A stretch of DNA of 36,133 nt from a virus. Where the stretch lies: positions 1 through 36,133 of the IMG/VR virus record IMGVR_UViG_3300006128_000644; one strand, given 5' to 3'. Under the pieces are notes generated by a model. It saw only the letters and a list, made by a program, of their open reading frames with translations, did not search any database and had not been told where the DNA came from. A program made the translations under genes and the position numbers. Every line of letters starts with the position of its first letter. Position 1 is the stretch's first letter. Positions 1 to 36,133 of this stretch are shown piece by piece.

Positions 1-368
1 ACAATTTGGCGTGTATTACTGTTTAGTTTACCATCCTTCTGATCTGCCAATTGACGTTTGGCATCTAGGATCGCCTTTTCTAACGCTAGATTAAGGCGAT
101 CACTAGTATCAGTGCCAACAGCATATAATGTGCTGTCATCAGATTTAGGAGGGTTCATGAACCATTCAGGTAAGTTGACAAGAACCGTTTTACGTTCCTC
201 AATGGCACGTTCACGTTTCTCCTCAACTACCCGTTCATCCTTGTTAAGTGTCGAGAGTTTGATCGGAGCCTGAGCCTCGACCTTAACTTCGGGTGGTTTA
301 GTAGCACATGCTGATAACAGCAATGCTCCTGTAACCGCTGTTAATAGACCTGTATTACCATATTTCAT
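1..368 (-). CDS. LPP20-like lipoprotein, partial
   Basis: This CDS starts at ATG 366-368 and runs off the window at base 1, so only about 122 residues are visible. A hydrophobic signal sequence ends in the lipobox LLSAC near residues 17-21, so the protein should be lipidated on Cys and held in the cell envelope. After a charged Lys/Glu/Arg linker comes PEWFMNPP followed by LYAVGTD and a helix rich in Ala, which resembles the LPP20/LPP-like lipoprotein domain. The start has AAAGGAAG upstream and lies 18 nt after the MoxR stop, so the two genes are probably co-transcribed. The lipobox is seen directly; the LPP20 assignment is from remembered family pattern and is moderate. Its role in infection is unknown. 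Confidence 0.75.
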   Translation of the reverse strand, partial: MKYGNTGLLTAVTGALLLSACATKPPEVKVEAQAPIKLSTLNKDERVVEEKRERAIEERKTVLVNLPEWFMNPPKSDDSTLYAVGTDTSDRLNLALEKAILDAKRQLADQKDGKLNSNTRQI

Positions 369-386
369 ATACTTCCTTTAGTAGTA

Positions 387-1481
387 TTAATTACCTGCTT
401 CCACAATGTACTTGCCATACTTCTTGTGGAACTCATCAAAGTTCTTCAATTGACTAGGTTCAATTGGAAGACCATAAGTCTTGAGGGCGATTTTAGCACC
501 CATCACGACCAATTCAGTTTCAAAGTTGTTCATCATATAAGTGACAAAGTTGTTTGCCATTTCATGGAACTTTTTCTTGTCAACCTTCTTGTTTTCAACT
601 GCATCCTTGAGTTCATAGCACATTGAAACAGTAAGAGAGTACATTGCAGAAATTTCCTTAACTGCAAGGTCAGTTACCTTACCACTCAAGATATCGCTGG
701 GTGCGGGCATACGACCTGCAACCTTGCGGTGAGCCATAAACTTAACAGCAAGACCTTCACCAACAGCACCTGCAACAAGATTGTACAGAGTATCAGTATC
801 GGTATCCTCGTCATCAAGCAGGTCACTTACGAAACACCAACTACGGGGAGTAGCGAATGCCTTGCTGGAACTCTTGCTATCAAAATCATACAGGTCCTGC
901 TTGCTGAAAGACAAGTAACCAACCACGTCTTGATGGATGTTCTTGTTAACAGCCCAGTTCTGCCAACTTGCAAAATCGGGACGCATTTCAATGTGAACAA
1001 AACGATTAGCAAGGGGCATCGGCATGCGATAAGTAACACCCTTGTCACTTTCACGATTACCTGCCGCAACGATAACAACATTATCGGGCAACTTGTACTT
1101 ACCAACACGGCGATTCAAAATCAATTGATAGCCTGCAGCCTGAACAGCAGGGGGCGCACTATTCATTTCGTCAAGGAAAAGAACAATGAGGGGATACTGA
1201 CTAGCCAGTTCCTCGTCGGGCAGATCAACTGGGGGAGCCCAGTCCATCTTGTTGATGTCTTTGTTGAAGTATGGAATACCACGAATGTCAGTAGGTTCCA
1301 TTTGCGCCATGCGCAAGTCAATCATAAGACCATTCAGTTCATCGGTAATTTCTGAGACAACCTCAGACTTACCGATACCGGGAGGACCCCAGAGAAAAAC
1401 AGGGCGCTTGACCTTAAACGCCTTAAGAATAGCCTTGCGTGCCTGTACGCTAGTGACTGTAAGATTGTCTGAAACTTGCAT
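387..1481 (-). CDS. MoxR-family AAA+ ATPase
   Basis: The product is 364 residues. It has Walker A GPPGIGKS at about 32-39, Walker B LIVLFLDE at about 98-105, sensor-1-type AAGN at 139-142 and ANRF near 158-161, the arrangement of MoxR/RavA-type AAA+ ATPases. The ~110-residue C-terminal part is helical and carries no VWA or protease motif. MoxR proteins act as chaperones in assembly or activation of partner complexes, and homologues occur in T4-like phages of aquatic bacteria. ATG 1481 has AAGGAC upstream. A sigma-70 promoter at 1510-1538 lies directly ahead, so this gene can be made early. It is followed after 18 nt by a lipoprotein gene. ATPase assignment is firm; the partner is unknown. Confidence 0.92.
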   Translation of the reverse strand: MQVSDNLTVTSVQARKAILKAFKVKRPVFLWGPPGIGKSEVVSEITDELNGLMIDLRMAQMEPTDIRGIPYFNKDINKMDWAPPVDLPDEELASQYPLIVLFLDEMNSAPPAVQAAGYQLILNRRVGKYKLPDNVVIVAAGNRESDKGVTYRMPMPLANRFVHIEMRPDFASWQNWAVNKNIHQDVVGYLSFSKQDLYDFDSKSSSKAFATPRSWCFVSDLLDDEDTDTDTLYNLVAGAVGEGLAVKFMAHRKVAGRMPAPSDILSGKVTDLAVKEISAMYSLTVSMCYELKDAVENKKVDKKKFHEMANNFVTYMMNNFETELVVMGAKIALKTYGLPIEPSQLKNFDEFHKKYGKYIVEAGN

Positions 1482-1509
1482 TGTTTGTCCTTAAGTTGAT
1501 AATGTTGAT

Positions 1510-1538
1510 ACTATAACAGAAGCCTGAATTAATGTCAA
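1510..1538 (-). promoter_or_regulatory. sigma-70 promoter for the moxR-like gene
   Basis: On the minus strand TTGACA (1533-1538) is followed by a 17-nt spacer and TATAGT (1510-1515). The -35 hexamer contains the TGA stop of the upstream gene (1535-1537). The start GCTTGACATTAATTCAG resembles the two promoters at 1868-1896 and 2199-2227. Confidence 0.8.
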
Positions 1539-1837
1539 GCAATTTGTTCAAGAATTCGGGCATACACATCAGCCTTAGACTGATAGTATTCGTAGTCACG
1601 TTCACCCGGGCGAAAATTCTTCCACTGATTTTGACCTGCAAACGACAAGATATCTTGTTTTAAACTATAGTCCGAGTAGTGACTAATGAAACCATAAAGG
1701 TCATAGTGTGCGATAAAACCGGAGCAGAGATACAGATACTTGTACCCGGTCTTGTTGAGGCTGTTGATGTTCTTAACTGCCTTAACAACATTGTTAACAA
1801 TAAGTGTCTTTTGACGTTCTGTAAGAGGTTCTAACAT
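1535..1837 (-). CDS. small hypothetical phage protein (100 aa)
   Basis: The product is a soluble 100-residue protein, mostly helical by composition, with many Tyr residues (YKYLYLC, DLYGF, YEYY) and no transmembrane segment or signal peptide. I do not recognise the family. The start at 1837 is supported by CGGAG six to seven nt upstream. It has its own near-perfect sigma-70 promoter at 1868-1896 and its TGA stop forms part of the -35 box of the next promoter. Position among strongly promoted small genes suggests an early, host-takeover type protein, which is inference from context only. Confidence 0.8.
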   Translation of the reverse strand: MLEPLTERQKTLIVNNVVKAVKNINSLNKTGYKYLYLCSGFIAHYDLYGFISHYSDYSLKQDILSFAGQNQWKNFRPGERDYEYYQSKADVYARILEQIA

Positions 1838-1867
1838 AACTGCTCCGTTTCTTAAGTGTATAAGTGT

Positions 1868-1896
1868 ATTATATACCCAAACTGATTAAATGTCAA
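1868..1896 (-). promoter_or_regulatory. consensus sigma-70 promoter
   Basis: TTGACA (1891-1896), a 17-nt spacer, and TATAAT (1868-1873) match both consensus hexamers exactly. The -35 box overlaps the TGA stop of the preceding gene (1893-1895). The spacer text TTTAATCAGTTTGGG is identical to that of the promoter at 2199-2227. An 8-bp tandem repeat TAAGTGTA (top strand 1853-1868) sits over the expected transcription start. Confidence 0.9.
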
Positions 1897-2165
1897 GCCT
1901 TTTCTAGCATGTTTGCAGGAACACGCCAGTTAGTAGAACCGGACTTAACAATAACATACTTAGTGTTGATTTTAGAAACAGTACCGAGGACCTCGATACC
2001 ATCACGTGAATTGAAAAACTTTACACTAGAACCAACACTAATGCTACGTTTGGTCTGCTTGACCAGCTGGGCACGTGCAAACCTGATCGAATCGGCTACA
2101 GTATTGAGTTGGTCATTGGTAAGATTGCCATTGATAATAGCACTAGTGATATCAGAAAGAGTCAT
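1893..2165 (-). CDS. small beta-barrel-like phage protein (90 aa)
   Basis: The product has an N-terminal helical half (residues ~1-38, NDQLNTVADSIRFARAQL) and a C-terminal half predicted to be a small beta barrel: VGSSVKF, GIEVLGTVSKI, KYVIVKSG, NWRVPANML. That pattern is like KOW/Tudor/SH3-type nucleic-acid or protein binding modules, and similar short proteins are common in T4-like aquatic phages. The start at 2165 has AAAAGGAC upstream. It is driven by the promoter at 2199-2227 with a palindromic element between promoter and gene. A DNA- or RNA-binding regulator is plausible but unproven; the gene could regulate its own promoter. Confidence 0.8.
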   Translation of the reverse strand: MTLSDITSAIINGNLTNDQLNTVADSIRFARAQLVKQTKRSISVGSSVKFFNSRDGIEVLGTVSKINTKYVIVKSGSTNWRVPANMLEKA

Positions 2166-2174
2166 TTTTGAGTC

Positions 2175-2223
2175 CTTTTAATCAGTTTCAATACATGTAT
2201 TGTACGCCCAAACTGATTAAAAG
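2175..2223. promoter_or_regulatory. nested palindrome, probable operator
   Basis: A perfect 14-bp inverted repeat (CTTTTAATCAGTTT at 2175-2188 and its complement at 2210-2223) flanks 21 bp. Inside it, 2189-2202 reads CAATACATGTATTG, itself a perfect 14-bp palindrome that overlaps the -10 box. The outer arms cover the spacer and the start of the transcript. This geometry suits repressor binding or a stem in the 5' leader of the 90-aa gene. The sister promoter at 1868-1896 keeps only one arm. Confidence 0.6.
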
Positions 2224-2227
2224 TCAA
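2199..2227 (-). promoter_or_regulatory. sigma-70 promoter for the 90-aa gene
   Basis: TTGACT (2222-2227), 17-nt spacer, TACAAT (2199-2204). Flanking sequence AAAAGGCTTGAC plus the spacer TTTAATCAGTTTGGG is shared with the promoter at 1868-1896, so the two look like copies of one module. Confidence 0.85.
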
Positions 2228-2277
2228 GCCTTTTTAGCCACTTTTTTTAGGATTTTTTGTTGTTTAAAAACAACAAC

Positions 2278-4155
2278 TTAGAACTTCCCATTGGGGTTGG
2301 CCGTGGGAGGGATCCCTGCACGACTGATTTTCCAGCCGAATTTTTTAGCACCTTTTTTCATTGTGTCAGGATGTACGTCTACTGTCAATGCTTTCTCAAA
2401 CCTTGGGTCATTTTTTTGTTTTACACTAGGAATATATCCTGAGCATTCTAACATTGTATGTATTACTTTAATTCTGCTTGGTTCTATAGGAACAGTGCTT
2501 ATTTTTTCGTATTCTGCACCGGCTTGAATACTATCCTCTAAACCCGATACATTAACTGCTAGCATTGCTAGGTCTTCATCTTCGTCAAACTGGTCACCTA
2601 ACCAATTCATCACTGCATCTTCTGCACTTATTTTATCGGGAAATAAAAATACACCATGGACTTCGTGTTCTATTTGACTCGATCTACTACCCATAGTTGG
2701 AATCAACCCTCTACGCTTTATAAAAGGTAAATTACGAGTTGGAGTAACATGATACATTATCAATGGTTCTTTTTCTTCTGCTACATCAACTGTTAGGGCA
2801 GTTTTGAATCGTGGATCGTTCTTTTGCTTGGCACTGGGAATATACCCTGAGGCTTCTTTTACATTTTGTTTTAATTGAGTTAGTTCATATGTAACTTGAT
2901 CACCGTGATCTTCGTGGTACATATCATATCCCCAAGCATTAGCATATCGTTGTACTAATCTATCATACAATTTGGCTCTACTCTCACTATTTTTCTGTTG
3001 TTTTGCCCAGTTATCTTTACTTGCTGAAAACATCAAACGCCAAGGATGTTCTTTTTTAATAAACTCTTGTATAGCATTTAACACAGTAGAAAATACTCTT
3101 TGTGCATCACCTTCGCCAGTAACTTCTTGACTGTTGTTTCTATAGAACTCAATAAAGAACTCACCATCACCTTCGTTGTTGAACATGATGTGCAAAGGTT
3201 TACCATCTGGTAATGTAGCCAATGCATCATAATCAGCGAATTCGCCTTTTTCCCATTTAATAGGATAAGGTTGATCAAATGCTTCCCAAATATTTTGATT
3301 AGGACGATGTTTATCCCAGAAGCCAGCACCAGCATCAGTTTGTTGATCAGCAGGGTGTATCTTTTTAACATAGTTCCAAACTTGACTAGCCTTAAATGTT
3401 TTTTCTTGTTCTTCTTTTTGTATAGTAACAGGATCACGATACATTTCATCAATGCTTAATAATTCACTATGCAGTTTATCACGCAACTTGTATAGTTTTT
3501 CTATCAAGCCTTGACTGCGCAATGCTTTGTATGCTAGGTTCTCTGGGCTGAATTCACCGCCCTTGTCTAACCCTGCTTGACGATAACGCTTGATGTTTTT
3601 AATAACTTTGGTAAGTTTCTTTAAATCTTTGGTCTTTAATGCTAGACTTACCATCTCTAATAGTTTGTCAAACTTAGCACGTGTAGCGTTTTGATCTAGG
3701 TTGGCTCTGCGTTTAGTTGGGCGTTTTATCCAGCGATCATTTAAAATGCTGTACTCACCCAAACTAACTACAGGTTCATTGCTATCCTGAATGTATAATT
3801 CTACTGGAACACCCCTGATTGTGATATCATGGCTATCATTGTATAGTGTTTTCTTTGCATGGAATAATTCTTTGTATACATCATTGTCAAGTAGTTTGCT
3901 CATATCTACTAAGATATGCAAATCTAAATCACTATGCGGAGTATATGAATATGCGGCGTTACTTCCCGAAATTGTAATGTCATCTACCGCTGGAGTGTGG
4001 ATACCTAACTCAGTCATAAAGTCTTTAGCAATGACCAATAACTGTTTTCTAACCTGAGGGTCCAAATGTTCACCGATCCATAATTTAGGATTTAATCGGT
4101 CGTGAAATTTAACTGCGTCAGAAAGTTTAAATGAGTGAAGTTCTTTAATATCCAT
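2278..4155 (-). CDS. nucleotidyltransferase-like multidomain protein with duplicated tail motif
   Basis: The product is 625 residues. Residues ~55-90 carry GSN(x)10SDLDLHILVD, the G-S/D-x-D pattern of the polymerase-beta nucleotidyltransferase superfamily. A helical Lys-rich segment follows (~125-250), then an alpha/beta region (~260-430). Residues ~463-560 (MYHVTPTRN, RRGLIP, GVFLFP) resemble ADP-ribosyltransferase/RNA 2'-phosphotransferase-like folds. The motif SGYIPS-x-KQKNDPRF-x(2)-ALTVDV occurs twice, near 435 and at 571; the second copy leads into a Lys-rich C-terminal tail. The ATG at 4155 has no Shine-Dalgarno but lies 4 nt after a late-promoter box. Substrate unknown; the ART-like reading is weak. 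Confidence 0.75.
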   Translation of the reverse strand: MDIKELHSFKLSDAVKFHDRLNPKLWIGEHLDPQVRKQLLVIAKDFMTELGIHTPAVDDITISGSNAAYSYTPHSDLDLHILVDMSKLLDNDVYKELFHAKKTLYNDSHDITIRGVPVELYIQDSNEPVVSLGEYSILNDRWIKRPTKRRANLDQNATRAKFDKLLEMVSLALKTKDLKKLTKVIKNIKRYRQAGLDKGGEFSPENLAYKALRSQGLIEKLYKLRDKLHSELLSIDEMYRDPVTIQKEEQEKTFKASQVWNYVKKIHPADQQTDAGAGFWDKHRPNQNIWEAFDQPYPIKWEKGEFADYDALATLPDGKPLHIMFNNEGDGEFFIEFYRNNSQEVTGEGDAQRVFSTVLNAIQEFIKKEHPWRLMFSASKDNWAKQQKNSESRAKLYDRLVQRYANAWGYDMYHEDHGDQVTYELTQLKQNVKEASGYIPSAKQKNDPRFKTALTVDVAEEKEPLIMYHVTPTRNLPFIKRRGLIPTMGSRSSQIEHEVHGVFLFPDKISAEDAVMNWLGDQFDEDEDLAMLAVNVSGLEDSIQAGAEYEKISTVPIEPSRIKVIHTMLECSGYIPSVKQKNDPRFEKALTVDVHPDTMKKGAKKFGWKISRAGIPPTANPNGKF

Positions 4156-4159
4156 ACTG

Positions 4160-4167
4160 TATTTATG
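4160..4167 (-). promoter_or_regulatory. T4-type late promoter box CATAAATA
   Basis: CATAAATA on the minus strand ends 4 nt before ATG 4155. It matches the T4 late consensus TATAAATA at seven of eight positions. No Shine-Dalgarno separates box and start codon. Confidence 0.6.
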
Positions 4168-4195
4168 TGAGATTAAAGAACGATCACTCTTTCAA

Positions 4196-4618
4196 TTAAC
4201 GTTGTGCGATATCCCATGGATCTTGGAATTGCTCAACTTCTGCTGATTTAACTCTAGTGTCTCTTGGCAAATAAGCAGAATTGATGTTTTCGGGAGCAAA
4301 ATACTCACGAACTGTATCAATTACAACTTGATTGCTAAATGGTTTGCAAGAAAAAACGTCAAAGTATGCATCGCCATTAGAATCAATAAAGTGACCAGAA
4401 AGATGTGATGTTTCAATCCATTGAAGCATACTATATCCTGCTTTAGTGTCATCATGCAATGCAAAACGCTTTACTAGAGGTTCCCCAACTGGAACCATAT
4501 CAATACGCTTGATCAATTCTTTAGTGAAAGCAATGATGTTATCGCCATCCATAATCTTTTCTTTATTACACGCTGTGCAATCTAAAAGCAAATGGTATCC
4601 CCAATATTTTGTAGTCAT
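4196..4618 (-). CDS. speD: S-adenosylmethionine decarboxylase-like protein (SpeD)
   Basis: The product is 140 residues, close to bacterial class-1B SpeD proenzymes. These self-cleave at a Ser to make a pyruvoyl cofactor and decarboxylate AdoMet for spermidine synthesis. Aligning by eye with the ESHLxIHT...DxFTC pattern gives Ser71 (TSH) as the pyruvoyl serine, His76 and Cys91 (FDVFSC), so all three key residues are kept, although the usual Glu before Ser is Thr here. Homologues are common in aquatic phages, and some SpeD relatives use other amino acids such as ornithine or arginine. The start at 4618 has AAGGAG; a late-type box lies 26 nt upstream. Confidence 0.88.
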   Translation of the reverse strand: MTTKYWGYHLLLDCTACNKEKIMDGDNIIAFTKELIKRIDMVPVGEPLVKRFALHDDTKAGYSMLQWIETSHLSGHFIDSNGDAYFDVFSCKPFSNQVVIDTVREYFAPENINSAYLPRDTRVKSAEVEQFQDPWDIAQR

Positions 4619-4644
4619 CGAAATTCTCCTTGGTTAAAGAAGTG

Positions 4645-4652
4645 TATTTATT
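4645..4652 (-). promoter_or_regulatory. T4-type late promoter box AATAAATA (speD)
   Basis: AATAAATA lies 26 nt before ATG 4618. Unlike the other late boxes here, it is followed by a normal leader holding AAGGAG. Confidence 0.5.
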
Positions 4653-4666
4653 GACAAATTTTGATG

Positions 4667-5146
4667 CTAGAGATTTTCAAAAGTTATATGCACTCTAGGT
4701 TCGATACCTGCATTAGCAAATGTGTGTGATATTCCATTATGAACTACATACAATGATCCATCTGCTGGCATATAAAATGACCTGTTTTCGTATACAAATC
4801 GTGCGCCAGTACTGGTTATCAATGGGATATGCACACAATATTTTCCTGGATCTGTGTGCCAGTTATAACAAGTATTGGGCAACACACTTCTATAAGTTAC
4901 TGAGTTAAATTTTTGTAATTTAAAAACTTCTTCTATAATACTATTGGTATAAGGTAACAAACTTAATTCATCAGAACTTATATCATTTTTAATTAAATGA
5001 AATTTTCGCTGTACTAACGTAGAATTATTGTGCGTAGTAACGTCTTCTAGTTTATCCTGAACTGTTTGATACTCGGAAATTAGTTTGCTCAATTCAACTT
5101 TTAAATTGGGTAAGCGTTCAATATGTGTTACGATTGGAAGTGCCAT
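4667..5146 (-). CDS. aspartyl/asparaginyl beta-hydroxylase-like oxygenase
   Basis: The product is 159 residues and looks like a small Fe(II)/2-oxoglutarate-dependent cupin-fold oxygenase. Candidate metal ligands are H97-x-D99 (NWHTD) and H141 (NGISHTF), with R151 (PRVHITF) placed to bind 2-oxoglutarate. This is the aspartyl/asparaginyl beta-hydroxylase layout; AlphaKetoglutarate oxygenases of this type are frequent in aquatic T4-like phages. Substrate may be a protein side chain or a small molecule. ATG 5146 has no Shine-Dalgarno and lies 5 nt after ACTAAATA. The gene begins just downstream of the tmRNA terminator, so it needs its own promoter, in agreement with that box. Confidence 0.75.
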   Translation of the reverse strand: MALPIVTHIERLPNLKVELSKLISEYQTVQDKLEDVTTHNNSTLVQRKFHLIKNDISSDELSLLPYTNSIIEEVFKLQKFNSVTYRSVLPNTCYNWHTDPGKYCVHIPLITSTGARFVYENRSFYMPADGSLYVVHNGISHTFANAGIEPRVHITFENL

Positions 5147-5151
5147 GATAA

Positions 5152-5159
5152 TATTTAGT
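5152..5159 (-). promoter_or_regulatory. T4-type late promoter box ACTAAATA
   Basis: ACTAAATA ends 5 nt before ATG 5146 and follows the terminator at 5176-5201. The CTAAATA form is used by T4-like aquatic phages. Confidence 0.55.
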
Positions 5160-5175
5160 TACGTTAAAGCATCCA

Positions 5176-5201
5176 AAAGAAAAGGCTCTTGCGAGCCTTT
5201 T
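5176..5201 (-). terminator. Rho-independent terminator of the tmRNA gene
   Basis: On the minus strand AAAAGGCTC-GCAA-GAGCCTTTT forms a perfect 9-bp stem with a 4-nt loop (top strand 5180-5201), followed by TCTTTT. Confidence 0.9.
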
Positions 5202-5490
5202 CTGGTTTGTTGGGTTAGAAGGCCTTTCCTGCCCCCACGGGTTACGCGGCTAAGCGTAGATCCTCGTAATAATAATTGTCGTTTGCAATTATAGTTTTTG
5301 CTTCTACGGTCGAGTTCCCCCAACCCTACGGGTTCTGCTTTCCCGTGCTGTCCACTCGTCTACTTGTCCGTCAATCGATCCTGGTCGCCCCCATCATATA
5401 GGCACTAATCAATAATGCGTATATGGTGGAGGCGGGGGGAATCGCACCCCCGTCTTGTCCGTCTTTGGATTCGCTTCGTACAGCAATATC
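5202..5490 (-). ncRNA. ssrA: circularly permuted (two-piece) tmRNA
   Basis: tmRNA frees stalled ribosomes by acting as an alanyl-tRNA and a short mRNA. Here the order is permuted: acceptor piece first (about 5490-5424), then a 31-nt AT-rich spacer (5423-5393), then the coding piece (5392 to about 5202). The acceptor piece has a 5-bp T stem GGGGG/CCCCC with loop TGCGATT (5451-5435), CGCCTCC (5434-5428), discriminator A and encoded CCA (5426-5424). The coding piece begins GGGGGCGACCAGGATCGA (5392). GGGGGCG pairs with CGCCTCC over 7 bp with a G3-U70 wobble, the AlaRS identity element. The tag frame is at 5286-5242. ACAGCA (5351-5346) and TGCTGT (5485-5480) could join the two pieces. The exact outer ends are not fixed by sequence. 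Confidence 0.93.
5242..5286 (-). other. tmRNA tag reading frame (ANDNYYYEDLRLAA)
   Basis: From resume codon GCA (5286-5284) the frame reads ANDNYYYEDLRLAA and ends in TAA (5244-5242). Start AND and end LAA are typical of proteobacterial degradation tags; the Tyr run and internal Arg are unusual. An earlier in-frame GCA lies 15 nt upstream, but GCAAACGAC is the conserved resume context. Confidence 0.9.
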
Positions 5491-5496
5491 TCTTAT

Positions 5497-5652
5497 TTAT
5501 TGCATTACAGTCCACTTGGCATCAAACTTTTTGCCTTTTGCCTTGCGTTTTAAAATCTTAATAAATTCTAACTTACGTAGTTCTTGCTGTTTCTCATCAT
5601 CATGTGTGAAACATGCCTTGTACATCTTGGATACTAATTTACTCTGTTTCAT
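5497..5652 (-). CDS. small basic hypothetical protein (51 aa)
   Basis: ATG 5652 is preceded by AAAGGAAG with good spacing and the frame stays open for 51 codons to TAA 5497-5499. The protein starts MKQSKLVSKMYK, is rich in Lys and helical, and ends AKWTVMQ. I do not recognise it. It lies directly upstream of the tmRNA acceptor piece (about 7-15 nt), so both probably share a transcript. A late-like AATAAATA (about 5678-5685) lies before it. Confidence 0.65.
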   Translation of the reverse strand: MKQSKLVSKMYKACFTHDDEKQQELRKLEFIKILKRKAKGKKFDAKWTVMQ

Positions 5653-5688
5653 AATGTACTTCCTTTCATAAAACCGTAATATTATTTA

Positions 5689-6786
5689 TTATAAAAGAGT
5701 ATTATCTTTATGACAATCCTTCAATAACCAAAACACGTGCCATATCCATCCACATGCTGTTGCACACTCAATGTCATCTAACTTTAGCACTTCTTCAATA
5801 ATATTGCAATACGAATTGGGTGACAATGCAATATCTTTTACCCTTTGTTTGTTTCTGATAAGTTTAGGTCTAATTTGTTTTTTAAGGTTAGTTAATTCAG
5901 AGATAGGTAGTTTGCATAGCCTATCTATATTTTGTACTACCAACTCGGTTCGTTTGTTATTGTTTGTTTCACTATCAAATGAATAGTCAAACAGTTCATC
6001 ATATAACTCAAACCCCATACTTTCTAAAAATTTATGATGTCCTGGACCTGATACACAAATAAATGGTTGACCACACACCAATGCAAAAACAGTTTTTTCA
6101 CTAAAGATTACAGAATTGATTGTAGATTCATTTATAAGTGAAACAAATGATTCATAGTACTCAGTTGGTATGTTACCCCAAGCCTTGTTATTGGCCTCAT
6201 AAGTTCCTAATTGTAATATTTGTGGAGTCCAATATTGCCAAGGATAGTCGTATCCATTGCTATTGTGTACGTTTGCCCATGATATTGCACCTTTATCAAT
6301 TAAATTATATTTTGCTAATATGTCCATCATGTGGCAACGATGTTTGTGCGCACGATTGTTTAATGTAATGTAATGATATTCGTAATCATCAACATAAACA
6401 TTTTTGTTATAGTCTACAACATTTTTAGTATAGTCCAATACTTCTTCAATGTTTTCATCATTGTTTACGGCATAAGAACACATCTGCACATAAGTTTTAA
6501 TAAAGTACCATTCACTCCATTTAATTAATTTTACTAATGGATGAAGTGTTGGTTCATCAATTTCATTAATGATACTTGCGCCGGTAAATATATAAAGGTT
6601 TTGATTACGTTTAACGCAAACTTCTTCGATTGCTCTATCTAATACAGTCGAGTATGCTATATAGTATTGCCATTCGTTTTGTCCAAACAATACAATATAA
6701 TCAAATGTTTCTTTTTCTAATCTATCAAAAAAAGTGGAGACATTCCCTTCGGACTGTCCCCACACTTCCAAACCTAAAATTTTCAT
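5689..6786 (-). CDS. glycosyltransferase-like protein, EKT-type family
   Basis: The product is 365 residues and belongs to a family present four times in this window. Shared blocks are NNRAHKHR at ~143-150 (others NRRYRRHR, GVARPHR), then NLIDKGAISW, then FSEKT near 229 followed by GQPFI, MGFELYDELFDYSFDS, and a helical end. The order of blocks (basic motif, then SEKT/TEKT with a hydrophobic PFI segment) recalls the donor-binding half of GT-B enzymes such as GT10 or exostosin types. This is inference without a structure search. The gene overlaps the preceding exported-protein gene by ATGA (6783-6786) and is therefore translationally coupled. EKT is followed by VFALV instead of the KPI seen in the paralogues. 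Confidence 0.65.
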   Translation of the reverse strand: MKILGLEVWGQSEGNVSTFFDRLEKETFDYIVLFGQNEWQYYIAYSTVLDRAIEEVCVKRNQNLYIFTGASIINEIDEPTLHPLVKLIKWSEWYFIKTYVQMCSYAVNNDENIEEVLDYTKNVVDYNKNVYVDDYEYHYITLNNRAHKHRCHMMDILAKYNLIDKGAISWANVHNSNGYDYPWQYWTPQILQLGTYEANNKAWGNIPTEYYESFVSLINESTINSVIFSEKTVFALVCGQPFICVSGPGHHKFLESMGFELYDELFDYSFDSETNNNKRTELVVQNIDRLCKLPISELTNLKKQIRPKLIRNKQRVKDIALSPNSYCNIIEEVLKLDDIECATACGWIWHVFWLLKDCHKDNTLL

Positions 6787-7139
6787 TGTTTTACGACTAG
6801 AACTTCCTGTGTGATTCCATTGATAACAACAAGTTGCTTAGTATAAACAACACCATTGATTACTACATCATTAGGACCTAAAATGATTCGTTGTGGTTGA
6901 TATGGAGTAACTGTAACTGGTGCAGGTACTTGCTCAACAACTACTGGAGGATAGTAATATGGACGAGCCAACTCTGCTCCAATTACTCCACCAATCAATG
7001 CTGGTGCTACCCAACCACAGCATCCACCGCGATAATGTTCACGTTGAGGATATCCTCGTCCCCAACCATGTTCCTCATGAGCCTGTGCTGTTGATACACT
7101 TGCTAATACGATTAAACTTGCTAATAGAAACTTATTCAT
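6783..7139 (-). CDS. exported glycine-rich protein
   Basis: I choose ATG 7139 and not the longer frame at 7193, because AAGGAG sits at the right distance and the protein then begins with a clean signal peptide, MNKFLLASLIVLASVSTAQA, with cleavage before HEEHG. The mature ~98 residues hold a His/Gly/Tyr-rich start, a glycine-zipper-like hydrophobic stretch (APALIGGVIGAELA), a Pro/Val region (PPVVVEQVP) and a beta-rich C-terminus. It is probably periplasmic or outer-membrane associated. Its first residues closely match those of the next upstream gene, and SD plus start regions are alike, pointing to a shared origin. Function unknown. Confidence 0.75.
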   Translation of the reverse strand: MNKFLLASLIVLASVSTAQAHEEHGWGRGYPQREHYRGGCCGWVAPALIGGVIGAELARPYYYPPVVVEQVPAPVTVTPYQPQRIILGPNDVVINGVVYTKQLVVINGITQEVLVVKQ

Positions 7140-7149
7140 AATAATCTCC

Positions 7150-7560
7150 TTACTGTGGAAAATCTTGCGTGAAAAACTTACCATGATATTCAAATGTCAC
7201 TACTGTGCCTTGTTGCATTTGAACCGGTACTAAACGACATACTTCACGTACTTCTGGCTTAGCACCTTCTTTACCAACTTCATTGCCTACAGCACCACCG
7301 ACCAATGCACCAACAACTCCACCAACTAGTCGGTCTTTGCTGTTGCCACCAATTGTGCTACCAATTGCGCCACCGGCTAGTGCTCCGATTGTAGTGTCAC
7401 CACGACTGTTATCACGTACAACTTCACGCAATTCACATTGCTTTTGTTGCCCAACTACCCATCGAGGTCTAACACCGATAACTGTTGCTACATCTGCTGT
7501 TTGAGCAAATGCAGGAACTGCTAATAATGCTAATAATGAACCTAAAATAAACTTATTCAT
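7150..7560 (-). CDS. glycine-zipper 2TM surface-antigen-like protein
   Basis: Starting at ATG 7560 (AAGGGAG nine nt upstream; ATG 7566 is too close to that site) the product is 136 residues. A signal peptide ends LAVPAFAQ. Residues ~55-95 form a glycine zipper (TIGALAGGAIGSTIGG, LVGGVVGALVGGAVGNEVG), the pattern of the 17-kDa rickettsial antigen/SlyB-like 2TM domain. A conserved pair of Cys (KQCEL, EVCRL) flanks the zipper, and the end is beta-rich. Such proteins sit in the outer membrane or periplasm of proteobacteria and are usually host genes, so this may be a host-derived envelope gene. It is 10 nt upstream of the next exported-protein gene. Confidence 0.85.
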   Translation of the reverse strand: MNKFILGSLLALLAVPAFAQTADVATVIGVRPRWVVGQQKQCELREVVRDNSRGDTTIGALAGGAIGSTIGGNSKDRLVGGVVGALVGGAVGNEVGKEGAKPEVREVCRLVPVQMQQGTVVTFEYHGKFFTQDFPQ

Positions 7561-7575
7561 AATCATCTCCCTTAC

Positions 7576-8862
7576 TTATTTAACATCAAACAATTCGTCA
7601 AATGTGCTTGCTTTTGGATAATCAACTGAACCTTTACGAAACACCCATATGGGTTCAACAAAAATGCTGTTTTTATCAGCGTTAACAATCGCATGTGGCC
7701 TTGCTTGCATACGCATACCAATCTTACCAAGATAGTTACTGTTTGGATAAGTCAATATGTCATCAACCATATCGTCACATAGGTTTAAACGCTTGCCATT
7801 ATTTATACGTGGTTCGATAATGTTTAGCATCATATAACCCTCTGGCTTAATTGTGTCCCAGACCATACGATTGACTTTGAAAAAGAAATTGTTTTTCCAA
7901 CTCTCAAAGTCAGGGTATCTAGACCAAGACTGCTCATTAGATTTGACAGTTGACACACCATATCGTTCAGTCTCATAATATGGGGGACTGGTAAAATAGA
8001 AGTCAAAAGTATTAACATACTGTGTCCAATCTACGTCTTCGCTAGGCAAATTATAAATCTCTACTACTTTAACGCCCTGACACTTAAAATAGTTGACAGA
8101 CTCCGTTAAAATGGGCACATTTCCTAACAATCGTTCGTACTCTAGGCACTGTTGTTTATATGTCTCAAACACTTCAGGATTTGGGTCACAACCAACATAA
8201 CGTTCTGTAGATTTTGTCGCATAGAACCCTGCTAGTCTATCGCCCCAACCACAACTTGTATCTAATACATTTACAGCATTGTGCTTTTCATAAAGGGCTT
8301 TTGCAACACTGGGTCTAAACTGTGTTGCTGTATATGTGCCAATGCGAAATGCACTACGGAATGTTGCATCACACACATCATCTTTGCCTAATGCACCTTT
8401 ACGCCAAAAGTGCCAGTTCATTTTTTCTAGTTTAGTCTTGTCGTGCCAAATATCCCATGGACTGTCAACAAGATTGCTACCACAACGCATACGATTTTCT
8501 TGCTGAAAGTAATTGCTTACAGTATTATATGCGTGCGATTTATCGATAACTCCCAATGGGTTATCTGAATACTTGTACTTGTAATCTACTTTTTCTAGTA
8601 CAGTATTAAAATCTTTGTATTCACCCATCATTGATGTATTACAAAAACGTGTGAACAAGTTTTCAAATTCAGTCTTTGTAAATTGCTTACTGGGGAATGG
8701 AATGTTATTGCTTGTAATGTAATCAGCCAATGCTACTCTTACATCATCTTTGTTGTTTTGTGCTATAAACAACAACCACTGGTCATTGGGGATATATGGG
8801 ATACCCCTAGCATCAGAATTATTTTTAAAATATTGATTTAGCATTAGAGATTGAGTATACAT
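7576..8862 (-). CDS. DNA methyltransferase-like protein (TSPPYY motif)
   Basis: The start is set at ATG 8862 because AAGG lies six nt upstream and the longer frame would overlap the preceding gene by 68 nt. The product is 428 residues. The SAM-binding motif VLDTSCGWGD lies at ~199-208, the acidic strand motif YVGCDPNPE at ~222, and TSPPYY at ~291-296, the SPPY-type catalytic motif IV of N4-cytosine or N6-adenine DNA methyltransferases. About 190 N-terminal residues have no motif I recognise and could read a target or substrate. Similar enzymes occur in aquatic phages and large viruses. DNA is the likeliest substrate, but its place among surface-modification genes leaves small-molecule methylation open. 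Confidence 0.8.
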   Translation of the reverse strand: MYTQSLMLNQYFKNNSDARGIPYIPNDQWLLFIAQNNKDDVRVALADYITSNNIPFPSKQFTKTEFENLFTRFCNTSMMGEYKDFNTVLEKVDYKYKYSDNPLGVIDKSHAYNTVSNYFQQENRMRCGSNLVDSPWDIWHDKTKLEKMNWHFWRKGALGKDDVCDATFRSAFRIGTYTATQFRPSVAKALYEKHNAVNVLDTSCGWGDRLAGFYATKSTERYVGCDPNPEVFETYKQQCLEYERLLGNVPILTESVNYFKCQGVKVVEIYNLPSEDVDWTQYVNTFDFYFTSPPYYETERYGVSTVKSNEQSWSRYPDFESWKNNFFFKVNRMVWDTIKPEGYMMLNIIEPRINNGKRLNLCDDMVDDILTYPNSNYLGKIGMRMQARPHAIVNADKNSIFVEPIWVFRKGSVDYPKASTFDELFDVK

Positions 8863-8893
8863 CAACCTTGACCAAATTGCAAGAGAAAAGGAT

Positions 8894-10045
8894 TTAATAT
8901 TTTTCCAAAATCTCGTAGACTTCGGGCCATTCTTTAGCAAAAGTAATTGGGTTAATTTCATTATCAGTTTTCTTTATATATTCTTTAAATATATCCAAAT
9001 GTTGTAAATCCATTTCATCCATTGTGTCTACCAATGACTGTCGTGTGTTGATTACAAAGTCTTTGGTTCGCTGATTAATGTAGTCACCGTGCTTTTCCAT
9101 CAATAAATCAAACTCTTGTATTGCTAACTCTTTGATTTCTTTTGGAAAAGTGTATATAGAAAACTGTTTTGGTCCCAACAGTAAAGACGGGAAACTAAAA
9201 TTATTAACTGGGTTGGGATCGACACTAAACAACCAATCAAATGTTTCTACTAATGAGAACGCACTTTGGATACAATATGTCATGTGTATCCCCAAGTTAC
9301 TTTCAGGATTTAAGTTCTTATGTAAATTTTTATAATTTTCGCTAGTAAGTTCCCATTTGGCATTGCGTCTGATGTATTCAAATTTATTGCCTGTTGCCTC
9401 TAAACTAACTAGCCAAGAGGTTCTACGGTTAAGTAATTTTTGATATACAGGAAGTGTTTCAATGTTTTCAATTGAAAGATTAGTAACTACACCTCCGTGT
9501 ATTCTTCTTGGCATCAAATCAATCAAGTCAACGTTTTCTTTTAATAACAGTGGCTCACCACCTAAAAAGTTAACAACTTGCATATCACTATTCTCACGCA
9601 AGAATTCTAATACATCTTCTTGCCAAGATGTTTCAGATACTTTATAGTTCTTACCTTCCCATTGTGCGAATGCACTACTCCATTCGCTGTTACAATATCC
9701 ACAACGTAAATGACAAGTGTTTCTCCAACGAACATCTAACTGTCTTGCTACAAATTTTGTTGTATCAAATTTGGTAAAGTCTTGTGTAAAACTTTCACGC
9801 AAACTTCTACCAGACTTTTGTTCAGACTCCATACAGTTGGTACAATAATCACTGTGACCTTTTGTAAGTATGTCATCTTGCACACGCTTAACAGGACCGT
9901 CAATAAGTTCCTGTAGTGTGTTTTTATTTAAATTACCAATTGAGCCTTTTTGTCCTGCACAACAAAATCTAAAGTCTCCGTCAGGATTAATAAACACACC
10001 TTCCCATGGCGCGCTACATTTAAAGTCTGGAATGATTTCAATCAT
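8894..10045 (-). CDS. radical SAM protein with N-terminal twitch-like Cys region
   Basis: The product is 383 residues. Cys10, Cys28-Cys29 and C68-x2-C71 form an N-terminal auxiliary-cluster (twitch/SPASM-like) region placed before the core. The radical SAM motif C111-x3-C115-x2-C118 (CHLRCGYC) follows, with NFLGGEPLL as the GGE SAM-binding motif. These enzymes cleave SAM to a 5'-deoxyadenosyl radical and modify peptides or small molecules. It shares layout with the genes at 32036, 33569 and 34801 but is more distant. It overlaps the giant repeat gene by ATGA (10042-10045), so the two are translated together, and precedes the methyltransferase by 31 nt. Confidence 0.88.
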   Translation of the reverse strand: MIEIIPDFKCSAPWEGVFINPDGDFRFCCAGQKGSIGNLNKNTLQELIDGPVKRVQDDILTKGHSDYCTNCMESEQKSGRSLRESFTQDFTKFDTTKFVARQLDVRWRNTCHLRCGYCNSEWSSAFAQWEGKNYKVSETSWQEDVLEFLRENSDMQVVNFLGGEPLLLKENVDLIDLMPRRIHGGVVTNLSIENIETLPVYQKLLNRRTSWLVSLEATGNKFEYIRRNAKWELTSENYKNLHKNLNPESNLGIHMTYCIQSAFSLVETFDWLFSVDPNPVNNFSFPSLLLGPKQFSIYTFPKEIKELAIQEFDLLMEKHGDYINQRTKDFVINTRQSLVDTMDEMDLQHLDIFKEYIKKTDNEINPITFAKEWPEVYEILEKY

Positions 10046-13000
10046 GACATGTCAAACATGTTGCGTAACCATGCCCACTCATAACTGAGTTTGATCTTGT
10101 CAAAGTCTCCGTTTACTTCATCATAGTATTCATCTGCATCAACTGCACCCTTGATACTATATTGTGCAAAGTCACCTTCTGCTTTGTTCAACCAAGCATG
10201 TAAACGTTCACGTGCGATATCACTATCTTCTGCACGTAGTTTTAATACTTCACGGAACGCAGTACGCCATGTGCTAAATGCATCTGTGTTATATACTGCT
10301 GTACCAGACAACAATTGCACAACTTCATGCGGGTCGTCTAATGTAAAGTCAAGACCTTTACCCTCGTTAGCAAGTGTAAGTTTCTTGTTATATGCAATCA
10401 TGGCTTGGTGACCATAAACTAGACCATTCACAGGATTCTTTGCTTGGAAAATATAATGCTTTGGAATTTGCATTCTATCTGGTTGCCAGTTCCAATCAAA
10501 CTTTGCTGATACTTTTAGTTTAGCAAAGACTGTGAATGCCCAAGGTGTTTCACTGGCTTCAACTGCGGCATGATATGCGGCAGCACGACCATTAACACCA
10601 TCAACTCTTACTACACGGTTTTTAATACCCTTAGTCACCTTCAGTAAATGTTCGTAGTTCTCGTCAGCGCCGGTTTCACCATTGCTTAGGAAGACTATAT
10701 CCAGTGGCTTGCTCATAGCAAGTTTAGTTGATTTCTTAATATACGGATAATCGTATAATTCGGTTTTTACGTGGTCTTTTACGTCACGTGGCACAATGAT
10801 ACGTGATGCACCTGTGCTTGTAACCATGATTGTCTTAGTTTCAGGGCTCCACAAGTTCATTGGTTCAGTATCAATGACATCAATATTCTTGTTATCTTCT
10901 GTCATCAATACAGCATATGGGTATCCTTCAATACGTTTTGCCGCATCAACAAGTGTATCATCACTTGTTACAATGATTGGCTCAGGCATTCTAGGTACAC
11001 GCAATGACGCATTGTAGTTAACCTTGTTGTATTCTTCCAGTGAATCAATCTCTTTTATTAATTCTTTTGCTTTGTTAACATCTAAGAAGAATGTGTCACC
11101 AAACTTTTGTTTACCACTAGGGAACACATGCAACTGTTCACGTGCAAATGGATCGCAAACATAACTAAAGTCAAAGTTTGTGTAATCGCAAATACTACTG
11201 CACAACCAAATATAGTTTTCACGTTTGTCTGGCTGTTTACTCAATACAGTTCTAATTGTGTTCAAGTAACTTGTATCATACTTAACAACACTAACAGATT
11301 TGTCACCTGCCTTTTGTTGTAACAATTCAATAACATTATTGATATTGCCATGATCAATCAATACAATGTCATATAAACATTGTGTGGCTACTGCTCTGTT
11401 AGTCTTAACAAAGTTTAAGTTACTCAAGTGTTCAATGATCTTAATGTATTTGGTATCATTGCTAAACGTTTCACGATTGACCATGAATGTGGTTCCCCAA
11501 TGACTCCATTGAGTACCAAATACATGAACCATTTTCATCTGCCAAGGGTTAGGATAGTATTCAAAGTCAAAGTTACTGTAATCTAACTCACTATTCAATA
11601 TCCATAATATGGGAGTGGTTGCACGATTAGTACAACGATTGATTGTGTCTACCCAACTGTTTAGATAACGTGTCTTTTGAATGTGCGGGAACTTGGCTTT
11701 GAGTAATTCAAAACGTGCTGATGATTCTTTATTGCCTTTGTCAACGTAGAACATGTCTGGCTTTTTAAACAGTTTAGCCAATGACTTATCATCAATTGCA
11801 GTCTCCTCAATAAATTTGAAATCTGTTTTGCCTTTCAAATAAGACTTTGCATTAACAAAGTATGTCTGCGTAACTTCACTATCAGGTGAACCGAACACGT
11901 TAACGTAATCAGATTCCCAAGCAATGTTGATAACTTCAGGTCTCCATGCAAAATCAAATGTAGAATAGTCAATGTTTTTTTGCATCGCCCAAAAGATTTC
12001 GTCAGGATGTTTCTTTACTAAATCTTCAAGTGTTGTATCAATAAAGTATTGACCAATCTTTACTTCAACTAATGTTGCAGGATCAACTTCAATACGATCT
12101 AAGTATACAATCTCTCCGTTATTACCTGGTGTAAGATATCTTGGGCCATCTTTCTCATCTAAAATTGTACCAAACTGATAGATATAAGGTGGCGCTAGTG
12201 GATGAGGTACCCATGAAAAATCAAATGTTGATACATCTACATTTTCAGGAATCAACCAATTCTTTTTACTAGGCACTAACGGTGCTTTAATGTCTTCAAT
12301 ATATTTTACTTCAGTTGCACCTGGAGTTTTGTATTTAGGACCTCCTCGATTTTGCCACACTGTTGCAAACTCATAGATATAAGGTGGTGAATGTGGGTCT
12401 GGATGCCAACTAAAGTCAAACTTAGATATATCAACGTTGTCGGGAATATCCCACAAACTCATATCAGGAGTTAACTTAGCAAATACATTATTAATATATT
12501 TTTTATCTGTTGAATTAATTACACGATACTCAAGTGTAGGTTCACGCTCTGCACTATGCCATTCGTTACCAAATACATAGGTGTATGCAGGTTCAGTATC
12601 ATCTGGATGCCAACTATAATCAAACTCTTTAATGTTAAAGCCAGGCAGCACAACAAAGTTATCTTTGTTTGGCAAACGCTTTGCTTTAATAATACGTGTG
12701 TCTACGTATTTTACTGGGCTATCAGCAGTGGTGCCTGGCGTAATATATTTTGGTCCACCTGTCTTTTGCCATTGAGTACCAAACTGATAAATGAAAGGAT
12801 CATCTTCTGCATATGGATGCCAACTAAAGTCAAATGAACTTACGTCAATCTGTGTAGCATCATATTCCCAGTTTTTTGTACTAGGAAGAACTCTTGCTGT
12901 TTGACATTCTTCATATTTCTTTATAGTTGCATTAGGCACCACATACACGGGTCCGCCTGTCAATGCCCACTGCGTGGGGAATTGATACGTGTAAGGTGGT

Positions 13001-16000
13001 GCAGTATCGTCAGGGTGCCAACTAAAATCAAAACCATCAACATCAATATTGTCTGGTACTACCCAGTTTTTCATATTAGGTAGTTTCTTTGCTTTGGGTT
13101 CAGAAACATACTTGACTTCAGTTGCACCGTATACTTTGTATTGTGGTCCACCTGTTTTTTGCCATTGAGTTGCAAACTCATAGATATAAGGAGGATCCTT
13201 AGGATGTGGATGCCAACTAAAATCAAATTCAGTTGTATCTATACCTTTAGGTATAATCCAGTTATCAGTATTAGGTGCTAACTTAGCAACAACATCTGAC
13301 ACATATTTGAATTTCTTAGCACCTTCAACGCAATACTCTACTGTAGGCATTTCTTCTGCAGGATATTGTGTATTACCGAATTGGTAAATAAAAGGATCAT
13401 CTGTATCATCTGGATGCCAACTAAAATCAAAACTTGACATATCAATATCATATATCATATTCCAGTGGTTCATTGATGGCAAACGTTTTGCTTTAATAAT
13501 ACGTGTGTCAATATATTTTACAGGACTGTTTTTATGACAGCCTGGTGTAATATATTTTGGACCACCAGTCTTTTGCCATTGTGTACCAAAGATATAGATA
13601 TAAGGTTGATCTTCTACATAGGGATGCCAACTAAAATCAAAACTGTTTTCATCAATTAAATTACTATCGTATTGCCAATTCGTTTTATCAGGCAATGCAC
13701 GTGCAGTTTGATCTTCTACATATTTGATTTCTGTTGCCCCAGGTACAGTATATACAGGACCACCACTTAATGCCCACTGAGTTGCAAAGTTATAAATGTA
13801 TGGTGGACTTGTCGCATCTGGATGCCAACTAAAATCAAAATCAGTAATATCAATGTTAGTAGGTACAGTCCAGTTTTCTTCGGAAGGCAATCTTTTAACT
13901 TTGCATGTGTCAATATACTTTGTTTCAGTTGCACCTTCTACAATATATTTAGGACCGCCAGTCTTCTGCCACTGAGTTGCAAACTCATAGATATAGGGTG
14001 GGTCTTTGGGATTAGGCTTCCAACTAAAATCAAATCCTGTAGTATCAACGTTGTCGGGGATTTCCCAGTTAGTTCTATCTTGCCCTAGTGTAGCAATGAT
14101 ATCACTAACATACTTAACTTGTTTTGCCTTAGGAACACTATACTCTACTGTTGGCATAATCTCTGCTGGATACAAGTTATTACCAAACTGATAAATGTAA
14201 GGTTCTTCTGTTTCGTCAGGATGCCAACTATAATCAAAATCAATTATAACTAAGTTATCAAGTACAGCCCAGTTCTTTTGATTAGGTAAACGCTTTGCTT
14301 TTAATACACGTGTGTCTACATAACTAACTGGACTGTTCTTATGTACTCCAGGTGTAATATATCTTGGTCCACCTGTTTTTTGCCACTGTGTACCAAACTG
14401 ATAGATATAGGGTTCGTCTTCAGCATACGGATGCCAACTAAAATCAAAACTGTTTTCGTCAATCAACGTTGGATCAAAATCCCAATTATCTTTATTAGGA
14501 ATTGCCTTTGCCGATTGATCATCTACGTATTTTACTTCTGTTGCATTAGGAACAGTATATGTTGGTCCACCGCTTAATGCCCATTGCGTAGGGAAGTTAT
14601 AGATATAAGGAGGACTTGTTGCATCTGGATGCCAACTAAAGTCAAAGTTGCTAACATCAACATTCTTAGGAATAGTCCAGTTAGTCATATCAACTAACTT
14701 TTTAGCCTTTTGAAAGTCCATGTACTTTGTTTCAGTTGCACCCTCTACTACATAGCGAGGTCCACCTGTCTTTTGCCACTGCGTAGCAAATTCATAAATA
14801 TAAGGAGGATCATTAGGATTAGGTTCCCAACTAAAATCAAAGCCTGTTGTGTCAACATTGTCAGGAATAATCCAATTATCCATACAGAATTTACGAATAG
14901 CACGTTCATCCATGTATTGATATTCTGTTGCACCTTCAACTACATATTGAATACTAATCTTATCTTCTGCTTTGTTCCATTGATTGCCCCATGCATAGAT
15001 ATAAGGAGGCGCAGTTGGATTAGGTACCCAACTATAATCAATGCCATCGCTGTTTTCTAAAAATTCAAAGTTTTGCTTTTGTGGTAATAACTTTGTGTTA
15101 CTTGGCATGTGCTTTTCATCTGTAGCACCTTCCATCTTATAGATAAGTGTAGGCATGATAGTACTATCATACTGGTCATTGCCAAACACATAATTTAAAT
15201 TAGGTTCACGTGGATCAGGTCTCCATGTAAAATCAAATGTAGATTTATCTATAGGTAAAATGATATCCCACTTGTCCCATTGTGGTAGCACATCTATAGT
15301 ATCACCCATGTATTTTATTTCTGTAGCACCATCACACACATACTGCAACGTAGGTGTTATTTCAGCAGGTTCGTATTTATTGCCCCATGTATAAATGTAA
15401 GCCGGCTCACGTGGGTCGGGTCTCCATGTAAAATCAAATTTTGTTTTATCTACTTCTTTTAAAAGCGCCCACTTGTCCCATTCAGGTAATACTTCTAATT
15501 TTTCAGGCATGTACTTTTTATCAGTTGCGCCTGGTACATGATATTCAACAGTGGGTTTTAATGTACCATCAATATGTTTGTTACCCCATACGTAAATGTA
15601 TGGCGGATCCAATGGATTAGGTCTCCATGTAAAGTCAAATTTATTAGGATCAGGCTGTTGATAGAATACCCATTTATCTCTTTCAATCGTAAGTTCAACT
15701 GTTGTAGCCATGTATTTGACTTCAGTTGCATTAGGTGTATGATATTCTAATACAGGTTTTAATTGTACTGGTGCAAACTTTGAACCCCAGCGATAGATAT
15801 AGGGAGGATCAGTTGGGTCTGGATGCCAACTAAAATCAAATTTGTATTCGTCTATATTATCTAATAATACCCAGTTATCATTCTTTTCGTTTTTTCTAAC
15901 AACAGGGTCTACATCACTGCGATATATGATAACTTCACCTGGTTCTTTGGGGCATAACCATGTGCCACTGTCTTTTTGATGTTGGCTGGGCCAGACATTG

Positions 16001-16203
16001 TTATGTTCTTCTGCCCACACTTCTTCATCAGGTAAGAATTCAAAATCAAAATCCCAGTCGAATCCTCGATAGTCACAGAATTCATTGATGATCCAAAAGT
16101 GTTCGGTTGTACACTTTTCTCTTGCATCTTCTAATGATTCTGCAAATCTTTCTCTGGGGTGAACGTTTGGTTTATTTCCGTAATAGAATACATCTCTAAG
16201 CAT
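10042..16203 (-). CDS. giant FDFSWHP-repeat protein (2053 aa)
   Basis: About 22 units of ~60-75 residues follow the pattern FDFSWHPxxxxPPYIYxF(A/G)TQW, then GGPxYxxxGATExKY, then a Lys-rich link to NWxxPxNID. More divergent copies lie near the N-terminus (FDFEFLPDEE) and in the last 500 residues (FDFEYYP, FDFSYVCDP, FDWNWQP). Four successive unit types form a super-repeat of 266-269 residues. The C-terminal ~280 residues (DIVFLSNGETGADENY, GRAAAYHAAVEASETPWAFTVF) resemble a GT-A glycosyltransferase core without a clear DxD. No signal peptide or membrane segment is seen. The N-terminal ATG follows CTTAAATA by 4 nt. Function unknown; a scaffold or sugar-binding enzyme is possible. Confidence 0.85.
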   Translation of the reverse strand: MLRDVFYYGNKPNVHPRERFAESLEDAREKCTTEHFWIINEFCDYRGFDWDFDFEFLPDEEVWAEEHNNVWPSQHQKDSGTWLCPKEPGEVIIYRSDVDPVVRKNEKNDNWVLLDNIDEYKFDFSWHPDPTDPPYIYRWGSKFAPVQLKPVLEYHTPNATEVKYMATTVELTIERDKWVFYQQPDPNKFDFTWRPNPLDPPYIYVWGNKHIDGTLKPTVEYHVPGATDKKYMPEKLEVLPEWDKWALLKEVDKTKFDFTWRPDPREPAYIYTWGNKYEPAEITPTLQYVCDGATEIKYMGDTIDVLPQWDKWDIILPIDKSTFDFTWRPDPREPNLNYVFGNDQYDSTIMPTLIYKMEGATDEKHMPSNTKLLPQKQNFEFLENSDGIDYSWVPNPTAPPYIYAWGNQWNKAEDKISIQYVVEGATEYQYMDERAIRKFCMDNWIIPDNVDTTGFDFSWEPNPNDPPYIYEFATQWQKTGGPRYVVEGATETKYMDFQKAKKLVDMTNWTIPKNVDVSNFDFSWHPDATSPPYIYNFPTQWALSGGPTYTVPNATEVKYVDDQSAKAIPNKDNWDFDPTLIDENSFDFSWHPYAEDEPYIYQFGTQWQKTGGPRYITPGVHKNSPVSYVDTRVLKAKRLPNQKNWAVLDNLVIIDFDYSWHPDETEEPYIYQFGNNLYPAEIMPTVEYSVPKAKQVKYVSDIIATLGQDRTNWEIPDNVDTTGFDFSWKPNPKDPPYIYEFATQWQKTGGPKYIVEGATETKYIDTCKVKRLPSEENWTVPTNIDITDFDFSWHPDATSPPYIYNFATQWALSGGPVYTVPGATEIKYVEDQTARALPDKTNWQYDSNLIDENSFDFSWHPYVEDQPYIYIFGTQWQKTGGPKYITPGCHKNSPVKYIDTRIIKAKRLPSMNHWNMIYDIDMSSFDFSWHPDDTDDPFIYQFGNTQYPAEEMPTVEYCVEGAKKFKYVSDVVAKLAPNTDNWIIPKGIDTTEFDFSWHPHPKDPPYIYEFATQWQKTGGPQYKVYGATEVKYVSEPKAKKLPNMKNWVVPDNIDVDGFDFSWHPDDTAPPYTYQFPTQWALTGGPVYVVPNATIKKYEECQTARVLPSTKNWEYDATQIDVSSFDFSWHPYAEDDPFIYQFGTQWQKTGGPKYITPGTTADSPVKYVDTRIIKAKRLPNKDNFVVLPGFNIKEFDYSWHPDDTEPAYTYVFGNEWHSAEREPTLEYRVINSTDKKYINNVFAKLTPDMSLWDIPDNVDISKFDFSWHPDPHSPPYIYEFATVWQNRGGPKYKTPGATEVKYIEDIKAPLVPSKKNWLIPENVDVSTFDFSWVPHPLAPPYIYQFGTILDEKDGPRYLTPGNNGEIVYLDRIEVDPATLVEVKIGQYFIDTTLEDLVKKHPDEIFWAMQKNIDYSTFDFAWRPEVINIAWESDYVNVFGSPDSEVTQTYFVNAKSYLKGKTDFKFIEETAIDDKSLAKLFKKPDMFYVDKGNKESSARFELLKAKFPHIQKTRYLNSWVDTINRCTNRATTPILWILNSELDYSNFDFEYYPNPWQMKMVHVFGTQWSHWGTTFMVNRETFSNDTKYIKIIEHLSNLNFVKTNRAVATQCLYDIVLIDHGNINNVIELLQQKAGDKSVSVVKYDTSYLNTIRTVLSKQPDKRENYIWLCSSICDYTNFDFSYVCDPFAREQLHVFPSGKQKFGDTFFLDVNKAKELIKEIDSLEEYNKVNYNASLRVPRMPEPIIVTSDDTLVDAAKRIEGYPYAVLMTEDNKNIDVIDTEPMNLWSPETKTIMVTSTGASRIIVPRDVKDHVKTELYDYPYIKKSTKLAMSKPLDIVFLSNGETGADENYEHLLKVTKGIKNRVVRVDGVNGRAAAYHAAVEASETPWAFTVFAKLKVSAKFDWNWQPDRMQIPKHYIFQAKNPVNGLVYGHQAMIAYNKKLTLANEGKGLDFTLDDPHEVVQLLSGTAVYNTDAFSTWRTAFREVLKLRAEDSDIARERLHAWLNKAEGDFAQYSIKGAVDADEYYDEVNGDFDKIKLSYEWAWLRNMFDMS
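12415..14845 (-). repeat. 807-bp coding super-repeat, three copies plus partial
   Basis: The conserved block complementary to TTTGATTTTAGTTGG (encoding FDFSW) recurs throughout. The unit followed by EFAT occurs with its CCAACT at 14827, 14020, 13213 and 12415, giving periods of 807, 807 and 798 bp. Each period contains the ordered types EFAT, (N/Q)F(A/P)T-QWAL, FGT-QWQK-YITPG and FGN-PTxEY. Confidence 0.85.
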
Positions 16204-16207
16204 CTTG

Positions 16208-16215
16208 TATTTAAG
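16208..16215 (-). promoter_or_regulatory. late-promoter-like box CTTAAATA
   Basis: CTTAAATA ends 4 nt before ATG 16203 and includes the stop codon of the carbamoyltransferase gene. It differs from the consensus at two positions, so it is weaker evidence than the others; no Shine-Dalgarno is present. Confidence 0.35.
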
Positions 16216-17695
16216 AGTAAACTTTTACGCCATAAAGTTTTTCAAATCTATCTGCATCACTACGGTCATTGACCATTGGTTCGCCACGGATGTTTAGTGA
16301 TGTATTAAGCAATATTGGACATCCTGTGGCTTGATACCAAAGTTCTAAGAGAATTCTGATTCCACTTCCATCTTTAGGAACAGTCTGGACACGACTAGTG
16401 CCGTCAGCGTGAACGATAGCAGGAAATAGGTCAGGATGCCTACAAGTAGCGATGACTTGCATATACCTAGAGTTGTCCCAGCCAACAGGCATATCAAAGT
16501 AATCATGAACCAACTCCTCCAAAATGAGAGGCGCAAATGGTCTGAATTTTTGTCTACGTTTGATTTCATTTACTTTATCCTTAATTTCATCCCCACGGGG
16601 ATCCGCTAATAAACTTCTGTTACCTAAAGCACGTGGCCCAAACTCTGCACGACCACTTGCTATACCTACTATCTTACTATGTTTTAATTCTTTATACAAG
16701 TTTAAAATAGGATAACGACCAGGTATTTCGTGTCCTAAAAATGCATTCTTCCAATTTAACTTTTTACCATAGCCTAATGCTGCCGCACCTAAACTATTAC
16801 CTGCATCACCTGGATTAGGCATGATCCAAATTTTGCTAAAATGATTACCTAACAATCTATTTGCTAAACAGTTTAATGCAACACCGCCACCATATACTAG
16901 ATTACTGCTAGTACCCAATGATCTAGCCTTACGCATAATGATTTCAATTAGTTCTTCAGTAAGAAGTTGAGTTGATGCGGCGATATCCATATCGTTGGCA
17001 TTCTCTAAGAATTTTTCTCTTACTCCGGTGTGCAAGTTTTGTGCAAAATCTAAGTTATCTTTGTCTGACAAAAACTCACGACTAATTTCTTCACTGTGCA
17101 ATGCTTTGCCATATGCAACCATACCCATGAGAATGTATTCTTCATCTAATGGTTTCAACCCCACACGTTTTGTCATTGCTGAGTACATCAATCCAATGCT
17201 GTTAGGATATTGTTTACTCCATAGTTTTTCATAACGTGCCATACCATTTTTATCATAGTATGCATTATAAATGCTGATAGTGTCGAGTTCCCCAATAGCG
17301 TCAATAACTACTACAGTTGCATTGTCAAAGGGGCTAGTTTGGAATCCTGCTGCCGCATGTGTTAAGTGATGACTATGTGTTTTAATTGAACCACTACGAT
17401 CATTAAATTTATCAATGATATTTTCACCTAATAGTTTTTTCATATTAAGCGGTCCAACACTTTGTCCTGCTCTAAGTTGACGTATAGCCTTTACCCAGGG
17501 CTTTTCATAGTAGTGAACTTCATATAGGTCTCTAACATGTTTTTTAGCATCATGCACTAAATCAACACAAAGATTAGCATCATGTTTGATTTTACTGTAT
17601 CTTTCGCTGTGACCAGCAAATAGGATATCACCACTGTCATTAATGACAGTTATACCTGCATCATGAAAGCCGCAACTGATTCCTAAGTATTTCAT
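16211..17695 (-). CDS. NodU/CmcH/TobZ-type O-carbamoyltransferase
   Basis: The start is set at ATG 17695 because the family begins MKYLGISCGFHDAG; the longer frame at 17722 adds nine residues that overlap the upstream small gene. The product is 494 residues. It has the N-terminal Kae1/YrdC-like carbamoyl-adenylate domain with HHLTH (~109-113, metal site), GGGVALNC, NPGDAG, and the C-terminal FGPRALGNRS and RPFAP blocks. The family transfers carbamoyl from carbamoyl phosphate through carbamoyl-AMP to a sugar hydroxyl, as in Nod factor and tobramycin. The acceptor here is probably a sugar, given the neighbours. A perfect TATAAATA ends 5 nt before the ATG; no Shine-Dalgarno is seen. Confidence 0.93.
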   Translation of the reverse strand: MKYLGISCGFHDAGITVINDSGDILFAGHSERYSKIKHDANLCVDLVHDAKKHVRDLYEVHYYEKPWVKAIRQLRAGQSVGPLNMKKLLGENIIDKFNDRSGSIKTHSHHLTHAAAGFQTSPFDNATVVVIDAIGELDTISIYNAYYDKNGMARYEKLWSKQYPNSIGLMYSAMTKRVGLKPLDEEYILMGMVAYGKALHSEEISREFLSDKDNLDFAQNLHTGVREKFLENANDMDIAASTQLLTEELIEIIMRKARSLGTSSNLVYGGGVALNCLANRLLGNHFSKIWIMPNPGDAGNSLGAAALGYGKKLNWKNAFLGHEIPGRYPILNLYKELKHSKIVGIASGRAEFGPRALGNRSLLADPRGDEIKDKVNEIKRRQKFRPFAPLILEELVHDYFDMPVGWDNSRYMQVIATCRHPDLFPAIVHADGTSRVQTVPKDGSGIRILLELWYQATGCPILLNTSLNIRGEPMVNDRSDADRFEKLYGVKVYS

Positions 17696-17699
17696 GTGC

Positions 17700-17804
17700 T
17701 TATTTATAGATGAAAGGGTCACGCTTTTTTAATTCTTTGATACGTTTTCTATATTGTATCTCACGTTTGATTTTATTGTAAATTCTTTTTACCCAATTAA
17801 ACAT
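17700..17804 (-). CDS. small basic protein ending DPFIYK (34 aa)
   Basis: ATG 17804 overlaps the end of the SGNH gene (stop at 17797) and has AAAGGA eight to nine nt upstream. The 34-residue product starts MFNWVKRIYNKIKRE, is very rich in Lys/Arg, forms one likely amphipathic helix, and ends KKRDPFIYK. Short proteins of this shape occur in T4-like aquatic phages by my recollection. The last two sense codons and stop (TAT AAA TAA) create the late promoter of the next gene. Confidence 0.7.
   Translation of the reverse strand: MFNWVKRIYNKIKREIQYRKRIKELKKRDPFIYK
17701..17708 (-). promoter_or_regulatory. T4-type late promoter TATAAATA (carbamoyltransferase)
   Basis: A perfect TATAAATA ends 5 nt before ATG 17695. 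By the T4 geometry transcription would begin at the A of this ATG. The box lies inside the codons Tyr-Lys-stop of the 34-residue gene. Confidence 0.75.
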
Positions 17805-18552
17805 TGTTGTTTTCCTTTAAAAAATTATATAACTCTTCTGCGTAGAGTTGGTGGGGTACTTCATCGTGATGCCAGTATTTAGCCTTTGGATTAGTATAGC
17901 CCAAATTCTTGTACTTCCAAAAGAATGCATCATCTTTTTCTGAATCTAACTTATAATAGTTATTTCTGTCAATAAGTTTTGTTATTTGTGCTACATGAGG
18001 AGAATCTTTTGTAAACATATGCATAGCATTACACATTAGATATTTTACATTTTTGGATTTTAAAAAGTATTGAATCTGTAGCACGTAGTTTGCGCTCCAC
18101 ATTTCTAACATAGGCTCATTCTCAGCCATGAAACGATGGTATTTGGGAAACAATTCTTTTTCTTCGGGGTCACCGCCGTCCCAACCAAATGTGATTCTAA
18201 AATATGTATTGATTGTGTTGTCAAACCAATCGGCAGCCTTACTACTTACATTGTAAATAAAGTTTCTCGTAGATGGAACTTCCAATCTAACGCTTTCTGT
18301 CCATGAAGTCAATACAAAAACATCCATAGAGTTTTCATTATAGTTTTGATCAAACCAGTTTAATATGCTTCTAGCAATACAACTATTTGATGCACCATTG
18401 GTTGCAATATTAATAGGTCTATAACCCATCTTGTCTGCAAGTCGTGCACCAAAACTATGCTGTCTATTATAAACGCTGTCTTCTTGCCCGTTTATTTCTG
18501 ATCCAGCGGCATGGCTACATCCTGCAATTAACATTATTTTTTCTTTGTTCAT
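17797..18552 (-). CDS. SGNH/GDSL-like hydrolase
   Basis: The product is 251 residues and begins MLIAGCSHAAG (GCS at ~11-13 replacing GDS), has ATNGASNSCIARS (the Gly and Asn blocks) and FVLTSWTE, and ends with KYWHHDEVPHQLYAEELY in place of the usual DxxH block. It belongs with the two other SGNH proteins here (22935, 26783). SGNH enzymes act as esterases or as O-acyl transferases/deacylases on sugars. The catalytic Asp-His spacing is not canonical, so activity is uncertain. Its start overlaps the stop of the B12-radical SAM gene by ATGA. Confidence 0.75.
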   Translation of the reverse strand: MNKEKIMLIAGCSHAAGSEINGQEDSVYNRQHSFGARLADKMGYRPINIATNGASNSCIARSILNWFDQNYNENSMDVFVLTSWTESVRLEVPSTRNFIYNVSSKAADWFDNTINTYFRITFGWDGGDPEEKELFPKYHRFMAENEPMLEMWSANYVLQIQYFLKSKNVKYLMCNAMHMFTKDSPHVAQITKLIDRNNYYKLDSEKDDAFFWKYKNLGYTNPKAKYWHHDEVPHQLYAEELYNFLKENNNV

Positions 18553-20864
18553 GGTAATAAATGCTTTGGTCTTGTTCGTTTGATGCTGTCTAAAGTAATT
18601 ACGGTTGTTGCTGGCACAACTGATTTAACTTCAGTGCCCTCAAACGTTTCTTTTTCTGGCATAGACAAGTCTTTACTCTTGTCACGTTTCTGTTCTTTCT
18701 CTTCTAGTGTAACTACATAGTCCATGTAGTTACTCCAATCACCTGTGCCTTGCCACTTTAATTCAAAACTAAAATCAATAGTAGCATTAAGTACTGCTTC
18801 TTCATTTAATAAGTCAGCAAAGTCTTGTCCACTACGACCTTCTTCTTCACTCCAAGTTGCTTTTGCTAACTTTCTTGCACGTTTAACTGTGTTACTTTGC
18901 AAGCGTGAATAATCTTGTGCATAGAATGGGCCTTTACGACCTTCTGGTGGTGGTTTACGATCATCCCAAGGATTATCAATTTGTTCAAACTTAATATCAA
19001 AGTCTGCTTCCCATTGACCTTCATCAGTGATCTTAAACTTGTACTTTGCATAATACATTTCAGGACCAAACTGTTGGCCAAACTCTTTGATATCTAAGTC
19101 AGGGTGAAATAAGATTTCTGCTTCATAGCCACCACGTGCGCGCCATAGATTTCTAAAGAAAGGCCACATTTCATTTACTAATGCATTTGCAAATGGATTG
19201 TTTGAGTCAACAGGTGGAATGATATTGTAATCAAATTCTTCATAATGCATTTCTTTTTGTTTTGCAGGATTATTCAATCTGATGTTGTAATGACGCTGTG
19301 CAAGTGCATGACGTACAGGATATGTCACAGGAACTTCTGTGCAACCATTAAACATATCTAGCCAAATGTGAATGCACTTAACACGTGTCATAACGTGTGT
19401 GCCACCCATTTTTAAATCATTGCTGATCCAGTGACCTTGATATTTGTGCCACGATACATTGTATGCGTGTGGATTCTGTCCTACAATTGTTTCAGGACCT
19501 AATCCATATCCCACACCAAGACCCATGTTATTGATATTGTTGTTACGCATACGCCACATGAATGTCATTGTATCGCTATAGTCTTGATACTCTTCAGTGG
19601 GGAATCCAACGATCCAGTTAGTTGCGGCCCAGATGCCTACTTTTTTACAGTCAATAAAGTTCTGTTCCATTTCTTGAATGGTAACACCTTTGTGCATATC
19701 GTCTAATACTTTTTGTGATCCTGATTCACAACCAAAGTTAAACATAATGCATCCACCATCTGCTAAGTCTTGCAGATAGTCTAATGTCATACGACCATCG
19801 CAACGTGCATAACCAGTCCAACGAACCTTTAAGTATTTGGCTTTAAGTCCTAATGCAAATGCACGTAGTTCTTTAATATTACCATTGATCAAACTATCAA
19901 TGAACCAAATGATGTCAGTGCCTTTGTTGTAGTATAACCATTCAACTTCGGTAATTAAGTCAACACTTTGACGTTGACGATATTTCCAAAAGTGTGTTTC
20001 TTCACAGAATGTACACTTTGCTGTACATCCACGACTAATCTCACTGTTAACTCCATTAGGTACTTCGTACAAACTAAAGTCAATACTCTCATAGTCTGGC
20101 ATAGGAAGACCATTGATATTGATACGTTGATCTTCAGGCTGTGTTAATACTCTGGCTGCACCACTGTGATCTGATCCTGCTTCGATTTCATCAAGCATTA
20201 CTAATAAATTCTGTTCGCCTTCACCTACAATAACATAATCATAATAGTCTTCAATCTTAAACCAACTCTTGTGTACATTAGGCCCACCAACTGCAATCTT
20301 AATATGAGGTGCTCTACGTTTAATTTCTTGGCACATCCATTTGCTAGGCTCTTCGCTAATGTAATAGATACTGAATCCAACAACACTTGGGTTCATTTCA
20401 ATAATCTTGTCTACTGCTTCGCTAAGAATAGGTTCTAACACAGGATGAATATCATTCATGTACGTGTCACCTAACCAGTGCCATGAACTTGCAGGGTCCC
20501 AAAGTCTAAATGGTAATTTCTTGTTTGGTTGCCAATCATCACGATAAGCATTATATGCTTTAACATTCAAGTCCATGATGTGCGTTTCGTATCCCGCACT
20601 TTTTGCCACACCACTAAGTCTAGCAAGACTAAATGGGGGCATATAGGGACTCCATTCAGGGCATAGTACAAGCACAAGTTTAGTGTTTCTTGTCTTGTAA
20701 TCTACATATACCGGAGTAAGATTCTTTTGATTTACTACTACTGATTTGGCATAAGGGGCAATGGCTTCCATCATGCTACGATGGCGTGCATCTGCTATAT
20801 CTTCTGTTGGTCTTTCTTTTGGCTTTAACTCGTCTACAGCCAAACTACGTAAATTAAAATCCAA
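18549..20864 (-). CDS. B12-binding radical SAM enzyme (771 aa)
   Basis: A TTG start at 20864 is supported by AGGAG six nt upstream; no better ATG is near. Residues ~60-230 form a cobalamin-binding Rossmann domain (LVLVLCPEW, GYETHIMDLN, VVGFSIYYIS, IAVGGPNV, VIVGEGEQNL). The radical SAM motif C280-x3-C284-x2-C287 (CTAKCTFC) follows. The ~250 C-terminal residues are rich in Trp and acidic residues and contain no domain I know. The family methylates or rearranges unactivated carbons. A TCTAAATA box lies 20 nt upstream with a normal leader. It is likely part of the sugar-modification block, but the substrate is unknown. Confidence 0.88.
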   Translation of the reverse strand: MDFNLRSLAVDELKPKERPTEDIADARHRSMMEAIAPYAKSVVVNQKNLTPVYVDYKTRNTKLVLVLCPEWSPYMPPFSLARLSGVAKSAGYETHIMDLNVKAYNAYRDDWQPNKKLPFRLWDPASSWHWLGDTYMNDIHPVLEPILSEAVDKIIEMNPSVVGFSIYYISEEPSKWMCQEIKRRAPHIKIAVGGPNVHKSWFKIEDYYDYVIVGEGEQNLLVMLDEIEAGSDHSGAARVLTQPEDQRININGLPMPDYESIDFSLYEVPNGVNSEISRGCTAKCTFCEETHFWKYRQRQSVDLITEVEWLYYNKGTDIIWFIDSLINGNIKELRAFALGLKAKYLKVRWTGYARCDGRMTLDYLQDLADGGCIMFNFGCESGSQKVLDDMHKGVTIQEMEQNFIDCKKVGIWAATNWIVGFPTEEYQDYSDTMTFMWRMRNNNINNMGLGVGYGLGPETIVGQNPHAYNVSWHKYQGHWISNDLKMGGTHVMTRVKCIHIWLDMFNGCTEVPVTYPVRHALAQRHYNIRLNNPAKQKEMHYEEFDYNIIPPVDSNNPFANALVNEMWPFFRNLWRARGGYEAEILFHPDLDIKEFGQQFGPEMYYAKYKFKITDEGQWEADFDIKFEQIDNPWDDRKPPPEGRKGPFYAQDYSRLQSNTVKRARKLAKATWSEEEGRSGQDFADLLNEEAVLNATIDFSFELKWQGTGDWSNYMDYVVTLEEKEQKRDKSKDLSMPEKETFEGTEVKSVVPATTVITLDSIKRTRPKHLLP

Positions 20865-20884
20865 TGATCGCTCCTAGTCTTATC

Positions 20885-20892
20885 TATTTAGA
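20885..20892 (-). promoter_or_regulatory. late promoter box TCTAAATA
   Basis: TCTAAATA ends 20 nt before the TTG start 20864; AGGAG lies between them. Confidence 0.5.
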
Positions 20893-20914
20893 GCAGTAAA
20901 CAGAGGCGTATAAT

Positions 20915-22786
20915 TTAAGTCATAGGTTTAAAGTGAAGGATTACTCCGTTTTGCATAGACTTATCCTTCATTGGATACATTCCTACCAATTTTAAATTAT
21001 TGACTTTAGCCATATGTTCCATTTTTTCATAATAATGATTTTCAATCAAGTAAACATCGGCATCAGCAGTTAAATGTTTTGATATATTATTGAAGAATTC
21101 GCCGTGAATCTTAAAATCAGGATCAATAACAAGTCTGGCAGTATTTTCTAAAATAAAGTCAAACATTTCACTATTTTTGTTGAGCATATCTGCTTTAAAA
21201 TCTTCGTAAGTAATATCACTATGGGGAGGGTTACTGATAACTAAATCCCATTTTTCGCTATCAGGGATATCAGCAATATTAGGAGTCAAATATGTTGTAA
21301 CATAATTTGATAGATTATTGTTCTTTGCTGTTTGTTTGCAGTTTTCAATGGCTGGTTCAAACATATCTGAAAATACAATATAGTTACAGATTCCCAAACC
21401 CAGCATTTCGTAACCTAATACGCCAAAGCCAGCACACCATTCAAAGCCTCTGTTATAGACATACTTTCCTGTCTTTTTAATAACTTCAATTAAGTCATCT
21501 CTAAAGTATAATCCACCACCGTCAATTTTTTTAGGGTGCTTAATCATTATACCACTTTTTAATCTTATGGTATCGATATGGTCTAATGATTCTCTGTATT
21601 GTTTTTCTTTAGTTTGTCTTGTATTACCGTAATGTACTGTTTGTTTTGATGTTCCGTTGTATTGACGCCATGGATCAATAACTACCGCAGTATTTGGCAA
21701 TTGCAAATCAGTAACATATTTGTCCCAATAACCAATCATATAAACATCTGTGGTATCTGTTTTGAGATCGGTGTCCCCTGTGTGAACATCATAGTAATTT
21801 ACGTTACCACCTAACTCAGTGACATAATGTCCAACTAACAAACTACTGCTACCGTTAGTATAATTTACGTTAGGCTTATATGCTTTGCCAATGATAGTTA
21901 CATTGTTACCATATTTTAAACACTTTTGTGCAAGTCTTTTTGCCTGCACTTCTCTAGCAGTCATAATGCTATCAAACAAATCATAACCTAAATTTAATTT
22001 ATCTGCTAGATAACGTAATGCAATGTTATCACGTGGATGACATGCACCACCATCGCCCATACCTGCTTTCATATATGCAGGGCCCATGATGCGATATGTT
22101 GACTTTGCTAATGCGTTAGTAACAACGTCAACATTAATATTGCCACTAGTCTCTGCAACGTCTTGAATCATATTTACTAATGCAAGTTTTGTACTAATAA
22201 AGGTGTTATAGAAAATCTTGATTGCTTCGGCTTCGTCCCAAGTACCAACTTCAATGCGTGGATTGTTTTGCATTAATGGTGCATAAAAGTCAATCAACTC
22301 ACTTGCATCACCTGTTATTGATCCGTCTTCAGTTCCAATGATAATCATCTCAGGATTAACAAAGTCATCAGCAACAGTGCCCATAGCAATCAAGTATGGG
22401 TTATAAATGAAACGTGCATTAGTAATGTAATTGATAAAACGACTTCGAACAGTGCCCGGTAGCACAGTACTAATCAATACAACAAGTTGATCTTTACTAA
22501 CATATTTGTTGATTTCGTTCAATGTGTTAGTAACAATACTATAATCAAAATCTGTATTGGGTAAATGACTTGATGGTGTTTCTCCACCATATCTAGGGTC
22601 ATGTGGGGTTGGTACAGCAATAAAAATGATATCTCTATCTTGTACTGCCTCTTGTATGCTACTTTTCATTGGAAAACTAGCATTTACGTGTACGCTATCG
22701 AACCCAACAACATCGTATTGTTGAGCCATTACAGTGGCGCAGGGTTCGCCTAATTTTCCTACCCCGATCATTGCAACCTTTTTCAT
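20915..22786 (-). CDS. sugar-nucleotide 6-dehydrogenase fused to a methyltransferase
   Basis: The product is 623 residues. Residues 1-385 are a UDP-glucose/GDP-mannose dehydrogenase: NAD-binding GVGKLG (8-13), ISTVLPGT (105-112), Lys190 and Asn194 (KIFYN), catalytic Cys249 in GDGGACHPRD, and IGKAYKPN (299-306) of the sugar-binding domain. Residues ~420-623 are a class I methyltransferase with WCAGFGVLGYE (450-460), VFSDMFE and motif IV SNPPH (518-522), the NPPY-like motif of RsmC/HemK-type enzymes. The dehydrogenase oxidises C6 of a nucleotide sugar; the methylated target is unknown. Both halves keep their key residues. ATG 22786 lies 5 nt after TATAAATA without a Shine-Dalgarno. Confidence 0.88.
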   Translation of the reverse strand: MKKVAMIGVGKLGEPCATVMAQQYDVVGFDSVHVNASFPMKSSIQEAVQDRDIIFIAVPTPHDPRYGGETPSSHLPNTDFDYSIVTNTLNEINKYVSKDQLVVLISTVLPGTVRSRFINYITNARFIYNPYLIAMGTVADDFVNPEMIIIGTEDGSITGDASELIDFYAPLMQNNPRIEVGTWDEAEAIKIFYNTFISTKLALVNMIQDVAETSGNINVDVVTNALAKSTYRIMGPAYMKAGMGDGGACHPRDNIALRYLADKLNLGYDLFDSIMTAREVQAKRLAQKCLKYGNNVTIIGKAYKPNVNYTNGSSSLLVGHYVTELGGNVNYYDVHTGDTDLKTDTTDVYMIGYWDKYVTDLQLPNTAVVIDPWRQYNGTSKQTVHYGNTRQTKEKQYRESLDHIDTIRLKSGIMIKHPKKIDGGGLYFRDDLIEVIKKTGKYVYNRGFEWCAGFGVLGYEMLGLGICNYIVFSDMFEPAIENCKQTAKNNNLSNYVTTYLTPNIADIPDSEKWDLVISNPPHSDITYEDFKADMLNKNSEMFDFILENTARLVIDPDFKIHGEFFNNISKHLTADADVYLIENHYYEKMEHMAKVNNLKLVGMYPMKDKSMQNGVILHFKPMT

Positions 22787-22791
22787 GTGAA

Positions 22792-22799
22792 TATTTATA
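22792..22799 (-). promoter_or_regulatory. T4-type late promoter TATAAATA (dehydrogenase fusion)
   Basis: A perfect TATAAATA ends 5 nt before ATG 22786; no Shine-Dalgarno is present. Confidence 0.75.
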
Positions 22800-22810
22800 G
22801 GTAATTGATT

Positions 22811-22957
22811 CTAGTCAGAAATAATATGTGTTGTATGTTGTGATAACAGTATTTTATTATAGTGTAACACAGGTGTCAACTCTTTTATCCATTGTCTGAT
22901 TTCTGGTTTGGTCATTTTTAGTAATCTTTCCACTTCATCCATAATAGCCAAAAGTCT
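22811..22957 (-). pseudogene. C-terminal relic of an EKT-type glycosyltransferase-like gene
   Basis: The frame from about 22957 to TAG 22811 reads RLLAIMDEVERLLKM and continues as a helical stretch with W and a YN near its end. This matches the end of the 409-residue protein (RIYAIVDEVERLCKM, then EWLNNV, then DYNYRLL). The similarity continues upstream of ATG 22942 into a frame that overlaps the last codons of the SGNH gene (stop 22935), so it is not simply a 43-codon gene. It looks like what remains of a deleted paralogue. It could still be translated as 43 residues from ATG 22942. Confidence 0.6.
22851..22879 (-). promoter_or_regulatory. possible sigma-70 promoter
   Basis: TTGACA (22874-22879), 17-nt spacer, TAAAAT (22851-22856). 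It lies inside the relic frame, so its use as a promoter is uncertain. Confidence 0.4.
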
Positions 22958-23657
22958 CTTCAATTGTTTCTTTGATATATTCTGCTAGTTGTTTATGTCC
23001 CAGTGTGCTTGGGTGATGATCTTTTTCACTAATTCTTTCGTATTTCCAATCGTGTCTACCTGATGATTCTAACCAATTGTATCTATCCATAAAAAATCTT
23101 TTGTAGGGAGGTGGCATATTACCATGTGTAGCACAATAACTCCAATAGTAATATTTGATACCATATGATTTAAATATACTTGCTAATGATTCACAATGAG
23201 TGATGTGTTGATAAAGACCCTCAATATCTGTATAATTTTCATAACGTTTTTGTGAATCTATAAACATTTCTTCATAAGAACTTCTGTCTTTTAATTCAGT
23301 CTTGCTAATAACAGTTCCTACTTTAACTCTTGCCCATCGATCAGGTAAACTTTCAAAACTATTATTCATATCCTTAGGATAATAATATTCGTAGCGTGAA
23401 GGTTCAGTCCATTGAATTACTGCTGTAGTATTCTGTAATGTTTCTGGTGTTTGTTGCCATATCCATTCTAATGTGGTTCTAATAATGCGTTGGTTACTAC
23501 CGCATCCTTCAGCCAAATTAACATGTCTGTCAAAATTCATTAATGTTTTTAATTGTGCTGGCCATGTAATTTCATTACGTAGTGTTTCATCGTCATATAA
23601 GTTATCTAACCCGCCACCATAGGTCCAACTACAACCATTTGTAAATAATATTTTCAT
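22935..23657 (-). CDS. SGNH/GDSL-like hydrolase
   Basis: The product is 240 residues. It starts with TNGCSWTYGGG (Cys-Ser at 9-10 of the GDS-like block), has NLAEGCGSNQRI (Gly and Asn blocks) and WTEPSR, and ends with DHHPSTLGHKQLAEYI, a slightly shifted form of the DxxHP block. It would hydrolyse or transfer acyl groups, most likely on a glycan given its neighbours. Its start overlaps the glycosyltransferase-like gene by ATGA (23654-23657), the same pairing as at 27679-27682. The last residues (ETFGYYG) are read over relic sequence, so the C-terminus may have been replaced. Confidence 0.8.
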   Translation of the reverse strand: MKILFTNGCSWTYGGGLDNLYDDETLRNEITWPAQLKTLMNFDRHVNLAEGCGSNQRIIRTTLEWIWQQTPETLQNTTAVIQWTEPSRYEYYYPKDMNNSFESLPDRWARVKVGTVISKTELKDRSSYEEMFIDSQKRYENYTDIEGLYQHITHCESLASIFKSYGIKYYYWSYCATHGNMPPPYKRFFMDRYNWLESSGRHDWKYERISEKDHHPSTLGHKQLAEYIKETIEETFGYYG

Positions 23658-24883
23658 TTTGCTTGAAATCCTCTACGTTTCAAAAGTCTATAGTTATAAT
23701 CACATATACGTTCTACATTATTTAACCACTCTTGTGTTTCTGTTTCATTCATTTTACATAAACGTTCTACTTCGTCAACGATAGCATAAATTCTTTGTTC
23801 ATCATTTTCTATTAAATCATATGATTCATCAATATAAGGACTAAATGTTTTATAACCCAATTCACGCAATTCTCTTAAAAAATAAGGTGTGCTAGCCACA
23901 ATAAAAGGATGTTTTGCTTTTATGGGTTTCCATGTTTTTTCAGTTACAAAATGGCAAGGATAACACCAAGTTGCTAGTCTATAGTTTAAAGTGCTGGTAT
24001 CCATATTACTCAAAAATAATGTTTCAGATATTAAACTAAACAATGATGTTTGATAAAACACTTCATCTTCTTTAGTTACTTTCCCCATGTTACTTAAATC
24101 TTGCTTTAATGATAAATTTATAGGCAATCTATCTTGAATTGTGGACACATATTCTTTGATCATTTTACTAAAATTAGAAATAGGTTCGTATTGATATTGG
24201 TATATCGACTGAGGAGTATCTACCATAGAATAATATGATAACTCCAACAAATCTCGTTTTATTAGTTCACCCAATAAAAACAATCTATGCGGTCTTGCTA
24301 CACCATTTAAAAACAAAAACTTTTTTGTTGAGTTTGGATTTGAATTAAATTCAATCTCTTCAATATGTGCGTCACGATTAGCATATTTACATTGTAAATA
24401 TTCAAAATAGTTGTGATAAACTATTTGTGTTGGAAGATAATTGTTTTTTATGCAGTAATCATAATACAGTTTTCTGTTATTTACCGTATCGGATGCTCCT
24501 GTCAAATATACAATATCGTTATAATTTATTTTATATTCCAATACTAGTTTTTTAACAAATGCATCTGTAAATTTTAAAAAGTTGAAATCAAACGCTTCAC
24601 TTGGTAATGCTAGAACAATATAGTATTGGCCCGATTTATTTGCTATTTCTTCTAATATATATTTTATTGCACTCTCTGTTTTTTCTTTGACTTCATTAGG
24701 GTTTGAAATATTAGTAGATTCGTGTATATAAATTATTTCAGAGGTAGTAACCGGCTTATTAAAAGCCTTTTCTAAAATAGATGCGGCGAGGTCTAAACAC
24801 CATGGCCAATCTTCAACGCACTTTCTTAAATCGGTCATTGGGCCTTGTCTGGCAGGTACAGCGTTTATTTCTTCGTGATCCAT
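23654..24883 (-). CDS. glycosyltransferase-like protein, EKT-type family
   Basis: The product is 409 residues. Family blocks are FLFLNGVARPHR (~189-200), LGELIKRDLLELSYYSM (~204-220), TEKTWKPI-x3-HPFIV (315-328), LGYKTFSPYIDESYD (~343-356) and the helical end DEVERLCKM. The N-terminal ~185 residues include IVYLTGAS, as in the 447-residue paralogue (IIYLTGCM). A GT-B-like sugar transferase is the best guess; no direct proof. It overlaps the upstream B12-radical SAM gene by 19 nt and the downstream SGNH gene by ATGA. Confidence 0.65.
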   Translation of the reverse strand: MDHEEINAVPARQGPMTDLRKCVEDWPWCLDLAASILEKAFNKPVTTSEIIYIHESTNISNPNEVKEKTESAIKYILEEIANKSGQYYIVLALPSEAFDFNFLKFTDAFVKKLVLEYKINYNDIVYLTGASDTVNNRKLYYDYCIKNNYLPTQIVYHNYFEYLQCKYANRDAHIEEIEFNSNPNSTKKFLFLNGVARPHRLFLLGELIKRDLLELSYYSMVDTPQSIYQYQYEPISNFSKMIKEYVSTIQDRLPINLSLKQDLSNMGKVTKEDEVFYQTSLFSLISETLFLSNMDTSTLNYRLATWCYPCHFVTEKTWKPIKAKHPFIVASTPYFLRELRELGYKTFSPYIDESYDLIENDEQRIYAIVDEVERLCKMNETETQEWLNNVERICDYNYRLLKRRGFQAK

Positions 24884-26790
24884 GACTTACCAAAATTTCT
24901 ACGTCTTGCAAAAAAGATTTGTTCACAGAATCTTTGCAATGATTGATCTTTATCTTCAGGGAAATCAAATTCATATTCACAAGGGCTAACCAATTCACTA
25001 GCATCTTGCACGTAACTAGGGATATCATGCTTAAAGGATAGTACCTTAGGATAGTTTGCAATGTCTTTGTGATCAACCAAATAATTTCTTTGGAATATCA
25101 TTAGTTCTTGTAATAAACTTTCTTCAATATCAAACTCAGTATGCAAGAAATCTTCAATTACATCAAACACATGTTTGTGTTTATCTTCACTATGTATATT
25201 AATTGTCGTACTATGCACTAAATTCCATCCATGAATTTCCATACCTTGAATCGGAGTATGATCAATGCGACCATACTTACCCCAGTTTTGATAGTGTTCT
25301 GCAATACGATGAATCTCACTTGCTAGCCAAGGATCCTTTTCAATGTGTGCATACAACTTTTCATAGAATTCACGATACTCTATTCCCTTAAGTTTATACA
25401 ACACACGGCTGATGTAGTTAGTGATACCATTAATGTGAAATGTGTTCTGAAACCAACTGTGTACTTGTGCTTGCGTCATCTTTTCAATTGGCAAGTCACG
25501 GGTAGAAATAACAACTTCAACACCTTCACGCAATTCATGTTCGTTATATGTACCAACAAGATAATCATACACAACACGACCTTCTAACTTGTAGAGTTTA
25601 CGCTGTGTTAAATTCATTTCAGCATTTTCAAGTAACTGTGCTTGATAGATTGTGATACCAGTGTGGTTACCACTCTTATATAGTTTATAAAAGTTTTCCT
25701 TCCAACTGTCTAATGTTTCACCGGGCAATCCTAAAATCAATTCTGTGTATAATGGGATGTTGTGTTCTTCACACATCTTAAACACTTCTTCAATCTTGTT
25801 CATCTCTAAGTTCTTACGCTTAATGATGTCCAATACATTGTCATCCATTGATTGTACGCTTAGATTCAATCCAATCTTTGCACCACCTTCATAAATTAAC
25901 TTGCGCACAATGTCAACAACTTCTTGCTTTTGATTCTTTGCCCATGCAATTGTATATGCTTTGGGATTACCATAAGTCTGTTGTACTTCAATTAGTTTGT
26001 CAGCAATAAGACCATCACGCTCAGGGAAGATACCAAAGTTGGCATCAGTAAAACTAACAAAGTCTAATCCCTTTTGACCAATCCATTCTAATTCAGCATA
26101 TACACGTTCTAAGTTAAACTTCTTAACTTTGTTGTATGTTAAACTTCCCCAGTCGCAGAATGTACATGCATAAGGGCATCCGCGATTTGTTTCTAGTGTT
26201 GCATTCCAACGAATCTCAGGATGCTTTGCCATTAGTTTGTCAAAGATACCTGTTAAATATGGACTAGGAATTGTGTCTAATTCGTCAATGCGTGGGCTAC
26301 TACCTGTGTCGATAGTTTTGCCGTTATCATTGATAAGCAAGCCTGGAATATCAGTAAAAGTATCGCCTGTATGCAAATTCTCTAATATTCTTCTAAAAGA
26401 TATTTCGCCTTCAAGTTTAACACATACATCAATGAAAGGATACTTTTCAAAGAACCCTTCTTTTTCAATAGGATATTCAGGTCCACCTGCAATGATAAAG
26501 ATATCTGGATTAGCCTTCTTTAGTTCTCTACCAAGAACTGCACTATAACTACGATTCCAAATATAAGTGCTGAAGCCAACAATAGCACTATCTTTTAATA
26601 ATTCTACTGCTTCTTCAATATAATCTCTACGCCAAATGAATTCCCCAAGTTCATAATGATCACTGATATGAGGGAATTGGTTTACGTAACTCCATAATAC
26701 CGCAGGGCTATAAGGCAAGTAGAAAGCATTATACTCTTTCGGACCTTGCTGAAAGTTTGGACTTACGAAACTTATTTTCTTTTTAGGCAT
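24865..26790 (-). CDS. B12-binding radical SAM enzyme (641 aa)
   Basis: The product is 641 residues. Residues ~5-140 are a cobalamin-binding-type domain (ISFVSPNF, IVGFSTYIWN, IFIIAGGPEYP) without an obvious DxHxxG His, and the radical SAM motif C205-x3-C209-x2-C212 (CPYACTFCDWG) follows, then IGLNLSVQS and ILGLPGET typical of the BchE/RlmN-neighbour superfamily. The ~200-residue C-terminal part is helical and Trp/His-rich. It resembles the 771-residue protein in layout but not closely in sequence. Overlaps of 8 and 19 nt with its neighbours show it is coupled to the SGNH and glycosyltransferase-like genes. Confidence 0.88.
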   Translation of the reverse strand: MPKKKISFVSPNFQQGPKEYNAFYLPYSPAVLWSYVNQFPHISDHYELGEFIWRRDYIEEAVELLKDSAIVGFSTYIWNRSYSAVLGRELKKANPDIFIIAGGPEYPIEKEGFFEKYPFIDVCVKLEGEISFRRILENLHTGDTFTDIPGLLINDNGKTIDTGSSPRIDELDTIPSPYLTGIFDKLMAKHPEIRWNATLETNRGCPYACTFCDWGSLTYNKVKKFNLERVYAELEWIGQKGLDFVSFTDANFGIFPERDGLIADKLIEVQQTYGNPKAYTIAWAKNQKQEVVDIVRKLIYEGGAKIGLNLSVQSMDDNVLDIIKRKNLEMNKIEEVFKMCEEHNIPLYTELILGLPGETLDSWKENFYKLYKSGNHTGITIYQAQLLENAEMNLTQRKLYKLEGRVVYDYLVGTYNEHELREGVEVVISTRDLPIEKMTQAQVHSWFQNTFHINGITNYISRVLYKLKGIEYREFYEKLYAHIEKDPWLASEIHRIAEHYQNWGKYGRIDHTPIQGMEIHGWNLVHSTTINIHSEDKHKHVFDVIEDFLHTEFDIEESLLQELMIFQRNYLVDHKDIANYPKVLSFKHDIPSYVQDASELVSPCEYEFDFPEDKDQSLQRFCEQIFFARRRNFGKSWITKK

Positions 26791-27682
26791 ATCCTCGCAA
26801 CTTTATAAATTCTGCTAACTCATCTGCAATTACTTTGTAACCCTTGGTTGTTGGGTGTGAACCGTCGCAATTAGTCAAGTATTCAGCAGGCCAATCACGT
26901 TGTTTATAAAACTGATAAAATCCTCCCCATTGCATTGGATCCATTAATCCATCACACCAAACAAGTTTTTGCATAAATGCAATATAGGGGACTTCATCGT
27001 GTATGTATCCATTCCAATCAAATTTATTTGCCAATGAACCCGCGTTCTCTTGTAGATAGTATTTAATACCTTGTGGATTATGATGATTAAATGCATTAGC
27101 AATTACCACTTTAAATCCATGTGCTTTTGCAAATGCCTGTAAATCTAATAGTGCCATCATTTGCTCACAGGCAGCAAACTGTTCACTCCATAACATTTTT
27201 GCATAGCAGTTCCAAAGCGGCCCCTCCTCACCACCATTATCTGGTGCTGGCCACATTGTTCTCCATTTATTATGTTCAAACTCACCATTACTGTATCCAT
27301 CTGGTTGAGTAATTCGATGATCACTAATGGTTTTGGGATGTTCTCTAAAGAAGTCAAAACGCTCAACACCGGACATCATAAACACAATAATACCTGTGCT
27401 ATTACTCCAATCAATGTTGTCTACAAAGTGTAGTTGATGAACGGCTGCTCTGTTGCCAATACCCTTAATTCCCAAATTCAATGGGGTATAATCAGGGAAA
27501 TGATCACGTGCTAATTGGTTAACCCAACTATTTTCGAGTTCATATTTGCGTAAGTGGTAATCATTTTTACCCCTATTACTAATCTGTACTCTACCGTTAT
27601 ATTGTTTAACGATTTCGTCCGGGTATCCACCTTCACCCTGTGTCCAACTACAACCCAATCCGATAATATATTTCTTTTTCAT
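26783..27682 (-). CDS. SGNH/GDSL-like hydrolase
   Basis: ATG 27682 is chosen because it forms the ATGA overlap with the upstream stop; the frame at 27694 only adds four residues. The product is 299 residues with GLGCSWTQGEGG (block I), LNLGIKGIGNRA (Gly and Asn blocks), FMMSGVERFDF, and a canonical CDGSHPTTKGY (Asp-x2-His) near the end. It is the most complete SGNH enzyme of the three here. Probable sugar O-acyl esterase or acyltransferase. It follows a glycosyltransferase-like gene, repeating the pairing at 23654-23657. Confidence 0.85.
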   Translation of the reverse strand: MKKKYIIGLGCSWTQGEGGYPDEIVKQYNGRVQISNRGKNDYHLRKYELENSWVNQLARDHFPDYTPLNLGIKGIGNRAAVHQLHFVDNIDWSNSTGIIVFMMSGVERFDFFREHPKTISDHRITQPDGYSNGEFEHNKWRTMWPAPDNGGEEGPLWNCYAKMLWSEQFAACEQMMALLDLQAFAKAHGFKVVIANAFNHHNPQGIKYYLQENAGSLANKFDWNGYIHDEVPYIAFMQKLVWCDGLMDPMQWGGFYQFYKQRDWPAEYLTNCDGSHPTTKGYKVIADELAEFIKLRGYA

Positions 27683-28755
27683 TTTGCTAACCAAGGCTCC
27701 ATCATATTTAACATTTGCTGGTATCCATTACCATACAATTTATAATCAGTAGTTTCTGTTAAAAACTGTAATGATTTGGGCACCATTTTTTCTTTAATAC
27801 TACCATAATCTAAAAATTTTTGTCTGTTATACAACATTTTAGGTAATAGAGTTTTATGAATCTTTTTTATCTTACTTAAGTCCCACTGTACAATTTTATT
27901 TAAATTGTCAATGATTCCTTGTATTCTATCATTAATGTCTGGCATACTATCAAAACTATAATCGAATAATTCGTCATATAATACTAGTCCATAGTCTTCA
28001 ACTAGATTTTTGTGATAGTTTTCACAAGACAAAATCAGAAATGGCTTTAAACCAACAATAGGTTTACATGTTTTTTCTGTTACAAAAAAATTATTAGTGC
28101 CAAACGAACTTTCAGTTACTATATCAATAAATCCTTTGAAATAACTTCTAGCAAAACTATTAGGACTATATTCAGGAATCTTGCTAAGTACAAAATCGTC
28201 TTCGTCAATCAATTTAGATCCGTCGTGATATTTCCATGTAAAACCTATGTTGTTAGGTGATTGTACTCTTTCAGGAAATTGAAATGTAACTATGCCATGT
28301 TGAAATAAATTATGCTTTGCTAATTGATCTACTAATAACCCACGTTCATATTTAGGATTGTTATTATAGCAAGTAAACCATTTTTCTGCTTGGATTTCTT
28401 GATAAGGTTCAATTCGTGTGAAGTTTGAATTTACAGTTTTAAAAAGTTCTTGTCTGCATCTATCATAATTTACAACATAATATCCATATGTTTTTTCAAT
28501 AATAACGTTTGGTGCTAGTTCTAAACCATCAGGCCCCGAACAAAATATAATTAATTTTTTATTATTTTCTACTAACCAATCTGAAATTCCACTAATAAAA
28601 TTATTAAAAATAAATTCAGGTTGATATTCGTAAATGCAATTTGCAAACAATAAATCAGGATTTAATTGTTTAACTTCATCAATTTCTTTTTGCCAGTCAT
28701 ATTTGTGACCCGGCATAGGAAGATTATTGCAGTATACAAAATAAGCAGTGATCAT
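27679..28755 (-). CDS. glycosyltransferase-like protein, EKT-type family
   Basis: The product is 358 residues. It has CYNNNPKYERGLLVDQLAKHNLFQHGIVTF, here shown by its parts YNNNPKYERG and KHNLFQHG, then FVTEKTCKPIVGLKPFLI, GLVLYDELFDYSFDS and a helical end. It is closest to the 365-residue protein at 5689, with which it shares YDELFDYSFDS. The basic HR motif of the other copies is weaker (YERG). Likely sugar transferase or a degenerate relative; unproven. ATGA overlaps on both sides. Confidence 0.62.
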   Translation of the reverse strand: MITAYFVYCNNLPMPGHKYDWQKEIDEVKQLNPDLLFANCIYEYQPEFIFNNFISGISDWLVENNKKLIIFCSGPDGLELAPNVIIEKTYGYYVVNYDRCRQELFKTVNSNFTRIEPYQEIQAEKWFTCYNNNPKYERGLLVDQLAKHNLFQHGIVTFQFPERVQSPNNIGFTWKYHDGSKLIDEDDFVLSKIPEYSPNSFARSYFKGFIDIVTESSFGTNNFFVTEKTCKPIVGLKPFLILSCENYHKNLVEDYGLVLYDELFDYSFDSMPDINDRIQGIIDNLNKIVQWDLSKIKKIHKTLLPKMLYNRQKFLDYGSIKEKMVPKSLQFLTETTDYKLYGNGYQQMLNMMEPWLAK

Positions 28756-29735
28756 ACGTCACCTTTTTTCAACCTAATTTGTTCACTAATCCATTCATAA
28801 GTTTTGATTAAGCCAGTTTCTAAATCTTCTTTAGGTTGCCAGCCAATAGTTTCTTTTATTAGTCTGTTGTCACTATTACGACCCATAACGCCCATTGGAC
28901 CAGGGATATTATGTATAGTTACTGATTTGTTGTTTAGTTTAGCAATCAACAATACTAAGTCGTTGATACTAATCATACGTGTGCTACCTAAGTTAAGAGG
29001 TTCGCTATAGTTGCTTTCCATGATACGTTGAATACCTTCGATGCATTCATCAATATACAAAAAACTACGTGTTTGATTACCGGGTCCCCATACTGATACG
29101 GTGCCATCACTCATTGCAACTTTACGACATAATGCCGCAGGTGCTTTTTCTTTACCATTGTTCCAACTACCTCTGGGCCCAAAGATATTGTGAAAACGTG
29201 CGATACGACATTCAATGCCATGATTTCTAGCATAGGTCATGTACAAGCGTTCGCTGAATAGTTTTTCCCAACCATACTCACTATCAGGTTCAGCGGGGTA
29301 TGCGCTGTCTTCACTTGTTGTTGGATTGTCGGGATCAACCTGATTGTATGCAGGATATGCACATGCACTAGAACTATAGAATACTTTTTTAATGCCCTTA
29401 TTTTTCATTACATCTAATACATTTAAATTGATTGTAACAGAGTTGTGCATAATGTCAGCATCATTTTCGCCAATAAAAATATATCCGGCTCCGCCCATAT
29501 CCGCGGCTAGTTGATATACTTCATCAATGCCATCGGTGATAATTTTATTAACGTTATCCCAGACTCTTAAATCTACAGTATGAAATTCATCTGCAACTGT
29601 TTCTGAATATAATGGCTTTTTAAGGTCGGCTCCAACTACGTAATGACCTTGTTCTTTTAATTTTTCAACTAGGTATGTACCAATGAAACCACCGGCTCCG
29701 CATACTAAAATTTTCTTTACGTTTAATGTTTTCAT
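28752..29735 (-). CDS. GDP-mannose 3,5-epimerase-like short-chain epimerase
   Basis: The product is 327 residues. It has the NAD-binding CGAGGFIG (12-19) and SSSACAYP with Cys125, then Y154-x3-K158 (EYGWEK), and K197 in GKEKAPAA. Cys, Tyr, Lys, Lys spacings (29, 4, 39) equal those I recall for plant GDP-mannose 3,5-epimerase (Cys145, Tyr174, Lys178, Lys217). The blocks ECRIARFHNIFGP, RSFLYIDEC, IPGP and GRNSDN also match that family strongly. It would convert GDP-D-mannose to GDP-L-galactose or L-gulose. It is coupled by ATGA overlaps to glycosyltransferase-like genes on both sides, so its product is probably used by them. Confidence 0.88.
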   Translation of the reverse strand: MKTLNVKKILVCGAGGFIGTYLVEKLKEQGHYVVGADLKKPLYSETVADEFHTVDLRVWDNVNKIITDGIDEVYQLAADMGGAGYIFIGENDADIMHNSVTINLNVLDVMKNKGIKKVFYSSSACAYPAYNQVDPDNPTTSEDSAYPAEPDSEYGWEKLFSERLYMTYARNHGIECRIARFHNIFGPRGSWNNGKEKAPAALCRKVAMSDGTVSVWGPGNQTRSFLYIDECIEGIQRIMESNYSEPLNLGSTRMISINDLVLLIAKLNNKSVTIHNIPGPMGVMGRNSDNRLIKETIGWQPKEDLETGLIKTYEWISEQIRLKKGDV

Positions 29736-31075
29736 ACTGGATTAGGTGTTCCTACAATATTAATAAGTTTACTAACAACCATGTCAGAACTTGGAACTTT
29801 TAGTTGTTCATAGTTGTGATCTAATATAGGTTTTACTCTACGTTTAAAATCAAGTATCTGATCATTTGACCAATTACCAATCGTTGCTGTTAATTGTACA
29901 AGTTTTCTCATGCGCATATTAGGATCAGCAATTTCATCATATGATTCGTCCCAAAAATCGCTGAATGTTTTAAAGCCCATATCACGCATTGCTTTCAATG
30001 CGCCAGGGACACCAACAACAATAAAAGGATGCTTGTGTTTCATAGGTTTAAATGATTTTTCAGTTAGTGTTAATTCTGGCAAATCAAAGTTTGTTTCTGT
30101 TACAATACTTACTAAACTAGTTTTATAGTAATCACCTGTAGCATTGACTTCATCCGTACACATTTTATTAACATCAGTTTCGTTATCTAAAACTAATGGC
30201 AATTTATTTTTAAATCTGTCAGTTACATCAGGTGTAATTTCTAAGTAATTGTTATTAGTAAGATATGTGTCTATCCATCCTTCAAGTGTAGTTGTTGGAT
30301 GTTCCAAATCAAATTTACTGAAACTGATATGACTTCTATCTACTAAATTATTCTTTTCCAAACCTAATGCAAGTTCAATACGATGTCTTCTATATCTACG
30401 ATTCCACATTAAAAATACCTTTGGTGGAACAGTTTCAGTATCGTATTCTGGTACGCCATTTAATTCAATTAAATCAGGACGTGTAAGTTGTACTGCAAAA
30501 ATATTATGTGATGATGGATATGAAATGATTGTTAATCGTTCTTCAGGTCTATCAGGGATATTGTGCTGTCTGCAATAGTCTTCATACATTTCTTTTGAAT
30601 TCATGCAGCCAGTTAGGTATATGATTTTGTTAAGTGGCAATCCATGAATACCTCTAAAGTATCCATGTAACGAATTCAAATGCCCAGAATTCATAAACGC
30701 TTCCACACTATGATCAATTAATATGTAACCTCGATTCATCCTAATCAATCTTATTAGATGCCATGGAATATGAGAGAACTCTAAGATTCCCGTTTTGCCA
30801 CAGAAATAATTTTCAAATCCAATACGCCATGTTAATGAGTAAGGAAAAATAAAAGGTTCATCAGAATCAATGTCTACACTAATTGCAGGATACATTTCAA
30901 ATATATCTTTGCGTTTACTAAACAATCTGTTCCACAAATCATCAGCCCAAAAGTTATGTGAGGTTGTTGTGCTACCTTCGGCTACGCTTGCGAAACTTAA
31001 TACATTAGGAATTTCAGTATTCCATATGGGGCCTCTAGGGCCGATCCAACTATAACAAATCTTTATTTTTTGCAT
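29732..31075 (-). CDS. glycosyltransferase-like protein, EKT-type family
   Basis: The product is 447 residues, the longest of the family. It has IIYLTGCM, VFLMWNRRYRRHRIEL, LGLEKNNLVDRSHISF, then LTLTEKSFKPMKHKHPFIVV, shown here by parts TEKSFKPM and HPFIVV, and MGFKTFSDFWDESYD with a helical end. ATG 31075 lies 5 nt after GATAAATA and has no Shine-Dalgarno, so it opens a transcript of its own in addition to read-through. Possible donor product: that of the epimerase gene it overlaps by ATGA. Assignment as a sugar transferase is inference. Confidence 0.65.
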   Translation of the reverse strand: MQKIKICYSWIGPRGPIWNTEIPNVLSFASVAEGSTTTSHNFWADDLWNRLFSKRKDIFEMYPAISVDIDSDEPFIFPYSLTWRIGFENYFCGKTGILEFSHIPWHLIRLIRMNRGYILIDHSVEAFMNSGHLNSLHGYFRGIHGLPLNKIIYLTGCMNSKEMYEDYCRQHNIPDRPEERLTIISYPSSHNIFAVQLTRPDLIELNGVPEYDTETVPPKVFLMWNRRYRRHRIELALGLEKNNLVDRSHISFSKFDLEHPTTTLEGWIDTYLTNNNYLEITPDVTDRFKNKLPLVLDNETDVNKMCTDEVNATGDYYKTSLVSIVTETNFDLPELTLTEKSFKPMKHKHPFIVVGVPGALKAMRDMGFKTFSDFWDESYDEIADPNMRMRKLVQLTATIGNWSNDQILDFKRRVKPILDHNYEQLKVPSSDMVVSKLINIVGTPNPV

Positions 31076-31079
31076 GTTT

Positions 31080-32051
31080 TTATTTATCGACTATAAATTT
31101 AGGAATGATAATATCTGTACCACACATGCACATCTCTTTGTTACATGTGATTTGCTTTGGACCCACTCTAGTGATATCTTCTAGTATGTGACCTATCTTT
31201 TCAGTTTGTCCACAACTTGCTAGACTAACATCACCAACCGGATTAATGAAAATACAGTCGCCCACATTGCACTGCCAACCACTAAAGAAGTTTTGCCCAT
31301 TTACAATAATGTCGTTAGCATTACATACTTGTGTTGAATCATCGTCATAACGATTGTAACTTACTGCAAACTCAGTACTTTTGGCAGGTTTGTCTTTGGT
31401 TTGTTGCATTTCAATGTTATGTGTTTTAAAGAATTCTGTTTTAGCAGGGTCTTTGTAATTCCATGGACCAGTAACATGACTTAGTTCGTCATACAACGGA
31501 GTCCATTCAATAAAGTAATTTGGCATTACAGATTTAAGATATTCTGCAAACTCAACGATTTCCCAAAATCTTTCTTCGTGCATTAGCATCTTACTAGAAA
31601 GATAATTCACACGTTCACATAGGTAAATGCTGTTTTCTTCATAGCGTTTTTTATCGCTAAACTCTACGTGGAAACTAGCAACGATGTCATCAAACAAATG
31701 ATGATGTTTTTCCCACCATGCTAGTGGGCGACTTAAATTAGTGTTAACTGCAATAGTGCTGTCAGGTAGTTCTTGACGAATCCATTCACAGATAGGAATA
31801 AAGTTGCGCCATGCAGTAGGTTCACCGCCGCTAAAAAAGAACTTAAAATTCTTATACCCTGAACGTTTATAACGCTGTGCGATTACGTGCAAGTTTTTAA
31901 GATAGATATCTAAGTTACCGTTGTTTGGGTTTTCTCCACCCCAGTTGCCAGGGTTGCAGTAACTACAACGAAAGTTACAAAAATTGTTAACTTGCCATGT
32001 TACTGCAACATAAGGCTGCGGTGCTTCGATTGCTATTAACTTGCGGCCCAC
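31080..32051 (-). CDS. radical SAM/SPASM protein (323 aa)
   Basis: A GTG start at 32051 is used: AGAGG lies 8 nt upstream and the first residues lead straight into the core. The radical SAM motif C25-x3-C29-x2-C32 (CNFRCSYC) sits near the N-terminus, with FFSGGEPT as the SAM-binding motif. The C-terminal ~70 residues have seven Cys (GWQCNVGDC, ASCGQ, TCNKEMCMCG), a SPASM-like region for extra iron-sulfur clusters. SPASM enzymes modify peptides or cofactors. It overlaps the upstream twitch gene by 16 nt. Confidence 0.88.
   Translation of the reverse strand: MGRKLIAIEAPQPYVAVTWQVNNFCNFRCSYCNPGNWGGENPNNGNLDIYLKNLHVIAQRYKRSGYKNFKFFFSGGEPTAWRNFIPICEWIRQELPDSTIAVNTNLSRPLAWWEKHHHLFDDIVASFHVEFSDKKRYEENSIYLCERVNYLSSKMLMHEERFWEIVEFAEYLKSVMPNYFIEWTPLYDELSHVTGPWNYKDPAKTEFFKTHNIEMQQTKDKPAKSTEFAVSYNRYDDDSTQVCNANDIIVNGQNFFSGWQCNVGDCIFINPVGDVSLASCGQTEKIGHILEDITRVGPKQITCNKEMCMCGTDIIIPKFIVDK
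31081..31088 (-). promoter_or_regulatory. T4-type late promoter box GATAAATA
   Basis: GATAAATA ends 5 nt before ATG 31075. It is formed by the last codons Asp-Lys-stop (GAT AAA TAA) of the radical SAM gene upstream. Confidence 0.65.
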
Positions 32052-33307
32052 TCATAAACCTCTTTTAATTCTGGTACTATGTTTTCAAGTTTTTCATCAC
32101 GGAATCCGTCAAGTTCATCATTAAACTGCTTGAACTCTAAGATACCACCTTTGTTTTCATCACCCACGTTTAAGTTATAGATAATCATTTTGAATCCATT
32201 ATAGATATCAATGTTATCTTTATACTTTTCTTGGTATACTCTATACAATTCTGTTAGTCTACGCTTAACGTGTTTAGGTAGAATCATAATGTTTGCATAC
32301 CATGGGTTAGTTGCAAGATTAAATCGTGGACTACTGCTAGTATCGATAAATCCTTTTTCAATCATGTAGTCAAAGAAGTCTGGGAAGTCAAACACATTCC
32401 AAATACTAATTGTAGGAGTGATTTGAAACTTAACATGCGGGACTTTTTCTTTAATCTCACGAATGTTTGCTTCAATCTTAGACCAATCAGTACCCTTGCG
32501 AATACATTCAGCAAGGTCGCCATGTGCATCTAATGAAGCCCATACTTGTAAGTTGGGGAACTTACTCCAGTATTCAATCAAGTCTACATTTTTCTTGTAC
32601 TTCAATGAAGAGAAGTTTGTTGTATAGTTTAATTCAACTTGATCTGTTAATCCATTTTCAATCCAATAGTCTAAACATTCGTAATGCTCAGGTGTAATAA
32701 TGATTTCGCCACCAGCAAAATATACTTCAGTCACATCAGCAAGATATGGCTTTAGTTTAAGCATAAGTGTTTGGTCTTCGTTGTTGTTAACAACAATTTT
32801 TTGATTAGGGAAGTACTCTTTGAATACTTCTTCGCCACGTTGATCCATGAACTCTTGTGCCCATTGACTTGAACATGCAGGGCCACAACTACGACATTTC
32901 ATATTACATAGATTACTGAAACGAATATCCATGTATTTCATTTCAAACTCTTTTAATGAGCCATCATCATTTGTAACGTCACCGATGTAGTCAACATAAT
33001 CTAGACCTCTGCGCTTGTTATGACTTTGGCGCATAGTCCATGTGCCCATTAATTCTAAGTCATAACAACGTTTGCAAGCCTCAACAGGCTCGTCATTCAT
33101 CATTGCTGTGCGAATCTTTTTGTAGTCTTCGCTGTTCATCATTTCAATGATAGACTGATCACTTTCAATCTTTGCCACAGGCATGTTGCTATCTGCAACA
33201 CAGCAAGGCATTACACGGCTATCAGGCCATGCATGAAAGTGTACCCAAGGTAACACACAAAAGTGTTTACCGTTTTCTACTAGATTTTTGACTACTGCCT
33301 TGTCCAT
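32036..33307 (-). CDS. twitch-domain radical SAM protein (423 aa)
   Basis: The N-terminal twitch region has Cys17 in HFCVLPWVHFH, Cys35-Cys36 (PCC) and C78-x2-C81 (ACKRCY). The core motif is C134-x3-C138-x2-C141 (CNMKCRSC) after MDIRFSN, then YFAGGEII as the GGE motif. The same order is found in the 411- and 433-residue proteins upstream, so the three are paralogues. The likely chemistry is SAM radical generation with an auxiliary cluster. It starts two nt from the 85-residue gene, with AAGG upstream. Confidence 0.88.
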   Translation of the reverse strand: MDKAVVKNLVENGKHFCVLPWVHFHAWPDSRVMPCCVADSNMPVAKIESDQSIIEMMNSEDYKKIRTAMMNDEPVEACKRCYDLELMGTWTMRQSHNKRRGLDYVDYIGDVTNDDGSLKEFEMKYMDIRFSNLCNMKCRSCGPACSSQWAQEFMDQRGEEVFKEYFPNQKIVVNNNEDQTLMLKLKPYLADVTEVYFAGGEIIITPEHYECLDYWIENGLTDQVELNYTTNFSSLKYKKNVDLIEYWSKFPNLQVWASLDAHGDLAECIRKGTDWSKIEANIREIKEKVPHVKFQITPTISIWNVFDFPDFFDYMIEKGFIDTSSSPRFNLATNPWYANIMILPKHVKRRLTELYRVYQEKYKDNIDIYNGFKMIIYNLNVGDENKGGILEFKQFNDELDGFRDEKLENIVPELKEVYEWAAS

Positions 33308-33308
33308 C

Positions 33309-33566
33309 TTATGCCTTGAAAAGTTTTAGTGATGAAAATGTCATTGGTACTTTGATTAAATCACGTACTGTGATTTCAATTTCGTTAGTATCTGTATCAA
33401 TCATAACCTTTGCATCGGCTTCTTTGCCAAATGTTTCTAATACATCTGCCATGATTTGATCACAAATTTCTTCAGTAAAAGGTGTTTTATCGACATACTT
33501 TGCCATGATGTCTTTTACCATACCTTGTAATCTTACGTCTTTATTTCCTGCTTCAAAAGTTGCCAT
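33309..33566 (-). CDS. small acidic protein between radical SAM genes (85 aa)
   Basis: The product is 85 residues without Cys, signal peptide or membrane segment. The first 50 residues look helical (MVKDIMAKYV, ICDQIMADVLETFG has its single Cys within the helix), followed by beta strands (AKVMIDTDTNEIEITVRDLI). I do not recognise it. It has a good GAGGAA site and lies 2 nt from radical SAM genes on both sides, so it should be made in step with them. It could be a partner, carrier or substrate; it has no Gly-Gly leader cleavage site or Cys-rich core to mark it as a peptide precursor. Confidence 0.75.
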   Translation of the reverse strand: MATFEAGNKDVRLQGMVKDIMAKYVDKTPFTEEICDQIMADVLETFGKEADAKVMIDTDTNEIEITVRDLIKVPMTFSSLKLFKA

Positions 33567-33568
33567 GT

Positions 33569-34804
33569 TTATTCCTCTAAGTCTTGTAACTTATTTAATT
33601 CGGGGAAAACTTCCCAGAAGTTTTCTTCTCTGATCCTGTCAATACTTCGGGTATGCATTATAAATTGATCCTTAACTTCGTGCCATTGATCACGGTCGCT
33701 AGCAAAATTAACTGCGTCTGTTACCAATCTTGACAATGAAGTATTATCATCTTTATTTGCCTCTGCCCAGGCTAATGCTTTGGCACTTGCCTCTACTTTT
33801 AATTCTTTGGGTAAACTCTTAGCACAATAGTAACTAGGATGAACTGCTAGGTAAAGACTATGATACCAATCTTCACGCCTTACAATGTTCTTACTCTTTA
33901 AATAACTATAAAATTCACCAATAGTGCTATAGTTGAAAATACTAAACACAGTATTCATTTGGAAACTAATGTAATCTAAATCACGGAAAGTCAATAGATT
34001 GTTTTCTACTTTACCCCAATCAGTTCCCTTGCGTAACCATTCTGCTCGTTCACCATAATGATCTACACTACAACTCAATTCGATCTTTTTAAAGTATTTC
34101 CATAAGTCTAGGATATCATGTTTCTTATACTTGATATTACTTGCATTGGTATTGTAACGTAGTGTAATGTCAGTTTTACCCAAACGAATCATTTCTTCCA
34201 ACATTACATAATGTTCATCAGTAATCAATGGTTCACCACCTGCAAAATAAGCGAGGTCGATATATTCAATATGTGACAATACTTCTTGTAGTACTGTCCC
34301 CTTACCATCGTCAGCATGAATAACAATTGGGTGTTTGTCATCAAAGTGCTTTTGCATTTCTGCACCCCATTGACTACTGAATTCGCTACCACATGTTCTG
34401 CACTTGAAGTTACAGATATTGCTAAAACGAATATCAAAGTAACGCATTTTGAATTCTTCTACTGTTCCATCAGCCTGTGTAGTTGGAACGATTTCATCAA
34501 AGCGTTTGCTAAATTGTTCTTTACTGTAGTTTCTAAAACTATGTGGGCCTGCTTCTTCGTGTTTATAACAAAATGTGCAAATATCGTTTTTCTTTTCGTT
34601 TAGCATATCTAAACGTAACTGTTTCATTTGGTCACTGTTAAATGCTTCTTTAAGAGAAGTCTTTTTAGTGTTTCCAAATGGCTTAGTGTAATCATTACTA
34701 CAGCAAGGATAAATATCACCTTTAGGTGTTACATTAAGATGAACCCAGGGGAACATGCAAAACGTTTTGCTTTCATTCAATAAAAATTCTTTGTCTAGGT
34801 TCAT
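33569..34804 (-). CDS. twitch-domain radical SAM protein (411 aa)
   Basis: Cys16 (TFCMFPWVHLN), Cys34-Cys35 (YPCC), C76-x2-C79 (ICTFCY) and the core C131-x3-C135-x2-C138 (CNFKCRTC) are all present, with YFAGGEPL. It is most like the 433-residue protein upstream (shared RYFDIRFSNICNFKCRTCG block, here named in parts RYFDIRFSN and CNFKCRTCG), which points to recent duplication. Start overlaps the upstream stop by ATGA. Substrate unknown; N-terminal auxiliary-cluster placement is the usual layout of phage twitch proteins. Confidence 0.88.
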   Translation of the reverse strand: MNLDKEFLLNESKTFCMFPWVHLNVTPKGDIYPCCSNDYTKPFGNTKKTSLKEAFNSDQMKQLRLDMLNEKKNDICTFCYKHEEAGPHSFRNYSKEQFSKRFDEIVPTTQADGTVEEFKMRYFDIRFSNICNFKCRTCGSEFSSQWGAEMQKHFDDKHPIVIHADDGKGTVLQEVLSHIEYIDLAYFAGGEPLITDEHYVMLEEMIRLGKTDITLRYNTNASNIKYKKHDILDLWKYFKKIELSCSVDHYGERAEWLRKGTDWGKVENNLLTFRDLDYISFQMNTVFSIFNYSTIGEFYSYLKSKNIVRREDWYHSLYLAVHPSYYCAKSLPKELKVEASAKALAWAEANKDDNTSLSRLVTDAVNFASDRDQWHEVKDQFIMHTRSIDRIREENFWEVFPELNKLQDLEE

Positions 34805-36102
34805 ACTGGTGCCATTCTTGCTCTTACTCGTTGTTCTGGTATATAAAGATTTGCAATCTCAGGGAATGTTTCCATAAATGATTCACCCCTTAGTATATCA
34901 AGTCTTTTTACTTCTTCTCTAAATTTAACTTTTTGCTCATCCCAATTATCTTTGTGATTTACCCAACCAGGAGCAACTTCTAGTTGTTGTAGATGTTTGT
35001 CAATAAATCTATTGGTTTTCATGTATGCAATTGCTCGGTTGATACTTTCTTCACCCTTTGCTTTATACTCAGGTGGCAAGATATGACATGTTAAATGATC
35101 AGGAGTTGTCATATTGTACAATGTGAATACTGCATCTTTGTTAGTATACATATTCTTGTCAATCAAGTATTGATAAAACTCATCAATAGTCAAATAATTA
35201 AACACACTCAATACTGTGTTAATTTGAATATTAACATAAGGCGTTTGTTTAGCAAGCATAAAGTTTGTTTCAACTTGTCCCCAATCAGTTCCATGTCTGA
35301 TATACTCAGCACGTTCTTTGCAGTGGTCAATACTTGCGTAAATCTGAATTTTCTTACTAAAGTGTTTCCATAGTCCAAGCAAGTCTTTGTCTTTAAATTT
35401 TAAATTACTTAGGTTAGTATTGTAACGCAATAGTATATCTGTATGGTTACTGCGAATCATTTCTTCTAATAGAATATAATGTTCTTCAGTAATCAATGGT
35501 TCACCACCTGCAAAGTATGCAACTTCCATATTTGGAATTTGATCTACTACGTCTTGCAAGAACTTTTTGTTATTGTTTTTTGGAATGATCTTTGCGTAGA
35601 ATACTCCACTCTTTAAATCTTCTTGTTCCCACTGAGTACTAAATGCTGAACCACATGTGCGACATTTAAAGTTACAGATATTGCTAAAACGAATATCAAA
35701 GTAACGCATCTTGAATTTCTTTAGTGACCCATCTTCAAGATTGGTATTTTCTAATACGTCATCAAAAGCATTTTTCCACTGCTCATTAGATGTGGTTCTA
35801 AAACTATCAATGCCCTGAGCATCATGGTTATAACACTTACTACATTCAATGTTTTCTTTACCAGTCAACATGTCAAGTCGTAGTTGATTCATCTTTTCGC
35901 TGTTAACTAATTCCATTAGTCCTTGCGTCTTAGAATCACCAACACCGTCAGGAGTTGCGCACGATTCTGCAATACAGCAAGGCGCGGCTACACCGGTGGG
36001 TGTAGTGTGCAAATGAACCCAAGGTATCATACAAAAAGTCTTGCTCTTACCAAGCAATAACTTTTTTACGAAAGAGGATTCGTTAGGCTGGTTTCCTGGC
36101 AT
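34801..36102 (-). CDS. twitch-domain radical SAM protein (433 aa)
   Basis: Cys24 (TFCMIPWVHLH), Cys42-Cys43 (APCC), C87-x2-C90 (IECSKCY), core C143-x3-C147-x2-C150 and YFAGGEPL. The N-terminus is about eight residues longer than in the paralogues. ATG 36102 has GGAG 11 nt upstream, a rather long spacing, so the start is slightly uncertain. It is the first complete gene of a tandem array of three paralogues plus one SPASM enzyme. Confidence 0.88.
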   Translation of the reverse strand: MPGNQPNESSFVKKLLLGKSKTFCMIPWVHLHTTPTGVAAPCCIAESCATPDGVGDSKTQGLMELVNSEKMNQLRLDMLTGKENIECSKCYNHDAQGIDSFRTTSNEQWKNAFDDVLENTNLEDGSLKKFKMRYFDIRFSNICNFKCRTCGSAFSTQWEQEDLKSGVFYAKIIPKNNNKKFLQDVVDQIPNMEVAYFAGGEPLITEEHYILLEEMIRSNHTDILLRYNTNLSNLKFKDKDLLGLWKHFSKKIQIYASIDHCKERAEYIRHGTDWGQVETNFMLAKQTPYVNIQINTVLSVFNYLTIDEFYQYLIDKNMYTNKDAVFTLYNMTTPDHLTCHILPPEYKAKGEESINRAIAYMKTNRFIDKHLQQLEVAPGWVNHKDNWDEQKVKFREEVKRLDILRGESFMETFPEIANLYIPEQRVRARMAPV

Positions 36103-36133
36103 AATCTATAAAACTCCAACATTTCTGGGTACA
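36066..36133 (-). CDS. possible C-terminus of an upstream gene, partial
   Basis: One frame entering from the window edge reads YPEMLEFYRLCQ and stops at 36066. YPEM-x-EFY resembles the ends of the radical SAM genes here (WPEVYEILEKY, FPEIANLY, FPELNKL), so it may be the tail of a further paralogue overlapping the next gene by 37 nt. Two other frames also stop nearby, so this is weak. Confidence 0.3.
   Translation of the reverse strand, partial: YPEMLEFYRLCQETSLTNPLS

Follow-up and report, generated by a model that had tools for sequence, protein, structure and literature searches.

The window analysed here, an IMG/VR virus record of 36,133 nucleotides, carries a circularly permuted tmRNA gene that is complete on the minus strand of positions 5485-5242. 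Very probably the phage-encoded permuted tmRNA serves to rescue ribosomes during infection. The same gene recurs at one place in related phage genomes, some of which hold an open reading frame within its intervening sequence.

Structure of the tmRNA gene

A cmscan search of the window, the Rfam/Infernal check suggested in the original prediction, returned RF04321 (tmRNA_permuted) at 112.6 bits (E = 2.1e-21; gathering score 47) and RF01849 (alpha_tmRNA) at 58.7 bits (gathering score 50), the latter over model positions 40-275 of 355. The covariance-model match runs in permuted order and ARAGORN agrees with it, predicting a permuted tmRNA with the tag ANDNYYYEDLRLAA at 5151-5517 on the minus strand; the two-piece gene proposed from the letters was thus confirmed. 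The folding z-score of the tmRNA was -5.1, and none of 100 shuffled sequences folded equally well.

All parts of the gene lie on the minus strand. The acceptor piece (5424-5485, RF04321 alignment, with a putative 5′ end) stands upstream of the coding piece, as predicted, and comprises the P2 strand TGCTGT (5485-5480), the T arm (5451-5435, from the same alignment), the acceptor strand CGCCTCC (5434-5428), A73 (5427) and an encoded CCA (5426-5424). It is followed by an intervening sequence of 31 nt (5393-5423), which ends in TGAT and contains no protein ORF. The coding piece, placed by the RF04321 alignment and the sequence, is given here from G1 to the tag stop (5242-5392), a provisional 3′ end. 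Its acceptor strand GGGGGCG (5392-5386) pairs with CGCCTCC at seven of seven positions including G3-U70, so that the predicted 7-bp pairing of the ends with its wobble holds. Its P2 strand ACAGCA (5351-5346) pairs with TGCTGT; P2 is short and interrupted in the window, and the RF04321 alignment marks non-standard pairs. The tag frame (5242-5286; ARAGORN and sequence) opens at the resume codon (5286-5284) and reads ANDNYYYEDLRLAA up to the stop codon at 5244-5242, in line with the frame and stop described earlier.

Pairing in both stems was compared across viral tmRNAs. All ten distinct viral acceptor stems paired fully, compared with seven of 90 swapped combinations, a test that is partly circular because pairing, together with G3 and U70, had served to pick the places. 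P2 pairing played no part in choosing the tmRNA places. Each gene's own P2 partners formed a run of at least six Watson-Crick pairs in 63 of 118 viral rows (55 fell below six), and partners swapped between tag classes reached this length in 11%.

Phage origin and recurrence of the gene

The window encodes an AAA ATPase (phrog_1297; 387-1481, minus strand), which by PHROGs and synteny serves as a marker of the phage group, together with a SAM decarboxylase, a hydroxylase, a carbamoyltransferase and several radical-SAM and sugar genes. The best 80 viral loci (of at least 80), on contigs of up to 364 kb, have counterparts of the ATPase at 80-89% identity, and one viral contig of 25 kb shares the tmRNA and has a hydroxylase of 100% identity. 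These matches, and the T4-type capsid gene gp23 in relatives, bear out that the tmRNA is phage-borne. The T4-type gene context that had also been proposed was not recovered within the window, which is a fragment: it has no gp23, and no PHROGs family named as structural was matched among the 28 ORFs scanned. The gene gp23 scored above cut-off in nine of 29 records (28 of the 50 related records described below, plus the window), all nine being relatives of the window. The contigs of up to 364 kb and these nine records place the window in a group of large phages, some of which have T4-type capsids. No SmpB match was found in the 29 records, most of which are fragments, and the tmRNA is therefore assumed to use host SmpB.

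Elsewhere in the window, a run of genes on one strand (16211-36102), including ones for radical-SAM, B12-binding, carbamoyltransferase and nucleotide-sugar functions, resembles a surface-modification island. A 2053-aa ORF (10042-16203) showed no family match above cut-off.

The ATPase and the hydroxylase led to 99 distinct related records, of which 50 were examined. RF04321 scored above cut-off in 35 of the 50, and the count rises to 37 with two records (G028 and G029, loci L013 and L014) whose sub-cut-off matches are permuted tmRNAs with a 382-nt intervening sequence; a one-piece tmRNA, to which low-scoring hit pairs in these two records had pointed, was rejected on that ground. Among 81 ATPase loci (the best 80 matches and the window), ARAGORN made no tmRNA call in 56, and in all 25 loci with both genes the tmRNA lies upstream of the ATPase on the same strand, 0.6-7.8 kb away. 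A custom scanner detected the tmRNA in 32 of the 81. The remaining 13 of the 50 records gave no RF04321 match. Four of the 13 span at least 8 kb upstream of the ATPase with a tmRNA found by neither Rfam nor the scanner; therefore the gene seems, from these loci, to be dispensable for the phage group. Loci L010, L022, L026, L030 and L032 had no tmRNA at the Rfam gathering score or by the scanner; at that score Rfam also missed the tmRNA known in L013. Five phage isolates were searched with RF04321: Melnitz, CcrRogue and Phosso scored above cut-off, and PA5oct and Atu_ph07 gave no match. The permuted tmRNA of the Caulobacter phage CcrRogue lies at 102546-102864, and the record has no tmRNA feature annotated within the stretch examined.

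Alleles of the gene can apparently be exchanged between close relatives, as judged from one pair of loci. L042 (tmRNA at 5744-6061) and L044 (7125-7506) are close relatives with unrelated tmRNAs at the same place, with the tags VAANDNNVDLALAA and ANDNNAYEGLALAA and the T loops GGCGGTA and TTCGACT, respectively. They share 95-96% identity across 10.3 kb downstream; in the 2.1 kb nearest the tmRNA the identity is 91%, in the 0.7 kb upstream 88%, and further up 71-81%. In L044 the similarity ends at the tmRNA start and resumes near the tmRNA 3′ end; in L042 the exchanged stretch is 1.4 kb long and includes the hydroxylase.

Flanking elements

An 11-pair hairpin (5178-5203) is the probable transcript end. 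The strong terminator that had been predicted here is borne out only in part: the hairpin at 5203-5178 is present, but its terminator score arises on the plus strand only, and 0.8 terminator-type sites were expected by chance in the 1.4 kb scanned. Directly downstream lies the Asp/Asn beta-hydroxylase-like gene (PF05118; 4667-5146, minus strand), which in relatives is a frequent downstream neighbour of the tmRNA; at 15 of 19 loci (at least 53% identity) the tag stop precedes it by 63-697 nt. Directly upstream of the tmRNA, a 51-aa ORF (5497-5652, minus strand) was rejected as a conserved upstream gene, being absent upstream of the related tmRNAs listed.

Immediately before the acceptor piece, the box AATAAATA (5494-5501, minus strand) has one mismatch to its marine equivalent TATAAATA and no good -35 box, and sits 1 to 4 bases farther from the acceptor piece than TATAAATA does. 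An exact TATAAATA stands before the tmRNA in 30 of 30 marine rows (0.5 expected), and in all 30 it is at the same time a -10 box, preceded by TTGACA or TTGACT (6.5 expected). Because of this double role, a single T4 late promoter was rejected and early expression is indistinguishable from late. A sigma-70-like promoter, TTGTCA-N17-TATAAT (11/12; 5688-5716, minus strand), is a pattern match only, in a region with six such sites against 5.8 expected. In the window's own group, 18 of 31 rows, of which the window is not one, have a sigma-70-like site immediately ahead of the tmRNA (5.8 expected); the promoter boxes of the window are weaker than those of its relatives.

Tag, T loop and phylogenetic position

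The tyrosine-rich tag had been proposed to mark a protease preference different from that of the host tag. There is little to support this: 10 unique bacterial rows have the tag ANDNYAEARLAA, which begins and ends like the window tag, and tags differ widely among related phages. Judged by these comparisons, the tag is ordinary in kind and its tyrosines show no sign of mattering.

The T loop of the window, TGCGATT, is of a TGC type found in 13 of 61 viral rows, one of 103 bacterial rows presumed to be alphaproteobacterial and none of five presumed to be betaproteobacterial, whereas 94 of the 103 presumed alphaproteobacterial rows have GGCGGTA or GGCAGTA; the class labels of the bacterial rows are presumptive throughout. 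In quick trees of viral and presumed proteobacterial rows, on about 140 columns, the nearest rows to the window are viral and lie outside the presumed alphaproteobacterial rows. One branch (SH-aLRT 90) split 60 viral from 92 bacterial rows. With 61 viral rows, the 103 presumed alphaproteobacterial rows and five further rows, the viruses need three changes on the tree, and a clean virus clade was rejected. The five rows came from phylum and order searches around G494, presumably a betaproteobacterium to judge by its tag, and include the doubtful L343.

Protein genes nested in the intervening sequences of related phages

The custom scanner, which demanded a tag ending in AA, collected 119 unique viral permuted tmRNAs, 70 of them with an intervening sequence of at least 100 nt. 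A nested ORF, defined as one of 35 codons or more with its start at most 56 nt after the CCA and its end between -30 and +60 nt of the coding piece, was present in 60 of the 70, against 4.4 expected after shuffling the interior. This count is biased upward, since 45 of the 119 tmRNAs came from searches for the motif TCCACCATAAGGAAGTTT or for one nested protein. Without those loci, nested ORFs were found in 18 of 25 long intervening sequences (1.8 expected), or 18 of all 74 rows, and in four of 37 rows of the window's own group. The nested form is confined to relatives, the 31 nt of the window holding no protein ORF. By the same scanner, 89 bacterial permuted tmRNAs included three with at least 100 nt of intervening sequence and none with a nested ORF.

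Of the 60 nested ORFs, 37 begin 11 or 12 nt past the CCA and have their stop one base short of the coding piece; seven extend 42 nt into the coding piece, as in phage Melnitz. Whole nested genes occur at L013:6550-7131, in L367, L395, L399, L322 and L297, and elsewhere. Simple clustering gave 34 families of nested proteins. One protein is a thioredoxin (Pfam, 4e-21) and one a DUF6356 protein (3e-12); 17 others scanned had no Pfam match above cut-off. The pN/pS ratio was 0.23 over the widest pairs of nine families, and two families were near 0.9 on few differences. Relatives of nested proteins are also encoded elsewhere than in intervening sequences. L269 has, immediately upstream of its tmRNA, a copy with 72% identity to the nested protein of L271 and L297. 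In L459, a locus in which the scanner found no tmRNA, a 962-codon open frame includes a 67% relative of the 122-aa nested protein of L013. The predicted structure of the 122-aa protein (mean pLDDT 67.7) had no Foldseek match at E ≤ 0.001; the matches shown, with a best E of 0.009, were mostly acetyltransferases, so that an acetyltransferase-like fold is only a lead.

The ends of the intervening sequence pair over at least six bases in 98 of 112 viral rows of at least 20 nt (53 of 67 without the biased loci), compared with 7% of shuffles; by this gapless measure the window has only four paired bases. TGAT stands at the end of the intervening sequence in 100 of 119 viral rows (56 of 74 unbiased), the window included, and in eight of 89 bacterial rows. 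For 48 of 59 nested cases, the predicted fold pairs a Shine-Dalgarno-like stretch with the final 25 nt ahead of the coding piece.

We lean towards the reading that the window gene belongs to a set of viral permuted tmRNAs in which protein genes dock into the intervening sequence. In the relatives, a Shine-Dalgarno sequence directly after the CCA would serve an ORF that fills the intervening sequence, typically with a TGA stop one base before the coding piece, and the paired ends would mask this Shine-Dalgarno sequence. Processing of one transcript would then yield the tmRNA and a short mRNA ending right past its stop codon, near to being a non-stop substrate of its own tmRNA, and folding and processing could switch the nested protein on. 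The window, with 31 nt and the same TGAT end, would be the empty form.

Function and alternative explanations

Established tmRNA biology suggests how the RNA may act. From a minus-strand transcript of the acceptor piece, the coding piece and the 31 nt between them, the intervening sequence would be excised by host tRNA-processing enzymes, leaving two pieces held together by the acceptor stem and P2. Host AlaRS would charge the molecule through G3-U70, and host SmpB would deliver it to ribosomes stalled on broken mRNA, where the nascent chain would receive the tag. The phage may benefit in that ribosomes stay free while mRNA is degraded.

Alternatively, the RNA may be a decoy that sequesters SmpB and blocks host rescue instead of performing it. 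Mycobacteriophage DS6A has little beyond a tRNA-like domain, and a similar molecule inhibits tmRNA, according to the available text of PMC4131195. We consider a decoy improbable here, because the window and its relatives keep a tag frame, a resume codon and a tag ending in AA, all needless for a decoy; among scanner rows the AA ending is no independent test, being required by the scanner.

Still less probable is a host gene acquired by chance or by imprecise excision, with no role for the phage. The Melnitz paper (PMC9004378, available text) points to ssrA as an integration site and to its fragments in prophages, and the tmRNA is missing from some relatives of the window. Against such an origin, the gene is whole and lies on the same side of the ATPase in all 25 loci, its P2 partners change together, and relatives have promoter boxes before it. 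The exact tag opening TATAATTGCAAACGACAATTA was also found in 58 viral contigs and only two stretches of the genome collection. One of the two, L141 (PALK01000009.1), is a Rickettsiales-binned contig with a phage-type tmRNA; it has sequence in common with the IMG/VR record of L290 and is therefore probably a virus contig in a bacterial bin.

That the window is a bacterial contig with the host's own tmRNA, as its many sugar and radical-SAM genes and its lack of a capsid gene might suggest, has a very low probability given the ATPase matches, the gp23 of nine related records and the 25-kb viral contig described above.

Relation to known tmRNAs

Phage permuted tmRNAs are already known. The available text of PMC9004378 describes the two-piece ssrA of phage Melnitz, with early expression proposed, and 53 two-piece structures found by ARAGORN, of which 50 belong to marine or aquatic phages. 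Melnitz (MZ577097), a 141-kb marine phage, resembles the window in its phage-borne permuted tmRNA, its encoded CCA, a promoter box right upstream and a long tag (ANDNYVPVDYALAA). It differs in its T loop (GGCAGTA) and in an intervening sequence of 142 nt, in which a 54-aa ORF continues into the coding piece. Alphaproteobacterial permuted tmRNAs (RF01849) share with the window the gene order, the GGATCGA box, the resume region and an AND-type tag, but not the T loop. As far as the text of PMC4131195 is available, phages with ssrA include Bacillus phage G, mycobacteriophage Bxz1 and others, which like the window encode their own tmRNA. The Caulobacter phage CcrRogue and the Sinorhizobium phage Phosso resemble the window in their RF04321 matches. 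The tmRNAs of Bacillus phage G, Bxz1 and the others listed with them are known as one-piece forms. A tmRNA in a Sinorhizobium jumbo phage appears, with no form given, in the available part of PMC11242549. The tmRNA database paper counts 79 phage sequences, and its available text notes a single tRNA gene and a single repeat within intervening sequences and names no protein gene there. Among the titles and abstracts searched, mostly from outside subscription journals, none described protein genes nested in tmRNA intervening sequences. By sequence, the window gene is a sound additional phage permuted tmRNA, and the novelty lies in the nested genes of its relatives.

A ribosome-rescue RNA thus recurs at one place in a group of large phages. 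The nested genes would be a new way of packing a gene inside an RNA gene and perhaps couple expression to RNA processing, an idea that is testable because the isolate Melnitz has an ORF in its intervening sequence.

Follow-up and report, generated by a model that had tools for sequence, protein, structure and literature searches.

A virus record of 36.1 kb (IMG/VR), analysed over its whole length of 36,133 nucleotides and hereafter called the window, encodes a nucleotide-sugar dehydrogenase-like domain fused to a small methyltransferase (MT) with an NPPH motif. The open reading frame (ORF) encodes a genuine two-domain protein. We read it as a putative bifunctional tailoring enzyme of a phage glycan-building operon, with a probability of about 0.6. 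The ORF runs from an ATG at 22786 to a stop codon at 20915-20917 without internal stops; an initial annotation had given its boundaries correctly, and its strand is minus. The domains and diagnostic codons are as follows.

20915-22786, minus: fused ORF, dehydrogenase-like domain plus NPPH methyltransferase, 623 aa
21617-22786, minus: UDP-glucose/GDP-mannose dehydrogenase-like domain, residues 1-390 (Pfam, PHROG, UGDH fold match, L008 end)
22394-22396, minus: Tyr131 codon, in place of the invariant catalytic-loop Glu141 (human E161); Tyr in 62/62 homologues
22217-22219, minus: Lys190 codon (Lys204 of S. pyogenes UGDH), kept in 62/62
22040-22042, minus: Cys249 codon (catalytic Cys260), kept in 62/62
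21953-21955, minus: Arg278 codon, in place of the invariant Asn287; Arg in 62/62
21578-21616, minus: short interdomain linker of low confidence, residues ~391-403 (pLDDT)
20918-21577, minus: small SAM methyltransferase domain, residues ~404-623 (phrog_35227 family, Pfam, motifs)
21512-21523, minus: DGGG, MT family motif, residues 422-425
21413-21442, minus: EWCAGFGVLG, SAM-binding motif I, residues 449-458
21221-21232, minus: NPPH, motif IV, residues 519-522

Both halves were recognised by profile searches. Pfam matched the ORF above cut-off with UDPG_MGDP_dh_N (E 5e-18; 65.7 bits, gathering score 27), UDPG_MGDP_dh (E 3e-17; 63 bits, gathering score 25.4) and MTS (E 6e-8), while the C-terminal domain of the dehydrogenase scored below its cut-off (20.4 versus 30 bits). 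Among PHROGs, residues 3-358 matched phrog_9148, annotated as UDP-glucose dehydrogenase (E 3.5e-96), and residues 406-612 matched phrog_35227, of unknown function (E 1.4e-22). The dehydrogenase domain closes with ...DPWR...HYGNTR. An AlphaFold2 model of the 623-aa fusion has a mean pLDDT of 87 with both domains confident, and the linker falls to 57 at residues 391-400 and below 50 at residues 400-402. The pTM of 0.68 does not fix the relative arrangement of the two domains, and in the underlying alignment the MT-only rows have ~45 residues misplaced at the N-terminus. In a PDB fold search with this model, the best 50 matches listed were all UGDH (E 1e-18 to 1e-20).

The fusion recurs among related phages. 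A second IMG/VR record (L002) encodes an identical protein, and the UGDH–MT order is found at 58-71% identity in L003-L006, L041/L087/L088 and L007, giving at least four lineages. Six proteins of 1,027-1,054 aa (L029, L031, L032, L036, L040 and L105) carry a glycosyltransferase of the TEK type, described below, between UGDH and MT, and three loci (L023, L025 and L033) have a separate UGDH gene followed by a TEK–MT gene. The closest unfused relative, L008, is 84% identical and lacks exactly the MT; it shares the flanks of the fusion, in that its UGDH likewise ends in ...HYGNTR and the intergenic sequence that follows downstream is also the same, and is a natural 'empty site' for the MT. A merger of two genes by sequencing or assembly error, which the initial annotation had named as the case against its own reading, is excluded by the independent relatives and the L008 empty site. 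We found no point in favour of such an artefact, the independently assembled relatives of 58-71% identity and the tri-domain versions speak against it, and we regard it as vanishingly improbable.

Well-supported branches of the UGDH tree force at least three gains or losses of the UGDH–MT state. Where dS is unsaturated, dN/dS is 0.04-0.13 for both domains, and purifying selection acts on both. The MT motifs are intact in every fused copy except L007 (1180-2970), which has NPLH for NPPH, has lost DGGG and reads FLN where motif II normally has the acidic FSD, with its UGDH half intact. The recurrent and variable fusions, the empty site, the lability on the tree and the motif loss in L007 together mark the MT as an accessory, swappable tailoring module.

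The fusion is also unusual, as had been supposed: among 50,697 phage genomes and 72,556 plasmids, no record had 80% of it covered in one place. Each half has a known fold, and a similar protein without MT annotation is already public. This entry, A0A6J5TB28 (BFVD/UniProt; uncultured Caudovirales phage), is 44% identical to the fusion over 577 alignment columns, is longer (788 aa) and is annotated solely as a UDP-glucose/GDP-mannose dehydrogenase. What is new is how the domains combine, the altered active site and the associations of the MT family.

Eighteen residues are invariant across 229 nucleotide-sugar dehydrogenases (PMC4794789). Fifteen are kept in all 62 phage homologues aligned, among them the equivalents of Thr118, Lys204, Asn208, Cys260 and Asp264 (Asp253 in the window). 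The equivalent of Gly257 is Gly in the window and Ala in 18/62, and that of Glu145 is Met in 61/62 (Met135 in the window). The window protein does not carry the full set of 18, and its TIGR03026 score is below cut-off (162.6 versus 189.8 bits). With the UDPG_MGDP_dh superfamily it shares the fold, the NAD-binding GxGxxG, Thr107, Lys190, Asn194, Arg232, Cys249, Asp253 and Lys304; it differs in Glu141 to Tyr131, Asn287 to Arg278, Glu145 to Met135 and the attached MT. We place the dehydrogenase half in the NDP-sugar 6-dehydrogenase superfamily, as a divergent representative. That both halves keep their catalytic motifs, as the initial annotation held, is right for Lys190, Cys249, WCAGFGVLG and SNPPH. 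It is wrong for the NPE glutamate (Tyr131) and Asn287 (Arg278), so that the claim is borne out in part, both replacements being present in 62/62.

In human UGDH, whose E161 we equate with Glu141 from the common NPE motif, the E161Q mutant traps the thiohemiacetal intermediate (PMC3184952; PDB 3khu). Because the matching residue is lost here, full four-electron oxidation cannot be assumed, and conversion of UDP-glucose to UDP-glucuronate by the window dehydrogenase is uncertain. With Tyr in place of Glu141 and Arg in place of Asn287, the dehydrogenase may make no acid, a point against the reading preferred below.

The NPY signature is common to all 62 homologues, including those of Synechococcus phage Bellamy and Pelagibacter phage HTVC008M (phrog_9148), which are 51-62% identical to window residues 1-394. 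Unlike the window protein, these are unfused and adjoin a NadE-like enzyme and separate methyltransferases. Since loss of NPE extends to homologues on a Rhizobium plasmid (MPAFSAMG) and in a 642-kb phage genome (NPFFIAMG), we regard the NPE-less dehydrogenases as a subfamily. Its neighbours in cyanophages and a megaphage include a NadE-like amide synthetase, at 11/61 loci, and, at 6/61, a methyltransferase unrelated to the fused MT. The Rhizobium gene (L157:11995-13164) shares its tight operon with genes for a nucleoside deaminase and for a class I methyltransferase. In the 642-kb genome (L172:5237-8071; LR756502.1), genes for a NadE-like enzyme, an NPE-less dehydrogenase and a methyltransferase stand side by side; phage Bellamy has these three genes too, arranged differently.

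The MT half carries the motifs of the phrog_35227 family (DGGG, EWCxGxGxLG, NPPH and DxxxxIHxEF) and matches its profile. PDB 9l4q, deposited as 'Methyltransferase small domain-containing protein', also matches the family profile (E 5.4e-39), which makes it a member; it has DGGG, EWCxG, NPPH and DxxxxIH in common with the window MT. Unlike the latter, 9l4q is standalone, as are the phage and bacterial copies of the family. No paper in the literature searched named 9L4Q or an NPPH methyltransferase, and neither this literature nor the curated families searched gave a function for the 9l4q/phrog_35227 family.

The curated families scoring nearest to the MT are PrmC/HemK and RsmC, all far under their cut-offs. 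The initial annotation had called the MT RsmC-like, an identity that we reject at 17.2 bits against an NCBIfam cut-off of 295; PrmC/HemK identity is rejected likewise (22.9 versus 199.1 bits), and the score is also far below the PrmB cut-off. PrmC/HemK, an N5-glutamine methyltransferase that methylates an amide nitrogen, is the nearest curated family and resembles the MT in its (N)PP motif; its release-factor-binding domain is absent from the window MT.

In bacteria, a standalone MT gene directly adjoins a NodU-type carbamoyltransferase in L145, L147, L148 and L152 and lies near one in L146, these loci standing among sugar-activation genes; other bacterial copies lack a neighbouring NodU. Few new loci came from surveys of three bacterial phyla, so the family is rare there, and a plasmid search for standalone relatives gave no match. 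Among phages, the neighbours of standalone MTs are genes for SGNH, epimerase and the repeat protein, or else ribonucleotide reductase, gp32-like and helicase genes (gp41-mazG). Several phage contigs with a standalone MT, themselves fragments, have no detectable NodU, and NodU occurs in sister operons without MT. NodU is therefore not an obligatory partner of the MT, and a universal NodU–MT partnership is unsupported: many contigs with a standalone MT show no NodU, fragmentary as these are. Two standalone MTs (L090:9953-10615 and L102:9953-10645) have NPPW for NPPH; each is immediately preceded by a ribonucleotide-reductase-like gene and followed by a glutaredoxin-like one.

The fusion is embedded in a minus-strand array. 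In order of transcription, this comprises SPASM radical-SAM proteins, TEK, GDP-mannose 3,5-epimerase, TEK, SGNH, B12-radical-SAM, TEK, SGNH, the fusion, B12-radical-SAM, SGNH, NodU carbamoyltransferase and a 2,053-aa repeat protein.

29732-31075, minus: third TEK-type putative glycosyltransferase (L002 copy, 447 aa, matches TEK query; in alignment A5)
28752-29735, minus: GDP-mannose 3,5-epimerase homologue (PDB 2c59, plant enzyme, E 8.7e-105)
27679-28755, minus: second TEK-type putative glycosyltransferase (L002 copy, 358 aa, matches TEK query; no Pfam family)
23654-24883, minus: putative GT-B-fold glycosyltransferase, TEK family (homologue of the domain between UGDH and MT in sister phages)
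22935-23657, minus: SGNH-hydrolase-like protein (DUF6071; Pfam)
22811-22957, minus: C-terminal remnant of a TEK glycosyltransferase (RLLAIMDEVERLLKMTKPEIRQWIKE...), directly upstream of the fusion (read from sequence)
18549-20864, minus: B12-binding radical SAM enzyme, directly downstream of the fusion (Pfam)
17797-18552, minus: SGNH-like protein (DUF6071, weak; Pfam)
16211-17722, minus: NodU-like O-carbamoyltransferase (Pfam Carbam_trans_N/C, phrog_1601)

TEK proteins are present in many copies per operon and share the motifs ..TEKTWKPI..HPFI..GYKTF..ESYD. Their Pfam matches are weak, all below cut-off, and they belong to no Pfam family; when modelled, the window copy adopts a GT-B fold and weakly resembles trehalose-phosphate synthases (TM 0.37-0.41). 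A further TEK protein is probably encoded at 5689-6786. The TEK remnant overlaps the end of the SGNH gene (22935-23657) out of frame and resembles L003:415-1617 (...VMAIMDEVERLCNMTDDETREWL), where the TEK gene is intact at the equivalent place; we read it as a recombination scar. The GT-B-fold TEK proteins, the GDP-mannose 3,5-epimerase and NodU underlie our reading of the array as a sugar operon. The epimerase suggests GDP-L-galactose or GDP-L-gulose as a building block; it belongs to the family of the plant vitamin-C pathway enzyme.

Several other genes accompany the array. The 36-kb fragment encodes seven radical-SAM/SPASM proteins (24865-26790, 18549-20864, 31080-36102 and 8894-10045, all minus), two of them with B12-binding domains. 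The 2,053-aa protein (10042-16203, minus) contains many divergent repeats of the form FDFSWHPDxxxPPYIYxFxTQWxxxGGP; its homologues accompany the operon in 17/61 loci, and one precedes the standalone MT in L111. At 7576-8961 (minus), a 461-aa product with a TSPPYY motif and a weak N6_N4_Mtase match is a second amino-methyltransferase-like member of the operon, unrelated to the fused MT. A T4 gp23 capsid gene was present in 9/21 contigs tested (contigs with related operons or the MT), several of which exceed 300 kb; the operon carriers are freshwater T4-like phages, partly jumbo phages.

On our preferred reading as a tailoring enzyme, the dehydrogenase half, with NAD binding and a Cys/Lys/Asn/Asp active site kept, would oxidise a nucleotide sugar at C6; without the NPE glutamate, the last oxidation step may be slowed or redirected. 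The MT half would then carry out SAM-dependent methylation of the oxidised sugar unit or of the glycan carrying it, and fusion to a dehydrogenase or glycosyltransferase would keep successive steps together. The domains, the recurrent and modular fusion, the conserved residues and the operon are observed, whereas we infer both activities, the substrate, the N-methylation and a part in glycosylating surfaces or virions. The initial annotation had proposed that methylation acts on the product of C6 oxidation or on a partner of the enzyme within one complex. This is plausible, since sister phages attach the MT to a glycosyltransferase and since dehydrogenases of this subfamily also stand next to an unrelated methyltransferase, in cyanophages and a megaphage.

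The methyl target would most likely be a planar nitrogen, and the sole obvious one in the operon would be the carbamoyl group from the NodU homologue. We favour this nitrogen because bacterial MTs lie beside NodU-type genes and because the MT profile is nearest to PrmC/HemK, which acts on an amide nitrogen; that the MT methylates the group installed by NodU is nonetheless a tentative proposal, and rather unlikely to hold in this exact form. A bolder version, which we consider distinctly improbable, is that the NPY subfamily would not hydrolyse the thioester to an acid and would instead either stop at the C6 aldehyde or pass its Cys-bound acyl group on to an amine, the MT then N-methylating the resulting amide or a carbamoyl group. 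A guanidino target arising from an operon amidinotransferase was rejected as a general solution, since no amidinotransferase lies near the MT in the window, L041 or L025. A literature search on N-methylcarbamoyl biosynthesis found none; albomycin, with the AbmE carbamoyltransferase and the AbmI N-methyltransferase, is a candidate parallel.

The main alternative is that the dehydrogenase makes an ordinary NDP-uronic acid, on which the MT forms a methyl ester, an O-methyl ether or an N-methyl amide, the carbamoyl group being irrelevant. The direct fusion of the two domains fits this, and the NadE-like (11/61) and methyltransferase (6/61) neighbours fit an acid and then an amide, with methylation. 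The freshwater operons, however, contain no recognised NadE-like or other amide-forming gene, the invariant Glu is missing and NPPH suggests a nitrogen target; we judge this alternative possible, if somewhat unlikely.

RsmC, TrmN6, PrmC and DNA methylases methylate nucleic acid or protein, and the MT could do the same, fused merely for convenience of expression. Its MTS/PrmC-like sequence with the (N)PP motif is compatible with such a role, as is the position of standalone phage MTs among replication and nucleotide-metabolism genes. Against this, the scores lie far below the RsmC, PrmC and PrmB cut-offs, the bacterial neighbours are sugar and carbamoyltransferase genes, and the MT is repeatedly attached to UGDH and to a glycosyltransferase, which makes a nucleic-acid or protein substrate improbable. 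A non-catalytic structural or regulatory MT half would explain why L007 retains the domain despite NPLH, the lost DGGG and FLN, but it sits poorly with the intact motifs of all other fused copies and with purifying selection, and we consider it very improbable.

Few four-electron oxidases are as well studied as the nucleotide-sugar dehydrogenases, and a family-wide replacement of Glu141 in dehydrogenases recurrently tied to methyltransferases poses a concrete biochemical question. For the MT family (9l4q, phrog_35227), whose structure is solved, adjacency to carbamoyltransferases offers a first testable substrate. The operon indicates large, dedicated glycan pathways in freshwater T4-like phages, some with contigs >300 kb. 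An NPY enzyme that releases no acid, coupled to N-methylation, would, if true, be a new glycan modification made by jumbo phages.
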